A DNA stretch of 58,731 nt, from NCBI GenBank assembly GCA_016283575.1, contig JAEEND010000001.1, positions 1 to 58,731 of the forward strand, in the 5' to 3' direction. Positions 1-58,731 of the stretch are shown here, one piece after another. Numbering within the stretch: position 1 is the first letter of the stretch; each line of letters begins with the position of its first letter. The position numbers and the translations under genes were made by a program. The DNA is from Lachnospiraceae bacterium (GTDB taxonomy: Bacteria > Bacillota > Clostridia > Lachnospirales > Lachnospiraceae). The notes under the pieces were generated by a model. It saw only the letters and a program-made list of their open reading frames with translations. It was not told the origin of the DNA and ran no database searches.

Positions 1-2
1 AT

Positions 3-158
3 GCGGAGTTCGAAAAAGTCCTTCTTTTTAATGAAGCCGTATGCTACGAATACCTGCTGGATTTTACTACAGCAAAAGAAAAAATGGCGGCGTACGTAGC
101 AAGATACCCTTGGGACAAAACCGCAGAGCATGAGCTTATATTTTTAGAAACCAGATAG
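3..158 (+). CDS. C-terminal tail of an unidentified protein (5' end outside window)
   Basis: An open frame runs in from the left edge and stops at TAG (156-158), giving 51 residues. The tail is amphipathic and helical in character (FNEAVCYEYLLDFTTAKEKM, then YVARYPWDKTAEHELIFLETR with the RYPWDKTA turn). This spacing of aromatic, Ala and acidic residues resembles a last tetratricopeptide-like helix pair, but too little is present to name a family. It is the only plus-strand gene at this edge and converges on the next gene, with a shared terminator between them. Confidence 0.6.
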   Translation, partial: AEFEKVLLFNEAVCYEYLLDFTTAKEKMAAYVARYPWDKTAEHELIFLETR

Positions 159-164
159 ACCATT

Positions 165-200
165 AAAAAAGGTGATCACTTCAAAAGTGACCACCTTTTA
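165..200. terminator. bidirectional intrinsic terminator
   Basis: The arms GGTGATCACTT and AAGTGACCACC form a stem with one mismatch around a short loop. It is flanked by an A-run on the left and T-run on the right, so it has a U-tail on both strands. It lies between two convergent genes whose stops are at 158 and 206. Confidence 0.8.
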
Positions 201-205
201 TTATG

Positions 206-1414
206 CTATATTTCCACGCCGTTCTTTTTAAGAAGCTCGCGAGCGGATTCCACGGAATCGACACCGGTTTTATTTTTAATAGGTGCAAATTCCTTGTCAC
301 GCTCTACTTCAAAGGGAAGACATGACTCCGACAAATGAATGATATCAAGTACCAGCTGCTCGAATTTATAGCCGTTAGGCTCTGTGGGATTAACAAGATT
401 TCCCGAATCGTCTATGCAGGGAATCTTCTTTTCCACCACATGATAAGGAAGAGATGTATTAACCATTTCTTCAAGCTCAGCCACGTTAAATAAATAATTT
501 AAGATAACACCGAAGTTATAAAGGCGCTCACCCTTTTCATCGGCAGCATCCATCATGGCGTCCGTAAGCTCGTAGTATTCAACTATGGAAGGGCGACCGT
601 CTTCAAGGCACATAACACCGACCTTTTCGTCGCGGGTCGCTTTTCTCACAACCTTGGCACCGGTCTTCTTATTATTTTTAAGGGTAGCGCCTATAAATAC
701 AGGATCGCATATACGCTGTAATACATTGTCAACAGCAAATACATTGAGCCATTCGATACCGGCTTCATGAACAGTATTTATAACGCCGCTTTTCTTCATG
801 GATACGAACCAGCCGCCGTTACCGTTTGGAGAAACCGCAACCTTGGCTCTTGTTTCAAGCAACACCTTGCCATCATAGGATACGCAGGGTGCCATATCCT
901 GGCAAAAGAAAGTGATATATTCCTTGGGATAGCCGAAATATTCTTTTTCCTTAAAGAAATTCACCGTCGAATAATAATTTAAGTCACTGGTCATGACAAA
1001 TAAGTGAATATAGTTACCGGCTTCCTTTACTACATCCATCAGGTTATTGATAAGACACTGGAATATAAAAAGTTCCTTTGTGACACCTACATTGTACATG
1101 CCCTTGGGATCGTTGGAACCAAGTCTTGTTCCCATACCGCCGGCAAGAAGAACGGCACCGACACGGCCTTTCTTTATGGCTTCAAGTCCTGTTCTTCTGT
1201 ATTCTTCTTTTTCAGCTTCGATCTCAGGAATTGTAAGAGTCTTGATGGGTGTGATCTCCCCTCTCTTTACAACTTCATTTTTATGATCCAAAGTCTTTAA
1301 AACTTCAAAATCCAGACCGGAAATCTGGCGCTCTAATATTTCTTTTTCAAAATCATCAAGTTCACCGGCGAACTTAAGCAAGTGCTCCTGATGATATTTT
1401 TTTAAAATATCCAT
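206..1414 (-). CDS. UDPGP-type UTP-sugar-1-phosphate uridylyltransferase
   Basis: A 402-aa protein with the nucleotide-binding signature LLAGGMGTRLG followed by the PKGMYNVG segment near residues 90-110. This is the hallmark of the eukaryotic-type UDP-glucose / UDP-N-acetylhexosamine pyrophosphorylase family. The family joins UTP and a sugar-1-phosphate to make UDP-sugars for cell-wall and polysaccharide synthesis in the cytosol. Whether glucose, GlcNAc or GalNAc is the substrate cannot be told from the sequence. The ATG at 1414 follows an AGGAG at about 11 nt. It sits 17 bp behind the DJ-1/PfpI gene, so the two are probably co-transcribed from the promoter near 2020-2048. Confidence 0.85.
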   Translation of the reverse strand: MDILKKYHQEHLLKFAGELDDFEKEILERQISGLDFEVLKTLDHKNEVVKRGEITPIKTLTIPEIEAEKEEYRRTGLEAIKKGRVGAVLLAGGMGTRLGSNDPKGMYNVGVTKELFIFQCLINNLMDVVKEAGNYIHLFVMTSDLNYYSTVNFFKEKEYFGYPKEYITFFCQDMAPCVSYDGKVLLETRAKVAVSPNGNGGWFVSMKKSGVINTVHEAGIEWLNVFAVDNVLQRICDPVFIGATLKNNKKTGAKVVRKATRDEKVGVMCLEDGRPSIVEYYELTDAMMDAADEKGERLYNFGVILNYLFNVAELEEMVNTSLPYHVVEKKIPCIDDSGNLVNPTEPNGYKFEQLVLDIIHLSESCLPFEVERDKEFAPIKNKTGVDSVESARELLKKNGVEI

Positions 1415-1431
1415 TTTACGTAGTTCTCCTA

Positions 1432-1983
1432 TTATTTCAAGTGGTCGTACACAATCTGCTTTGCCATTTCTTCTGCCTTTTCTTTTCCGTCAATTGCCTC
1501 GATTATCTTCAAAGCAAAAGCAGTTGCGGCCCCCGCAGAACGTCCCGTAATGATATTTCCGTCCCATACAGCTTCTTCGCCCGTCACCGTGGCACCGATG
1601 CACTGATCTTCAAAGCCCGGGAAACATGTAACACGCTTGCCTTCAAGCACTCCCGCTCTCCCTAAAATCGAAGGAGATGCACAAATGGCAGCGAGGAATT
1701 TTCCTTCTTCGTTGAATTTCTTAACATATTTCATGAGTAAATTGCATTTTTCAAGGTTCTTGTGTCCCGAACCCCCGGGAAGCACCAGCATTCCGTAGGT
1801 CTTAAGCCACACTTCGTCAATCACAAAATCCGTCTTCACTATGATTCCGTGAGAACCGCCTACATGATGGGAATGACCAATGGACACGCATTCTACATCA
1901 TGGCCCGCACGCCTTAAAAAATCCACCGTAGTAAGAGCTTCTACCTCTTCAAAATGTTCACCGAAAAATACACCGATTCTCAT
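1432..1983 (-). CDS. DJ-1/PfpI family protein
   Basis: A 183-aa protein of the class I glutamine amidotransferase-like fold. The start RIGVFFGEHFEEVEAL gives the conserved Glu (FEE). LVLPGG precedes the nucleophile elbow AAICASPSILG with the reactive Cys. The C-terminus has the usual DGNIITGRSAGAATAFA segment. Members act as deglycases, stress chaperones or peptidase-like enzymes; the specific role here is unknown. The frame continues upstream to 2049, but GGGAGG stands 6 nt before the ATG at 1983 and the homology begins there, so 1983 is the start. A sigma-A-type promoter lies just upstream, inside the longer frame. First gene of a two-gene unit with the UDP-sugar enzyme. Confidence 0.85.
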   Translation of the reverse strand: MRIGVFFGEHFEEVEALTTVDFLRRAGHDVECVSIGHSHHVGGSHGIIVKTDFVIDEVWLKTYGMLVLPGGSGHKNLEKCNLLMKYVKKFNEEGKFLAAICASPSILGRAGVLEGKRVTCFPGFEDQCIGATVTGEEAVWDGNIITGRSAGAATAFALKIIEAIDGKEKAEEMAKQIVYDHLK

Positions 1984-2019
1984 TATTAAACCCTCCCAAG
2001 AAGTTAAAAATCCTTTTTC

Positions 2020-2048
2020 ATTATACAGAAACGGCGCAGATTTTTCCA
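2020..2048 (-). promoter_or_regulatory. sigma-A-type promoter of the DJ-1/UDP-sugar operon
   Basis: On the minus strand, TGGAAA (2048-2043) is followed after 17 bp by a perfect TATAAT (2025-2020), 36 nt before the chosen ATG at 1983. It lies in the short space shared with the divergent CYTH gene. Confidence 0.65.
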
Positions 2049-2095
2049 CATATGATATACTGTTTTAAGAATATTTTAAACGGAGTATTAAGTTC

Positions 2096-2542
2096 ATGGA
2101 AATAGAAAGAAAATTCTTAATAAAAGAAAATGGATTTAACTATAAAGAATATCCGCACAAGCTCTATGAACAGGGCTATTTATCGGTAGATCCCGTTGTG
2201 AGAGTCCGCATGGAGGGGAACGAATACGTCCTTACCTATAAAGGTTCCGGCATGCTTTCGAGAGAAGAATATAACCTGCCACTGACAAAAGAATCATATG
2301 AACACTTAATAAAAAAAGCCGATGGCATAATCATCAAAAAGAACCGCTATTTCATCCCTTTTGATAAGTACACCATCGAGCTTGATGAATTTTTGGGAGT
2401 CCACGAAGGCTTGATCACCGCAGAAGTCGAATTTGAATCAGAGGAAGAAGCCCTTAGCTTCACTCCTCCCGTCTGGTTCGGAGAAGATGTGACTTATGAT
2501 GTGAAATATAAGAATTCTTATTTAAGTCAGAACACTCTTTGA
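2096..2542 (+). CDS. CYTH domain protein
   Basis: A 148-aa protein starting MEIERKFLI, the ExExK signature of the CYTH (CyaB/thiamine triphosphatase) superfamily. The following Arg/Glu/Lys-rich strands (VRVRMEGNEYVLTYKG, YTIELDEF, AEVEFESEEEA) line the triphosphate tunnel. CYTH enzymes hydrolyse inorganic or organic triphosphates using divalent metal ions; the natural substrate cannot be assigned. The ATG at 2096 is preceded by GGAG at about 10 nt. The gene is monocistronic, divergent from the DJ-1 operon, and ends in a strong hairpin. Confidence 0.85.
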   Translation: MEIERKFLIKENGFNYKEYPHKLYEQGYLSVDPVVRVRMEGNEYVLTYKGSGMLSREEYNLPLTKESYEHLIKKADGIIIKKNRYFIPFDKYTIELDEFLGVHEGLITAEVEFESEEEALSFTPPVWFGEDVTYDVKYKNSYLSQNTL

Positions 2543-2549
2543 AACTGCA

Positions 2550-2572
2550 AAAGACCGGCTATGCCGGTCTTT
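2550..2572. terminator. bidirectional intrinsic terminator
   Basis: A perfect 10-bp stem (AAAGACCGGC / GCCGGTCTTT) with loop TAT and a run of T after it; the opposite strand also ends in TTTT. It serves the CYTH gene and the convergent msrA, whose TAA stop lies immediately beside it (2574-2576). Confidence 0.9.
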
Positions 2573-2573
2573 T

Positions 2574-3062
2574 TTATTTCTTACGTCCTGATTCTCTTAA
2601 TTCTTTTTCAAAGGCTTCGGGGTTCTTTAAATAATAATCCTGGTGATATTCTTCAGCGGGATAAAAGCTTTTGAATTTTTCCAGTGCAATAAAGGTTTTC
2701 TTACCGAAAGTTTCTTCAAGTTCTTTTATCTTTTTCTGAGCCATTTCTTTTTCAGATTCTGTTTCATAATACACTGCAAGAGTATAGGAAAAGCCCTTAT
2801 CTATGAATTGACCTTCAGAGTCAAAAGGATCAACATTGGCAAGATAGATATCAAGTAAAGTGCCGTAATCTACCTTTTCATCATCATAGGTCACCATGAT
2901 TGTTTCTCTGTGTCCGGTTTTCTGATGTTTTACATCTTCGTAGGAGGGGTTTACTTCGTCTCCCCCGGAGTACCCGCTTACCACCTTTTCGGCTCCGTAT
3001 ATTTTAAACACCGGGGTTATACACCAAAAACAGCCCCCTGCAAAATATGCATTCTTCTTCAT
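2574..3062 (-). CDS. msrA: peptide methionine-(S)-S-oxide reductase MsrA
   Basis: A 162-aa cytosolic repair enzyme that reduces methionine-S-sulfoxide in proteins using thioredoxin. The active-site motif GGCFWC is at residues 9-14 and holds the catalytic Cys. The family segments GYSGG, TGHRETI, DPTQ-like VDPFDSEGQ and AEEYHQDYYLKNP follow. The length is that of a stand-alone MsrA with no MsrB domain. The start at 3062 has GAGGTG about 6 nt upstream. Single gene, ending in a terminator shared with the convergent CYTH gene. Confidence 0.95.
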   Translation of the reverse strand: MKKNAYFAGGCFWCITPVFKIYGAEKVVSGYSGGDEVNPSYEDVKHQKTGHRETIMVTYDDEKVDYGTLLDIYLANVDPFDSEGQFIDKGFSYTLAVYYETESEKEMAQKKIKELEETFGKKTFIALEKFKSFYPAEEYHQDYYLKNPEAFEKELRESGRKK

Positions 3063-3202
3063 AATTACACCTCAAGATAATGCCCGGAAAGAACCTTTAG
3101 CCTTTGTCCTCGGCAAACTTTTAACATATAGTCATTTTCAATAGACTTTTTTTCATATTCGACCAATATTTTATCACATTAATGATGAAAGAAAAGAAAA
3201 AA

Positions 3203-3214
3203 ATATGCTATAAT
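3203..3214 (+). promoter_or_regulatory. extended -10 promoter of the Dabb gene
   Basis: TGCTATAAT ending at 3214 is an extended -10 element with a perfect TATAAT (3209-3214). It lies about 30 nt upstream of the ATG at 3244. No good -35 box is seen, which fits an extended -10 promoter. Confidence 0.65.
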
Positions 3215-3243
3215 CCTCATGTTTGGACAAGGAGAATTTATTA

Positions 3244-3546
3244 ATGGTAAAACACATTATTCTCTGGACTCTCAAGGACGAATATTCAGGAGTCCAGATC
3301 GCAGAAATCAAGAAAAATATCAAAGCCGGTCTTGAAGGTCTTATGGGACAGATTCCCGGTTTAACGGATATAAAGGTTAACATCGACCCCTTAGACAGTT
3401 CCAATGCAGACTTAATGCTTGATTCAACCTTTGAATCCTATGACGCATTAAAAGCATATTCCGAAAATCCTCTCCATGTAGAAGTTGCAAACACCAAGGT
3501 TCGCCCCTTCACAGCCGAGAGAAAATGCTTCGATTTCGAAGCCTAA
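3244..3546 (+). CDS. stress-responsive alpha/beta barrel (Dabb) domain protein
   Basis: A 100-aa protein that begins MVKHIILWTLKDE and has the conserved IPGLTDIKVNI strand and a late YSENPLHVEVA segment, the pattern of the dimeric ferredoxin-like Dabb family. The biochemical role of most bacterial members is unknown. A longer reading from 3223 exists, but AAGGAG sits 9 nt before the ATG at 3244 and the domain starts exactly there. Monocistronic, between its own extended -10 promoter and a strong terminator. Confidence 0.85.
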   Translation: MVKHIILWTLKDEYSGVQIAEIKKNIKAGLEGLMGQIPGLTDIKVNIDPLDSSNADLMLDSTFESYDALKAYSENPLHVEVANTKVRPFTAERKCFDFEA

Positions 3547-3603
3547 CTTATTACCGCCAAATTCATATTAGGATTTTCCTTGTATGTTTTTGTCATGACA
3601 CAG

Positions 3604-3631
3604 AAAGGACATCCCTTCGGGGATGTCCTTT
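3604..3631 (+). terminator. UUCG-loop intrinsic terminator
   Basis: A perfect 12-bp stem (AAAGGACATCCC / GGGATGTCCTTT) closed by a TTCG tetraloop, followed by a T-rich tract, 58 bp after the Dabb stop. The flanking A-rich side lets it also act on the opposite strand, where malQ ends at 3681. Confidence 0.9.
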
Positions 3632-3680
3632 CGCCTTTTCTATATTCCGTCGCATTTTAAACTTTTTGCCGACATACAGA

Positions 3681-5174
3681 TTATTTAGTCTTTACAAGTC
3701 TTCCGTAAATTCTTGTTAAATTTAAAATCTCTTTTGAAAGCTTCTTTGTAAAATAGGATTTCTTTGCCTGCCACTCCCAGTTACCGCCGAGAGTAGAAGG
3801 TATGTTTATGCGGGCTTCGTTACCTAAGTTAAGATAATCGGGCAAAGGAATGATACAGGTATCGCATACGCTTGCCATGGATATTCTTATAACGGTATCG
3901 GCAGCCTTAATGGCATCACTGCAACAGGTATAATCCGTAAATTCTTTAAGACTCTTCTTGTCGGTCTTCTCTATACGCTCAAACCATCCGCGAATGGTTT
4001 CGTTGTCATGAGTTCCGGGATAGATTACGGAATTCTTGGTTAAATTGTGGGGAAGATATTCGTTTTCAGGACCTCCGCCGAAGCCAAACTGTGTGATCTT
4101 CATGCCGGGGTATCCGGTTTTCTTAACAAGGTCACGAACGGAATCCGTTAAGAATCCTAAATCTTCCGCAATAATCTTTCTTTCGCCGAGAGCATTGTTG
4201 ATGGCCTTAAAGAGGTCATAGCCCGGGCCCTTCTTCCAGACGCCGAATTCGGCGGTTTTATCCTTAAAAGGAATGGAATAATATTCATCGAAACCACGGA
4301 AATGATCGATTCTAACCACATCGTAGAGGTCAAAACAATATTTTATGCGGCTGATCCACCACTCATAACCGGTTTTTTTGTGATAATCCCAGCGGTAAAG
4401 GGGATTTCCCCAAAGCTGTCCGGTCTTTGCGAAATAGTCGGGAGGGCATCCTGCCACTGCTGTGGGAAGATTCTTTTTGTCAAGTTGAAAGAGCTCGGGA
4501 CCTGCCCACACGTCAGCGGAGTCATAGGCAACGTAAATGGGAATGTCGCCGATTATTTCGATTCCCGACTTGTTGGCATATTTCTTTAACTTAAGCCACT
4601 GAACATTGAATAAGTACTGCAGGAAACTGTAGTACTCGATCTCCGTTCCGTACTTTTCGGTATATGCCTTTACGGCTTCGGGCTTGCAGAGTCTTATATC
4701 CTCATCCCATTCGTTCCAGGCTTTGTTATCAAAAGAAGCTTTCACCGCCATGTAAAGGGCGTAGTCTTTGAGCCAGAACGCGTTCTTTTTACAAAATTCT
4801 TTAAATTTCCTGTCGGCACCGATGTTGCTGTTTTCGTAAGCTTTTTTTAGGAGCTTGAATCTCTTGTCATAGAGCTTTGCATAATCGATCGTGTCCCCGG
4901 ATTTGGCGGAATATTTTTTTAGATCCGCCGCTGTAACATAACCCCTGTCCATTAAATCTTCCACATCGATAAAATACGGATTTCCCGCAAAGGTGGAAAA
5001 TGACTGGTAAGGAGAATCGCCGTAGCTTGTGGGGCCTAAGGGAAGTATCTGCCAGTATTTCTGACCCGACTCTTTAAGAAAGTCCACAAACTCGTAGGCT
5101 TCTTTGGAAAAAGAACCTATACCGTATTTGTTCGGCAGCGAAAAAACAGGTAATAAAATACCACTTGCGCGCAT
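3681..5174 (-). CDS. malQ: 4-alpha-glucanotransferase (amylomaltase)
   Basis: A 497-aa GH77 enzyme that transfers alpha-1,4-glucan segments between maltodextrins, working with glycogen phosphorylase to use storage or imported glucans. Visible motifs are the opening RASGILLPVFSLPNKYGIGS, the nucleophile strand VRIDHFRGFDEYY, the acid/base segment IIAEDLGFLT and PGTHDNETIRGWF. The frame extends to 5360 over the tail of the upstream gene. The ATG at 5174 has AAGGAG 9 nt upstream and matches the family start, so it is chosen. It follows glgP by 94 bp that contain a hairpin. Confidence 0.95.
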   Translation of the reverse strand: MRASGILLPVFSLPNKYGIGSFSKEAYEFVDFLKESGQKYWQILPLGPTSYGDSPYQSFSTFAGNPYFIDVEDLMDRGYVTAADLKKYSAKSGDTIDYAKLYDKRFKLLKKAYENSNIGADRKFKEFCKKNAFWLKDYALYMAVKASFDNKAWNEWDEDIRLCKPEAVKAYTEKYGTEIEYYSFLQYLFNVQWLKLKKYANKSGIEIIGDIPIYVAYDSADVWAGPELFQLDKKNLPTAVAGCPPDYFAKTGQLWGNPLYRWDYHKKTGYEWWISRIKYCFDLYDVVRIDHFRGFDEYYSIPFKDKTAEFGVWKKGPGYDLFKAINNALGERKIIAEDLGFLTDSVRDLVKKTGYPGMKITQFGFGGGPENEYLPHNLTKNSVIYPGTHDNETIRGWFERIEKTDKKSLKEFTDYTCCSDAIKAADTVIRISMASVCDTCIIPLPDYLNLGNEARINIPSTLGGNWEWQAKKSYFTKKLSKEILNLTRIYGRLVKTK

Positions 5175-5228
5175 TTTTCTTTTCTCCTTGTAATAATAGT
5201 GAAATGACTCATTTAATATAAACACAGT

Positions 5229-5254
5229 CGCCGAGGGTCGATCACCCTTCGGCG
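5229..5254 (-). promoter_or_regulatory. intercistronic hairpin between glgP and malQ
   Basis: CGCCGAGGG pairs with CCCTTCGGCG (one bulge) around a 7-nt loop, 15 nt after the glgP stop. No T-run follows on the coding strand, so it is more likely an mRNA stability or partial attenuation element than a full terminator. Confidence 0.55.
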
Positions 5255-5268
5255 CAGCTGTCCATATT

Positions 5269-7587
5269 CTAGAAATTGGTATCCAAGTGCCAGATGTCTC
5301 TGTTGTAATCTTCGATGGTTCTGTCGGATGAGAAGAAACCTGCCTTTGCAATATTAACAAGCATCATCTTTTTCCATTTTGTACGCTTTTCGTAATCTGC
5401 AAGACACTGATCCTTCTTGGCGATGTAAGCTTCGAGATCCAAGAGTGTCATGAACCAGTCTTTATTCAAAAGTTCTTTGTAGAGACGGGTTAAGTTTTCT
5501 TTTACACCGACCTTTAAGCACTTGTCTCCTACGATGAAGTCAACGGCTTCTTTTATAACAGGGGACTTCTCATAAAAGTCCTTGGATACGTAGTCATGCT
5601 TTGCATAGTGTCTTATGACGGTATTTGACTTTTCTCCGAATACGTAAATATTGTTCTTTCCAACAAGTTCGCCGATTTCAACGTTGGCGCCGTCTGCTGT
5701 ACCAAGGGTTACGGCACCGTTAAGCATGAACTTCATGTTACCGGTTCCTGAAGCCTCCTTACTTGCAAGGGAAATCTGTTCAGAAATGTCGCAGGCAGGG
5801 ATAAGCTTTTCAGCATATGCCACGTTGTAGTTCTCTACCATAACAACCTTAATGTACTTGCTTGCCACAGAATCGTTGTTGATGATTTCCTGGAGGCAAA
5901 GGATTAAGTGAATAATATCCTGGGCGATGATGTAAGCGGGAGCCGCCTTGGCACCAAAGATAAAGGTAATGGGTGTTGTGGGGTAAATTCCACGCTTAAT
6001 CTCTAAGTACTTATGAATGATGTAAAGAGCGTTCATCTGCTGACGCTTGTATTCATGCATTCTCTTAATCTGGATATCGAAGATGGAGTGAGGATTAAGC
6101 TTGATTCCTTCTTTTTCCTCGATATATTTGCAAAGGGCTTTCTTATTCTCAAGCTTGATTTCCGCGAGACGGTCAAGCACCATTTCGTTATCCTTGTATT
6201 CAAGGAGCTTTTCAAGCTGGTGATAATCTCTCTTGTAACCGTTTCCGATGAGTTCGGTTAAGTAATCGGAAAGCTCGTGGTTACAATCCATGAGCCAACG
6301 TCTGAAGGTGATGCCGTTGGTCTTATTGTTGAACTTTTCGGGGTAAATCTTGTAGAAGTGATTTAACTCCGTATTCTTAAGGATTTCCGTATGAATGGCA
6401 GCAACACCGTTTACTGAGAAACCGTAGTGGATGTCGATATGTGCCATGTGGCAACGGTTGTTTTCATCTATTATGTAAACCTTTTTGTCCTTGTACTTTT
6501 CTCTTACTCTCTTATCAAGTTCCTTGATGATGGGTACCAGCTGAGGAACTACCTTTTCAAAGTATTCCATTGGCCATGTTTCCAGAGCTTCGGCTAAGAT
6601 AGTGTGGTTGGTGTAAGCACAGGTCTTTGTGACCACTTCAATGGCTTCATCCATGGAAAAGGCCTTGTCGTTAACCAAGATTCTGATAAGCTCGGGGATG
6701 ATCATGGTGGGGTGAGTATCGTTAATCTGGATTACGGCGTAATCATACATACGGCGAAGGTCGTACTGCTTTTCTTTTAACTCATGTAAGATAAGCTGTG
6801 CCGCATTGGATACCATGAAGTACTGCTGGTAGATTCGGAGTAGATTACCTGCTTCATCGGAATCATCGGGATAAAGGAAAAGTGTCAGGTTCTTCTTGAT
6901 ATTTTCTTTATCAAATTCGATGCCCTGTTCAACGATGGATTCATCTACTGTTTCAACGTCGAAAAGGTGGAGCTTGTTAATGCCCTTTCTGTAACCCACT
7001 ACGTCGATATCATAGAGCTTGGAATTTAATGTAAAGCCCTTAAAATGCACGGGAAAAGAAACGCCGGTGTCAATAAGCCAGGACTTTTTCTCAATCCATG
7101 TGTCAGGCTCTGCCTTCTGAAGTTTATTCTTAAATACCTGCTTGAATAAGCCGTAGTGATAGTTAAGTCCGATACCTGCGCCGTTAAGTGAAAGAGTGGC
7201 GATGGAATCCATGAAACATGCCGCAAGTCGGCCGAGACCACCGTTACCGAGGGAGGGTTCAGGCTCGAACTCTTCGATCTCGGAAAGTGATTTTCCGTTT
7301 TTTTCAAGCACTTCCGTTACTTTCTTGTATAAACCTAAATTGATGAGGTTATTGGATAAAAGCTTACCGATTAAGAATTCTGCGGAGATGTAATAAACCT
7401 TCTTTTCACCGCTTATCTTCTCGGTGACGGAGGTCATTTCCTTCACCATCTCAAGTAAGCAATAATATAATTCTTCATTGCTGCAATCCCTGATCTCTTT
7501 CTTGTAAGCCTTTTTTACGCGGCTTGTAAGCTCCGATTCAAGGTTCATAAGCATAACTTCCTGCTGCATATCTGCTCTTAAACTCAT
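5269..7587 (-). CDS. glgP: glycogen/maltodextrin phosphorylase
   Basis: A 772-aa GT35 enzyme that releases glucose-1-phosphate from alpha-1,4-glucans using pyridoxal phosphate. The PLP-binding region [15 protein letters not shown] has its Lys near residue 619, followed by [12 protein letters not shown]. Other family blocks are [24 protein letters not shown] and KRMHEYKRQ. The length is a little under the usual 800-830 residues, as in many bacterial forms. The start at 7587 has AGGAGG 7 nt upstream. It lies 10 bp behind the LacI-type regulator gene, making a regulator-glgP-malQ operon. Confidence 0.95.
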
Positions 7588-7597
7588 TTTGTTCCTC

Positions 7598-8587
7598 CTA
7601 ATGTATAACGTCGAGATACTCGATCCTCACGATTTTATGTGGCATTATTGTTTCTTTTCCCGGATTTCCCAAAAGAAGGGATTCCGCTTCATCGATGGCA
7701 GCCCGGGCAATTTCTTTGAAATCCTGCTTTACGGTGGTCATTTTCTTGCCGGCATATCCCATAAGAGTGATGCCGTCAAAACCTGCAACAGGTCTGAAAA
7801 TGTCAAGATCCGTTAAAGCAAGCATGGCACCTATCGCCATCATGTCCGATGCGCACATGATAAGATCGTACTTTCTGCCGAGCTTTAATGTGATTTTGCG
7901 AGCTTTCTTTTCGCTGAAATCTCCCTGTTCAACCTTCAGGGTAATGCCCTGCTCTTTCGCAATATCATTTATTGCCTTAAGTCGTCCTTCCATTACAAAG
8001 CTGTTCTTTTTCCCTGCGAGATAAAGAATACTTTTCGCCGGATTGTGAAGAAGCATTTCTTTTGCAATATCATACTGGGCTTTGTACTGATCCACCCAGA
8101 CAGTGGAAGCTGTTTCGCTTACCACGGGAGCGTCAACACATACACATTTAAACATTTTACTGTTAATGAGACGCATTATCTCCGTATCGTTTTTGGAAAG
8201 GCCGAAAATCACCAGGCCCTCAATGCTCTGGGCTCTCAGGTAATTCACCATGTCTTCATAGGTCTTTTCTTTTAGCATGGAAAAGAATATGGTCTGAACA
8301 TCCATGTGCTTTTCTCTTGCTCTGACAATTGACCCGGTTAAGTACTGCATGTCGATCTCATCGATGGCCTGGGACTGTTCTTTTTCATTTATCAAAAGAG
8401 CGATCCGGCCTGTCTGCTTCGAGGAAAGTGCTGCTGCCGCCGCGTTGGGAATGAAATTGAGCTCCCTGATGGCGTCTTCAACCTTTTTCTTTGTTTCCTC
8501 GCTTACGTTGGGGTAATTGTTAAGGACCTTTGACACAGTGGATGCGGCAACTCCAGCTTTTTTAGCAACATCCTTAATACTTGCCAT
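7598..8587 (-). CDS. LacI/GalR-family transcriptional regulator of the glycogen operon
   Basis: A 329-aa regulator. The N-terminal HTH is clear ([21 protein letters not shown]), with the hinge helix [19 protein letters not shown] periplasmic-binding-like effector domain follows (about residues 62-329). Proteins of this family bind palindromic operators and release them, or bind more tightly, on sensing a sugar or phosphosugar. It is the first gene of the operon with glgP and malQ, and two matching palindromes flank its own promoter, so autoregulation is likely. The ATG at 8587 has AAGGAG 6 nt upstream. Confidence 0.92.
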
Positions 8588-8636
8588 AGTATCTCCTTGT
8601 GATTTCTGTAGGGACGGGGCGTAAACCGCCCGTCTC

Positions 8637-8650
8637 GGAAATCGTTTTCC
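8637..8650. promoter_or_regulatory. LacI-type operator O1
   Basis: GGAAATCGTTTTCC is a 14-bp palindrome with the central CG typical of LacI/GalR operators (arms GGAAA/TTTCC). It lies just downstream of the -10 box of the regulator gene. A second copy is at 8694-8707, 57 bp away. Confidence 0.7.
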
Positions 8651-8656
8651 ATCATT

Positions 8657-8685
8657 ATGTTATTATATGCGGGAGAGTATGTCAA
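8657..8685 (-). promoter_or_regulatory. sigma-A promoter of the LacI-glgP-malQ operon
   Basis: Minus strand: a perfect TTGACA (8685-8680), 17 bp, then TAACAT (8662-8657). It is bracketed by the two CG-centred palindromes, so a bound regulator could block or loop it. Confidence 0.7.
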
Positions 8686-8693
8686 GGATTTTC

Positions 8694-8707
8694 GGAAATC
8701 GTTTTCT
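8694..8707. promoter_or_regulatory. LacI-type operator O2
   Basis: GGAAATCGTTTTCT repeats the O1 sequence with one end mismatch. It lies immediately upstream of the -35 box. Confidence 0.65.
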
Positions 8708-9008
8708 GTTTTGGGATACTTGAGACAGCCTGAAAGGGGATGCTCTACTCAAACTATCCCAATCAGGTGGAATTTTCTGTTTTGGGATACTTGAGACAAC
8801 CTGAAAGGGGATGCTCTACTCAAAACTATCCCAATCAGGTGGATTTTTCCATTTTTGGGATACTTGAGACAACCCGGAAGGGGGGAAACTGACAAAAAAT
8901 ATCCCAGTTCGTCTGAAATCAACGAACTGGGATACATTTAGCAAGATATAAGGGTGTTTTCCGACTGAAGCTATCCCAAAATCACCCTCAGATTCATATA
9001 GGGATAGA
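8704..9008. repeat. degenerate tandem array of ~71-bp hairpin-forming units
   Basis: GGGATA recurs at 8713, 8784, 8857 and 8929 (periods 71, 73 and 72 bp). Each copy is followed about 40 bp later by TATCCC. Units 1 and 2 (8704-8774 and 8775-8846) are nearly identical, including GATGCTCTACTC and CAATCAGGTGGA. Units 3 and 4 keep only the inverted GGGATA/TATCCC frame. Within a unit TTGGGATACTTGAG pairs with the CTCAAA-TATCCCAA end. One interval holds a perfect 13-bp inverted repeat (8900-8912 with 8922-8934). No gene is supported here: the frames read across it merely translate the repeat. Confidence 0.85.
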
Positions 9009-9018
9009 AATCCGGAAT

Positions 9019-9714
9019 TTACTCTTTGCGGTTCTTGAATGTCAGGTAAAGGCCTGCCAGCATCAATACAATAGCAACAATTTGAACTGTATTTCGTATT
9101 GGTGCGGATACCGATTCCTGTATCATAAGTGCGCAACCGTTAACAAGCAGACCGCAGGGTATCAGCATTGAAATATTCTTACGGGAATACTCGGGGCGAA
9201 TGCCGGTTTTACGCTCTTCTAAAAGAGCGATGGTCTCGTTCTGCTTAGTGATTGCATTAATCAGCACGATTAAGAGCGCTATCAGCAAAAGAACAAATGC
9301 ATATCCAATGTAAAATCCTTGTGTGGCTGCGACTAACTCAAATAATGTACATAATAATTCAACAATGAAGCACACTTTGAACATATTCCGGATCTTTTTG
9401 TAGTGCTCCAAGGCCGAATCCACATCTGTATACAGTTCAAAGGGCTGATCTGATGCGACTCTTCTAAGGATTATCCAAAATCCCCAGTTCTGCACGATCT
9501 CAATATCTGATTCACGCATGAATTCTCTGTATTCGTTACTTACAGTACCGAACCTGTCTCCGAAGTCAATCTGGTATTCATATTTTCCGGGTTCGCATTT
9601 TCCGAAACTGTAAAATCCCATGAAGAAACCGGTCATTGCCCATCCTTCCTGAGACATTTGATTTAACCATTTTGTTTCTTCATCTTTATCAAAATACAAT
9701 TTAAACTTAGTCAT
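9019..9714 (-). CDS. DUF2812 membrane protein
   Basis: A 231-aa protein. The N-terminal soluble part (about 1-110) has the DUF2812 pattern FKLYFDKDEETKWLNQMS, EGWAM and YEYQIDFGD. Four hydrophobic stretches follow at about 115-130, 135-155, 180-195 and 205-222. DUF2812 proteins usually stand directly behind PadR regulators, as here, where it overlaps the PadR gene by 8 nt. The pair probably senses membrane or antimicrobial stress, but the mechanism is not known. A GGAAG-type RBS lies immediately before the ATG, consistent with translational coupling. Confidence 0.85.
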   Translation of the reverse strand: MTKFKLYFDKDEETKWLNQMSQEGWAMTGFFMGFYSFGKCEPGKYEYQIDFGDRFGTVSNEYREFMRESDIEIVQNWGFWIILRRVASDQPFELYTDVDSALEHYKKIRNMFKVCFIVELLCTLFELVAATQGFYIGYAFVLLLIALLIVLINAITKQNETIALLEERKTGIRPEYSRKNISMLIPCGLLVNGCALMIQESVSAPIRNTVQIVAIVLMLAGLYLTFKNRKE

Positions 9715-10033
9715 CTTCCCTCTCCTCCATTAACTTCGCATGCTTTAATAATTCTTCAAGTCTTGATTTTTCTGTCCGGAAGGCCTCTAATCCTGATTTC
9801 GTGATTAAATACTCTTTCTTTTTGCGGGAAGATGTATCTTCACTGTAAACAGTGATCCACCCGCGGTTTAACATAGTCTGAAGCGCGCCGTACAGGGTGC
9901 CTGCGCCAAGTATCAGCCGTCCTCCGGTCAGGGTCTCAACCTCCTGGGTGATTCCGTAGCCGTGGTTAGGCTTCCGAACTGCCAGCAATATGTAGAAAAA
10001 AGCTTCTGTTAAGGGATTGTCTCTTTCAGCCAT
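9707..10033 (-). CDS. PadR-family transcriptional regulator
   Basis: A 108-aa winged-helix protein with the PadR pattern LTEAFFYILLAVRKPNHGYGITQ, then LGAGTLYGALQTMLNRGWI for the recognition helix and wing, and a C-terminal charged dimerisation helix (residues 85-105). PadR proteins repress their own operon and often efflux or membrane-stress genes. A palindrome sits between its -35 and -10 boxes, which supports autoregulation. GGAGGAG lies 8 nt before the ATG. Co-transcribed with the DUF2812 gene. Confidence 0.92.
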   Translation of the reverse strand: MAERDNPLTEAFFYILLAVRKPNHGYGITQEVETLTGGRLILGAGTLYGALQTMLNRGWITVYSEDTSSRKKKEYLITKSGLEAFRTEKSRLEELLKHAKLMEEREDD

Positions 10034-10052
10034 TACCGTCTCCTCCTCGCCT

Positions 10053-10066
10053 CACGATATATCGTG
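10053..10066. promoter_or_regulatory. palindrome in the padR leader, possible second operator
   Basis: CACGATATATCGTG is a perfect 14-bp palindrome. It shares the CGATATAT core with the promoter palindrome at 10088-10108 and is followed by a partial third copy (CACGATGTATTG). Confidence 0.55.
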
Positions 10067-10086
10067 TCACGATGTATTGTAATTAT

Positions 10087-10115
10087 AATATATCGTCACT
10101 CGATATATTTGTCAA
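10087..10115 (-). promoter_or_regulatory. padR promoter with embedded operator palindrome
   Basis: Minus strand: TTGACA (10115-10110), 17 bp, TATATT (10092-10087). The spacer contains the inverted repeat ATATATCG-N5-CGATATAT (10088-10108), so the bound repressor would cover the -10 box and the spacer. Confidence 0.75.
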
Positions 10116-10179
10116 GCCGTAAAGTTTTTACAATATCTCAAGCTTTGATCATTCAGTTTTGTCTACTGCAAAAGAAAGA

Positions 10180-10208
10180 TTGACTCTGCCACGGGGGTTT
10201 AATATAAT
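10180..10208 (+). promoter_or_regulatory. sigma-A promoter of the EamA transporter gene
   Basis: TTGACT (10180-10185), 17 bp, perfect TATAAT (10203-10208). Only 7 nt separate the -10 box from the ATG at 10216. Confidence 0.8.
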
Positions 10209-10215
10209 TCAATCC

Positions 10216-11076
10216 ATGTGGATGATTTTTGTATTGATTTACGGGCTTCTTAAGGGAACTCGTGAGATAGTGAAAAAGAAATCTATGGAACGAAGCACTG
10301 TGATGGAAGTGCTTTTTTTCTATACGCTTTTTGCTTTCATAATGGTACTTCCCGATGTAAAAAATGCGGGAAACGTGCCTGATGGTTTCATGAAGTGGAT
10401 TGCATTAAAGAGTCTCTTTGTATTCAGTGCCTGGATACTTTCTTTTCATGCCATCAAAAAACTGCCCCTAAGTCTTTACGGTGTTCTTGATTTATCAAGA
10501 GTACTCTTTGCCACGCTCCTTGCAGTGGCAGTATTACATGAGACTCTGATATTTAATCAAATAATCGGGCTTATTTTAGTAAGTGCCGGACTTTTATTAT
10601 TAAAGAATCCCTTTAAGAAAAATACCGGCGGAAGCCTGAACGCTCCCGCTAAAACCTCGGCTGTTCTCATAATCTTTGCCCTTATGTCCTGCCTTTTAAA
10701 TGCTTTGTCGGGACTTATGGATAAGATCTTAATGAAGGATCTTAACGCAAGTCAGCTTCAGTTCTGGTACACCTTCTTTATGGTTATATATTACCTTGTT
10801 TACATACTGATAATGCGTCACAAGATCCGCATAAAAGAAGCTTTAAAGAATCCCTGGATATACCTGCTTGCCCTTCTTTTTGTGCTGGGTGACAGAGCTC
10901 TGTTTGTTGCAAACAACGACCCTGCCAGCAAAATATCCATCATGACATTGATAAAGCAGTCCGGTGCCATAGTAACGATTCTGGCAGGCCGCTTCATATT
11001 TAAAGAAAAAAATACGACGCATAAGTTAATATGCGCCGCAATCATTATTTCAGGAATAGTTATTTCCGTTTTGTAG
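10216..11076 (+). CDS. EamA/DMT-family transporter
   Basis: A 286-aa integral membrane protein with about 10 hydrophobic helices in two halves (roughly 1-140 and 150-286). Each half ends in the DMT pattern, as in GLILVSAGLLLL and ICAAIIISGIVIS. Family members export or import small metabolites; the substrate is unknown. The frame is open from 10159, but that stretch contains the promoter. The ATG at 10216 (MWMIFVLIYGLLKG) is the family-like start and has no Shine-Dalgarno. Plus strand, alone, converging on the Nudix gene with only 6 bp between stops and no clear terminator. Confidence 0.85.
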   Translation: MWMIFVLIYGLLKGTREIVKKKSMERSTVMEVLFFYTLFAFIMVLPDVKNAGNVPDGFMKWIALKSLFVFSAWILSFHAIKKLPLSLYGVLDLSRVLFATLLAVAVLHETLIFNQIIGLILVSAGLLLLKNPFKKNTGGSLNAPAKTSAVLIIFALMSCLLNALSGLMDKILMKDLNASQLQFWYTFFMVIYYLVYILIMRHKIRIKEALKNPWIYLLALLFVLGDRALFVANNDPASKISIMTLIKQSGAIVTILAGRFIFKEKNTTHKLICAAIIISGIVISVL

Positions 11077-11082
11077 CTATTA

Positions 11083-11646
11083 TCAAGCTTCTTTACTCCA
11101 CAGATAACAGTAGGCCTGGGTTCTTGCTGCGAATCTCTCAGTCTTTAAAAGTTCACGAACCTCAGCTTTGGTGTACCATTTGGCTTCAATTTCTTCTAAG
11201 GTAGAATCACTTTCACGGATGGTACCTTCGGCAATGCCCACGATACATACATTGGTTTCGTTGGAAAAGCCCACAGCACTGTAGCTCTGGCCGATGGTAT
11301 CTTCAATCTTTACTAAGTTTAAGCCGGTTTCTTCCATGAGTTCACGCTTTGCCGCAACTTCCGGAGTTTCGCCGGGATCAATGAGTCCTGCGGGAAAGTT
11401 AAATACCCAATCCCCGGGAGCCATTCTGAATTCTTTATTTATTAAGATTTTTTCTTTTGCCGCGTCATGAATGATAAGTACTACTGCATCGGGATCCTTC
11501 ACATGAAGATCTTCGAAGGTCTCTATATTCGCATTTCTACTTATCATTTCATATACTTTTTCTTTGTGATCCACGGTTTCATATGTAATATCATAGCGGG
11601 TAATAAAGCGACCCTTTTCTTTTTTCTCTAATTTAATAAATTTCAT
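11083..11646 (-). CDS. Nudix hydrolase (ADP-ribose pyrophosphatase-like)
   Basis: A 187-aa protein with a complete Nudix box, GLIDPGETPEVAAKRELMEE followed by TGL, matching GX5EX7REUXEEXGU. Nudix enzymes cleave nucleoside diphosphates linked to another group. The length and the EFR/NFPAG segment before the box resemble the ADP-ribose pyrophosphatase (NudF) branch. The frame begins at 11685 inside the preceding gene; the ATG at 11646 with GAGGTG just upstream gives a normal 17-bp gap and is preferred. Probably the last gene of the sigma/anti-sigma-TRIC unit, though its link to that pathway is unknown. Confidence 0.87.
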   Translation of the reverse strand: MKFIKLEKKEKGRFITRYDITYETVDHKEKVYEMISRNANIETFEDLHVKDPDAVVLIIHDAAKEKILINKEFRMAPGDWVFNFPAGLIDPGETPEVAAKRELMEETGLNLVKIEDTIGQSYSAVGFSNETNVCIVGIAEGTIRESDSTLEEIEAKWYTKAEVRELLKTERFAARTQAYCYLWSKEA

Positions 11647-11663
11647 AGGCACCTCGCTTTTTA

Positions 11664-12782
11664 TCAAAATGACGGAAGATTCCATTCGAAGTGAATGGCA
11701 AGGAATCTTATAAGTACCACCACCGTCATACTTATTATTGCTGATATGATTATATTAAAATACATATCAGTTACGTAAAAAGAAACAGCTCCGGCTACGG
11801 CAGCCATGCCGTAAACCCGCTTACGCATGATAAGAGGCATCTGACCTGCCAGGATATCTCGTAAGATTCCGCCGCCTATACCTGTCATGACGCCCACAAA
11901 CATGGATAAAAGCATGTGGTCGTTAAAGCCTGCATTTATGGAAGCTCTGCATCCTACCACCACGAATGCTGCAAGTCCGATGGAATCCGCGGCATTAAGT
12001 ATCTTCTGGTTAAGGCTTGAAGCCATGACGCTTTCTGCCTTACGATTCTTTTCTATTATGAAGTCTATGATACAGGTAACTGCAGCAACGGTTACATATA
12101 TAGGCTCCCTGAACATTACGGGAGGTATTGCTCCAAGTAATAAATCTCTTATTACTCCGCCACCCACTGCCGTTGCTGAGCCTAGGACTATTGCTCCGAA
12201 AATGTCCATCTTCTTTTCTTTTGCAACCATAACACCGGAGATTGCAAAAGCAACGGTACCGATCATCTCGAGGATAAAGATGGCAGTTGAGAAGTTGAAG
12301 CCCTCGTATATTTCACCTGTGGTCGCTTCATCATACATAGTTTCTTCGTTTACATCCGAAAGCTCATCTGAAGCATCCTCACTTTGCTTCATCATAAGAC
12401 TTGATTCCGCACTGTTCTCTTCAGGCTTCTCATCGGCCTCATCAAAACTTTCCATCACACTTTCTGCATTTTCCGTAACAGCGTACTCAACCGCCGCTTC
12501 TTTATATTCTGCGGGAGCTTCCATGCTTCGCGCCATCATCACTTCAGGCGCTGCGGATTTAGTCATGTTACCGTTCTTAAATATGAAAGGTGTTACGCAG
12601 AGTAACAATACTGCTGCCGTGGCTACATATCCCGCGATAGTGCTTCTAAGATGGCGACGCTCTTCGAATCTATTGTCCCGCTTTGCATCCTCCATTCGTT
12701 TTCTTACCTTAAGAAGGGCTTCTTCACTCATGGATTCATTTAAATATTCATTTTTAAGTTCATCTAATTCTTTAGATTCCAT
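11664..12782 (-). CDS. anti-sigma-like N-terminus fused to a TRIC/UPF0126 channel domain
   Basis: A 372-aa protein with two parts. Residues 1-45 are a charged helical cytosolic segment (LDELKNEYLNESMSEEALLK, then VRKRMEDAKRDNR). They resemble the sigma-binding start of RsiV-like anti-sigma factors. A TM helix follows (about 46-66), then a 95-residue acidic linker outside the membrane. Residues about 165-372 are a seven-helix TRIC/YicG (UPF0126) domain with both signature turns, GGGVIRDLLLG and GGGILRDILAG. TRIC proteins are trimeric cation or small-solute channels. The gene stands 11 bp behind an ECF sigma gene, the usual place for the cognate anti-sigma factor. The frame is unbroken and the ATG at 12782 is clear. 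Confidence 0.85.
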   Translation of the reverse strand: MESKELDELKNEYLNESMSEEALLKVRKRMEDAKRDNRFEERRHLRSTIAGYVATAAVLLLCVTPFIFKNGNMTKSAAPEVMMARSMEAPAEYKEAAVEYAVTENAESVMESFDEADEKPEENSAESSLMMKQSEDASDELSDVNEETMYDEATTGEIYEGFNFSTAIFILEMIGTVAFAISGVMVAKEKKMDIFGAIVLGSATAVGGGVIRDLLLGAIPPVMFREPIYVTVAAVTCIIDFIIEKNRKAESVMASSLNQKILNAADSIGLAAFVVVGCRASINAGFNDHMLLSMFVGVMTGIGGGILRDILAGQMPLIMRKRVYGMAAVAGAVSFYVTDMYFNIIISAIISMTVVVLIRFLAIHFEWNLPSF

Positions 12783-12793
12783 GGTCTTCCCTC

Positions 12794-13279
12794 CTATTCT
12801 TCGCCTATTTCAAGGCGTAATTTCTTTAAACCTCGATAGAGCCTGCTTTTTACGGTGCTCAAATTTTCATCAAGTATATTTGATATTTCTTCAAGCTTCA
12901 TATCTTCAAAATATTTTAAAATTATAACGGTTCTGTCCTTAACATCCATGGCATCAAGAGCCTTCTTTAAATCCGTATCTTCATAGGTATCGAAGGTTGC
13001 GGGCTCAAGAAACTCTTCTTCATCAATGGAAACGTGCTTCTTTTCAGAAAGGAATCGATAGGCTTCGTTAAGCATGATGCGATACACATAGGTTGCCGCG
13101 AACTCCGGATTCTTAAGCTTTCCGGCACTCCGCATAGCCTTGTAAGCACCTTCCTGAACAATGTCCTCGGCATCATCCCGGTTCTTTACAAGGCTCATGG
13201 CCATTCTGAAATAGCTTTGATATTTAGTTAAGACGATCTGCTCAATAATCGCTTCCCTGTCTTTAAAGTTATCTGCCAA
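12794..13279 (-). CDS. ECF-type RNA polymerase sigma factor
   Basis: A 161-aa sigma-70 family protein with only regions 2 and 4. Region 2 shows YFRMAMSLVKNRDDAEDIVQ and YVYRIMLNEAYRFL; region 4 shows LEEISNILDENLSTVKSRLY followed by RGLKKLR. It directs RNA polymerase to a stress regulon when released from its membrane anti-sigma factor, here probably the TRIC fusion encoded 11 bp downstream. The start codon is TTG at 13279, with AGGAG 8 nt upstream; no better ATG exists. A possible ECF-type -35 (TGAAAC) stands upstream, consistent with autoregulation. Confidence 0.92.
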   Translation of the reverse strand: MADNFKDREAIIEQIVLTKYQSYFRMAMSLVKNRDDAEDIVQEGAYKAMRSAGKLKNPEFAATYVYRIMLNEAYRFLSEKKHVSIDEEEFLEPATFDTYEDTDLKKALDAMDVKDRTVIILKYFEDMKLEEISNILDENLSTVKSRLYRGLKKLRLEIGEE

Positions 13280-13322
13280 TCGAGCAACTCCTCTCTATCT
13301 TATTTGATTCATATATGGTCTT

Positions 13323-13332
13323 AAAAGTTTCA
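13323..13332 (-). promoter_or_regulatory. possible ECF-type -35 element of the sigma gene
   Basis: Minus strand TGAAACTTTT, about 45 nt before the TTG start, resembles the -35 of SigV/ECF30-type promoters. No clear CGTC -10 is seen at the expected distance, so the call is tentative. Confidence 0.35.
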
Positions 13333-13340
13333 AAAGAACA

Positions 13341-13364
13341 AAGAGTTTCCCATGGGAAACTCTT
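13341..13364 (-). terminator. terminator of the type IV pilus operon
   Basis: A 24-bp perfect palindrome with arms AAGAGTTTCCC and GGGAAACTCTT around AT, followed on the minus strand by a T-rich tract. It lies 39 bp after the last gene of the pilus operon and insulates the sigma gene. Confidence 0.85.
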
Positions 13365-13402
13365 GTATTCATCATATCATTATATTAATATCACTGTTCT
13401 TT

Positions 13403-16400
13403 TTAATCAAGGTCAAAGAGCTCTACCTTGCTGATCATAAGGCTGTCCGAAACAGTATCGCTTACGATCCGCTGATTGTTTCTTACCCAGTCTGTATAAA
13501 CGGACACTTCAAATTCATTGGTGCCGGGGCCCATTATATCAGAAATGGGGACTTCTACATAGTATGTATTTCCGCTCTGTAAAATAACTGAACCGCTGCC
13601 TGCAGTATAGATAGCATTACCCCTTGTATCATAAACGGTAAGGTCACGGGGCGAGCCATCTAAATAGAATGCCGCATGTATAGTTTTGGAGCCTCGCACG
13701 ATATTATTATCAGCTACGTTAAAATAAATTCTTTCGCTGTCACCTGTAAGGGCTGCTGTATCCGCAGCAGAGCCGGGTATGTAAGGAATCACAAGACTTT
13801 CTTTTTCATCGGCATATGCAGAACCGTCTTCCATAATGGAAACCTTGGGGTCCTTAATGGAGCCGATGTAGGAAGCAACCATTGTGTTAATAAAGAGCTT
13901 TGCCTCCTGCTCCGTGATATTTCCTGTGTGGCCCACACCTGTGTAGGTGATGTTACCCATGTTGTAGATGTAGTAGTTGTTTCTTGCATCCCTGGGTGAA
14001 AGGCTGGATAAGTCGTCGGCATAATAATTATTGTCGGAAGTAGTGTAGTCAGCGATTGTGTACCATACTACAAGATCCGACTCGCCGTCAGAGTCTATGT
14101 CCCTTTCTATGTCCAGAGCCCAGTACTGTGAGTGGGTGTTGGAACCATAGAAATTGTCGGCAATCTTATATGGATAGTTGGTAATCATACCATCATTAAT
14201 CTTTTCAACAAGGGTCGGGCAGTTGATATCCGTACCCACATAGCCTTCGGCACTGTCCTGAGTGTGGAGACCCTTAAATACCGCTCTACTCTGAATATCG
14301 TAGCCAAAGAAGGTATTTTCGGCGGTTCTTCCGTCAGTGTTGCCGCTCCAGTTCTGGAAGAAGGGAATCAGCCATTCACGTAACTGAATATATGTTGCGC
14401 CCTGAGTGTTTGGTACGGTGCTTTCTCTGTAACTGTTAGGCGCGTATGCTATATCCTTTCCTGAAGAAAGAAGAGTATTCCAGTTGGAAGTTATTGTTGT
14501 CCTTGAAGCATCGGTATATTTATTTATTGATTGACCGGAGCGGACAATGGAACCGTTTTCAGTAACTCCGTAGGTATCCATACCGGAAATCTTACGTACG
14601 TACTGGGTTAAATATCTGGGACGCGCGTCAGCAAGTCCGTCTCCCCAGCCTCCGCCGTAACCTCCGAAAAGATTAATATCGCCGGTCGCTCTTACATTAT
14701 CCCCCGCAGTGTCATATTCATAATAATCCGTAAGCTGTGCTGTCTGCACAAAGGTATCATCATGAGCAAAAAGAATACAATGTCCGCTGTTTGCATAACT
14801 TTCGATGGCATTGAGAAGAGGAATATATCTGATATCCGCAAAACCGTCGCCGAAACCGAAAATCAGCATATCATAATCATCGAAAATATTGTTGTTATTT
14901 ATAAATCTGTTTACAAGACCATTTTCTCCATAGGTAGGGATTGTGGTAATCTCCAACTCGAAATCGGGAATGTTATTTAGTAGCTCGCCCCAGATTCCTG
15001 TGCCCCTTGCAAGCTCACGCTCTAAGTTAAGGTTATTGGCATTTACGCCGTTACCGTTATAGCCGGGCGCGGGCTCTGTGGAGAAGCCGCTGGTTATCTG
15101 AAGAATTCTAAGTCTTTCTTTTTTCGTACGATCTTCTTTTACCAAGGTATAGCCGGTACGTGAGTCGTGGATTCCGGGGTTAAGATTGGATTTAACCAGT
15201 AATTCCCAGGATACGCAACCAAGGAAGTCTGTGGGCACAGCTCTTGATAATCTATATGGAGTGCCGGAAGTAAGATTATAGTGACCGCCCTCCATACCAA
15301 CAGTTTCGCCTGTATATAGGTTCACGATGCGAAGAGCATCCATCTTTTCCTGAGTCTTTGAGTATTTACCGTCATTGTTAATATCGATAAAAAGCTCAGC
15401 ATCATAGCTGTTGCCTGCGCCCCAGGAACCGAGTCCCGAAATGCTGAATTCATAATTTAAATAAAAATGTCCGTCGCCTGCAGGCTCAAGATATGTAGCA
15501 GAGTCAATGTAATGATGGGATCCTGCAGTAGTGTAGCTATATTCCGTAGGCTTTGATGTAAGATTAAGGAACAGCTTCTGTTCGTTTACATAGTTAAGTA
15601 ACGAGCCTGAAGTTGCAATGCTTGCAGAAAACAGGTTCTTACAATATCTCTGGCTCCAGTTGAATCGGCCCGTATTATAGGGTGCTGCCATGTACTGAGG
15701 ATTTAAAATCTCATCCTGTCCTGTGATTGCATATACCATCAACTGGTAAATATATGAAGATGTATCAAGAATTCCGTGAAGTGTGGTGCCGTTAGCGGTA
15801 ACCACGCTGTTTCCTGCGTTATAACCCGTAGGTGCGCCGGAAACCACGGGGGATTCGGTATTCCCGTATGTAAAGAAATCGTCCGCCACGATAATGGGGC
15901 ATCCGTTATCAAGGAACTGTTTTAACTGCTTATATTTATAAGTGGTTAAATCAGTGCCGGGGTATCTGTACTGAGTCTTATTGGTATTTGAAACATCACT
16001 CTTAATAAGACCGAAATAAGGAAGGTATCCTAAGTCACCCACATGGGTATATACAAGGCCCGTCATAGAGGTGTCGGTGTACTTTTTATAAGTTCTCTGC
16101 ACCGCGCCGTTTCCGTAATCAACAGACTCCGTCGCTTTATTGTAATAGTCAATATTGGAACCGATGTAGATGATATCGTATTGCTCGGTAATATCTTCGT
16201 TGTGACCGATAAACTCCTGAATGGTCATGTAGTGCATGTAGACATTCTCGGGCTTACTTACGAAATCACTTAAGTACCTTGATATAAAGGTCGCTTTATT
16301 GCTTCCTGCAAAAGAATATGCTTTACAAGGCTCAATTTCGAGCACATTTAAAGTGTCTTTATAGATGATGCCTGCGGTTTTTCTGTAATTTAAAATATAC

Positions 16401-17356
16401 TGAAGCACCAAGGCCGGGGACACTTCGTCAAGGGGTATCGAAGGTCTGTCGGGATGTGAAATAGAGTTATTGTAATTCTCTCTGTCGATTGCATCCACAA
16501 CAGGTCCGAAGCCCGCTGATATGGTTCCGGCATTGAAAAAGAAACCGATGTTATCAGATGCAAAAATACGGGTATTTGAAAGGGCCTGACCATCCATAAA
16601 GTCTTCTGCCACAAAGTCATACCAGTAAATATTACTGCGCACAAAGTTACCGTCATTTAATTTAACAACGGACTGAAGCACCGACTTCCAGACACCGTCT
16701 TCTGCATTAACGTCTTCAGAAAAGTTTCCTTCTATATCAGAAAAAGCATTATCGATATTTTCACTTAATAAAAATGCCGTTACTTTATATAAGTTAGAGT
16801 TAGCCCAAGTGGCTGCGGGATCCGTATCGGGATCGTCATCAAAGTTCCATTCATACGCCTTTTCATAAATAATATAGTCAATTACCAGAGGCACGGGGTT
16901 TTCCGAATCGATTGCCGTTACTCTTCTTAATAATTCAAGGGCGCCCTCTTCGGAAATATCGTTATTTAAGTAATTATCAACATTGTTTCCGGAAAAATAG
17001 ATTAGATCTATGTCTCCTGAGTTAAGGTCTGCTGCCGTAAGGTCCCTTGCCGCTTTAGCTGTAACATTTATGTTTAAAGCCGTGGCACTTGCCGTATTTC
17101 CGAATACATGATTTTTTAAAAGTGCCTTTATGCCATCGCTTCCGATGTTGGCATTTGAAACATCATTTACGATTTCTAATATATTAAAGTCTTCACCTGC
17201 ATTAAGCTTATCCGTAACCTTTGTTTCGGTGTCATAAAAGATACCTGCGGCGTAAGACACATTTCTTTCTTTTTGTGAAAGAGCACCATAAAGGAAGGAC
17301 CACGTAAGTGCTCCTGCCATTATGAATGATAAAAGAATGATTAGCTTTCTTTTCAC
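13403..17356 (-). CDS. DUF5057-type secreted protein of the pilus operon
   Basis: A 1317-aa protein. It starts with a signal peptide or TM anchor (KRKLIILLSFIMAGALTWSF), and the remainder is extracytoplasmic. Repeated short blocks FNILEIV, TLNVLEIEPCKAY and RLRILQITSGF, each opening a similar segment, mark the DUF5057 type. The segments contain Rossmann-like strands followed by DLIYFSGNNVD, YDIIYIGSNIDYY and DMLIFGFGDGFAD, reminiscent of a glutamine-amidotransferase-like fold. The C-terminal 130 residues look like a beta-sandwich. The function is unknown. It is the last gene of the pilus operon, so a pilus-associated or surface role is inferred. The start is GTG at 17356 with GAGGT upstream. 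Confidence 0.75.
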   Translation of the reverse strand: MKRKLIILLSFIMAGALTWSFLYGALSQKERNVSYAAGIFYDTETKVTDKLNAGEDFNILEIVNDVSNANIGSDGIKALLKNHVFGNTASATALNINVTAKAARDLTAADLNSGDIDLIYFSGNNVDNYLNNDISEEGALELLRRVTAIDSENPVPLVIDYIIYEKAYEWNFDDDPDTDPAATWANSNLYKVTAFLLSENIDNAFSDIEGNFSEDVNAEDGVWKSVLQSVVKLNDGNFVRSNIYWYDFVAEDFMDGQALSNTRIFASDNIGFFFNAGTISAGFGPVVDAIDRENYNNSISHPDRPSIPLDEVSPALVLQYILNYRKTAGIIYKDTLNVLEIEPCKAYSFAGSNKATFISRYLSDFVSKPENVYMHYMTIQEFIGHNEDITEQYDIIYIGSNIDYYNKATESVDYGNGAVQRTYKKYTDTSMTGLVYTHVGDLGYLPYFGLIKSDVSNTNKTQYRYPGTDLTTYKYKQLKQFLDNGCPIIVADDFFTYGNTESPVVSGAPTGYNAGNSVVTANGTTLHGILDTSSYIYQLMVYAITGQDEILNPQYMAAPYNTGRFNWSQRYCKNLFSASIATSGSLLNYVNEQKLFLNLTSKPTEYSYTTAGSHHYIDSATYLEPAGDGHFYLNYEFSISGLGSWGAGNSYDAELFIDINNDGKYSKTQEKMDALRIVNLYTGETVGMEGGHYNLTSGTPYRLSRAVPTDFLGCVSWELLVKSNLNPGIHDSRTGYTLVKEDRTKKERLRILQITSGFSTEPAPGYNGNGVNANNLNLERELARGTGIWGELLNNIPDFELEITTIPTYGENGLVNRFINNNNIFDDYDMLIFGFGDGFADIRYIPLLNAIESYANSGHCILFAHDDTFVQTAQLTDYYEYDTAGDNVRATGDINLFGGYGGGWGDGLADARPRYLTQYVRKISGMDTYGVTENGSIVRSGQSINKYTDASRTTITSNWNTLLSSGKDIAYAPNSYRESTVPNTQGATYIQLREWLIPFFQNWSGNTDGRTAENTFFGYDIQSRAVFKGLHTQDSAEGYVGTDINCPTLVEKINDGMITNYPYKIADNFYGSNTHSQYWALDIERDIDSDGESDLVVWYTIADYTTSDNNYYADDLSSLSPRDARNNYYIYNMGNITYTGVGHTGNITEQEAKLFINTMVASYIGSIKDPKVSIMEDGSAYADEKESLVIPYIPGSAADTAALTGDSERIYFNVADNNIVRGSKTIHAAFYLDGSPRDLTVYDTRGNAIYTAGSGSVILQSGNTYYVEVPISDIMGPGTNEFEVSVYTDWVRNNQRIVSDTVSDSLMISKVELFDLD

Positions 17357-17374
17357 AAAAAATACCTCGCTATA

Positions 17375-20086
17375 TTACTGTCCGTCACGGGAACTTGCTA
17401 TAACTTCAAATTCATAGATTGAATAACCGTATGCGTTCATGCGTCTGTTATTACCCTTTAATCTTAAATACCGCACTGTTTGATTAACATTTACCGTATC
17501 GTCATTACCTGCGGCTCCTGCATAGTTACCGAGATTGGTCCAGTTGTTTGCGTTATTTATATTAGATGAATACTGGATATCGTAGTTTCCGGCCCTGGCG
17601 TTTTCCCAGTGAATGTCGATATGGTCCACATCCACGAAACTTCCAAGGTCTATTTCAAAGTACTGAGGATCCACATCCCACTGAGATTCCCATCTTGTGT
17701 CCATCTTTCCATCTATTGCGTATGATGCCTGATGTGAATCCACTATAGCGGTCTGACCTGATGCATTATAGGATTTTGCCTTTGCATAGAACGCGATATT
17801 TACATTCTTAAAGCGAATCCACTGCTTAAAGCCTTCCAAGTATTGATAAAACAATCCGGATTCTTCGTCCTTTACTACATAGATGTATGTATTATTAGGC
17901 ACGCCCGGTCCTGTAATTCTGTATCTGGTATATGTAATATTTTCGTTTTTATAGTTAATCGATGCAGTTCTTACAGACCCGCCTGTTCCGGCTACACGCC
18001 TAAATGTCTGGGGGAAAGCGCTGTCACCTGGAGTAGGTGCGTAAAAGGCAGGTAATTGTGAACCGCTTAAGTTCTGAGCATTACTTCTGTACCAGCAGAA
18101 ATTGGTGCCGGCTTCTTCGTGATAGAAGTAAACCGAACCTGAATTTCCGATCTGAACCTTTGGACGCTGTCTCACGGAATCATAAGTATAGTTAAGGGTA
18201 AGACCCTCTGCCTGCACAGTGACTCCTGCCTGCACTTCCGCCATAGTGGGCGCATTTCTTTCGGCTGTGCCGGGAACCGGGAAATGGGCCGGCAAGTCTT
18301 CCACATTACGCTGCTGGCTGATTTCATCATCTGAAATAAGCTCATCAACTATATTAATAGTCACGTTATCGGTTATATCCTGATTGTTAAGAAGATATAA
18401 GGTCGCTACAAAAGAATCACTTCTCGCATCATTACCGATACTTACGTGAAGCTTCGAATCCTGCATATAAAGAAGGGTATTTCTGACTGCAGGAACGGAA
18501 TTTACTCTAAGTTCATCACGTCCCGGTACAAGGCCGATTACATCGTATGTAAGCATCTCCGATGTGCCCTTCATAACGCGTCTTGTATCTTCATCTATCT
18601 GAATTTCAACCTTGGGAAGTCTCACGGTAACTGTTTCATGTCCCGTTTCTTCTCCCGTGGTCTTTGAAATCATCCGTACATAAACCGTAAAGGATTTGTC
18701 ATTGTAATAATCGATATCTTTTACCGCCGTCACCACGCCTATGCCGGAGTCGATACTTACCTTTCCTTCAAGTCCCTTGTAATCCGAAATACTCCAGATA
18801 AGTATTACATCATCCGCATCGATACCCGCAATCTGAAGCTTCGATCTTAAATCAAGAGTTCCGTTTCTTTTCATGTCAAAAGAAAGTGCATCGAAATTAA
18901 TGTCGATATCACTAAACTTAAGGGGAATGGTGAGATCAGCATATTTTGAGGGATCCTTTACGGAAGTGGCTCTTACCATGGCATAAGCGTTAACACGCTC
19001 CGATTCCGTAGGGAAGGTCCTGTAGAGTTTATAGGTTAATGTGACTTCGCCACGTCTGCTTACGGTGACGCCATCCCGCTCGTATCCGGGAGTCTGTCCC
19101 CAGGAAACCTGCTGGAAGTCATCGCTCATGTTTTCTCCGTGAACCAAAGCGGAAAGATTTAAAACTGTACCTACATCCACCTGTCCCACGGGACCATTTA
19201 ATATTTCAACATATGTAATCTGCGCAATCTTAACGATACCTTCACTTGAAGAACTGGAAACTGTATTTCCGGCGCTATCTAAGTCAACGCTTGTTGCCAT
19301 TACTCTGAAAGATGACGCTGTTTCGTCCGGATCTATTGTAAGTAAACCTGTTTTAGGATCGATGTCGGTGCCCGCTCTTAATCCCGCTCTGTCGGCAATG
19401 GACCACACAACGGACTGGGAAGGGAATCCGATACCCGTTACATGAGCGGAAAACTGCTCCGTAGCTCCCTTCACGACAGTGACAGTATCTGGTGTTATGT
19501 TAACTCCTGTAACACTGCTTATTACTACGTTTACTCCTCGATATACTTCGGAAACCTCTTTATTTACCTTAACATCGTTACGCATGGTAACTGACTTATT
19601 AAATACCGCATTTCTTGTATCCTTGGAAAAAGAAATATTTATGTTAACCAGTTTTTCTTTTTCCGTAACAGAGATATCCACATTAAATTGAGAGACATGC
19701 TCGGCTAAAATATTGGTCTTTTCTTCCGTAACAAGCCTGATTATTCCCGTTTCTTTATCAAATACGGATTCGTCACAGTAAATTATGCCACTTGCTTTAT
19801 CATAGAAAACCGTATATATATTGCCGGTATTATAAATTTCCAGAGCTAAGTCTCCGTTTGCTTCTTCCTGAAGGCTTACACCGAGACCCGCTTCTTTTAT
19901 GCGGTCGGAAAGCCAGTTACCGGAATCCTGAGCCATGGTCTGAATATCTATTTCGTTTTTATTTTTAGAAAAGAATCTGGAAGAAGTGTACATAAAGCCA
20001 AAAATAATGCCACCCACAATAGCAAGTATTGCGGTTGCCACCAACACTTCGATAAGCGAAAATCCTTTCTTCCGATTCTTAATCAT
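17375..20086 (-). CDS. giant pseudopilin with Ig-like and F5/8 type C domains
   Basis: A 903-aa protein with a class III prepilin signal: KNRKKG then FSLIEVLVATAILAIVGG, with cleavage after Gly8 and Glu at mature position 5. After a pilin-like region, residues about 190-290 have a bacterial Ig-like (Big_2) pattern (VTGVNITPDTVTVVKGATEQ, VVWSIA, GLLTI). More beta-rich segments follow up to about 600. Residues about 765-895 form a discoidin-like F5/8C domain (YAIDGKMDTRWES, YFEIDLG, VDHIDIHWE, YSIYEFEV). Such domains often bind sugars. At 903 aa it is far longer than normal minor pilins (150-250 aa), so a tip adhesin role is plausible. TAATG overlap with the upstream gene couples translation. 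Confidence 0.8.
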   Translation of the reverse strand: MIKNRKKGFSLIEVLVATAILAIVGGIIFGFMYTSSRFFSKNKNEIDIQTMAQDSGNWLSDRIKEAGLGVSLQEEANGDLALEIYNTGNIYTVFYDKASGIIYCDESVFDKETGIIRLVTEEKTNILAEHVSQFNVDISVTEKEKLVNINISFSKDTRNAVFNKSVTMRNDVKVNKEVSEVYRGVNVVISSVTGVNITPDTVTVVKGATEQFSAHVTGIGFPSQSVVWSIADRAGLRAGTDIDPKTGLLTIDPDETASSFRVMATSVDLDSAGNTVSSSSSEGIVKIAQITYVEILNGPVGQVDVGTVLNLSALVHGENMSDDFQQVSWGQTPGYERDGVTVSRRGEVTLTYKLYRTFPTESERVNAYAMVRATSVKDPSKYADLTIPLKFSDIDINFDALSFDMKRNGTLDLRSKLQIAGIDADDVILIWSISDYKGLEGKVSIDSGIGVVTAVKDIDYYNDKSFTVYVRMISKTTGEETGHETVTVRLPKVEIQIDEDTRRVMKGTSEMLTYDVIGLVPGRDELRVNSVPAVRNTLLYMQDSKLHVSIGNDARSDSFVATLYLLNNQDITDNVTINIVDELISDDEISQQRNVEDLPAHFPVPGTAERNAPTMAEVQAGVTVQAEGLTLNYTYDSVRQRPKVQIGNSGSVYFYHEEAGTNFCWYRSNAQNLSGSQLPAFYAPTPGDSAFPQTFRRVAGTGGSVRTASINYKNENITYTRYRITGPGVPNNTYIYVVKDEESGLFYQYLEGFKQWIRFKNVNIAFYAKAKSYNASGQTAIVDSHQASYAIDGKMDTRWESQWDVDPQYFEIDLGSFVDVDHIDIHWENARAGNYDIQYSSNINNANNWTNLGNYAGAAGNDDTVNVNQTVRYLRLKGNNRRMNAYGYSIYEFEVIASSRDGQ

Positions 20087-22236
20087 TATTCCTCTCTCCA
20101 GTTTTCGTAAACAATCAAATCAGAGACCTTTATATTTTCAGGTCCCTCTTCCTCTTCATCTTCCGAGAAAGCATAGTTTCCGTCCGAGAATAAGTTTACG
20201 AGCATGTATTCTTTATCATCTATACGTGTTACTACCTGCATGGCTGCACTTACGCCTTCGGGATCCGGATCGAGAATGGCGGTGCCAGTTACGGTGATAA
20301 CTCCGTTAGAAATAACAATTCCCTTAAAGCTTCTATCCACAATAACATCTCCGGTTGCGACTAAGAGCTTAACCTTGTTCCAGTCTTCCCCGTGAGTGGT
20401 GCTTGTGCTGATTCTGTAGGGAGTTGTTGCATTATTTACAACCACGATACCGTTTTGACCATTTGAGTCATAGCCCACAAAGATATTTCCGACAAAGGGC
20501 ACCAGCTTATTTAAAAATGCTCTGTCCACTATGTTATAGAAGATTCCGTTAGCTTCTTTTTCCTGAAGCTGTTTGGATGTGGGTTCGGTTCTTGTAAGGG
20601 TAGTACACAGCTGTTTAAAGATTCTCTCGTATTCAAGCGAGTCTAAGTTAAGGCTTGTGTTATTGTCATCACCAATCGTTGACTCAACAAGTCTATACTC
20701 TCCGTTCTCTTTAGTGAAAGCATTTCCCGCAAGATCAAGCTTTAATACATCTTCTTCAGGAAGTCTTAAATCCGTGAGATAAACCTTAATATATTTATTG
20801 AGTCGCTCACTGTCTGCCGCATAGAAATCTTTAAAGAATGCATTGGCCTTTTCTTCTGAAGCAAAGGTAAGATAATAGTACACAACGCGAACATTATTGG
20901 TATTTGAATATACCTTTACGCATCCCGATGCATAATTTCCGATGGGAGCCTTTAATTTCTTTGAAATGGCGGTGGAGTCATATTCCACTGCGCCTTCATT
21001 TAAATATCCCTGAATATTATCAAAAAGAACGGGATTTGATTTACTTAAGCTCTTTCCCTCTTTAACAAAGAGACATTCTTCCGGGACCAGATAAGCAAGC
21101 TGGTTACTCTTAATTCCCAGGGATTCGCCCATTAATACATCGGCATTGGTATAGGTGGTGCCGCCCATGGATACGCTTCCTGCAGTCTTGATGAAAGAAC
21201 GTCCTGCAAGATACATATTCTTTATTTCCGACATATCAAGAGTGGTTCTGAGACCGTTTACGATGATGGCACTGTTATTATCGCCTGCAGCATCGCCACC
21301 GGTACCGTAGCCGTAATAGTTATTACCAAGTAATACGTTACTGCCGCTTCCGTTAATGGTTAAGTCATCCTGAATGTACTGGGTGCCGCGAAGAGCCGCA
21401 CTGCAGGATTCAATCGTTACATTTTTAGCCCATAAAAGAGAGGAATCTCTAAGCTCCACGGCGGTTCCGTTTATATTAAAGGTTCCGTCGGTAATAAGTG
21501 TCTGGATTCCACGTAAATCCGTAGCGGTTCGCTCAACATTAATACCTCCGGGTCCTGCATACATGGAACCTGTAAGGACTGTGGAACCAAAATCCACGTC
21601 GATTTCGTCATTGGCAATTATTATAAAATCTAAGAAGTCCGGCATTTTCACACTGTCCTTAAAGGAAATTGCCGGCACTTTAACTAAGATATCCGTTTTG
21701 ATAACGGATACATTATTATTTTTACTCTTATATGTTACTGTTACGTCCCGGAGTAAAACCCCATCGGTTCTCACTACCATGGTGCCGTATTCACGGGAAT
21801 CTCCCGCCATTACCACCGCGCCGTAATCTTTATCATCATTCCAGGCTGTTTTCTGTAAATATGAATTGAGTCTCTCTACGTTGTAGTAGCCGACACCTGC
21901 GGGATATTTAAGTAAATCCTTTAATCCCTCCACGTATTCATATCTGAACTGGTCCATACGCTTTTGGTCTGAATACAACTCATAGTTCTGAATTATAGTT
22001 AAATAGGCTCTTCCAAAAGAATCGGAAGCTTCTTTTTCAAGGCCTGCCTTAACCTCTTCCAGTGCACTTTCCGCTGTATAAAAGCTTTCTTTATTCTTAA
22101 GATTCGCATTCCTGATCGTAAGGTTAATGTATGACATGTAGAGAATTGCAGCTACCAGCATTCCCACAAAGCCTATGGCTATAAGTACCATTACAAGTGA
22201 GTAACCTTTATTATTTAATTTATTCTGTTTTTCCAA
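20086..22236 (-). CDS. large PilX-like pilin-signal protein
   Basis: A 716-aa protein. The N-terminus KLNNKG then YSLVMVLIAIGFVGMLVA has the layout of a class III signal, but mature position 5 is Met, not Glu, as in PilX/GspK-like minor pilins. The middle (about 200-400) has many short strand-turn repeats (TINGSGSNVLLG, IIVNGLRTTLDMS) of the kind seen in beta-helix or adhesin-like stretches. The function is inferred from position: it stands between two pseudopilin genes. The start is TTG at 22236 with GGTGAGG upstream, and the reading frame leaves no better choice. It overlaps the next gene by 1 nt. Confidence 0.75.
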   Translation of the reverse strand: MEKQNKLNNKGYSLVMVLIAIGFVGMLVAAILYMSYINLTIRNANLKNKESFYTAESALEEVKAGLEKEASDSFGRAYLTIIQNYELYSDQKRMDQFRYEYVEGLKDLLKYPAGVGYYNVERLNSYLQKTAWNDDKDYGAVVMAGDSREYGTMVVRTDGVLLRDVTVTYKSKNNNVSVIKTDILVKVPAISFKDSVKMPDFLDFIIIANDEIDVDFGSTVLTGSMYAGPGGINVERTATDLRGIQTLITDGTFNINGTAVELRDSSLLWAKNVTIESCSAALRGTQYIQDDLTINGSGSNVLLGNNYYGYGTGGDAAGDNNSAIIVNGLRTTLDMSEIKNMYLAGRSFIKTAGSVSMGGTTYTNADVLMGESLGIKSNQLAYLVPEECLFVKEGKSLSKSNPVLFDNIQGYLNEGAVEYDSTAISKKLKAPIGNYASGCVKVYSNTNNVRVVYYYLTFASEEKANAFFKDFYAADSERLNKYIKVYLTDLRLPEEDVLKLDLAGNAFTKENGEYRLVESTIGDDNNTSLNLDSLEYERIFKQLCTTLTRTEPTSKQLQEKEANGIFYNIVDRAFLNKLVPFVGNIFVGYDSNGQNGIVVVNNATTPYRISTSTTHGEDWNKVKLLVATGDVIVDRSFKGIVISNGVITVTGTAILDPDPEGVSAAMQVVTRIDDKEYMLVNLFSDGNYAFSEDEEEEGPENIKVSDLIVYENWREE

Positions 22237-22274
22237 AGGTCCTCACCTTCTTTCTTGATTAAAAAAAGCCAAAA

Positions 22275-23522
22275 TTACTGATTTGAAATCTTTAAGATAT
22301 ATTTACTCATGTCAAAAGAATCATGAGTCGCATCAAAGGCTCCGTCCCTGTATACCTGGATTTCCGTTTTATAAAGCCTTGCAGCGCTTTCTTCGTCAAG
22401 CAAATCCCTTATATCAAGGAGGTCTTTTGAAGTATCCGCAGGTAAGCCGTTGTAGGAATAAACTGCGTTATCCGGCATAGTGTAATCGGAAAGTCCCATA
22501 AGCTTTCGACCCAGGTTATATCCGTAGTTCGTATGAAGTATCGTAACGGGAGGAATATTCTGTTCCGATGAATCCTTCATTTCTGTAACACTTACTCTTG
22601 GCACATAGAAAAGCTCATTACTTAAAAGATTTGATGAGTTACTCCCCACCTGCTTTATGATATGGACGTGACAGGGCACTTTTTCCCTGTTCTGTATTAC
22701 GATATTGTCTTTAACGGAAGCTGCCACCGAAGAATAGTTGGGGAAATACATGATATAAATATTCCTTAACTGTTCCGTAGTAAGATTCTTTTCCGCAAGA
22801 CGCATGGTCTTTTCGTAGATTCTATCGGCTTCTGCCACAACTCCCGATGGAGCAGTATATTTAATGATGGCATTTATGGTCACTACAGTGCCGGATTTTT
22901 CAATATCTATTATTATTTCTTTTGTCAAAAGAGATTTAAAATCTTCCTCGGTGAAACCTGAAATTCCACCGTTAAACTTTTCGCTTCTCTGGAGAAATTC
23001 CGCATAGACTCTTCTTTCATCGGAAAGACCGACACTTAACAGCACATCGGAATCCATGTCTATATTACTTAAGTTTACGGTCTTTTCATCATTGTGAAGA
23101 TCGGGATCTGTTTCGTTCTTTTTATAGTAACCGGTGGCATCGAATGTCACCTGCACATCGAATTTAGTGTTATCTTCCGTTATGCCGTATATTGCATAAG
23201 TTTTCTTGTAAATGTCTGTCTCACTAGTCACGATTTCCTTGAAACCGTCCGCATTTTCAAGAGAATTAAGAGTATTGACCAAATCTCTTTTATCAAAAAT
23301 CTCGATGATTTCGTCGTAGTTATAAGGTTTAAACTCTTCAAGAAGATTCTCGGTAAGGACGGTGCCGCGAAGCATTCTTTTTGCTTTATCATTGGCGCGA
23401 CTTCCGGTTATAAAGGCATGAAGAAAAGGAATAACAATTATTCCCATGATTGTTATTCCTACCAGTAATTCCACCAGGGTGAAGCCTTTATTATTATGTG
23501 TTTTACCGGAGTGATCCTGCAT
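22275..23522 (-). CDS. minor pseudopilin
   Basis: A 415-aa protein with a canonical prepilin N-terminus: NNKG then FTLVELLVGITIMGIIVIPF, cleavage after Gly13, Glu at mature position 5. The hydrophobic helix is followed by ALRNE-like TENLLEEFK and a long beta-rich C-terminal part (to 415). The opening resembles PilV/GspI-type minor pilins, which prime pilus assembly. It is preceded by pilO (5-bp gap) and followed by the PilX-like gene. Confidence 0.82.
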   Translation of the reverse strand: MQDHSGKTHNNKGFTLVELLVGITIMGIIVIPFLHAFITGSRANDKAKRMLRGTVLTENLLEEFKPYNYDEIIEIFDKRDLVNTLNSLENADGFKEIVTSETDIYKKTYAIYGITEDNTKFDVQVTFDATGYYKKNETDPDLHNDEKTVNLSNIDMDSDVLLSVGLSDERRVYAEFLQRSEKFNGGISGFTEEDFKSLLTKEIIIDIEKSGTVVTINAIIKYTAPSGVVAEADRIYEKTMRLAEKNLTTEQLRNIYIMYFPNYSSVAASVKDNIVIQNREKVPCHVHIIKQVGSNSSNLLSNELFYVPRVSVTEMKDSSEQNIPPVTILHTNYGYNLGRKLMGLSDYTMPDNAVYSYNGLPADTSKDLLDIRDLLDEESAARLYKTEIQVYRDGAFDATHDSFDMSKYILKISNQ

Positions 23523-23527
23523 ATCGA

Positions 23528-24241
23528 CTATTCCTCATTGGAACTATCATTAACATCTTCCATTGTCTTAAACAAATCGTCGGTACCTATTCTTATGCCG
23601 TTGATTTCAGGTCTCTGGTAAGGGCGACCGTTACCCAGCATCTGATACATGCTGGCATTCATGGAACCTGAAAGAGTTCCGGAATTGGGATTATAGGATA
23701 ACGTAATCTCGTGAAGAGATTTACGCATTTTATCTTCAGTAATAAATTTAAGTGCTGACTTAATGTCTTCATATCCTGTATCAAAGGTCATGCTGACATT
23801 GTGGTCATAGAGATAGATTCCCTTGGGATTATCAACAACATGGGTCGATTCATTGCCGTTTTCGTCAAGATAGTACATGTCGGGATAGGAAACATCCAAA
23901 GCCAAGGGCTCGTTTATTTCAAAATAACGGATGCTTAAGTCATACTTATCTTCCAAGCCCTTTGCATAAAGCACCTTATCGGCAGGGAGAATGTTTGAGG
24001 GGTACTTGTCCATAATTTCTTTTGTCTCATCAGGCAAAAGAACGGTCTTCTCTCTGTAAAAATCAATGTCGCTTCTTAAGCTCTCGATTCTTCTTATGTT
24101 ATTATCAAGAACAAGATTTTCTTCTTCAAGAAGGGCGGTCTTATCATTTAAAGACTGGAATCCGTAAAAATATGTGCACACCAAAATGATGAAGCCCAAT
24201 GCTACCAAGAGAAGGTTTTTATCTTTATCACTGATTTTCAT
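23528..24241 (-). CDS. PilO-like type IV pilus assembly protein
   Basis: A 237-aa bitopic membrane protein. A short cytosolic start and one TM helix (about residues 11-28, LLLVALGFIILVCTYFYG) are followed by a coiled coil (about 32-70) and a ferredoxin-like periplasm-side domain. This is the PilO layout. PilO pairs with PilN and links the PilM ring to the pilus platform. It overlaps the PilM-PilN fusion gene by 14 nt, the order expected for pilM-N-O. Sequence similarity in this family is low, so the call leans on topology and position. Confidence 0.75.
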   Translation of the reverse strand: MKISDKDKNLLLVALGFIILVCTYFYGFQSLNDKTALLEEENLVLDNNIRRIESLRSDIDFYREKTVLLPDETKEIMDKYPSNILPADKVLYAKGLEDKYDLSIRYFEINEPLALDVSYPDMYYLDENGNESTHVVDNPKGIYLYDHNVSMTFDTGYEDIKSALKFITEDKMRKSLHEITLSYNPNSGTLSGSMNASMYQMLGNGRPYQRPEINGIRIGTDDLFKTMEDVNDSSNEE

Positions 24242-25790
24242 TTGTTTTACCCTCCTCTCTTAATTCGTAGGGAAAATACTTGCATCGCATGGTGAATGTA
24301 ACGCTCTTTTTACCATCCTCGGTGGATTCATCGGAAATACCTGTAATGGTAACTTCCGCAAGGCTGTCAAAATCAAGCATTGTATCTAAGATCTTGGCAA
24401 CTTCCTGCTTACTGGATACCTCCATGGTGATAAGCACATCTTCTTCAGTACAAGCCATACCGGAAACTCGAATGTCCGTAGGCATCTTTTCTTCCAGTTC
24501 TTTTATAAAGGCTGTGATTTCTTCGTTTCTGTTGTGTGTAGCTGCATCCAGCTCCTTCACATATTTATTGTCAACATACACACCCACATAGTCGTTGTAG
24601 GCAGTTACCACATACTGAAGAGAATTAAGATAAAGCTTCTTTTCCGCATTGTCTGCCTTGGCTGTTAAGAAACCTAAAAGGGATGTTAACATCAGGGCAA
24701 GGGATATAAATAAGCATCCGAAGAAAATAATTATTGAAAGACGACCCATATCCGTGGGGTTATCTTTTTTCTTTGATTTATCGGGTTTGAAGCCAAGGGG
24801 CAAAATGCCTGCGCCGAAACAGTCTACAAAATCTCCGAAACTCTTGTCCCTAAAGACTCTGTCAACCATAAGGAGTGACGTAGGTTTTAAGTGCTGACTG
24901 GGGATACCGGCGACACGGTTGATTTCACCCACCAGTCCCTTAATGGAGCTTCCCATACCGGTTACCAGGATTTTTGTGATCTGATCGTTGGGATGAGCAT
25001 TGTTATAAAAATCGATGGTCTTAACAATACCGGAAATAAGTTCTTCCGTAGCGGAGTTTTCGATTTCCGGGAAATCAGATGTAAGCACATCGTTTAATTT
25101 CAAATATTCAAAAGTATTAAGATATGTATCTCCCCGCTCTTCCATCACATCAAGTATGAGGCTGTCCGCTCCAACGGAGGTGCTTCGCTGCAGCATCTGC
25201 ACCTGATTCTTAATAACGGTCAGCATGGTGGAGGATTCTTCAATCTTGGCAACAAGGGTTGTGCCTTCCTTACACTCGCCCTTAGCCACCTGGAATATAC
25301 TGTTCCCGGCATAATCAAAGGCTTCTATATCGAAGTTTAAGTTGTCTGCCAGTGTGTAATAATCCTGCAAAAACTTCTTCGGCACAATGTAAATAAGAAC
25401 TGTTCTCTTTGTAACATCGCCTTCCACATCCCCTACAATTCTGTAGCCCACTTCATATTCATCAATGTCTACAGGGAAGTAGCTTGTAGAGTTGGCAATT
25501 ACCACCTGTCGCATTTTAGCCGGTGCAATCTTGGGAAGTTTTATTTCTCTTGATGCAATTCGGGATGAATTAATGGTAAATATTACATTCTTTCCGCGAA
25601 TACCGCATCGATTCATGCCTATTCTTATGATCTCCGACAGCCTTTCCACGTTCAAAATGGCGCCATCCGCCACAATGCCGTCTTCAATCACAAATTCACA
25701 TTTTTTTCCTACCTTGGGGATCTTTCCGGAACCGATTTCCAGAATCCTTATTAGGGAGTTCCCCAGCTCGATAGCTATTCTCTTTGCCAC
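24228..25790 (-). CDS. PilM-PilN fusion protein
   Basis: A 520-aa protein. Residues 1-330 are an actin-like PilM domain: AKRIAIELGNSLIRILEIG for phosphate 1, KILVTGMGSSIKGLVGEIN for the second nucleotide loop, FGAGILPLG near its end. A single TM helix follows (about 350-372). Residues 375-520 are a PilN-like domain with a coiled start and a ferredoxin-like strand pattern (MPTDIRVSGMACTEEDVLIT). In most species these are two genes; here the cytosolic ring protein and its membrane partner are one chain. The start is GTG at 25790 with GGAGG 8 nt upstream. Confidence 0.85.
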   Translation of the reverse strand: MAKRIAIELGNSLIRILEIGSGKIPKVGKKCEFVIEDGIVADGAILNVERLSEIIRIGMNRCGIRGKNVIFTINSSRIASREIKLPKIAPAKMRQVVIANSTSYFPVDIDEYEVGYRIVGDVEGDVTKRTVLIYIVPKKFLQDYYTLADNLNFDIEAFDYAGNSIFQVAKGECKEGTTLVAKIEESSTMLTVIKNQVQMLQRSTSVGADSLILDVMEERGDTYLNTFEYLKLNDVLTSDFPEIENSATEELISGIVKTIDFYNNAHPNDQITKILVTGMGSSIKGLVGEINRVAGIPSQHLKPTSLLMVDRVFRDKSFGDFVDCFGAGILPLGFKPDKSKKKDNPTDMGRLSIIIFFGCLFISLALMLTSLLGFLTAKADNAEKKLYLNSLQYVVTAYNDYVGVYVDNKYVKELDAATHNRNEEITAFIKELEEKMPTDIRVSGMACTEEDVLITMEVSSKQEVAKILDTMLDFDSLAEVTITGISDESTEDGKKSVTFTMRCKYFPYELREEGKTNENQ

Positions 25791-25811
25791 GATTAGTTCC
25801 TCCGAACAGTG

Positions 25812-26354
25812 CTATCTTATAATCTTGCCTGTTAAATAAGATAAACGTATCTGCCTTACAGTATTGCCTCGTTTAAATTCTATGGTATCAAGATATACAT
25901 TTTCATATCCTGCGTTCATGCGTCGTAAATCTTTAAAGCCTCCCGTACTTCTGTCAAAAGAAATATAGAGAGGGTTGTCACGGGTTCCGAGATTCGTGTA
26001 GCTTTCCCCGGAATTGGTGAGCCTGTATCGCGTGATAACTTCTTTTTTTGCCACAAGTTCACGCCTTACAAATACGGGATCCGATGTTTCGTCTTTATCA
26101 AAATCCACTATATATTCTTCAAAATAAGTTGCGCCATCCGTGTCGGTATATAATAGACCGTATGAGTCAATCTTTCCCATAGCCACGGTTTTATGGCTGT
26201 TTAACAGGCTTTCCATCTTGTCGGCGGCATCTTTAACGGAACGGCCCGAGAGGATTCCGAAGCCCGCAATTGCACCGCCCATAAGCAGGGCGATCATTGC
26301 CACCGTTACCATTAATTCCACCATGGAAAAACCCTTTGTGTTTTTAATAATCAT
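25812..26354 (-). CDS. minor pseudopilin (GspH/FimT-like)
   Basis: A 180-aa protein with the prepilin signal KNTKG then FSMVELMVTVAMIALLMGG, cleavage after Gly8, Glu at mature position 5. The helix continues into SVKDAADKMESLLNSHKTVA, as in GspH/FimT pseudopilins, followed by a small beta domain. It overlaps the prepilin peptidase gene by 4 nt (ATGA), so the two are translationally coupled. Confidence 0.85.
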   Translation of the reverse strand: MIIKNTKGFSMVELMVTVAMIALLMGGAIAGFGILSGRSVKDAADKMESLLNSHKTVAMGKIDSYGLLYTDTDGATYFEEYIVDFDKDETSDPVFVRRELVAKKEVITRYRLTNSGESYTNLGTRDNPLYISFDRSTGGFKDLRRMNAGYENVYLDTIEFKRGNTVRQIRLSYLTGKIIR

Positions 26355-27094
26355 ACAAAAAGTCCTAAATATGCCTCTATGAGCCTGTCTCCATAAAGAA
26401 GGGCTATTGTTACCCCCATGGAAAGGTAGGGTCCGAAGGCAAGGGTATGGTCCGCGCCTTTAAAGCGCATTCTCAGTAAATGAATCACTGAACCTAAAAT
26501 GCATCCCAGTATAAGTGCCAGGATATTAAGTTTCCAGCCAATAATAAGTCCCGTTGCGGCCATAAGCTTTACGTCGCCGCCGCCCATGGCTCTTCCCTTG
26601 GATATCAGTAATATCAAAAGAAAAAGAAGACTTACGCTGAAAAAACCTATTACGTAATCAAGTGTGTGTCTGTAATCCGTTGCCACTCTCACCGCTCCCA
26701 GAAGAAGCATGTAATATATAAATCCTTCCGGTATTTCGAAGGTGCGGGCGTCTATAACGGACAAAGCAATAAGTGCAGGTATAAAGAAGAAATACAGTAG
26801 GGTGTTGATACTTAATCCATATACCGCAAAGGTTGCTAAGTAAAGCACTCCGTTCAGTATCTCTATAAGAGGATACTGAACAGAGATTTTTTCATGACAA
26901 TTTCGGCATCTGCCTCTCAGTGCCATATAGCTTAGTACCGGCACAAGATCAAGAGGTTTAAGCACATATCCGCATTTAGGGCAATGGGATCTTTCCGTTA
27001 TAAAATTTTCGTGATTCGGAATTCTAAGTATCAGTACATTCACAAAGCTACCTATTAGAGTTCCGAAGATAAATGTCAAAATATAAAGTCCCAT
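26351..27094 (-). CDS. pilD: prepilin peptidase / N-methyltransferase
   Basis: A 247-aa aspartic protease of the membrane with about seven hydrophobic helices. It cleaves prepilin leaders and methylates the new N-terminus. The two catalytic Asp residues are D115 (SVIDARTFEIP) and D174 in the GxGD-type motif GGGDVKLM. The zinc-binding N-terminal loop is complete (CPKC at 38-41, CRNC at 63-66). This indicates the bifunctional, methylating form. It processes the five pilin-signal proteins of this operon. Confidence 0.95.
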   Translation of the reverse strand: MGLYILTFIFGTLIGSFVNVLILRIPNHENFITERSHCPKCGYVLKPLDLVPVLSYMALRGRCRNCHEKISVQYPLIEILNGVLYLATFAVYGLSINTLLYFFFIPALIALSVIDARTFEIPEGFIYYMLLLGAVRVATDYRHTLDYVIGFFSVSLLFLLILLISKGRAMGGGDVKLMAATGLIIGWKLNILALILGCILGSVIHLLRMRFKGADHTLAFGPYLSMGVTIALLYGDRLIEAYLGLFV

Positions 27095-27109
27095 TAAATA
27101 TCCCTATCT

Positions 27110-27125
27110 CTAAGATTAATCTTAG
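27110..27125 (-). promoter_or_regulatory. palindrome at the pilin stop codon
   Basis: CTAAGATTAATCTTAG is a perfect 16-bp palindrome overlapping the TAA stop of the major pilin gene (27122-27124). It could fold into a 6-bp stem that protects the pilin mRNA or reduces read-through into pilD. No T-run follows. Confidence 0.4.
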
Positions 27126-27589
27126 TAAATAATAGGATTGGTTGATGTTGTTGCAGCACCGCCGGGAGTCTGAATGAATCCTTCGATTGCTACGTTAACA
27201 GTACCTGTGTCTGCCTTCTTCACATAGAATTTGATTTCTTTATCTTTGTAATTCTTTGATACAAACTTGTATGTGCCGATTGTGCTTGATACTTCATCCT
27301 TTAAAGATGCAGGAGCTGTTCCTGTTGTAGCATCATGTGAAAGAGCAAACTCATTCTTAATTACGATAGTCTGGTCGTTAGATGTTTCGCTATAGATTAA
27401 CTCATCAGCCATGGCAATCTTAATAGCTTCAGCTACTTCTGCGATTGCTGTGTTATCCTTCTGAAGACGTGTTCTTTCAATATACTTCATATACTGAGGT
27501 GTAAGAACGCCTACAAGTACTGCCATAATGGCAACAACCACAATAAGTTCTACAAGTGAAAATCCTTTGTTGTTTTTTCTGTTTTTCAT
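27122..27589 (-). CDS. pilA: major type IV pilin
   Basis: A 155-aa prepilin. KNRKNNKG then FSLVELIVVVAIMAVLVGVL is a class III signal, cleaved after Gly9, with Glu at mature position 5 for subunit assembly. The C-terminal domain is small, without the paired Cys of Gram-negative pilins. Its size, strong RBS (AAGGAG about 9 nt upstream) and position after pilC point to the main subunit. It is separated by 75 bp from pilC, more than other genes of the operon, leaving room for its own mRNA processing. Confidence 0.88.
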   Translation of the reverse strand: MKNRKNNKGFSLVELIVVVAIMAVLVGVLTPQYMKYIERTRLQKDNTAIAEVAEAIKIAMADELIYSETSNDQTIVIKNEFALSHDATTGTAPASLKDEVSSTIGTYKFVSKNYKDKEIKFYVKKADTGTVNVAIEGFIQTPGGAATTSTNPIIY

Positions 27590-27664
27590 AATGTTTCTCC
27601 TTTATTTCTTTACCCCCGCCCTACTCAGGGGAATTTTTCTTTTGCTAACCCGAAATACTTATCC

Positions 27665-28879
27665 TTACATTGCATCAAGTGCATCATAGAGATGCATCAT
27701 GGGTGCGAGAATCGATGCAATAAGGAATGAAACCACCAGCGCCATGACAATGATAATCATGGGCTCCAGCACCGCCATTACACGACCGGTCTGCTGTTCC
27801 ACTTCTTCGTCGTAATAATCTGCAAGTCGCTCCAACATTTCTTCCGTATTACCGGCTTCCTCACCAATCTTAATCATGTGACATACCATGGGAGGAAAGA
27901 GCTGTGAGTCCGTTAAAGGCTTTGATAATGGAAGACCGATTGTTATCTGATCTCTTGCCATCTCCATAGCCTCTTTAAAATAAATATTGTCAACTGTATT
28001 TGCAACTATTCCAACTGCTTCCGTAATGCCTACGCCGGAAGAAAGAAGTGAACCTAAGGTACGTGCCATAAGTGCGGAATTTGACTTGATCCTCAAATCC
28101 CTTAAAACCGGGATCTTTAATTCAATACCGCCGAAGAACTTCTGTCCCGCATAGGTTTCTTTAAAGTACCGTATAAGTATTATAAGACCTACTACAAAAA
28201 GCAGAATTATAAACCAATATGTTTTTAAAAACTCACTGGCTCCTATAACCGATTTGGTAATGGCCGGTAAATCCGTTCCCAAATCTTCAAAAAGCTCGCT
28301 GTAAGTGGGAATTACCACTAAAAGCATTACTATTACTACGCCCAAAGCTACGATTGATACCATAATGGGGTAGATCATGGCTTTTCTTACCATTGCACGG
28401 GTGCGGGCTGTCTTTTCAAGCTGAATTGCCACACGCTCAAGTGCCAGATCCAAGCTACCGGAAGCTTCGCCTGCCGCCACCATGTGAATCATAAGGTCGG
28501 GGAAGACCTTTTTATTCTGTTCCATGGCGGATGCAAGAGTTTCACCCTTTTCTACTGAAATACGTGCTTCACGTATTCCCTTGGCAAGAGCTTTATTTTC
28601 AGTCTGTTCTTCCAGCATGCTCATGGCTTCCACCAGGGACACACCGGCTCTTAACATGCTGACAAACATACGGGCGAATACGCCCAAATCTCTTGCAGAG
28701 GGCGCAGGTGTAAACATGACACCTATGTCTCTGTCTAAGATTCCTGCTTCGTCTATTTCAAGAAGTAAGAGGCCCTTATCTGCTATGTTGTTTTTTGCCG
28801 CATCAATGTTAGGGGCTTCGATGGTGCCTTTCAGCGTCGCGCCCTTATCATTCACGGCCGAGTAATTATAATAAGCCAT
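27665..28879 (-). CDS. pilC: type IV pilus inner-membrane platform protein PilC/GspF
   Basis: A 404-aa polytopic protein with two T2SSF domains (about 70-190 and 272-395). They share the pattern LARMFVSMLRAGVSLVEAM and MARTLGSLLSSGVGITEAV. TM helices are at about 168-190, 220-240 and 375-398. It forms the platform on which PilB drives pilin insertion. An N-terminal region (YYNYSAVNDKGATLKGT) matches the family start. AAGGAG stands 7 nt before the ATG, 11 bp after pilB. Confidence 0.95.
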   Translation of the reverse strand: MAYYNYSAVNDKGATLKGTIEAPNIDAAKNNIADKGLLLLEIDEAGILDRDIGVMFTPAPSARDLGVFARMFVSMLRAGVSLVEAMSMLEEQTENKALAKGIREARISVEKGETLASAMEQNKKVFPDLMIHMVAAGEASGSLDLALERVAIQLEKTARTRAMVRKAMIYPIMVSIVALGVVIVMLLVVIPTYSELFEDLGTDLPAITKSVIGASEFLKTYWFIILLFVVGLIILIRYFKETYAGQKFFGGIELKIPVLRDLRIKSNSALMARTLGSLLSSGVGITEAVGIVANTVDNIYFKEAMEMARDQITIGLPLSKPLTDSQLFPPMVCHMIKIGEEAGNTEEMLERLADYYDEEVEQQTGRVMAVLEPMIIIVMALVVSFLIASILAPMMHLYDALDAM

Positions 28880-28890
28880 ATATAAGCTCC

Positions 28891-30588
28891 TTAATTTTCA
28901 AAAGAAACTCTCATCATTTCTTCAAAGGATGTAATTCCCTTAAGTACCAACTCTGAAGCTGTCATACGGAGTGTTCGCATACCGTCTGAAAGAGCCTGTG
29001 TCTGAATCTCATCAGAGGTTGCGTTATCAGCGATGAGTCTCTTGACTCTATTGGTCATTGGCATTATTTCATATACGCCTATTCTGCCGATATAACCTGA
29101 ATTATCGCAATGAGAGCATCCCACTGCTTCATATATTTCAAGTCTTTCAACATCGGTTTTCTTTAATATTTTCTTTTTCTCATAGTCTGCTTCAATGCGC
29201 CTCTTGCAGTTGGGACAGAGTCTTCGTACAAGTCGCTGAGCAATAACACCTACCAGAGCATCTGCTATTAAATAGGGTTCAATACCCATGTCTGTAAGTC
29301 TTGTTACTGTAGCGGCTGCGGAGTTGGTGTGAAGTGTACTTACCACAAGGTGACCTGTTATGGCTGCCTGCACAGCAATGGCCGCCGTCTCTTCATCTCG
29401 GATTTCACCGATCATGATGATATCCGGGTCCTGACGGAGGATGGATCTGAGGGAAGTGGCAAAGGTAAGATCGGCTTTGGGATTAACCTGTACCTGATTT
29501 ACGCCGTCTATATTTGCTTCCACAGGGTCTTCTACCGTTATGATGTTTACGTCCTGCTTGTTTAATTCTGACAGGGCAGTATACAGGGTGGTAGACTTAC
29601 CGGAACCTGTGGGGCCTGTTACAAGCAAGATTCCGTGAGGATTCTTAAGGATATTATCAAACAGGGCCATTTCATGTTCCTGAAGGCCGAGCTGACTTTT
29701 ATTTCTCGAAAAGGCATTCTTTGATGCAAGTCTTAATACTATCTTTTCACCGTATACGGTAGGAAGAACGGCTACACGGATATCATATTCCTGACGGTCA
29801 ACCACCTGGGTCATACGGCCGTCCTGAGGCTTTCTTTTTTCAGCTATATCCATACCGCTTATAATCTTGATACGAGCGGATACAGCGGCGAGAACACCGG
29901 GATTGTAGGAAGCCTTTTCTACCAAAACACCGTCGATTCGGAATCGAACTCTCACTCTCTTTTCAAGGGGCTCTATGTGAATATCGGAAGCACGCTGTCT
30001 GACAGCATTTTCCACTAAGTCTTTAACCAGTTGTACAATGGGGGATGAATTCACATCGGCATTTTGAGTCTTCTCGTCCTCGAAGGTATCATCAAGACCC
30101 TTCTCTCTTGTATATGTGTCAAGAATCGCATTAACTTCTTCCTGTCCATACACACGGTCGATAGCTAACATTATCTGCCTGGTGGTGGATACGCAAGGTT
30201 CAATCTGAAGATTAGTAATTATGCCAAGGTCATCTATGGCGTTGAAATCCATAGGATCTGCCATGGCAACACGGAGCACGTTAGGTGAATCTTTTGCAAA
30301 TTCAAAGGGAAAAACTCTGTGCTTTTTAAGTAAAGATGCGGAAGTCAGTTTCCGTATCTCTTCAGGCACATCAATATGGCCCAGCTCTATTACTTCAAGG
30401 TGAAGCTGTTCACCCAGAGCTTCGGCTATTTTTTCCTCTGTCAGAACATGATAATCAACCAGGACTTCACCCAATTTGAGCCCGGTTTCTTTTTGCCTTC
30501 TCAGTGCCATCTCTAACTGATCCTGGGTTATAAAGCCTCCCTGAACCAGCATGTCACCAAGACGTAGCTTCTTTCTGCCAATTTCCAT
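28891..30588 (-). CDS. pilB: type IV pilus extension ATPase PilB/GspE
   Basis: A 565-aa hexameric ATPase that powers pilus polymerisation. An N-terminal MshEN-like domain (about 1-145; LRLGDMLVQGGFITQDQL) precedes the GspE core. Walker A GPTGSGKST is near residue 325. The Asp box/Walker B block is DPDIIMIGEIRDEETA, with the His box TGHLVVSTLHTN after it. A tetracysteine zinc motif (CPNC and CSHC) follows. MshEN domains of related ATPases bind c-di-GMP; whether this one does is not known. The frame begins at a TTG (30603), but the ATG at 30588 is preferred. First gene of the operon. Confidence 0.95.
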   Translation of the reverse strand: MEIGRKKLRLGDMLVQGGFITQDQLEMALRRQKETGLKLGEVLVDYHVLTEEKIAEALGEQLHLEVIELGHIDVPEEIRKLTSASLLKKHRVFPFEFAKDSPNVLRVAMADPMDFNAIDDLGIITNLQIEPCVSTTRQIMLAIDRVYGQEEVNAILDTYTREKGLDDTFEDEKTQNADVNSSPIVQLVKDLVENAVRQRASDIHIEPLEKRVRVRFRIDGVLVEKASYNPGVLAAVSARIKIISGMDIAEKRKPQDGRMTQVVDRQEYDIRVAVLPTVYGEKIVLRLASKNAFSRNKSQLGLQEHEMALFDNILKNPHGILLVTGPTGSGKSTTLYTALSELNKQDVNIITVEDPVEANIDGVNQVQVNPKADLTFATSLRSILRQDPDIIMIGEIRDEETAAIAVQAAITGHLVVSTLHTNSAAATVTRLTDMGIEPYLIADALVGVIAQRLVRRLCPNCKRRIEADYEKKKILKKTDVERLEIYEAVGCSHCDNSGYIGRIGVYEIMPMTNRVKRLIADNATSDEIQTQALSDGMRTLRMTASELVLKGITSFEEMMRVSFEN

Positions 30589-30620
30589 GCTTTTTGCCCC
30601 CAAAGAAAGTTATTCACCTT

Positions 30621-30649
30621 ATGTTAACATGCTTTTATTAGATTTACAA
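30621..30649 (-). promoter_or_regulatory. candidate promoter of the pilus operon
   Basis: Minus strand TTGTAA (30649-30644), 17 bp, TAACAT (30626-30621), 32 nt upstream of pilB. It lies directly after the terminator of the adhesin operon. Confidence 0.55.
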
Positions 30650-30687
30650 TAATTTTTTTATGTTACCTAAATCACGCAATTGCGAAA

Positions 30688-30715
30688 AAAGGACCCGGTA
30701 AAAACCGGGTCCTTT
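30688..30715 (-). terminator. terminator of the giant adhesin operon
   Basis: A perfect 12-bp stem (AAAGGACCCGGT / ACCGGGTCCTTT) with loop of four A; on the minus strand it is followed by six T. It lies 19 bp after the small membrane protein gene. Confidence 0.9.
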
Positions 30716-30734
30716 CATCAATTGATGTAAATCC

Positions 30735-30953
30735 TTATTCTGTTTCTTCGTCCTTATTAAGCTTTCTGTTCTGAATCATAAGCATTGTGGAACCAAGTAA
30801 AACCACTACTAAGCAGAGGATTGTTACTATGGGATCCAAATGGCAGCCCCAGAAGAAATAGCAAATCACAAGGCCGATCACTGTAGCTACTGCTACTACC
30901 CAATCTACGATGGGCATCTTGGATTTCTTTTGTTTATTCTTTTCCTGTTCCAT
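30735..30953 (-). CDS. small two-TM membrane protein
   Basis: A 72-aa protein with a basic N-terminus (MEQEKNKQKKSKM), two hydrophobic helices (about 15-34 and 40-60) and an acidic tail (KLNKDEETE). No family is recognised. AAGGAGGAGG stands before the ATG at 30953, so the longer frame from 31043, which overlaps the giant gene, is rejected. It is 13 bp behind the 3122-aa surface protein gene and shares its terminator, so it may help its export or anchoring; that is inference only. Confidence 0.75.
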   Translation of the reverse strand: MEQEKNKQKKSKMPIVDWVVAVATVIGLVICYFFWGCHLDPIVTILCLVVVLLGSTMLMIQNRKLNKDEETE

Positions 30954-30966
30954 AATTGCCTCCTCC

Positions 30967-33900
30967 TTAGTTCTCGGTTTCTGCTTCTTTTTCACGAAGA
31001 TCACGTGAATTCTTAACACCACGTGCGATTGCGTACAATGCATAGAGTAATGTGATAAGTAAGATTACCCAGTGAATGAAGCAATCGTGAGGAGCAGCTG
31101 CAAGAGGTGCTTCTTCATCTTCGATTTCAATTTCTGCGCCGTTACTGATTGCGGGTGCCTGAGGTGTTGCTTCTTCTTCGATTTCGATTTCTGCAACTTC
31201 TTCAGGTTCTGCAACTACGGGAGTAGGAGCAACAGGTGTGATTGCAGGTGTTCCGCCACCACCGGGCTGTCCGGGTTCTTCCTCGCCGCCCTGGTATCCT
31301 TCGTCGGTAATGGTAAATGTGTTACCTACGAAAATAGGATTGTAGTTATCGGAAAGCTTCACAATTGCGAATCTTACGGCATATACACCGGGTAATTCGC
31401 CTGCGTCTCTGTAAGCATATGCTTCAACAGGATCGAAGGATACTGCGTTCTCGGTTCTTACATGGAATGCAGGATCGGGATCGCCGTACTTCTTGGAACC
31501 GCCTGTCAAACGTAAGGTAATGGTTCTCTTTGTGATCGTGAGCTTACCTTCAGGTGTTGTACCGTCGTTAATTACGTAGTTATCTGATGTCTGTCTGATG
31601 AGATCGGGCAAGAATCTGTTTGTAATTCTGTCTGCAAATACTACGAGACTTCTCATAACAGGAACATCGATAATCTCAGGTAATTCAACTTCTTTTTCTA
31701 CAAGCTTAAAGTAAATCTTGTAATCTCCGATGTTTTCGCCTTCTTCTCTTGTGAGGGTGAATTCATCATTGTTAGGAAGCTTAGTGATTACGCTTCCGTC
31801 TTCCTTGGTGATTACTGCCTCGAATTCAGGATCGGCATCACCGAAGATCTTTGTCTTGTCAACAATCTTTACATTAAGTACTAAAGGTACGATTTCGAAG
31901 TCGGTGGTAACGGGCTCAAATACATAGTTGCCTGCATCTTCGCCATCGATTCCTACAACTGTAAGGTCGTAGTTACCAACGTTTTCACCTTCTTCTCTCT
32001 CCCATACAGGAGTAACATCATCGCCTTCAAGGGTACCTTCGAAGTGACCTGTGTATTCGGGATCGTCTTCACCGTAGGTCTTCTTCTGTCCTTCATCGGG
32101 AACATAGGTAATGGTCTTAGGTTCGATTGTTAATTCGTTTCCTTCGTAGGAAATAATGTAGTTATCTGTTTCTGTTTCGCCGTCTACTGTGATTGCATAT
32201 GTTCCGGCATTGTTACCTTCCTCACGAGTTACTGTGTAAAGGTCGTCGATATTATCGTTACCAACAAGGCCTTCAATTGTAACTGTAAGTTCAGGTTCGG
32301 CATCACCATAAGTAATGGTAATGGGATCTGCCTTAACGGTTACTGCCTTCTTTTCAATTTCGAAGAATACATCTTCTGCATCTTCATTGGTTACAATAGT
32401 GTAGTTATTTACGTCATCACCGCCGAAGGTTACGCTGTAGCTGTACTTGCCTGCGTTTTCGCCTTCTTCTCTGGTGATTTCGTATGTTACATCGTCTCCG
32501 GCTTCGAGACCTGTGAAGGAACCTGTGAAGGATTCGGGATCCTCTTCACCGTAGGTCTTCTTCTGGTCTTTATCGATATTGAAGTTTATCTGCTTCTGAC
32601 CGATTGTCAATGTTCCATTTGTGTATGTCACATTGTAGTTAGCAAATGTTTCAGGTCCTGTTACGGAAATTACATGTGAGCCTGCATTATCTGTGTCATT
32701 TGCTACTCTTCCAGCACTTACGCCGGTCAGAACGCTCTTTTCATCTCCGTTCTTTAAGCCTTCAACTGACCATGTGAATTCAGGATCTGCATCACCATAA
32801 GTCTTTTCTTTTGCATCAGCTGTGATAGTGATGTCAGCCTTGGTGATATTAAGGGTTCCGTCTACGTACTTAACTTCGTAGTTACCCTGCTTAGTATTGC
32901 CGGTTGCTGTGATAGCGTAACCATTTGCAGTCACATCTTCGCCTTCAGCACGGCTTAAGGTTACATTGAGTAAATCCTTAATAGTATTGTCATATGCGCT
33001 GTTTTCAGTTACTTCTTTACCAAGCACTACCTGGTAGGTAAGTTCAGGATCTTTATCACCATAAGTCTTAGTCTTATTATCAACTACTACCACGATGGGA
33101 GCTGCTGAAATAGTATAAGTAGCGGTATTAAATACTACATTGTAGTTACCCTGAACGCTGTCACCTGTTGCTGAGATAGTGTATTCGCCTACATTATCTC
33201 CTGCCGCACGGCTTAATTCGTACTGAACAGTGTCATTTCCTACAAGGCCTGATACCTTGGCTGTAAGAGCTACAGGACTTTCTCCGTAAACCTGAGCCTG
33301 ATTATCAGGAGTTACTGTTGCGGTAGCTCTGCTTATTGTGATTTCCTTATCTGCAGGAACTAAAACGTTATAGTTACCTGTAGTATCGGTTGCTGCTACA
33401 TGAACTGTATAAGTACCTGCATCGGTAGGAGCTTCTGTAAGTACTGTACCGTCAGCTTTAATGAATGTTACTGTACGTGTAATATCAGCTTCTGAATCCT
33501 GTCTCTTAAGACCTTCTACATCTGTAGAATATGTAAGAGGCTGTCCGTCAAATGTCTTTCCTTCTACATCGATAGTTACTGTTGCTGTAGCCTTGTTGAT
33601 CGCAAATGTTCCGGGTACGTATGTTACATCGTAATTACCCTGTACTGCGTTTCCGGAAGGAGTAATTGCATAAGTACCAACGTTCTCACCATCAGCTCTT
33701 GCTACGTTGACTGTTAATAACTTGCTTGCGTCTTCGCCTTTTACAAGATCTGATGCGTACCAAGCGTATGAAGCAGGATTAGGATCACCGTAAGTCTTTT
33801 CTGCATCGGAAGCTGTTACTGTTACTGCCTTTCTTCCAATGGTTACGTCTTTTTTATTTACATATACGACGTCGTAGTTACCCTGCACTGTGTCGCCTGA

Positions 33901-36900
33901 TACCTTAACTGTATAGGTTCCTGCATTTGCAGGAGCTTCAGTTAATTCCTGACCGTTTGCATCAATGTATGAAACAGTGTATGCGATAACAGATTCAGCA
34001 TCATTTCTCTTAAGACCCGTTACTTTTGCACCTGCTGTTAATGCATTACCGTCATAGGTCTTACCTGTTCCGGTTGCTGTTACTGTTGCTGTAGCTCTGT
34101 TAATCGTGAATGTACCCTTTTCATAAGAAACAATGTAGTTACCCTGTTCTGTTCTTCCGGAAGGAGTAATGTCATAGGTTCCGACATTTTCACCGGTTGC
34201 TCTTGCTACATTCACTGTAAGAAGTGATTTGCTTTCACCGTTTACAAGACCATTCACAGTCCAAGCAAAGCTTCTCGGATCTCTGTCACCGTATGTCTTG
34301 CTTGCATCGGAAGCAGTTACTGTTACTGCCTTTTTAGAAATTGTAGCTTCTGTGTTTGTAAAGGTTACATGGTAGTTGCCCTGATTTTCAGCACCACTTA
34401 CCAATACTTCATATGTTCCTGCATTCTTAGGAGCTACTGTTGTAGCTGAAGCATTGGAGCCCTTTACTTTATATGTGATTGTGTAGTTAATCTTATTTGT
34501 TTCACCATAAGCAAGTTCTGAAACAGTTGCTGAAGCTGCAAGTGCGGCACCATCATAAGTCTTATTCTGACTTACTGCTGTTACTGTTACTTCCTTAGGG
34601 TTAATTGTAAGTGTACCTGTACCATAAGTAACTTCATAGTTACCCTGAGTTTCAGCGCCTGTTGCTGTAATGGAATATGTTCCTGCGCTTACATTTTCTG
34701 CATCTTCACGGGTGAGTGATACATTCAAGTTAATGTTGTCATTTCTAACTCCGTCAAGTGTTACATAGTAAGTAAGTTCAGGTACTGTATCGCCGTATGT
34801 TGCTTCTTTGTTTTCAACAACAACAGCTACGGGAGCAGTTGAAACACTGAGCGTACCATTGGTTGTTGAAACCGTGTAGTTACCCTGGCTTTCGGAAGCT
34901 GTTACTACAATACCATATGTTCCAACGTTAGGTGTTGTAGTGCCTTCTAAAGCTTCACAGCTCAATGTGTATTCAATTTCATCGTCTTCACTTACGAGGC
35001 CTTCAACTGTAGCTGAAAGTTCAGGCTTTGTCTTTCCGTAAGTCATTGACTTATTATCAGCTGTTACGGTTACTGCCTTCTGAGCAATTGTAGCAGTTGC
35101 ATTGTTAAATACTACGTTGTAGTTACCCTGTTCTGCATCACCTGTTACCTTAACAGTGTATGTACCTGCATTTACAGGTCTGTCGCCGGTTTCTTCATTA
35201 CCTTTTACAAAAGAAACCTGATAGCTGATAAGTGATTCTGCATATTCTGCATCATTGCCCTTTAAGCCTGTTACAGCCACGGAATAATCAAGATATTCAC
35301 CATCATAGGTCTTTCCGGTTGCTGTAGCTGTTACGGTTGCAGTTGCTCTTGTAATTTCAAATGTTTCATTAGGATTTGTAACTGTTACGTTGTAGTTATT
35401 GTTTTCAGAGAAGGAAACATTGTAAGCATATGTACCGACGTTTTCTCCTTCTGCTCTTGTAACTGTAGCAGTTACTGTATCGTTTCCAACGAATGAACCG
35501 GTCGCAAATGTACCTGTAAGATCAGGATCTGCTTCACCATATTCCTTGGAAGCATCAGTAATTGTGAAGCTTACATCCTTAGGATTAATGGTAAGTGTAC
35601 CGGGTACATATGTTGCTGTGTAGTTATTGCTTAAGTTATTAATAACTACTGAAACTTCATATCCGCCGTCCTTAACATTTTCACCTTCTTCTCTTGTGAA
35701 GGTATATGTAAGCCCTGTTGCGTTGTCGTTATTCTTAAATGCGTTACTAACAACTCCGTCTTCAGATACTGTGCCGAATGCTACAGTGTACTGAGGATCG
35801 TTGTCGCCGTATGTCTTTTCTGCATCATTTACAGTAACAACAAGAATTGCGGGAGTGATGGCAAAGCTTACTTCATTGTGGTTATCAACGAGCGTATAGT
35901 TCTTTGCTACATCCTTTTCGCCTGCATTTGTAAGTGTAACCGCGTTAAACGCATATTCTCCGGCATTTTCTCCGGATACTCTTGTTACATTTACTGCGAG
36001 GCCGTTTAAATCTGAAACCAGAGGCTCGTAGCCTTCTGCAAAGGAACCTGTTAACTCAGGATCTGCATCGCCGTATACCTTACTCTGATTTGCATCAATG
36101 TTATATCTGATTTCTTTTGCATTAATTGTGAAGGTACCGTCAACACCTGCTACTGTGTAGTTGCTACCTGCGGGTTCTGTAACCGTTACAGTTACCTTAT
36201 AGGAACCTGCATCTTCGCCTGCTGCACGGTTTAAGCTGTAAGCTACGGTATCTCCATTAAGTGTACCGTTTACGGTAGCTGTAAGAAGAGGATCTTCCCC
36301 ACCGTATGTCTTTGAAAGCGCGTCGGGTGTTACTGTAACGCTCTGAGGATTAACAGTAAGTGTACCTGTGTTCTTTGTTGCACTGCTGTAGTTAGCTGTT
36401 ACGTCATTTCCTTCTGCATCTTTAATCACATAAGAAACAACTGTTACTACCGCACCGCTTTCTGAAACATTGGTAATTGTGTTGTTAGAAAGTGTAGCTT
36501 CTAAAGTATGTCCTTCGATAAGACCTTCTGTTACGTATCCGTTTGCACCAAGTGCTGTTCCGTCATAGATCTTACTGTTGTTATTAGGTGTAATGGTAAC
36601 GGGAGCTTTACGCTGGTTAATGGTAAGTTTTCCGTTATTTGCAACAAATGTTACTGTGTAGTTGGTTGAAGCAACTGAGAAGTCACCTGCATTAATTGTT
36701 AATGTTTCTTCGCCAACCGCGGTTCTGCTTACGGAAGGTGTTACTTCCGGTTTTGTAATATGAGATTCCTGTAAAGTACTTCCTGCAGGAATAGAAATCG
36801 TATATCCGCTTACAGTCTTCTCTGTTCCATCATATGTATATTCAGCGCTATTACCTGTTACTGTTACGGTAACGGTCTGAGGAAGAATATTCATAGTGAT

Positions 36901-39900
36901 GGTTTTAGATGCTGAAGCATACTGTCCGTTTCTGTCAACTGCCATAATCTCTACAGAGATAGGGCCATCTGAAACATTGGTAATGGAAGGAGCTACTGTT
37001 GTATAGTTTCCTGTTCCGCCTACACGATACTGATAGTAAACATCAGAACCTGAAGGATTGTTATCGGATGCTGTAGCTGTAAGAGCTGTTCCGTCATAAA
37101 CCTTTTCAAGGTTGGTTGCTGTTATTGTAAGAGCTGTGCCCTGTTCAATAGTAAGCTTACCATCCGTTACATTAAATGTAAGATTGTAGTTTCCGTTACC
37201 GGATACAAAGCTTTCTGCTGTAAGACCCATAGGGTATTCACCTACAGTTGTGCCTTCGGCATGAGCGCTCTTTCCTTCTGAAAGAGAAACGCTTGCTTTA
37301 GCTTCAGCATAAAGCGTATCTGATAAAGTGCTGTCTTCAGGCTTTGAAATTACATAGCCATCTACTGTGTGCATCTGATTATCAAAAGCCTTTGTATCAG
37401 AGTTACCTGCAATATTCAATGTTGCAGCCAATCTGTTAACTGTAATTTTATATGTTAAATCACTTGTTTGAGAAACAACATAGTTTCCGTTAGCATCGGT
37501 AAGTACAACAGTAAATTCCTGCGTTCCTGCATTAGTAACCTGAGGAACTGAGGATAATGTATTACCATCTGCATCCTTATAGGATACGGAGAATCTGTTG
37601 TCAGCTACAGGAGCTGTACCCTGAGGCTGTCCGTTGTATGTATATGTCTGGTCAGCAATGTTAACAGTAACAACCTGAGGATTAATGGTTAAATCTGCAT
37701 CTTCAACCGTAACCTTGTAGTTACCCTGGATTTCTGCTGCTGTAACTTTTACAGCGCCTGCGTAGGTACCTGCATTGGCATTAGCATAAGACTGATCAAG
37801 AGCTACAGTGTAGCTGACAGGCTCGTTAGCAAATTCGTTCTTATCTAAAGTTGCAGAAAAACTTGTAGGATCTGCTTCGCCATAAGTCTTTGATGCAGCA
37901 ACTGCAGAAATCTTAATTTCAAAAGGATTGATTACTACGTTGTAAGTCTTAGGCTGACTATTCTCATAGTTTTCTTTTGTAGCATAAACAGTTACAACGT
38001 GGGTTCCTACATTCTTAAATGTAGGAGCTGTTGTTTCATCAGTATGTACTGTGCCATTTTCATCAGTATATGAGTAATGTAATGTAGCACCGGCTACAGA
38101 AGCTATTGCACTTCCGCCGTGGTACTGAGCATCATATGTGCCTGTATATCCTGCAGCGGTTGTATCTACTGTAAGACCGGTATTAGCATATACGGTAATG
38201 GTATATGTCTTATCTTCACAGCTATAGTTACTGTTATTAACCTTAGCAGTTACTGTCTTGGTTCCCACATCAGTAACTGTAGGGTAGGAATCCTGCTTTT
38301 CGTTTCCAACATAGTATTCGATTGCTACGTTCTCACGTCCTACAACACCTGTAAGAGTTGCAGCAACGCCGTGAGGCTGTCCATCGTATTCTGCTCTTAA
38401 ATCAGAAGCATTAATGGTAAGAGCCTTGGGATTAATCTTTAAATCGCCTTCAACATATGTGATGTTGTAGTTTGATTCTTTCGTATTACCATTTAAAGTA
38501 CCGTGAGTAATAGTATTCTTAACTACACCTTCAGATACATTGGTAACGGAACCTGTTGCCTTGGGCGCACCTGTTTCGGTAAAGCCCTGACCGTTTACAA
38601 ATCCATCACCGGTAATAGTAATATCACTATCCGTAAGAGGTGTTCCATCATAGGTCTTATTATTAGAATCACTGGTTACGGTGATATTTCTTTTATCAAC
38701 TGTAATTGTATATGTAGTTTCAGCGGTATCATATTTAGGGTTTTCAGCCTTAACTGAAACTGTTGTTGTTCCTGCATCAATTCTTGTAGGCTTTGTTTGT
38801 GACCAAGCACCGTTTCCAACCTTATAAGAAACTCTGGTACCCTGTGTTTTATCGGCAGGTAACTGATAAGCCACATCGCCACCGTGTGCCTGTCCGTCAT
38901 AAGTAGCTGTAACATTAGGTACAGAAACTGTAAGACCTGCACGGGAAGGATAAATAACCTTTACTTCGGTAACACCTTCCTTAAGGTTTGTGATATTAAA
39001 TCCGTTAATGCCTTCAACATATCCGTCATTGTATCCTGTTGTAGGCTTGTTATCTCTTACGTTCTTTCCGATATCTTTTGATGAACCTACGCCTAAGCCT
39101 TTGATAGCTTCTGTTTTAAAGGGTTCAGTTTCATCTTCTTTATAATAACTGATACTGATGGCTGCTCTCGTTGAGTAATCTTTTTTAAAGGTTACATCAA
39201 TGTGGTCCATGGCTCCACCACCAGCATAATCTACAGTGAAAATATCGATTACAAAAGTTCCGCTGTAATCATCACCATAGTTTGCTGTGAGAAGCTCACC
39301 TACGTTATCGATGGTAGCCTTAGAAGACCAACCATCTGTGTGAGGGAACTTGCTTTTGCCGTTGTTGTCATTCTTAGAATAACAATCAGTACCTTCGACA
39401 CCGTTAAATGACACCTTGCCGCTCTGGTTGGATGTTCCGGACCAGAATGCAAGATATTTCATAAAGTTGGAATCATTAATATTCTCACCCTGCTTGTAAA
39501 CAAAAATGAAAATATCATCATTTATAGGAAGAACTCCATCCACACCATAGCCTGTGTAATTAGAGGCAAGTCTAACCTTATCAGCAAAATCATAGCCTTC
39601 AGGTATAGTAAAGGTTCCCTTAAATCTATTTACACGTCCCTGATCATTTTTACCCTCATATTTCCAGGTCGCATAATCTCTATTTATTGCACTGTCATAT
39701 CCGTAGTCATAATTAACTCCGGCTTTACCACGCAATGCGTCCCATACATCTTTCTTAGCAGTTAATGAAGTTCCGATTGAGCTTACAGTACTCCACTTGA
39801 AGTTGAAGTCCGCACCATGATTCTTATAGTTATTTAAAAGCATGGTTTCTTCGTAACTCGATCTTGACCATGTAATACTAGGTTTGTATTCAGTATCGCT

Positions 39901-40335
39901 AACCTTCTTAGGTGCATCAATGGCAAGCTCCTCCTGGACCTTGTCAATAACCTTGATAGTAAAGGTTTCGTCAAATACCTGATACCAGCCCTGATAATAA
40001 GCAGTACCATTAACCTTAATTTTCACGTCGTTATTATTATTCGATTTTTTGGTACTCTTAAGTGCGGTAATTTGATTTCCGACTAATGAGACATAATCAG
40101 AATGGGCCTTGTCTGTATCCCCGGTAAATTCCCAGCTGATTTTGTAATTGTCCCAACGCCCTTCATGGTATTCTTGTAGGTTATACGTATCCCCTACTTC
40201 CATTGTAATGGTGTTTCCATCAACAACGGGAGCCGCTACTGCTGTGACTGCCGAGAAGTCACTGCTTAGCGTTGTGAATGACAAAAGGAATGCAAGCAGA
40301 AATGCCAGTATTCTTTTTCCTTTCGCTTGTTTCAT
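30967..40335 (-). CDS. giant surface protein with about 30 MBG/YDG-type repeats
   Basis: A 3122-aa protein. A signal peptide (GKRILAFLLAFLLSFTTLSS) is followed by an Ig-like start and a unique domain (about 30-470). Then about 30 copies of a 75-90-residue beta module run to near residue 2970. Each opens with KTYGDADPEL-like or TYDGTAL-like signatures and contains (V)GTY-I and GNY-V strands, the MBG/YDG pattern. A Pro/Glu-rich stalk with IEIEEE blocks and one C-terminal TM helix (FIHWVILLITLLYALYAIA) with a charged tail follow. No LPXTG sorting signal is seen, so it is probably membrane anchored. The ATG at 40335 has GGAGG 8 nt upstream. A role in adhesion is inferred from architecture. Confidence 0.85.
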   Translation of the reverse strand: MKQAKGKRILAFLLAFLLSFTTLSSDFSAVTAVAAPVVDGNTITMEVGDTYNLQEYHEGRWDNYKISWEFTGDTDKAHSDYVSLVGNQITALKSTKKSNNNNDVKIKVNGTAYYQGWYQVFDETFTIKVIDKVQEELAIDAPKKVSDTEYKPSITWSRSSYEETMLLNNYKNHGADFNFKWSTVSSIGTSLTAKKDVWDALRGKAGVNYDYGYDSAINRDYATWKYEGKNDQGRVNRFKGTFTIPEGYDFADKVRLASNYTGYGVDGVLPINDDIFIFVYKQGENINDSNFMKYLAFWSGTSNQSGKVSFNGVEGTDCYSKNDNNGKSKFPHTDGWSSKATIDNVGELLTANYGDDYSGTFVIDIFTVDYAGGGAMDHIDVTFKKDYSTRAAISISYYKEDETEPFKTEAIKGLGVGSSKDIGKNVRDNKPTTGYNDGYVEGINGFNITNLKEGVTEVKVIYPSRAGLTVSVPNVTATYDGQAHGGDVAYQLPADKTQGTRVSYKVGNGAWSQTKPTRIDAGTTTVSVKAENPKYDTAETTYTITVDKRNITVTSDSNNKTYDGTPLTDSDITITGDGFVNGQGFTETGAPKATGSVTNVSEGVVKNTITHGTLNGNTKESNYNITYVEGDLKINPKALTINASDLRAEYDGQPHGVAATLTGVVGRENVAIEYYVGNEKQDSYPTVTDVGTKTVTAKVNNSNYSCEDKTYTITVYANTGLTVDTTAAGYTGTYDAQYHGGSAIASVAGATLHYSYTDENGTVHTDETTAPTFKNVGTHVVTVYATKENYENSQPKTYNVVINPFEIKISAVAASKTYGEADPTSFSATLDKNEFANEPVSYTVALDQSYANANAGTYAGAVKVTAAEIQGNYKVTVEDADLTINPQVVTVNIADQTYTYNGQPQGTAPVADNRFSVSYKDADGNTLSSVPQVTNAGTQEFTVVLTDANGNYVVSQTSDLTYKITVNRLAATLNIAGNSDTKAFDNQMHTVDGYVISKPEDSTLSDTLYAEAKASVSLSEGKSAHAEGTTVGEYPMGLTAESFVSGNGNYNLTFNVTDGKLTIEQGTALTITATNLEKVYDGTALTATASDNNPSGSDVYYQYRVGGTGNYTTVAPSITNVSDGPISVEIMAVDRNGQYASASKTITMNILPQTVTVTVTGNSAEYTYDGTEKTVSGYTISIPAGSTLQESHITKPEVTPSVSRTAVGEETLTINAGDFSVASTNYTVTFVANNGKLTINQRKAPVTITPNNNSKIYDGTALGANGYVTEGLIEGHTLEATLSNNTITNVSESGAVVTVVSYVIKDAEGNDVTANYSSATKNTGTLTVNPQSVTVTPDALSKTYGGEDPLLTATVNGTLNGDTVAYSLNRAAGEDAGSYKVTVTVTEPAGSNYTVAGVDGTFTINAKEIRYNIDANQSKVYGDADPELTGSFAEGYEPLVSDLNGLAVNVTRVSGENAGEYAFNAVTLTNAGEKDVAKNYTLVDNHNEVSFAITPAILVVTVNDAEKTYGDNDPQYTVAFGTVSEDGVVSNAFKNNDNATGLTYTFTREEGENVKDGGYEVSVVINNLSNNYTATYVPGTLTINPKDVSFTITDASKEYGEADPDLTGTFATGSFVGNDTVTATVTRAEGENVGTYAYNVSFSENNNYNVTVTNPNETFEITRATATVTATATGKTYDGEYLDYSVAVTGLKGNDAEYAESLISYQVSFVKGNEETGDRPVNAGTYTVKVTGDAEQGNYNVVFNNATATIAQKAVTVTADNKSMTYGKTKPELSATVEGLVSEDDEIEYTLSCEALEGTTTPNVGTYGIVVTASESQGNYTVSTTNGTLSVSTAPVAVVVENKEATYGDTVPELTYYVTLDGVRNDNINLNVSLTREDAENVSAGTYSITATGAETQGNYEVTYGTGTLTINPKEVTVTAVSQNKTYDGAALAASATVSELAYGETNKINYTITYKVKGSNASATTVAPKNAGTYEVLVSGAENQGNYHVTFTNTEATISKKAVTVTASDASKTYGDRDPRSFAWTVNGLVNGESKSLLTVNVARATGENVGTYDITPSGRTEQGNYIVSYEKGTFTINRATATVTATGTGKTYDGNALTAGAKVTGLKRNDAESVIAYTVSYIDANGQELTEAPANAGTYTVKVSGDTVQGNYDVVYVNKKDVTIGRKAVTVTASDAEKTYGDPNPASYAWYASDLVKGEDASKLLTVNVARADGENVGTYAITPSGNAVQGNYDVTYVPGTFAINKATATVTIDVEGKTFDGQPLTYSTDVEGLKRQDSEADITRTVTFIKADGTVLTEAPTDAGTYTVHVAATDTTGNYNVLVPADKEITISRATATVTPDNQAQVYGESPVALTAKVSGLVGNDTVQYELSRAAGDNVGEYTISATGDSVQGNYNVVFNTATYTISAAPIVVVVDNKTKTYGDKDPELTYQVVLGKEVTENSAYDNTIKDLLNVTLSRAEGEDVTANGYAITATGNTKQGNYEVKYVDGTLNITKADITITADAKEKTYGDADPEFTWSVEGLKNGDEKSVLTGVSAGRVANDTDNAGSHVISVTGPETFANYNVTYTNGTLTIGQKQINFNIDKDQKKTYGEEDPESFTGSFTGLEAGDDVTYEITREEGENAGKYSYSVTFGGDDVNNYTIVTNEDAEDVFFEIEKKAVTVKADPITITYGDAEPELTVTIEGLVGNDNIDDLYTVTREEGNNAGTYAITVDGETETDNYIISYEGNELTIEPKTITYVPDEGQKKTYGEDDPEYTGHFEGTLEGDDVTPVWEREEGENVGNYDLTVVGIDGEDAGNYVFEPVTTDFEIVPLVLNVKIVDKTKIFGDADPEFEAVITKEDGSVITKLPNNDEFTLTREEGENIGDYKIYFKLVEKEVELPEIIDVPVMRSLVVFADRITNRFLPDLIRQTSDNYVINDGTTPEGKLTITKRTITLRLTGGSKKYGDPDPAFHVRTENAVSFDPVEAYAYRDAGELPGVYAVRFAIVKLSDNYNPIFVGNTFTITDEGYQGGEEEPGQPGGGGTPAITPVAPTPVVAEPEEVAEIEIEEEATPQAPAISNGAEIEIEDEEAPLAAAPHDCFIHWVILLITLLYALYAIARGVKNSRDLREKEAETEN

Positions 40336-40598
40336 CTTTTTTTCCTCCATTTTACACATTGCACATGCTTTACTTTCCATTATTATAGGAAAACAATGCA
40401 TGCAAGTTTACGTTTGGGCGGAAACTGCCCTATACAATAATAAAGACTACCTATATCGGCAAAAAAGCTCAAAAAATTACAAGATTTTTATTGTTTTGTC
40501 ATTATTCAACGTAAAACAGTTCAAAGTGACACCGGTGCTTGTAGAAAAGCACCATAGTACTGATTCGGTCAATATAACGATAACGCCTGTAACACAAA
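40336..40598. other. leader region of the giant adhesin gene, with two inverted repeats
   Basis: About 260 bp without a gene. It holds GGGCGGAAACTGCCC (40416-40430; 6-bp arms with one imperfect pair, AAA centre) and the hairpin GGTGCTT-N6-AAGCACC (40534-40553). A TATAAT-like box lies at 40383-40388 without a well spaced -35. I see no riboswitch class I can name. Confidence 0.5.
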
Positions 40599-40625
40599 AA
40601 TCCTCCGGACTTAATCCGGAGGATT
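40599..40625 (-). terminator. terminator of the leuS-acyltransferase unit
   Basis: A perfect 11-bp stem (AATCCTCCGGA / TCCGGAGGATT) with a 5-nt loop and TTTTT tail on the minus strand, 13 bp after the acyltransferase stop. Confidence 0.9.
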
Positions 40626-40637
40626 CTTCATTATTTA

Positions 40638-41789
40638 TTATACCTTGATCTTTTTACATAGCTCTTCAGCGGGCGTTTCAACAAAACGCTTAAATACCCA
40701 AGCCATCAGAATTAACAACGCTGAGACCACAACCAATAAAACAGCCCCGACAATTACATAGCTGTTAGACAGCATCAGTTTATCGAACAAATAATACCCA
40801 ACAAAATCTATCAGCAGCGTATGTATCAAAAATACTCCCATGGAGATGCTTCCAAGGAAAAGAGCGGGTTTCTTTTCAAGAATAACAGATTTAAGATTCC
40901 ACTCATGCCAGAGCATAAGACCAAACATAAGCATAAAAGCACCTAAAGCATGGTAAGCGATAAACAAAGGAAGCTCTGTGCTTTCAGGAAGGAAGCTATA
41001 GAATACAGAATCTACAGTGTGGCTCGGATATCCTCCGAGAAATAAGCCTAAAAGTATCATAAATAGGCTCACTGAATATTTAACCCATTTAGCCACAGCG
41101 CTTGAAGCCTTAATGCCATCAAGTCTGTTTACTTTAATATCCGCAAGAAGCACGCCGAATATCACGGGAAGGAAGTTTAATTCTACATAATACACAGGTA
41201 CCAACAGCGCTGCATATACTAAGGGCATCAACTTATTACTCTTCTTATCGGGAAGTGCAAGAGTCACCGCAATGGGAGCTGCCATGAAGATATAATAAAT
41301 AGTCCAGAGAGGTCCTATAACAGATCTGTCCGGTCTAAAGAATAAAAGCACGCAAGCATGGAACATATACTTTATAAAGCCATGCTCAATGCTAATACCT
41401 GCGTAATTCAAATTCAAAGCATTTAAGAGGATAACTAAAAGAAACTTTATTAATGAAACAACCGCAACAGGAATCATAAGTCTCGGGAAGCGCCTTAAGA
41501 CTATAGTGCCGGCAGTGGATTTCATATCTTCATTCCTGCAAGCCATGACGCGGCTTGCAGGAATAAAGGAAGCTATTAAGATAAATACATTGACCCAGAA
41601 ATTTCCGTTTATAATAAATCCAAGCGGATTTGCGGAAAAGAATGTGTCGAAACCGTTTAACAGGCTCGGCTTTTCCGTGCCATAGAAGCTTGACGGGTAA
41701 AAGGAAAGCATAAAGTGATGGAGGAACACTGCAAAGCACGCAATTCCGCGTAAACCGTCCACCCACAAAAGCCTTTTCTTTTCCTGCAT
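40638..41789 (-). CDS. membrane acyltransferase (acyltransferase 3 family)
   Basis: A 383-aa membrane protein with about ten hydrophobic helices. The start RLLWVDGLRGIACFAVFLHH carries the conserved Arg and the His of the family. Family members transfer acyl groups such as acetyl or succinyl to cell-wall or exported sugars. The N-terminal motif and the later FxR-type segments (LRRFPRLMIPV) support the call. The specific acceptor is not known. GGAGG stands 6 nt before the ATG. It follows leuS by 26 bp and ends in a strong terminator. Confidence 0.88.
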   Translation of the reverse strand: MQEKKRLLWVDGLRGIACFAVFLHHFMLSFYPSSFYGTEKPSLLNGFDTFFSANPLGFIINGNFWVNVFILIASFIPASRVMACRNEDMKSTAGTIVLRRFPRLMIPVAVVSLIKFLLVILLNALNLNYAGISIEHGFIKYMFHACVLLFFRPDRSVIGPLWTIYYIFMAAPIAVTLALPDKKSNKLMPLVYAALLVPVYYVELNFLPVIFGVLLADIKVNRLDGIKASSAVAKWVKYSVSLFMILLGLFLGGYPSHTVDSVFYSFLPESTELPLFIAYHALGAFMLMFGLMLWHEWNLKSVILEKKPALFLGSISMGVFLIHTLLIDFVGYYLFDKLMLSNSYVIVGAVLLVVVSALLILMAWVFKRFVETPAEELCKKIKV

Positions 41790-41815
41790 ACAAACCTCCG
41801 TAACACGTTAAGAGA

Positions 41816-44248
41816 TTACTTCACTACTATGTTTACAATCTTTCCGGGTACATAAATTTCTTTTACAAGAGTCTTGCCTTCGATAAAGGACTTAACCCCG
41901 GGGATTTCTTTTGCCTTATTAAGAGCAGAATCCTTATCTTCATTGACGCCCAGTTCAACTGTACCACGAACCTTACCATTTACCTGAACACCGATCTCAA
42001 CGGTATCTTCCTTGATGGCATCAGCATCAAATGTGGGCCATGCTTCATAAGCGATAGTATCATCATGACCTAAACACTGCCACATTTCTTCGCCTACATG
42101 AGGACAGATGGGAGAAAGAAGCTTTACAAAGCCTTCTGCATATTCTCTGGGCATCTTGCCTGCCTTGTATGCGGCATTCATGAAGATCATCATCTGTGAA
42201 ATAGCGGTATTAAAGCCAAGCTTTTCAAAGTCGTCCGTAACCTTCTTTACAGTCTGGTTATAAACCTTTGTAAGACTTCCGTCGTTTTCATCCACAATAT
42301 TCTCTTCGTTGGTGATAAAAGTCCAAACTCTGTTTATAAATCTTCTGGCACCTTCAACACCCTGCTGTGACCAGGGCTTTGATACTTCAAGAGGTCCCAT
42401 GAACATTTCATAAAGTCTTAATGTATCTGCACCGAAGTCATTTACTACGTCGCTGGGATTAACCACAAATTCAGGGAATCGCTTACCCATCTTGATACCG
42501 TTGGCGCCAAGGATCATACCCTGGTGAACAAGCTTCTTGAAAGGTTCCTTGGTAGGAGCAATGCCCTTATCATACAAATACTTATTCCAGATTCTGGAGT
42601 AAATGAGGTGACCAACCGCATGTTCAGGTCCGCCGATATAAAGGTCAACAGGCATCCAATGCTTTAAGAGTTCTTTATTGGCAAGTTCCTTATCATTGTG
42701 AGGATCGATATATCTTAAGAAATACCAGCTTGATCCCGCGGAACCGGGCATTGTTGATGTTTCTCTTGTGCCCTTTACACCGTTATGATCGTATTTCTTC
42801 CATTCTGTTGCATTTTCAAGAGGAGCCTTGCCGTTCTTTCCCTTATAGTCTTCAAGTTCGGGAAGAACCAGAGGAAGTTCATCATCATCAAGTACATGAA
42901 TGTTTCCGTCTTCAGTGTGAACAACTGGTACGGGTTCGCCCCAGTAACGCTGACGGGCAAATATCCACTCTCTGAAGTGATAGTTAACGGTTCTCTTTGC
43001 AACACCCATCTTTTCAAGCTTGGATGTGATTGCTTCTTTTGCTTCCTCAACGGTGAGGCCGGTAAACTCTTCTGAATTAATGAGCTTACAGCCCTTTCCG
43101 AGATAATCATACTTTTCGAAAGCGCATTCACTTATATCACGGCCTTCGATTACCTGAATCATTTCTATATTATGGGCGATGGCATATTCATAGTCACGCT
43201 GATCGTGAGCGGGAACTGCCATAACAGCACCTGTTCCGTAGTTGGCAAGTACGAAGTCACCGATGAACATGCGCACTTCCTTACCGTTTACGGGATTAAT
43301 ACAGGAAACGCCCTTTAATTCACAGCCGGACTTAGTCTTGTTAAGCTCGGTTCTGTCCATATCATTCTTTTTAAGAGTTTCGTCGATGTATGCCTGAACC
43401 TCTTCTTTATTCTGAATGCGAGGCATCAGATCCTTCACAATCTGTCCGTCGGGAGCAAGTACCATAAATGTGATACCGTAGATGGTCTCGATACAGGTTG
43501 TGAAAATGGAGAACTTACCTCCGCCTACTATGTCAAAAGAAACTTCCACACCGGTAGATTTACCGATCCAGTTTCTCTGGATATCTTTGGTTGATTCGGG
43601 CCAGTCGATCTCATCAAGGCCGGATAACAGATCTTCTGCAAAAGCAGGCTGATTGATTACCCACTGCTTCATGTTCTTACGAACAACGGGGTATCCGCCA
43701 CGTTCAGACTTGCCGTCGATAACTTCATCATTACTTAATACGGTTCCAAGTTCTTCACACCAGTTGACAGGCATGTCAATGTATTTTGCATAGCCGTCCA
43801 TATAGAGATTCTTGAAGATCCACTGAGTCCATTTATAAAATGCGGGATCGCTGGTTGCGATCATCTTATCCCAGTCGTAGTCAAAACCAAGTTCTTTTAA
43901 CTGCTTTGTAAAGGTTTCGATATTCTTTTCGGTAAAGCCGTTGGGGTGATTACCTGTGCTTACCGCATACTGTTCAGCAGGCAAGCCAAAAGAATCGTAA
44001 CCCATGGGATGGAGGACATTGTAGCCCTGCATTCTTTTCATACGGGACATAATATCAGTCGCTGTATAGCCTTCGGGATGTCCTGCATGAAGTCCTACTC
44101 CTGAAGGATAGGGGAACATATCAAGAGCGTAATATTTAGGCTTTGAAAAGTCCCATACATCAGTTTTAAAGGTTTCGTGTTCTTCCCAGTATTTCTGCCA
44201 CTTAGGCTCAATTTCCTTGGGATTGTAAGGTCTTTCACCGTTTTTCAT
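41816..44248 (-). CDS. leuS: leucyl-tRNA synthetase
   Basis: An 810-aa class I synthetase that charges tRNA-Leu. The HIGH-type motif is in PYPSGVGLHAGHPEGYTATD (about residues 47-65). The CP1 editing domain follows (about 220-420). The KMSKS loop reads KMGKR (GANGIKMGKRFPEFV); its second Lys is kept. The anticodon-binding and C-terminal domains end at KIVNIVVK. AAGGAAGG stands before the ATG at 44248. A tRNA-Leu(UAG) gene lies 31 nt upstream on the same strand, so the synthetase and one substrate tRNA are probably made from one transcript. Confidence 0.96.
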   Translation of the reverse strand: MKNGERPYNPKEIEPKWQKYWEEHETFKTDVWDFSKPKYYALDMFPYPSGVGLHAGHPEGYTATDIMSRMKRMQGYNVLHPMGYDSFGLPAEQYAVSTGNHPNGFTEKNIETFTKQLKELGFDYDWDKMIATSDPAFYKWTQWIFKNLYMDGYAKYIDMPVNWCEELGTVLSNDEVIDGKSERGGYPVVRKNMKQWVINQPAFAEDLLSGLDEIDWPESTKDIQRNWIGKSTGVEVSFDIVGGGKFSIFTTCIETIYGITFMVLAPDGQIVKDLMPRIQNKEEVQAYIDETLKKNDMDRTELNKTKSGCELKGVSCINPVNGKEVRMFIGDFVLANYGTGAVMAVPAHDQRDYEYAIAHNIEMIQVIEGRDISECAFEKYDYLGKGCKLINSEEFTGLTVEEAKEAITSKLEKMGVAKRTVNYHFREWIFARQRYWGEPVPVVHTEDGNIHVLDDDELPLVLPELEDYKGKNGKAPLENATEWKKYDHNGVKGTRETSTMPGSAGSSWYFLRYIDPHNDKELANKELLKHWMPVDLYIGGPEHAVGHLIYSRIWNKYLYDKGIAPTKEPFKKLVHQGMILGANGIKMGKRFPEFVVNPSDVVNDFGADTLRLYEMFMGPLEVSKPWSQQGVEGARRFINRVWTFITNEENIVDENDGSLTKVYNQTVKKVTDDFEKLGFNTAISQMMIFMNAAYKAGKMPREYAEGFVKLLSPICPHVGEEMWQCLGHDDTIAYEAWPTFDADAIKEDTVEIGVQVNGKVRGTVELGVNEDKDSALNKAKEIPGVKSFIEGKTLVKEIYVPGKIVNIVVK

Positions 44249-44279
44249 AACATGCCTTCCTTAATCTAATAAAATAAAT

Positions 44280-44358
44280 GCGGATAACAGGAATCGAACC
44301 TGCACGGTCTCCCACCAGAACCTAAATCTGGCGCGTCTGCCAGTTCCGCCATATCCGC
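44280..44358 (-). tRNA. tRNA-Leu(UAG)
   Basis: A 79-nt cloverleaf with 7-bp acceptor (GCGGATA / TATCCGC), anticodon stem CCAGA/TCTGG, anticodon TAG, long variable arm and T-loop TTCGATT. CCA is not encoded. It sits in the leader of leuS. Confidence 0.93.
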
Positions 44359-44368
44359 GAAATAAAAT

Positions 44369-44397
44369 AAAGCATGTTGGAAATTCCAACATGCTTT
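44369..44397 (-). terminator. terminator of the 686-aa hybrid kinase gene
   Basis: A perfect 12-bp stem (AAAGCATGTTGG / CCAACATGCTTT), loop AAATT, T-rich tail, 16 bp after the kinase stop. The candidate promoter of tRNA-Leu/leuS overlaps its 5' side. Confidence 0.85.
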
Positions 44398-44427
44398 ATG
44401 ATACACGCAAAGTTATACAAACGTCAA
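44398..44427 (-). promoter_or_regulatory. candidate promoter of tRNA-Leu-leuS
   Basis: Minus strand TTGACG (44427-44422), 18 bp, TATCAT (44403-44398). The predicted start point near 44391 falls within the 5' arm of the kinase terminator. The -35 box lies inside the last codons of the kinase gene. Confidence 0.5.
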
Positions 44428-46473
44428 GATATCAGGCTCTTTCCTTTCATCTAAATATTTACCTATTTCAGCAGTCAAAATCCGGTATTCCTCCTTGATC
44501 TTTTCCACCTTGTTCTTTATAAGATTTACATCACCGATTTCAGAAATATTAAGTAACTCAGAAAGATTCTTGGACATCCTCACACCGCCGACGGAATCCG
44601 AGAAAGTAAGAAGCTCTCTAAGTGCATCTTTGGAAAGTTCTTCCTTATCCTTGTCGTAAATCTCCTCTATAAGATCTTCGCTTTCTTTTTCAAATATCTT
44701 TAGGCCCTCATTAAAGATCTTTTCATCGTTCCAGACTCTTGAGAGGCCCTTTTCGGGTTTAAAATGAACTGCTTTCTTCTTATTAAGGAAGGGACTGTCA
44801 AAAGTATCTGTCACAAATTCCTGCTTATCCCGCGGAACCCACTTCTGCATGATACATACAAGATGGTTCATGACAATGGGCTTAGGAAGGAAATCATTAA
44901 GCCCTGCTTCAAAGAACAGGCGCTCCACATCTCCTCCGGTATTGGCCGTAAGGGCGATTATGGGGGTGGTGCGATATTCCGGCACTTCACGTATTCTTCG
45001 TGCCGTCTCTATGCCGTCCATACCCGGCATCATGTGATCCAGGAATATAATGTCAAAGTGTTCCCCAAGCTTCACAAGTTCCACAGCTTCATAGCCTGAA
45101 TCCACTGCTGTCACCCTTGCATTGAAGCTTTCGAAAATGGCTTTTGCGACCTTCAGATTCACTCTGTTATCATCTACCAGAAGAATACTTACATCAGGGG
45201 TAGTGAGTTTTCCGAGAGTCTCTATTTCATCGGGATCGATCTGTCCGTTTCGATCAAGAAGTTCCTCCACCGCGCATACCGTAACTGGCTTCCTCATGAT
45301 ATAGACATTCTTAGGTGTCACAGAATCCATGCCGCCTATGTCCTTTAATTTTACCGCCTTGGTGATGGGCGAGTATCGTTTAATGGCAGATACCATGCTT
45401 TCCACATGGGCTTCCGATACAAAAGCAAAATCTATCTTAATGGTAGAAAGCATTGTAACCGCATCTTCATCATTATTTACTTCATGGAAGGGAAGTCCCA
45501 GGGATACGAATATATCCTTTAAACCTTCTCTGTAATAAGGATCGTCTTCATAAAGAAGCACATCGAATCCAAAATTTCTCGATGCTTTATTCCTGCAAAC
45601 GGTTCTGTCCCCTTCTGCTATTTTTTCCCGGATCTTCACCGTGAAAACCGTACCTTTTCCGAGTTCGGATTCGAATTTCATATCTCCGCCGAGATTACGG
45701 GCCAACTGCCTACAAAGAATCAGTCCGAGGCTCACTCCGTCACGATGGAACTTGCCGGATTGCTCCGCCGTTCTGAATTCTTCTATGAGATTTTCTTTTT
45801 CCGACGGGGGGATACCGCATCCGGTATCGGCGATCTTAATGATCAAATCCAGCACGTTTTTGGAAAGCCGTTCATAGTTAACCGACAGAGCGATCCTGCC
45901 CCCTTCAGTATACTTGACCGAATTGGTCAGCAGCTCGATCGCTATCTGTTTAAGCCTTACCACATCACCTATCAGGAACCTTGGCAAAGTTGGATTTATA
46001 TCGATGATAAAAGAAATCGGTCGATCGTTAAGCTTATCTGAAATAATGTCCGCTACTTCTTTAATTGCCTGGGCTATATCATAACCTTCCTCAATGGGAG
46101 TAAAATTGCCCGACTCAAGCATGGTATAATCCACAAGGTCATTAAGCATAGTGACCATGGCATCGGAAGAGGATTTCAATATGTTTACATAACTCAGTGT
46201 TCCTTCAGGGATCGATTCCTTGGAAATAAGCTCAACGGCACAGGTGATGGCATTCATGGGTGTACGAATCTCACGCCCTACATTGCGTATAAGATCATCC
46301 CTTGTGTTGATATCTGCTTCACACTTTTCGATACGAGCCTTTAGAACCTCGATTTGCGCATTAAGCTCCTTCTTTTCAATGCGATGATGCCTGTTTCTCA
46401 GATAAAGAAGAGCTGCGGCAAATAGATCGATAAATAATAAGATGATTAAAAATATAAGTATACGTTCCGGCAT
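44413..46473 (-). CDS. hybrid histidine kinase-like protein lacking phosphoacceptor histidines
   Basis: A 686-aa protein with an N-terminal TM helix (about 5-26), a coiled coil, a HisKA-like domain, HATPase_c (N-box ELLTNSVKY, G1 DTGCGIP), two receiver-like domains and an Hpt-like C-terminus. In the H-box, NVGREIRTPMN, the expected His is Arg67 (codon CGT at 46275-46273). The first receiver-like domain (about 295-395) lacks its Asp (FAFVSEAH). The second is intact (LVDD, Asp in IIFLDHMMPGMDG, KP). The Hpt-like end has LLTFSDSVGG in place of the His motif. The ATG at 46473 has AAGGAG 5 nt upstream. It may act as a sensor adaptor. Confidence 0.85.
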   Translation of the reverse strand: MPERILIFLIILLFIDLFAAALLYLRNRHHRIEKKELNAQIEVLKARIEKCEADINTRDDLIRNVGREIRTPMNAITCAVELISKESIPEGTLSYVNILKSSSDAMVTMLNDLVDYTMLESGNFTPIEEGYDIAQAIKEVADIISDKLNDRPISFIIDINPTLPRFLIGDVVRLKQIAIELLTNSVKYTEGGRIALSVNYERLSKNVLDLIIKIADTGCGIPPSEKENLIEEFRTAEQSGKFHRDGVSLGLILCRQLARNLGGDMKFESELGKGTVFTVKIREKIAEGDRTVCRNKASRNFGFDVLLYEDDPYYREGLKDIFVSLGLPFHEVNNDEDAVTMLSTIKIDFAFVSEAHVESMVSAIKRYSPITKAVKLKDIGGMDSVTPKNVYIMRKPVTVCAVEELLDRNGQIDPDEIETLGKLTTPDVSILLVDDNRVNLKVAKAIFESFNARVTAVDSGYEAVELVKLGEHFDIIFLDHMMPGMDGIETARRIREVPEYRTTPIIALTANTGGDVERLFFEAGLNDFLPKPIVMNHLVCIMQKWVPRDKQEFVTDTFDSPFLNKKKAVHFKPEKGLSRVWNDEKIFNEGLKIFEKESEDLIEEIYDKDKEELSKDALRELLTFSDSVGGVRMSKNLSELLNISEIGDVNLIKNKVEKIKEEYRILTAEIGKYLDERKEPDILTFV

Positions 46474-46490
46474 AATCACTCCTTAAAACA

Positions 46491-46519
46491 CTTATATTCT
46501 AACCTTTAAGCATTAACAA
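46491..46519 (-). promoter_or_regulatory. promoter of the 686-aa hybrid kinase gene
   Basis: Minus strand TTGTTA (46519-46514), 17 bp, TATAAG (46496-46491), 18 nt upstream of the ATG. Confidence 0.6.
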
Positions 46520-46541
46520 AACGCGTGAAAAGAAACAAAAA

Positions 46542-46561
46542 AGAGAAGCCTCTGCTTCTCT
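46542..46561 (-). terminator. terminator of the six-tRNA operon
   Basis: An 8-bp stem (AGAGAAGC / GCTTCTCT) with loop CTCT; the minus strand continues into six T. It lies 8 nt after tRNA-Lys. Confidence 0.8.
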
Positions 46562-46569
46562 CTTTGTAA

Positions 46570-46642
46570 TGAGCCACGCGGGACTCGAACCCGCGACAAC
46601 TTGATTAAAAGTCAAGTGCTCTACCACCTGAGCTAGTAGCCC
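46570..46642 (-). tRNA. tRNA-Lys(UUU)
   Basis: A 73-nt cloverleaf; anticodon stem CTTGA/TCAAG with loop CTTTTAA gives anticodon TTT; T-arm CGGGTTCGAGTCCCG. Last gene of the tRNA operon; no CCA encoded. Confidence 0.95.
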
Positions 46643-46658
46643 ATATAATATTATGAAA

Positions 46659-46730
46659 CTGGGCTAGGCAGATTCGAACTGCCGAATGCAGGAGTCAAAG
46701 TCCTGTGCCTTACCGCTTGGCGATAGCCCA
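46659..46730 (-). tRNA. tRNA-Gln(UUG)
   Basis: A 72-nt cloverleaf with the U1-A72 start typical of tRNA-Gln (TGGGCTA / TAGCCCA); loop CTTTGAC gives anticodon TTG; no CCA encoded. Confidence 0.95.
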
Positions 46731-46761
46731 AAATTCGTCTCCAACAAGTGCCCTTGGAAAG

Positions 46762-46836
46762 GGTGGATAGAGGGACTCGAACCCTCGATCTCCAGAACCA
46801 CAATCTGGCGCGTTAACCAACTACGCTATATCCACC
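46762..46836 (-). tRNA. tRNA-His(GUG)
   Basis: 75 nt including an encoded G-1 opposite C73, the histidine identity pair. Anticodon stem CCAGA/TCTGG, loop TTGTGGT, anticodon GTG. No CCA encoded. Confidence 0.95.
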
Positions 46837-46918
46837 ATATAAAAAAGAAGTTCCGCTCTCGCGTTACTCGCCGGAACAACTGTGCCTGCAAAACTAAGTT
46901 ACGCATTGCACATGTTAG

Positions 46919-46989
46919 AGCAGGTGATGGGAATCGAACCCACGTATCCAGCTTGGAAGGCTGGTGTTCTACCATTGAACTACACCTGC
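46919..46989 (-). tRNA. tRNA-Gly(UCC)
   Basis: A 71-nt cloverleaf; acceptor GCAGGTG/CACCTGC, loop CTTCCAA gives anticodon TCC, discriminator U. An 82-nt spacer without a gene separates it from tRNA-His. Confidence 0.95.
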
Positions 46990-46993
46990 GAAA

Positions 46994-47067
<74 letters not shown>

Positions 47068-47081
47068 ATATCATCATCACG

Positions 47082-47156
47082 TCGGGGTGACAGGATTCGA
47101 ACCTGCGACCTCCTGGTCCCAAACCAGGCGCTCTAGCCAAGCTGAGCCACACCCCG
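47082..47156 (-). tRNA. tRNA-Pro(UGG)
   Basis: A 75-nt cloverleaf starting CGGGGTG; anticodon stem CCTGG/CCAGG, loop TTTGGGA gives anticodon TGG. First gene of the tRNA operon. Confidence 0.95.
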
Positions 47157-47187
47157 AAATGGGCCGTCTTTTCGTGACGCAAGTTAG

Positions 47188-47216
47188 ATTATATAAAAAA
47201 GTCACTAACATGTCAA
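47188..47216 (-). promoter_or_regulatory. perfect consensus promoter of the six-tRNA operon
   Basis: Minus strand TTGACA (47216-47211), 17 bp, TATAAT (47193-47188): an exact sigma-A consensus, 31 nt before tRNA-Pro, as expected for a stable-RNA promoter. Confidence 0.92.
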
Positions 47217-47260
47217 CAAAAAATTTATCTTTTTTTTGCGGCCTTAAAAACGCCCCGAAA

Positions 47261-47749
47261 TCACTCAAGATAGTTAATGGAAAAGTGTATTTCTCCGTCC
47301 TTGTCTATGTCACAGATCATGTAGCTCGGCTTTCTTCCCGACTGTCTCGGAAGGCTTATGCTTCCGGGATTTACGCAGTAAATATCGTTATCCTCATCAT
47401 ACTCTATCATGGGTATATGAGTATGCCCGAAGACAACCACCTGAACGCCCCGCTCCATAGCCTTATACATGAGCCTGTCGGTACCGAAATACACGTGGTC
47501 CCTGTGTCCGTGGGTAAGAAGAAAATTATAGCCTTCCACCTCAAATTCTTCTTCATATTTAAGCTTCATGGAATAATCGTTGTTACCAAGCACCATCTTC
47601 ACGGGACAGTGCACAAGACTTCTTATATACTCATCCTCACCGGATGAATCTCCGGCATGAAGAAGCATATCCGGTTCACCGATACGTTTAAGAACCTTTA
47701 TTAAATTATCAGAAAAACCGTGAGTATCACTAACTATTAATATTCTCAT
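47261..47749 (-). CDS. YfcE-type metallophosphoesterase
   Basis: A 162-aa phosphodiesterase of the calcineurin-like fold. Metal-binding motifs are all present: SDTHG (8-12), HAGD (about 31-34), GNND (about 55-58), LTHGH and FGHTH. Length and motif order match the YfcE/MJ0936 group, which hydrolyses phosphodiesters in vitro; the cellular substrate is unknown. It overlaps rdgB by 20 nt, and RdgB-phosphoesterase neighbours are common in Firmicutes. Last gene of the four-gene operon that starts with the rRNA methyltransferase. Confidence 0.9.
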   Translation of the reverse strand: MRILIVSDTHGFSDNLIKVLKRIGEPDMLLHAGDSSGEDEYIRSLVHCPVKMVLGNNDYSMKLKYEEEFEVEGYNFLLTHGHRDHVYFGTDRLMYKAMERGVQVVVFGHTHIPMIEYDEDNDIYCVNPGSISLPRQSGRKPSYMICDIDKDGEIHFSINYLE

Positions 47750-48356
47750 GCTTTTTAATTACATCCCTCATAAGTCTCAGAGCATTTCCTCTATGACTGA
47801 TGGCATGCTTCTCCATAGGGCTTAATTCTGCTGTAGTCATGCCCCTTTCAGGTAAAAAGAAAATAGGGTCGAATCCGAATCCGTTTTTTCCTGCGGGAGT
47901 CTTTGCGATCTCTCCCTCTACAGTTCCTCTCACCACTTCTTCACTTCCATCATCGAAAACCGCAGCAATGGCGCACACGAAAGCAGCCTTGCGATTTCCC
48001 TTTCCCTCTTCATTGACCCTGTCGATAAGATTTTGATTCTTTATATCGTAGGAAGTGTCCTTACCTAAGTATCTTGCAGAATAGATGCCGGGCTCACCGT
48101 TAAGACAATCGATGCAAAGTCCCGAATCATCCGCAAGTACCAGAATATCTTCCATGTTATTTTCTTTTGCCGCCCTGTAAACTTCACGGGCCTTGATCAT
48201 GGCATTTTCTTCGAATGTGGCGCCGTCCTCCACGATTTCCGGATCAAGACCCACTTCCTTCATGGATCTGACCGTAACATTCTTATTAATGGAAGAAAGG
48301 ATTTCCCTCACTTCCACCAGTTTATCTTTGTTTCCTGTAGCAAATATGATATTCAT
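47730..48356 (-). CDS. rdgB: non-canonical purine NTP pyrophosphatase (RdgB/HAM1)
   Basis: A 208-aa enzyme that hydrolyses dITP, ITP and XTP to monophosphates and keeps damaged purines out of nucleic acids. Motifs are FATGNKDKLVEVREI at the start, LADDSGLCIDCLNGEPGIYS with the catalytic Asp, GFGFDPIFF, and the C-terminal SHRGNALR. The ATG follows the TAG stop of the amidase-like gene with no gap, so translation is probably coupled. Confidence 0.95.
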   Translation of the reverse strand: MNIIFATGNKDKLVEVREILSSINKNVTVRSMKEVGLDPEIVEDGATFEENAMIKAREVYRAAKENNMEDILVLADDSGLCIDCLNGEPGIYSARYLGKDTSYDIKNQNLIDRVNEEGKGNRKAAFVCAIAAVFDDGSEEVVRGTVEGEIAKTPAGKNGFGFDPIFFLPERGMTTAELSPMEKHAISHRGNALRLMRDVIKKHENINS

Positions 48357-49400
48357 CTATTTTACCCCGTAGATTTCGTCAAAGGCCTTGATCATGCCTT
48401 TAGCGATTAACTCAATATACTCATCCTTCTGCAAAAGAAGAGCTTCGTCACTGTTTGAAATAAATCCCGCATAAAGCACCACCGAAGGCACACTGAAGCC
48501 GGAAATAAGCTCAGTCTCCGGGTTCGCGGGCAGTATCTCTCTTGCCTTATTCTTAGTAATGGAACAGACATTTTTTAAAAGAGAATCCGCAAGATCTACA
48601 CCGTCAAAATCTTCATCATAAAAATCGTCATTATAGGACGCATACATGCCGAACTGTCTCACGTCGGATACATCGGATGAAAGCCTGATCCCGACATAGC
48701 AGTCGGACTTAGTTATGTTAACTGAGTCAAATCTCTCCTCCATACTTACATAGCCATCCCCCAATCTTGTAAAAAGAAGGGTATAGGGCTTATTTGCGGA
48801 AAGCCTGTCAAGCTTATAAGCAATACCTGCAAGTATATCCTTTTCTACAGCAGAACCTGCGATCGTACCGGCTTCTTTTCCGCCGTAATATGGATCGATC
48901 ATAATGACCGGAGATTTTAAATCTGACAAAGGACGAAGCTTTATCAATACTTCATCTTCTCCGTACATTATTTCGGGATATTGAAAATCAGAAAGAGAAA
49001 AATCATAAACAAGTTCTTTTCCGTTATAATCGCCCACACATTCGGTGACACCGTTAAAATTTCCATGGGGCTTCTTATTGTAAAAGAAATTATCTCTGTC
49101 CGTTTTAAATCCTATAAGAAGATGCTTCTCACCGTATTTACATACTACGGAAATCTCGTCAGCCGGGATCCCGGGATGGGGGATCACCAGGTAACTCACA
49201 TCTTTTGAAGACTTAACCGGCACATTGAACCGGTAGCTTTCGTTCTTCTCTTCTTCCACATCTTCCGTAGCGTCATTGATAATAACCGTCTTATTCTCAG
49301 CATAGGCATACATGGCGCCAAAAAGCATAACGGAAACTATTAATGTAATCAAAGAAGCTATTCTTGTTAATTTTTTACGAAAGAAGGTATTTGTTTCCAT
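48357..49400 (-). CDS. N-acetylmuramoyl-L-alanine amidase-like protein, catalytic residues lost
   Basis: A 347-aa protein with an N-terminal TM or signal segment (about 14-33) and a beta-rich AMIN-like part (about 40-155). A C-terminal domain (163-347) has the Amidase_3 layout. The zinc-binding signature (normally D-G-H-G-G) reads IDPYYGG with Tyr172 for His. The second Zn ligand Glu is kept (VEKDI). The SIHAN-type motif reads GIRLSSD (His to Arg). The catalytic Glu before GFISN is Ala (VVLYAGFISN). Amidases cleave the peptide stem from glycan strands; this one is probably inactive and may bind peptidoglycan or regulate another enzyme. Confidence 0.75.
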   Translation of the reverse strand: METNTFFRKKLTRIASLITLIVSVMLFGAMYAYAENKTVIINDATEDVEEEKNESYRFNVPVKSSKDVSYLVIPHPGIPADEISVVCKYGEKHLLIGFKTDRDNFFYNKKPHGNFNGVTECVGDYNGKELVYDFSLSDFQYPEIMYGEDEVLIKLRPLSDLKSPVIMIDPYYGGKEAGTIAGSAVEKDILAGIAYKLDRLSANKPYTLLFTRLGDGYVSMEERFDSVNITKSDCYVGIRLSSDVSDVRQFGMYASYNDDFYDEDFDGVDLADSLLKNVCSITKNKAREILPANPETELISGFSVPSVVLYAGFISNSDEALLLQKDEYIELIAKGMIKAFDEIYGVK

Positions 49401-50548
49401 TAATCGCGCTTTTTCTCCGGTTTTTTACCCATAAAGGAATAGAAATAGGTCTTCATCATGCCGTTATAGATCTTTCGATTCTTGTCGGCTTTTCTTTTTA
49501 ATGCTTCTTCAGCTTTATCATATGAAGTGATCATAAACATGGACCAGTCCTGAAGCTCGCTGAAGCGCTGTCCCAGGATACCATATAAAGGAAGAAGATT
49601 TTCTTTTTCCTCAAGTCTCTCACCGTAGGGAGGATTTGTTATGATAAAGCCGTATTTTTCAGAACTTCTTAAGTCCTTAACATCACGTTTTTCAAAATGT
49701 ACCAGCTTATCGATTCCCGCAAGAGATGCATTGGCCTTGGCTGTTTCCACCATCTTGGGATCAATATCATAGCCCTGAATATCAGTTTCTATATTAAGAT
49801 TAACTTCGTCACGGGCCTCTGTAAATGCATCCTTCCAAAAAGAAGCGGGAACGAGATTTTTATATTCCTGCGCAATAAACCGGCGGTTCATGCCCGGAGC
49901 AATATTAGCTGCCATAAGAGCCGCTTCAATGGGAAATGTTCCGCTTCCGGAAAAGGGATCAACGAGGATCCTGTCACCATGCCATGGTGTAAGCATGATA
50001 AGGGCTGCTGCCAGATTTTCAGCAATGGGAGCCTTGGCTACAAGCTTACGATAACCTCTCTTATGAAGGCTCACTCCCGTGGTATCAAGGCCTACCGTCA
50101 CAACATCTTTAAGTAAAGTCACTCTTACAGGATAGTCAACTCCTGTTTCATCAAACCATGCAACATTATATTTAAGCTTAAGTCTCTCCACCATCGCCTT
50201 TTTCATGATGGACTGAATGTCAGAGGGGCTGAAAAGTTTACTCTTGATGGAAGAAGCCTTTACCACATTGAATCTGGCATCCTTAGGAATATAATTCTCC
50301 CAGTCAAGAGCTTTGGTGGCTTCGAATAGTTCATCATAGGTAGTGGCTGTAAATTCACCTACTTTAATAAGTATTCTCTCTGCGGTTCGAAGACAGATAT
50401 TGGCTCTTGCTACAGCCTCCTCATCACCTTCGAAGGTAACGCGGCCGTCCTGAACCTTCACCACTTCGTAGCCTATATCTTCAATTTCTCTTTTAAGTAT
50501 GCTCTCAAGGCCGAAATGGCAGGGAGCTATCAATTCAAATTTTCTCAT
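49400..50548 (-). CDS. THUMP-domain rRNA methyltransferase (RlmL/YpsC-type)
   Basis: A 382-aa protein. An N-terminal ferredoxin-like plus THUMP domain (about 1-160) is followed by a SAM-dependent methyltransferase with VDPFSGSGTFPIEAALMAAN for the SAM site and the catalytic ITNPPYGERL (N/DPPY). This is the RlmL-N/YpsC group, which methylates guanosine N2 in 23S rRNA. The ATG at 50548 is the family-like start (RKFELIAPCHFGLESILKRE). It has no Shine-Dalgarno and starts 6 nt after a strong -10 box, so the mRNA may be leaderless. It overlaps the amidase-like gene by 1 nt. Confidence 0.9.
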   Translation of the reverse strand: MRKFELIAPCHFGLESILKREIEDIGYEVVKVQDGRVTFEGDEEAVARANICLRTAERILIKVGEFTATTYDELFEATKALDWENYIPKDARFNVVKASSIKSKLFSPSDIQSIMKKAMVERLKLKYNVAWFDETGVDYPVRVTLLKDVVTVGLDTTGVSLHKRGYRKLVAKAPIAENLAAALIMLTPWHGDRILVDPFSGSGTFPIEAALMAANIAPGMNRRFIAQEYKNLVPASFWKDAFTEARDEVNLNIETDIQGYDIDPKMVETAKANASLAGIDKLVHFEKRDVKDLRSSEKYGFIITNPPYGERLEEKENLLPLYGILGQRFSELQDWSMFMITSYDKAEEALKRKADKNRKIYNGMMKTYFYSFMGKKPEKKRD

Positions 50549-50554
50549 AACGTT

Positions 50555-50583
50555 AATATAAATTAGGCGGTATTAAGTGTCAA
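50555..50583 (-). promoter_or_regulatory. promoter of the rlmL-like operon
   Basis: Minus strand TTGACA (50583-50578), 17 bp, TATATT (50560-50555), with only 6 nt to the ATG. Confidence 0.8.
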
Positions 50584-50753
50584 TCACAATAAAATCCTAT
50601 GTTAATTTTGCCAAATCAATATGGATTTCACAGCAGCACTTTGGTAGTATTGTCCCTTGTTGTTTTAGTACCAAAGTACTATATTATATTCATATAGAAG
50701 AGTTCTCCACTTTTCTATAGTACCCTAATAACAGGTATTATACTCCCCTCATG

Positions 50754-50784
50754 AAAAAAGACCACTGATACAGCGGTCTTTTTT
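50754..50784 (-). terminator. terminator of the 767-aa hybrid kinase gene
   Basis: A long stem of AAAAAAGACC with GGTCTTTTTT, one A-C mismatch, then CTG/CAG and a 3-nt loop; T-rich on both sides. It lies 12 bp after the kinase stop. Confidence 0.85.
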
Positions 50785-50796
50785 CTTGTCTATTCA

Positions 50797-53100
50797 CTAT
50801 TCATGAATGTTCAGATCCGTAAGTACCTTTCCGATACCGTCAAGCACCCTTTCATATTCCTCCATTACCTCGTCATGATGCTTCATTACATATTCAAGGT
50901 TTCCTTCTTTTGCGGCAATTTCAAGACTCTTTGCATGGTCTGAAAGAGTGATGGCGCCTATTAAAAGCGAGGAACTCTTTAACGCATGAACATTGATTGC
51001 ATAATCATCCCATGCCTTCATCATATAGAGTTTCTTTATAAGTTCCAGGCGATTATCCCTGTTACAATACCCGGATGCTGCCTGGGCATATAAAGAAATA
51101 GAATCTGCGCAGCAGTCCATTGCATAGTCCATATCTAAGAACGGAAGAGTTTCAAAGGCTTCTCTTGAAAGTTTTTCCGAATTGTTAATGCTCTCCTGAA
51201 GCACCTCATTTTCCTTTATGATCTCATCGCGGAAGTTATCCTGATCATTCTTATCTTCTTTCGGTTTTGAAGCTTCAACATCGGATTTATTATTTCCATC
51301 ACCGAAATGCACAAGATTGGCAGGAAGGAGACGTGCAAGCATTTCTTCCAAACGGGCGCTGTTAACGGGCTTAGATAAATATCCTGCGAAGCCCTCGTTC
51401 ATGTACATTTCTTCCGCACCGGTAAGAGCGTTTGCCGTAAGTATTATTACGGGAATATTACGTCCCTTACTCTGCTCGATGGACCTGATCTTCTTGAATG
51501 CTTCCACACCATCCATTTCGGGCATCATATGGTCCATGATGATAAGGTCATAATCCTTATCCTTACAAAGAGCAATGGCTTCTTTTCCTCCGTATACGCA
51601 ATCAAGCTTAACAAGGGTATCTTTAAGAAGCATTCTCAGAACATCGTGGTTTATCTCCACATCGTCCACCGAAAGAATTCTTGCATCGGGGGCGGTAAAA
51701 CTTGCATGATAATTCTTTTTCTGCTTTTTCGCAGCAGAAAGCTCGTTTTCCATGTTGCCGAGAGCGATATTATCGATAACCTTCTGAGGTATTGCTATGG
51801 AGAAGGTTGAGCCGATGCCGTATTCGCTGGCAACGGAAATATTACCGTTCATTAAGTCGGCATAGAACTTTGAAATGGCAAGTCCAAGGCCCGTACCCTG
51901 GGAGTACTTGTCACCCAGCTGTCCCTTCTTGTTAAAAGAAGTAAATATGTTGGGAATATCTTCTGATTTAATTCCGCAGCCGGTGTCCTTAACCGTAACC
52001 TTCAGCATTATCCTGTCATCGTTAAGGGGAACATAGTCCACATACATGTCAATGGAACCCACAGTGGTGAACTTGACTGCGTTGGTCAGTATGTTTGTGA
52101 TGATCTGGCGGATACGCACTTCGTCGCCGTAAAGCTTAGCGGGAAGCTGTGCAGCGTTATGAACTTCGAATCTTAACTTCTTTTCTTTTGCCTTAATATC
52201 GATCGCATTTACACAATCATTAAGAAGAGTGGCTGTCTGATATTCAACTTCATTAAGAGCAATTTCGCCGCGCTCGATCTTTGAAAGATCCAGAATGTCA
52301 TTTATTAAAGAAAGAAGCTGACGGCCTGCGGAATCGATGTTATCAGCATACTTTAGAGTCTTATCCTCGTGGCTTTCGCGAAGGATCATCTCGTTCATGC
52401 CAAGGATCGTATTAATAGGAGTTCTTATTTCATGGGACATGCTGGCAAGGAATGTGCTCTTCGCTTCATTGGCACGCTCTGCGTCATTCTTCGCCTTTCG
52501 CATGACATTTTCATTTTCTCTTAATGCATTTCCCTGATTTTTTAAGGAGCTTTCCTGATACTTGATGGCGGTGCCGAATACCACGCCAACAAGGATCGTA
52601 GCAATAAAAAGGTCAATGGTCTCGCCGGTTTCGCCGCCGACGATATGATAAACAAGCATGGGAAACTTATATTCCATAAAGAAACATCCGCCGATTATCA
52701 GCACCTGAATAATTGAAAGAACATATGTATATATGCCCTCCGTTACCGCCGCGATAAATACGAGTGTTATCAACATCCACATGGGCATGCCGGAGTGCTT
52801 TCCTCCCAGTAAAAAGAAAAGGATCGGGAAGGAAATATAACATACGCCCACTATCAGGACCGTAACTGCCGCATCTACATTATCGGTTCTGACCGAAAGC
52901 CACAATGTAAGAATACCCAATGCGATCATAAAAAGAATGGGAACTATAAACAGAACATCCGGTGTTACAAATAACGTCATGATGACTCCGCCCAGTCCCG
53001 CCAGGATAGTCTCAAATGTGATCACATGCAAAAGTCTCTGTCTTATGGGAAGATGGTTTCCAAACAAGGCATTGTATAGTATATTCAGTCTTTCTTTCAT
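50797..53100 (-). CDS. membrane hybrid histidine kinase with receiver and Hpt domains
   Basis: A 767-aa protein. About six TM helices (roughly 25-190) and a coiled coil precede HisKA with an intact H-box (SMSHEIRTPINTILG). HATPase_c follows (N-box ILTNAVKF, G1 DTGCGI, G2 GTGLGLAIS). The receiver domain is intact (SVDD, phosphoacceptor Asp in LIIMDHMMPEMDG, KP). The C-terminal Hpt keeps its His (NVHALKSSSLLIGA). It can therefore run a full His-Asp-His relay. No DNA-binding partner is adjacent. AAAGGAG stands 8 nt before the ATG at 53100, so the longer frame from 53127 is rejected. Confidence 0.92.
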   Translation of the reverse strand: MKERLNILYNALFGNHLPIRQRLLHVITFETILAGLGGVIMTLFVTPDVLFIVPILFMIALGILTLWLSVRTDNVDAAVTVLIVGVCYISFPILFFLLGGKHSGMPMWMLITLVFIAAVTEGIYTYVLSIIQVLIIGGCFFMEYKFPMLVYHIVGGETGETIDLFIATILVGVVFGTAIKYQESSLKNQGNALRENENVMRKAKNDAERANEAKSTFLASMSHEIRTPINTILGMNEMILRESHEDKTLKYADNIDSAGRQLLSLINDILDLSKIERGEIALNEVEYQTATLLNDCVNAIDIKAKEKKLRFEVHNAAQLPAKLYGDEVRIRQIITNILTNAVKFTTVGSIDMYVDYVPLNDDRIMLKVTVKDTGCGIKSEDIPNIFTSFNKKGQLGDKYSQGTGLGLAISKFYADLMNGNISVASEYGIGSTFSIAIPQKVIDNIALGNMENELSAAKKQKKNYHASFTAPDARILSVDDVEINHDVLRMLLKDTLVKLDCVYGGKEAIALCKDKDYDLIIMDHMMPEMDGVEAFKKIRSIEQSKGRNIPVIILTANALTGAEEMYMNEGFAGYLSKPVNSARLEEMLARLLPANLVHFGDGNNKSDVEASKPKEDKNDQDNFRDEIIKENEVLQESINNSEKLSREAFETLPFLDMDYAMDCCADSISLYAQAASGYCNRDNRLELIKKLYMMKAWDDYAINVHALKSSSLLIGAITLSDHAKSLEIAAKEGNLEYVMKHHDEVMEEYERVLDGIGKVLTDLNIHE

Positions 53101-53251
53101 TAGGTCAGCTCCTTTAATCGCATACATTGTGGTACTTAAAATTATATGTATTTATATTAAAAAATAGTTATGGGAGAATTTACGAAAAGGCAAAAGAATC
53201 TTATGAATTAGAGAGCCGTTATTTAGGCAGATTCTTACTTAGAAAAACAAA

Positions 53252-53279
53252 AAACCTGAAGGAATCAACCTTCAGGTTT
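53252..53279 (-). terminator. terminator of tRNA-Arg(ACG)
   Basis: A perfect 11-bp stem (AAACCTGAAGG / CCTTCAGGTTT) with loop AATCAA; the minus strand ends in TTTTTT. It lies 8 nt after the tRNA. Confidence 0.88.
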
Positions 53280-53286
53280 AGTCTTA

Positions 53287-53360
53287 CGTGTGTGACAGGA
53301 TTCGAACCCACGACCTTCTGGTCCGTAGCCAGACGCTCTATCCAGCTGAGCTACACACAC
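53287..53360 (-). tRNA. tRNA-Arg(ACG)
   Basis: A 74-nt cloverleaf with a perfect alternating acceptor (GTGTGTG/CACACAC). Anticodon stem TCTGG/CCAGA, loop CTACGGA, anticodon ACG (A34 read as inosine). The T-stem GTGGG/CCTGT has three consecutive G-U type pairs. No CCA encoded. Monocistronic. Confidence 0.9.
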
Positions 53361-53390
53361 ATTCTGTGCTGTTTACCAGACACAAAAGGA

Positions 53391-53419
53391 AGTCTATCAT
53401 AGTGAGGATTCAAAGTCAA
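53391..53419 (-). promoter_or_regulatory. candidate promoter of tRNA-Arg(ACG)
   Basis: Minus strand TTGACT (53419-53414), 17 bp, TAGACT (53396-53391), 30 nt before the tRNA and just after the deoD stop. Confidence 0.5.
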
Positions 53420-53428
53420 GATACTTTT

Positions 53429-54154
53429 TTAATTTTCCATCGCCACTGCTGTTTCCAGAGCCACTTTCATCATCTCGGTAAAGGAATTCTGTCTTTCTTC
53501 CGCCGTGGTCGCTTCACCCGTTACGATGGAATCTGAAACCGTCAAAATGGCAAGTGCTCTTTTTCCTGAATATGCGGCATTCATATAAAGCGCCGCTGCT
53601 TCCATTTCCACTGCCATGACACCCATTTTGGCCCAGCGTTCATTGCAGGTAGGATCGGCATCGTAGAAGGTATCGGAAGAAAGAATATTTCCTACGTGGT
53701 AATTAACCTTTAGTTCTTTTGCCTTCTCAATACCCGTTGACAAAAGCTTATAGTCCGCAATGGGAGCGAAGGTTCCGGGAAGATTATACTGACGCGCAAA
53801 ATTGGAATTGGTGCAGGCACCCATGCCGAATATAATGTCACGTATCTTTACTTCTTTATTTAAAGAACCGGTGGAACCTACACGGATAATATTTTCAACA
53901 CCGAAAATGTTAAAAAGCTCGTAGCTGTAGATCCCGATGGAGGGCATTCCCATACCGCTTGCCATAACGGATACTTTTACGCCCTTATAGGTTCCGGTAT
54001 ATCCCTGAACTCCCCGTACGTTATTTACGAGGATGGGATTTTCAAGGAAATTCTCTGCGATGAATTTTGATCTTAAGGGATCGCCCGGCATTAAAACCGT
54101 CTTGCCGAAGTCCCCGGGGGTTGCATTAATGTGAGGTGTAGGATAGTTACTCAT
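53429..54154 (-). CDS. deoD: purine nucleoside phosphorylase DeoD-type
   Basis: A 241-aa hexameric enzyme that splits purine (deoxy)nucleosides with phosphate for salvage. Motifs are TPHINATPGDF at the start, MPGDPLRSKFIAE, the phosphate site RVGSTGSL, VMAVEMEAAALY for ribose binding, and LTVSDSIVTGE with the catalytic Asp. The length matches the family. GGAGA stands 8 nt before the ATG. It follows the response-regulator gene by 16 bp and may be read from the same transcript, although no functional link is apparent. Confidence 0.95.
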   Translation of the reverse strand: MSNYPTPHINATPGDFGKTVLMPGDPLRSKFIAENFLENPILVNNVRGVQGYTGTYKGVKVSVMASGMGMPSIGIYSYELFNIFGVENIIRVGSTGSLNKEVKIRDIIFGMGACTNSNFARQYNLPGTFAPIADYKLLSTGIEKAKELKVNYHVGNILSSDTFYDADPTCNERWAKMGVMAVEMEAAALYMNAAYSGKRALAILTVSDSIVTGEATTAEERQNSFTEMMKVALETAVAMEN

Positions 54155-54170
54155 AATATGTCTCCATTCT

Positions 54171-55262
54171 CTAGTCTGCCTTTGATAACTCTTCTATAGT
54201 ATCCGAAATTGCCTCGAAAGTGTCAAGAATATCAGGATTATAAGATCTGAAATCTGCTTCCGTGATCACCTTCATAACATGCTTATGAGGCTCTTCCGTG
54301 CCTTCTGAGGGGAATCTTAATTCATCATAGCGATGACATAAAGCCACGATCTGCGCGGAAATAGGGATCTCATTACCCTGCAATCCTTCGGGATAACCCT
54401 TTCCGTCATACTGCTCATACATGTATTTGCATATTTCGTAAGCATATTTACGTTCTGTCTGATTGGATTGATTTGCGAACATGATATTTATAAGTTCCGC
54501 AGCAGCAACCGGACGCTTTCTTATCTGCATAAGTCCGCGATGAGCCGTTGCATTGTGAGGAGCAAATACTTCATCTGGAATTATCACAATGCCAAGATCA
54601 TGGATCGTTGATGCATCGGCGATGATCTTACAGCTGTTTTCCGTAAGCCCGTATCTCGGACAGTTCTTAGCAAGTGCACTACTCAAAGCATAGGTATATG
54701 CCTTTACTCTCTTTGCATGCTTTGCATGATCCGGAAGCAGCTCCGTCATAAGCTTGCGGACACTTTCATCCCACCTGGGCTTTATAAATGCTTTTGCCTT
54801 ACGCAGAGTATTATATTGACTTGTAAGAAGCTTGGATTTTTCGCGTATGATCTGATCAAGGCTCTGTTCATATCTGCACAATTCAATCAGGGTATCAACT
54901 CTTTTCCTGATATCTGAAGCCCTGAAGGGTTTGTACACTATGTCAGCTACCTTGTTTTTTTTGCCGGAAATCAGCACATTTGAAGAACGGTCCACGGTGG
55001 TGATCATCACCGGGATCTTTTCCGTAAGATTGTTCTCAACCAGATAATCCATTACCCCAAACCCGTCAAGCTTAGGCATATGGATGTCCAGTATGATCAA
55101 GGCAATGTTCTCTTCCTCTGCCTGAATATAGAATATTGCCTGGTTACCATTCTCCGCTTCAAGTATCCTGTAGTTGTCTTTCAGCATTTCTCTGAGAATG
55201 GTGCGGTTAATCTCTTCGTCTTCGGCTATTAAAATTGCCTGTTTTTCATTTGCTTCAGCCAT
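54171..55262 (-). CDS. response regulator with a degenerate HD-GYP-like domain
   Basis: A 363-aa protein. The receiver domain (about 6-130) is complete: acidic pocket IAEDEE, phosphoacceptor Asp in LIILDIHMPKLDG, and the KP of VYKPFRASD. A coiled linker (about 135-170) leads to an HD-GYP-like domain (about 180-350). IHDLGIVIIPDEV keeps HD but not the following Lys. The HHE motif reads YMYEQYDG, the His of the middle motif is Arg, and the late Asp is His (ALCHRYDEL). The GYPEGL loop remains. Loss of most metal ligands argues against phosphodiesterase activity. GAGGG precedes the ATG at 55262; the frame from 55322 is rejected. Confidence 0.85.
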   Translation of the reverse strand: MAEANEKQAILIAEDEEINRTILREMLKDNYRILEAENGNQAIFYIQAEEENIALIILDIHMPKLDGFGVMDYLVENNLTEKIPVMITTVDRSSNVLISGKKNKVADIVYKPFRASDIRKRVDTLIELCRYEQSLDQIIREKSKLLTSQYNTLRKAKAFIKPRWDESVRKLMTELLPDHAKHAKRVKAYTYALSSALAKNCPRYGLTENSCKIIADASTIHDLGIVIIPDEVFAPHNATAHRGLMQIRKRPVAAAELINIMFANQSNQTERKYAYEICKYMYEQYDGKGYPEGLQGNEIPISAQIVALCHRYDELRFPSEGTEEPHKHVMKVITEADFRSYNPDILDTFEAISDTIEELSKAD

Positions 55263-55337
55263 ATTTCCCTCTTTCTGCCTCGTATGTTGTGCCGTTGGAA
55301 AGTTACCTAATGTTAACCACAAAATGTGAACTGATCA

Positions 55338-57149
55338 TCATTCAGTTATATATGATTTTACTTCTTCTTCGAACTTGTCTGCAACTTTTCGGAGACACGC
55401 TTTCATCTTTTCAGAGAACTCTCCGCATTCACCGTTTAAGATCATATTGATCGCATCATCACAGGTGTATGCGTCCTTGTATACACGTTTTGTTACCAGG
55501 GCGTCGTAGCAGTCCGCTACTGATACGATCTGCGCCGCAATAGGTATCTCTTCGCCCTTTAAGCCTTCAGGATAACCTCTTCCGTCATATTTTTCATGAT
55601 GATAACGGCAAATCTCATAACTTGTATTTAGATAATCCTCATCCCAGTCTCTGGGCGATTCCTTCAAAATATGACAGCCTCTTTCACAATGAGTCTTCAT
55701 GACATCGAATTCCTCGGGCGTAAGCTTTCCCGGTTTCAAAAGAATGGAATCAGGAATACAGATCTTACCCACATCATGCAAAGCGCTGGCTGATGCGATG
55801 AGCTGCACCTTTTCTTCCGTTAATCCATATTCAGGATAATCCTCCATAACCTGCTCGGCGAGATACTTGGTGAAATGACGCACTCTCTTGATATGCTCAC
55901 CGCTTTCAATGTCACGACCTTCGACAAGATTACCGAGAAGTTCGAGAATGTCATTGTTCATACGGCTCAGGGCTTCATTCTTTTCCTGAAGCTCCATGGT
56001 TCTTTCCGAAATAACATGCTCAAGATAAGCACGGTTCTTTATCACATTCTTGGTTTCTTCACTGACGGAATGGATACCCACCGTAAAGCCTGCCAGCCTG
56101 TTCCTTGCAAAAGAAGCAACAAACTTAATCTGATAGTAGCCTACTTCGCCATCGATCTCCGTTCGGAAATTGTAGAAGTATGCCGAATCCGCTTTCAGTG
56201 CGTTAAGGATCGAATCCTTGCCCATTCCTTCAATAAAGCCTTCTCTGTCATCCTTATGCACTACGTTATTGGCAAGAGCAAAGATCTTTTCCTTAAAGGA
56301 GCTTATTTCCTGCCACTCCGGAATGTGTTTTAAGAAAAAATCACTCATTCTGAAATCAACTGCAACCCAGTAACGGGTCTTAGCCGTATAGGTGATATAT
56401 GCGACCCATTCAAAGTCCATGGTAAGACCCAGGATCACATCATCAATGCTTGACTGCTTTTGCTGCTTTAAGTAGCTATTCTCGCCTTCATCGATGGAAT
56501 TCATCATAAAGGCATAAACATAGGCAAAGAATATAAAGGAATGACCTGTAAACCACTGAATGATAATACATACGATCAACGGAATGGAGATCACCGAGGT
56601 ATGATATGCATAGACCCGCGCATAGGTTTCTTTTTCCTTATATCCCTTATAAATACAAAGGGCAAAAGAAATAAGATAATAGAGCACCGCTACCATAAAT
56701 ATGACATGAGAACCGGGGCCCCGCACAATATTTCCATCTTTTATTGTAAAGAAAAATTCTGTTTTAAAATTGATAACAAAAGAAAAAGCAAAGATAAGAA
56801 TGCTTGCCAAAGTAACTATGCCCAGAGCTATTTTGTTTTTTTTACGCATACCCAGCATGTCGGCAGAATTATAAACAGATATCGCCGCCGAACATAATAT
56901 AAAAAGGTAGTAAATACATGCATAGAGATAAAGCCCGTTATCGGGAAGAAGATTTATATGATTGGTCCATACCACAAGAGCATCCACCGCAAAAAAGATG
57001 AATACAAGATAGTATACATACTCAATAAAATTTCTTTTGGAATTGGAAGAAACAACCTGTCTTTTGATCAAAAAACATATGAGAAAGAAAAGACATACAA
57101 GGTCTCTGATAAGAAAGTGTATCGATTTATAGTCAAAAACAAAGTCCAT
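55338..57149 (-). CDS. membrane-bound HD-GYP c-di-GMP phosphodiesterase
   Basis: A 603-aa protein. Six or seven TM helices (about 10-220) precede a sensor-like region (about 230-365), a coiled coil, and a complete HD-GYP domain (about 400-590). The motifs EHIKRVRHFTKYLA, LHDVGKICIPDSIL, THCERGCHIL, YHHEKYDGRGYPEGLKG and SVADCYDAL supply all expected metal ligands. HD-GYP enzymes hydrolyse c-di-GMP. GGGAGG stands 8 nt before the ATG. It lies upstream of the degenerate HD-GYP gene on the same strand with a 75-bp gap, so the pair may work together. Confidence 0.9.
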   Translation of the reverse strand: MDFVFDYKSIHFLIRDLVCLFFLICFLIKRQVVSSNSKRNFIEYVYYLVFIFFAVDALVVWTNHINLLPDNGLYLYACIYYLFILCSAAISVYNSADMLGMRKKNKIALGIVTLASILIFAFSFVINFKTEFFFTIKDGNIVRGPGSHVIFMVAVLYYLISFALCIYKGYKEKETYARVYAYHTSVISIPLIVCIIIQWFTGHSFIFFAYVYAFMMNSIDEGENSYLKQQKQSSIDDVILGLTMDFEWVAYITYTAKTRYWVAVDFRMSDFFLKHIPEWQEISSFKEKIFALANNVVHKDDREGFIEGMGKDSILNALKADSAYFYNFRTEIDGEVGYYQIKFVASFARNRLAGFTVGIHSVSEETKNVIKNRAYLEHVISERTMELQEKNEALSRMNNDILELLGNLVEGRDIESGEHIKRVRHFTKYLAEQVMEDYPEYGLTEEKVQLIASASALHDVGKICIPDSILLKPGKLTPEEFDVMKTHCERGCHILKESPRDWDEDYLNTSYEICRYHHEKYDGRGYPEGLKGEEIPIAAQIVSVADCYDALVTKRVYKDAYTCDDAINMILNGECGEFSEKMKACLRKVADKFEEEVKSYITE

Positions 57150-57214
57150 ACGCCGCGCCTCCCTATTAATCCGTATTAACAGAGTAGCACTGATTCATTA
57201 CGTAATAATTAATA

Positions 57215-57964
57215 CTAGAAGCTAAGTTTGATATTGATTTTACCGCTTTTTGTGGTACCGAGCACCTCGGATATCTTAAAACGGCCCTTGCCTCGAAGAG
57301 TTATCCTGTCACCCTCTTTAATAAGCTTGCTGCTGTTTTCCATTAATCGGCCGTTTAAGAAGATTTTCTTTTGTAAAAAGCACTCGATGGAATCTTTTCT
57401 TGAAAGATTATAAGCTCTTGAAACAACGGCATCTATCCGAAGGGACGGAACCTGAACAAGCTTTAAGATTTCGGGTTTTTCCGCGATCTCAGGAATCTCA
57501 GTTACGATAGAGACCTTAACAGCCGTATGCTTCACAAAAGAAAGATTATCGATGATATAAGATGCTATTTTCTCGTGGCAGAATACATAAGCTCTCTTAT
57601 CAAATACCTTGATATCACCAAGGACATCACGCTCGATCCCAAGATTCATAAGGGCACCGAGGAAGTCTCTGTGGGTCAATTTATCCGCAAACTTCTCGGC
57701 ATTAGGCTTAATAAGTAATATAGCGATGGGGAATTCCTCCGTATATCCAAGCTCTTCAGCGGATCCAAAGCGAACCATGATCCTTTCCTGATCGGTATCA
57801 TCAGAAAGAGTATAGGGAACTGACCCAATCTCAGGCAAAGCCTCATAAAAGCATGATAGATCAGCCTCACTTAAAAACTCAGTAAAAGTGAAGCGATTTT
57901 CCATATATGAGCGATTGGCAAGTTCAATGAATCGCTTTTTAAGAAGTAAAGAATCTTTATCCAT
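57215..57964 (-). CDS. ylmH: S4-domain RNA-binding protein YlmH/RqcP-like
   Basis: A 249-aa protein with an N-terminal YlmH-type region (about 1-165; LTHRDFLGALMNLGIERDVL, DIKVF) and a C-terminal S4 domain (about 172-249; LRIDAVVSRAYNLSRKDSIE, then IFLNGRL). The related B. subtilis protein binds stalled 50S subunits and helps ribosome quality control. It is usually in the sepF-divIVA cluster; here it stands alone next to tRNA genes. The ATG at 57964 has no good Shine-Dalgarno. Confidence 0.9.
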   Translation of the reverse strand: MDKDSLLLKKRFIELANRSYMENRFTFTEFLSEADLSCFYEALPEIGSVPYTLSDDTDQERIMVRFGSAEELGYTEEFPIAILLIKPNAEKFADKLTHRDFLGALMNLGIERDVLGDIKVFDKRAYVFCHEKIASYIIDNLSFVKHTAVKVSIVTEIPEIAEKPEILKLVQVPSLRIDAVVSRAYNLSRKDSIECFLQKKIFLNGRLMENSSKLIKEGDRITLRGKGRFKISEVLGTTKSGKINIKLSF

Positions 57965-57969
57965 AGTCG

Positions 57970-57997
57970 AATATACCTAAACAGTTTCAATATACAA
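57970..57997 (-). promoter_or_regulatory. candidate promoter of ylmH
   Basis: Minus strand TTGTAT (57997-57992), 16 bp, TATATT (57975-57970), 5 nt before the ATG. It overlaps the U-tract of the tRNA terminator. Confidence 0.4.
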
Positions 57998-58000
57998 AAA

Positions 58001-58021
58001 AGAAGTGCTAAAAGCACTTCT
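58001..58021 (-). terminator. terminator of the second tRNA cluster
   Basis: A 9-bp stem (AGAAGTGCT / AGCACTTCT) with AAA loop; minus strand ends TTTTTT. It lies 12 nt after tRNA-Leu(UAA). Confidence 0.85.
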
Positions 58022-58033
58022 CTTCCAATTTAA

Positions 58034-58119
58034 TGCCGGCGACCGGAATCGAACCGGTACGGGAGGTTAGTCCCGCAGGATTTTAAGTCCTGTGCGTCTG
58101 CCAGTTCCGCCACGCCGGC
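58034..58119 (-). tRNA. tRNA-Leu(UAA)
   Basis: 86 nt; acceptor GCCGGCG/CGCCGGC, loop CTTAAAA gives anticodon TAA, long variable arm, T-arm CCGGTTCGATTCCGG. No CCA encoded. Confidence 0.95.
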
Positions 58120-58141
58120 ATTCCTCAGAATGACTTCTGAA

Positions 58142-58214
58142 TGGGGCCTACAGGGCTCGAACCTGTGACCCTCTGCTTGTAAGGCAGATGCTCTCCCAGC
58201 TGAGCTAAGACCCC
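58142..58214 (-). tRNA. tRNA-Val(UAC)
   Basis: 73 nt; anticodon stem TCTGC/GCAGA, loop CTTACAA, anticodon TAC; discriminator A; no CCA encoded. Confidence 0.95.
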
Positions 58215-58232
58215 TTATTAAGTTTTGAGGAA

Positions 58233-58306
58233 CGACCCAGACGGGACTCGAACCCGTGACCTCCGCCGTGACAGGGCGGCGCTCTAACCAACTGAGCCAC
58301 TGGGCC
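58233..58306 (-). tRNA. tRNA-Asp(GUC)
   Basis: 74 nt; anticodon stem CCGCC/GGCGG, loop CTGTCAC, anticodon GTC; discriminator G; no CCA encoded. Confidence 0.95.
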
Positions 58307-58338
58307 ACATTAAGCAAAAGCTAATGCGTTAATATTAG

Positions 58339-58412
58339 TGGACCTTCGGGGACTCGAACCCAGGACCGACCGGTTATGAGCCGGTTGCTCTAACCAACTG
58401 AGCTAAAGGTCC
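58339..58412 (-). tRNA. tRNA with CAU anticodon (elongator Met or Ile2)
   Basis: 74 nt; perfect acceptor GGACCTT/AAGGTCC, anticodon stem ACCGG/CCGGT, loop CTCATAA, anticodon CAT. It is not an initiator (a 1-72 G-C pair is present). Met and lysidine-modified Ile2 cannot be told apart by reading alone. The T-stem CTGGG/CCCCG has one U-C mismatch. Confidence 0.85.
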
Positions 58413-58436
58413 AAAACCCTTGCGGGTCATAATAAA

Positions 58437-58508
58437 AGCCGATGAACGGACTCGAACCGTTAACCTGCTGATTACAAATCAGCTGCTCTGCCATTGAGCC
58501 ACATCGGC
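58437..58508 (-). tRNA. tRNA-Thr(UGU)
   Basis: 72 nt; acceptor GCCGATG/CATCGGC, loop TTTGTAA, anticodon TGT; discriminator U; no CCA encoded. Confidence 0.95.
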
Positions 58509-58530
58509 ATTTTCCTGCGCTACGAATTGA

Positions 58531-58559
58531 ATTTTATCGTATCACAAACATTTTGTAAA
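58531..58559 (-). promoter_or_regulatory. promoter of the Thr-Met-Asp-Val-Leu tRNA operon
   Basis: Minus strand TTTACA (58559-58554), 17 bp, TAAAAT (58536-58531), 22 nt before tRNA-Thr. Confidence 0.7.
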
Positions 58560-58606
58560 GTAAAAATACTTTATTTTTTAGAGGAAATTAAAATACCAAT
58601 TTCCAG

Positions 58607-58678
58607 TGACTCCGACGAGAATCGAACTCGTGTTACCGCCGTGAAAGGGCGATGTCTTAACCGCTTGACCACGGAGCC
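58607..58678 (-). tRNA. tRNA-Glu(UUC)
   Basis: 72 nt; acceptor GGCTCCG/CGGAGTC, loop CTTTCAC, anticodon TTC; T-arm ACGAGTTCGATTCTCGT. It is separated from tRNA-Thr by a 98-bp promoter region. Confidence 0.93.
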
Positions 58679-58683
58679 ATGAG

Positions 58684-58731
58684 CTCCCCGAGTAGGGTTT
58701 GAACCTACGACCCTCCGGTTAACAGCCGGAT
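58684..58731 (-). tRNA. tRNA-Asn(GUU), 3' part; cut by window edge
   Basis: The anticodon stem TCCGG/CCGGA with loop CTGTTAA (anticodon GTT), the T-arm GTAGGTTCAAACCCTAC and the acceptor 3' strand TCGGGGA with discriminator G are visible. The 5' half lies outside the window. Confidence 0.85.

Follow-up and report, generated by a model that had tools for sequence, protein, structure and literature searches.

In the stretch of Lachnospiraceae DNA analysed here (58,731 nucleotides, referred to as the window), a SigV-like ECF sigma gene is followed by one gene that encodes the N-terminal region of an RsiV-type anti-sigma factor, a transmembrane (TM) helix, an acidic linker and a complete TRIC domain (Table 1). 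The best explanation, to which we give about an even chance, is that through a genuine in-frame fusion an RsiV-type anti-sigma factor has had its sensor exchanged for TRIC; the TRIC part would then provide the input, the N-terminus would bind the sigma factor and proteolysis would set it free. This explanation draws on the gene layout and coding frame, the homology of both halves, the loss of the RsiV input and the predicted TRIC fold.

Table 1. Features of the sigma/fusion locus, in positions of the window
Feature	Positions	Strand	Remarks
SigV-like ECF sigma gene	12794..13279	-	TTG start, 161 aa
Anti-sigma/TRIC fusion gene	11664..12782	-	372 aa, single frame
Fusion residues 1-48: RsiV-type cytoplasmic, presumed sigma-binding region	12639..12782	-	profile match
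Fusion residues 49-67: single TM helix	12582..12638	-	hydropathy scan; model helix 20-75
Fusion residues 68-164: acidic low-complexity linker	12291..12581	-	predicted outside
Fusion residues 165-372: complete TRIC domain	11667..12290	-	seven model helices
ECF-type promoter TGAAAC-N19-TCAAAT	13302..13332	-	likely autoregulatory; homologue comparison
Terminator-like hairpin between DUF5057 gene and sigma operon	13341..13364	-	consensus match only
DUF5057 gene	13403-17356	-	5' of sigma/fusion operon
NUDIX hydrolase gene	11083..11646	-	likely start 11646, possibly co-transcribed; Pfam

Gene layout and continuity of the coding frame

The sequence-only reading had described a TTG-started ECF sigma gene followed after 11 bp by an unbroken frame of 372 residues, and both the coordinates and the reading of open reading frames bear this out; an AGGAGG-type ribosome site overlaps the sigma stop codon. 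On the other side, the first possible start of the NUDIX gene overlaps the end of the fusion gene. This NUDIX gene is present in two of the 18 genomes of the genus, the source genome included, and the only congener copy found has another gene context. The source genome is a draft assembly of 2.2 Mb in 31 contigs (97.5% complete), and its only PF03458 matches are those within the fusion.

To evaluate the coding frame, the codon usage of 18 other long open reading frames of the window was used to train a score. The fusion frame has no stop and its score is positive in 23 of 23 steps. Negative scores were obtained for both of the other sense frames in all 23 steps, and each contains stops in every step across the linker; in one of them all 23 steps have stops, in the second 19, its four open steps lying inside TRIC. 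An antisense frame is mostly open (a 346-aa ORF at 11887-12927, +), with scores from -0.27 to +0.13 over the open steps, and we take it to be a shadow. Because the codon score is even and no frame switch occurs, an indel joining two frames is disfavoured. Moreover, there is no in-frame ATG, GTG or TTG between codon 149 and codon 173 of the fusion, and the closest stand-alone TRICs have their first residue at about position 162-165 of the fusion. The evidence from the frame and from the start codons argues against an assembly artefact and makes a lost stop codon improbable; as a sequence, the fusion architecture is real.

Sigma factor and RsiV-type N-terminus

Pfam recognizes the sigma factor by Sigma70_r2 (1.5e-10) and r4_2 (1.1e-13), both above cut-off, and the best of 98 NCBIfam families is SigV (6.4e-45; 152.7 bits, which is under the curated cut-off of 190). 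At E <= 1e-30 the sigma was matched at 51 places in 50 of the 397 family genomes, its own included; of the places outside the source genome, 29 were fetched and 21 left aside, and the sigma factors encoded at these 29 loci, from other genera, are 43-56% identical to it. Within the genus, four of the 18 genomes, counting the source, have a match at 1e-15, the other three being just 30-32% identical and followed by a different protein of 492 aa. At this threshold the sigma is absent from 14 of the 17 congeners, many of these genomes being incomplete.

Two of the fetched sigma loci stop at a contig edge, and in all 27 with a readable next gene this gene is RsiV-type, as judged by alignment and inspection (285-362 aa); DUF3298 was found in both of the RsiV-type relatives that were run through Pfam. 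The general expectation that a cognate anti-sigma gene sits right behind the ECF gene is supported by this gene order. A profile of 27 same-family RsiV-type proteins gave 32.0 bits on fusion residues 1-72, the best of 2,000 shuffles reaching 6.0, and this score together with the synteny upholds the proposed resemblance of the N-terminus to RsiV-like anti-sigma factors. The fusion also shares with RsiV the single TM helix after about 45-50 residues. When residues 1-163 were compared with 299 family genomes, nine had a match, the source included, and in six of the eight others the match lies behind a SigV-like sigma; the remaining two N-terminal matches, at L036 and L040, lack a neighbouring SigV-like sigma, seem unrelated and were not counted. 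We consider the fusion N-terminus, from these comparisons, an RsiV-type anti-sigma region that probably binds the sigma factor.

What follows the TM helix is different. An AxA plus [IVLM]PxxG segment (signal-peptidase/amphipathic) is present after the TM helix in 25 of the 27 relatives and is absent from the fusion. Pfam found nothing in fusion residues 1-163, and the whole protein gives Gly_transporter only, with no DUF3298. For B. subtilis RsiV it is described that lysozyme binding leads signal peptidase to cut behind the TM helix, at a site shielded by amphipathic helices (PMC6066255), and C. difficile RsiV is presented as similar to it (PMC9044953). Since both the AxA/amphipathic segment and DUF3298 are missing from the fusion, the canonical RsiV trigger should fail here.

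TRIC domain and membrane topology

Concerning the C-terminal part, Pfam, motifs and predicted fold agree on the complete TRIC domain with both GGG-RD turns that had been noticed in the sequence. PF03458 matches in two stretches, with 7e-44 over the whole protein, and GGG..RD occurs at residues 207-213 and 303-309. In 57 of 57 aligned TRICs F179, D193, GGG207-209, RD212-213, D266 and F273, and likewise GGG303-305, RD308-309 and Y324, are invariant, and all are present in the fusion; E172 corresponds to E in 53 of the 57 and Y229 to Y in 44. Pore phenylalanines, glycine kinks and the lock residues of the C-terminal repeat have been named for prokaryotic TRIC (PMC5477506), and these have fusion counterparts in F179, F273, GGG207-209, GGG303-305, D266, R308, D309 and Y324. 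The nearest stand-alone TRICs (in G199 and G203) are 69% identical, and in named records the nearest ones, among the best 80 of at least 527 relatives, come from Oribacterium and other Clostridia/Lachnospiraceae.

Prokaryotic TRIC structures were also found with phmmer against the PDB (best 4.8e-30) and with a Foldseek search of the AlphaFold model (TM 0.86-0.93 on target). The pLDDT of the model over TRIC is mostly 90-98, with a few blocks at 79-85, and its mean over the whole protein is 79.9. In the model alignment (A2) 18 RsiV N-termini were placed outside the N-terminal region and, since the N-terminal third of the model rests on no homologues, the model was used for the TRIC part only. 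It has all seven TRIC helices; the hydropathy scan finds six of them, the sixth being visible only in the model.

The TM helix and an acidic linker of about 95 residues had also been proposed from the sequence, and the hydropathy/charge scan recovers both, with the correction that the linker reaches about residue 164; it contains 26 D/E and 6 K/R. Its model confidence is low (pLDDT blocks of 45-58 over residues 71-160), and it matches no other fetched locus, RsiV or TRIC. In prokaryotic TRIC the helix between TM2 and TM3 is reported to sit outside (PMC5477506), and the TRIC N-terminus should therefore be outside as well, which fits an anti-sigma factor with its N-terminus inside, one TM helix and an outside linker as the probable topology in the cell. 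The loop charges agree with that topology if they are assigned accordingly.

An independent observation concerns genome G043 (L083:1521-1901, -), where a 126-aa TRIC of half size was found, whose repeats seem joined at a shared GGG-RD as if by an inter-repeat deletion.

Search for further fusions

In the comparison with the 397 family genomes the fusion protein matched in 97, the source included, and none of the 397 held another uninterrupted match starting before residue 150; a further family search covered nearly the same genomes and added little. Three of the 18 genomes of the genus have a TRIC match, and in the two others TRIC is stand-alone. Among 391 class genomes searched with PF03458, 67 carry TRIC and, besides the source, two (G472 and G544) have open frames longer than 300 aa, which were rejected as fusions on inspection. 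A species collection (84,980 species) yielded at least 527 confirmed relatives, of which the best 80 were kept and none was seen to be fused, and one earlier contig scan of this collection confirmed no relative; viral contigs gave no match, and of 150 matching plasmid records none covers 80% of the query.

Several candidates were rejected individually. At L129 and L080 the long open frames that precede TRIC run antisense to neighbour genes, the extensions at L081, L082 and L151 contain no anti-sigma by inspection (a 65-residue extension at L162 was seen in part), and in G372 a stop interrupts the match that begins at residue 91, the locus holding a separate 212-aa TRIC gene. The search for the order anti-sigma, linker and TRIC beside ECF genes, as the sequence-only reading had recommended, gave no second case; TRIC and anti-sigma are encoded separately in the other genomes sampled. 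Separate genes in homologues had been named as what would speak for a join specific to this assembly, and this part of the concern is borne out for the other genomes, but the even frame and the lack of an in-frame start between codons 149 and 173 oppose such a join.

Concerning published work, no TRIC/UPF0126-anti-sigma fusion is described in the open-licence literature among the matches listed, in agreement with the first impression of a layout not known as described. PMC13118837, in the portion available, mentions both TRIC and sigma terms and draws no link between them. Class I anti-sigma groups are reported to have fused domains that are strikingly conserved within each group (PMC7406223), so that a sensor swap would stand out. 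Such a TRIC/anti-sigma architecture is new to these searches.

Two loci with separate genes may be mentioned in their own right. In genome G202 (L186:3090-4352, -) a stand-alone TRIC lies directly upstream of sigV-rsiV, on the same strand and with a SigV-type promoter between them; a sigma like that of G202 is absent from its three congeners at 1e-40. In G372 (L017:385-2361, +) the TRIC gene begins 21 bp behind another gene, a possible second sensor neighbour, which we take to resemble a methyl-accepting chemotaxis protein.

Promoter and regulation

In 23 of the 29 homologous loci the sigma gene is preceded by TGAAAC-N19-TCTAA, and in 26 by a looser form of this pattern. The promoter in the window keeps the -35 and the spacing, with TCAAA replacing TCTAA (one base), a -10 that occurs in none of the 29. 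By this comparison autoregulation of the sigma operon is likely, and the base change leaves room for a weakened promoter as well. In the source genome the pattern TGAAACNNTT-N15-TCNAAT has two exact and 14 one-mismatch sites, and the reversed pattern two sites in total. The second exact site (G000:C6:18142-18172; L165:1501-1531) is located 21 bp upstream of a gene that presumably encodes a relative of ABC sugar permeases.

We also considered TRIC as a general member of the SigV regulon and rejected it, as no SigV-type site lies within 400 bp upstream of TRIC in any of 130 TRIC loci (eight sites occur in 1.29 Mb of the same loci). The genome encodes one M50-family protease, a possible site-2 protease.

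Possible mechanism and alternative explanations

An ECF sigma factor with a membrane anti-sigma factor whose sensor is exchangeable is a known kind of system, and the sensor swap, seen in one genome, suggests as its most natural reading that the state of TRIC controls sigma release. In such a mechanism the SigV-like sigma would be bound by residues 1-48 on the cytoplasmic side of the membrane, and the single TM helix would lead out to the flexible acidic linker, bearing the TRIC channel or transporter with its N-terminus outside. Because the RsiV signal-peptidase site, the amphipathic helices and the DUF3298 ectodomain are gone, the trigger should be in TRIC or in the linker: a change in TRIC (substrate or ion occupancy, trimer state) or in the exposed linker could lead to a cut by a site-1 protease, the M50 site-2 protease of the genome might then free the sigma and, the promoter being of the type that the sigma would read itself, release would be self-amplifying. 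We regard it as possible, and put it forward tentatively, that the fusion is a channel-to-transcription switch in one protein, a "transceptor" in which TRIC occupancy or trimer state directly sets the release of the ECF sigma for a self-amplifying envelope or osmotic/glycine response. As to what bacterial TRIC proteins carry or sense, structural work points to cations (PMC5477506, PMC5401562), and mutant fitness data report UPF0126/TRIC genes as important for glycine utilisation in 11 bacteria (PMC12173739).

The fusion could also be passive, with a working anti-sigma factor and TRIC serving only as anchor or as co-regulated cargo (glycine or cation transport); cleavage of the linker may even let the two halves act separately. 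A long, acidic linker of low model confidence would be a poor rod for small channel motions, the fusion puts TRIC in an operon with an ECF-type promoter, and the importance of UPF0126/TRIC for glycine utilisation (PMC12173739) is on the same side; yet the RsiV input is gone and, without an input from TRIC or the linker, the anti-sigma factor has no known sensor, and we find this alternative rather doubtful. It is unlikely, in our opinion, that we are looking at a recent chance fusion without a selected function, made when a rearrangement removed the RsiV ectodomain and the open frame came to continue into a TRIC gene. The searched genomes hold no second case, the gene context differs from that of the one congener NUDIX locus found, the 17 congeners have no close sigma and the promoter -10 is changed, all as such an accident would have it; however, every listed key residue of TRIC is intact and the coding statistics are even across the frame, while the linker, unmatched elsewhere, is what would be expected if it had diverged since the join, although low-complexity linkers diverge fast.

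A true stop codon missing from the assembly, with anti-sigma and TRIC being two genes, would be compatible with a draft of 31 contigs and with the separate genes of the other sampled genomes. We hold such an error to be very improbable, as there is no frame switch, in a two-gene version TRIC would have to carry some 15 extra residues at its start, which would be unusual, and a single-base error leaves the missing RsiV ectodomain unexplained. Against the exchange of the RsiV sensor for TRIC, which we prefer, we have counted that it is a single case, the base change in the -10, the lack of a SigV site at the 130 TRIC loci, the rarity of the sigma in the genus, G202 standing alone, and the sixth helix being seen only in the model.

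Comparison with known systems

SigV-RsiV of B. subtilis and C. difficile, in which the anti-sigma factor is a lysozyme receptor, agrees with the locus in sigma type, in gene order, in the N-terminal region and in having one TM helix, and in homologues of the same family an ECF-type promoter lies upstream of the sigma gene, as here; the fusion differs in having TRIC instead of the DUF3298 ectodomain and the AxA/amphipathic protection segment. Prokaryotic TRICs (SaTRIC, CpTRIC, RsTRIC and SsTRIC; UPF0126/PF03458) share with it the two inverted GGG-RD repeats, the lock and pore residues and the predicted seven-helix fold. The other TRICs examined are stand-alone proteins of about 200 aa, whereas TRIC in the fusion has no start codon and is preceded by 164 residues with an extra TM helix.

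The CmpX channel of P. aeruginosa we take to be MscS-like, and the ectodomains of RsgI-type anti-sigma factors are soluble sensor domains, unlike the polytopic channel carried by the fusion. Channel-linked ECF control is already proposed as an idea for CmpX-CfrX-SigX (ECF102), an ion channel having been suggested to act with an ECF anti-sigma factor (PMC8999054); there the proteins are separate, the anti-sigma factor is soluble and both the channel family and the sigma group are others, so the comparison holds only for how the system might work. RsgI-type anti-sigmas are described as sensing different substrates, a precedent for varied outside domains on one kind of anti-sigma factor (PMC12203970). 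If the sensor swap is real, it shows that a complete polytopic channel can serve an anti-sigma factor as sensor, and the locus would provide a natural reporter of the substrates or signals of bacterial TRIC proteins.

Other gene clusters of the window

Upstream of the sigma operon, at 13403-30603 (-), the window contains a type IV pilus-like cluster whose last products are a prepilin-type protein of 903 aa with an F5/8 type C domain and a DUF5057 protein of 1317 aa; the other genes of this cluster we presume to be pilus genes. Farther on, at 30967-40401 (-), a protein of 3144 aa is encoded that contains 17 MBG_2 stretches.
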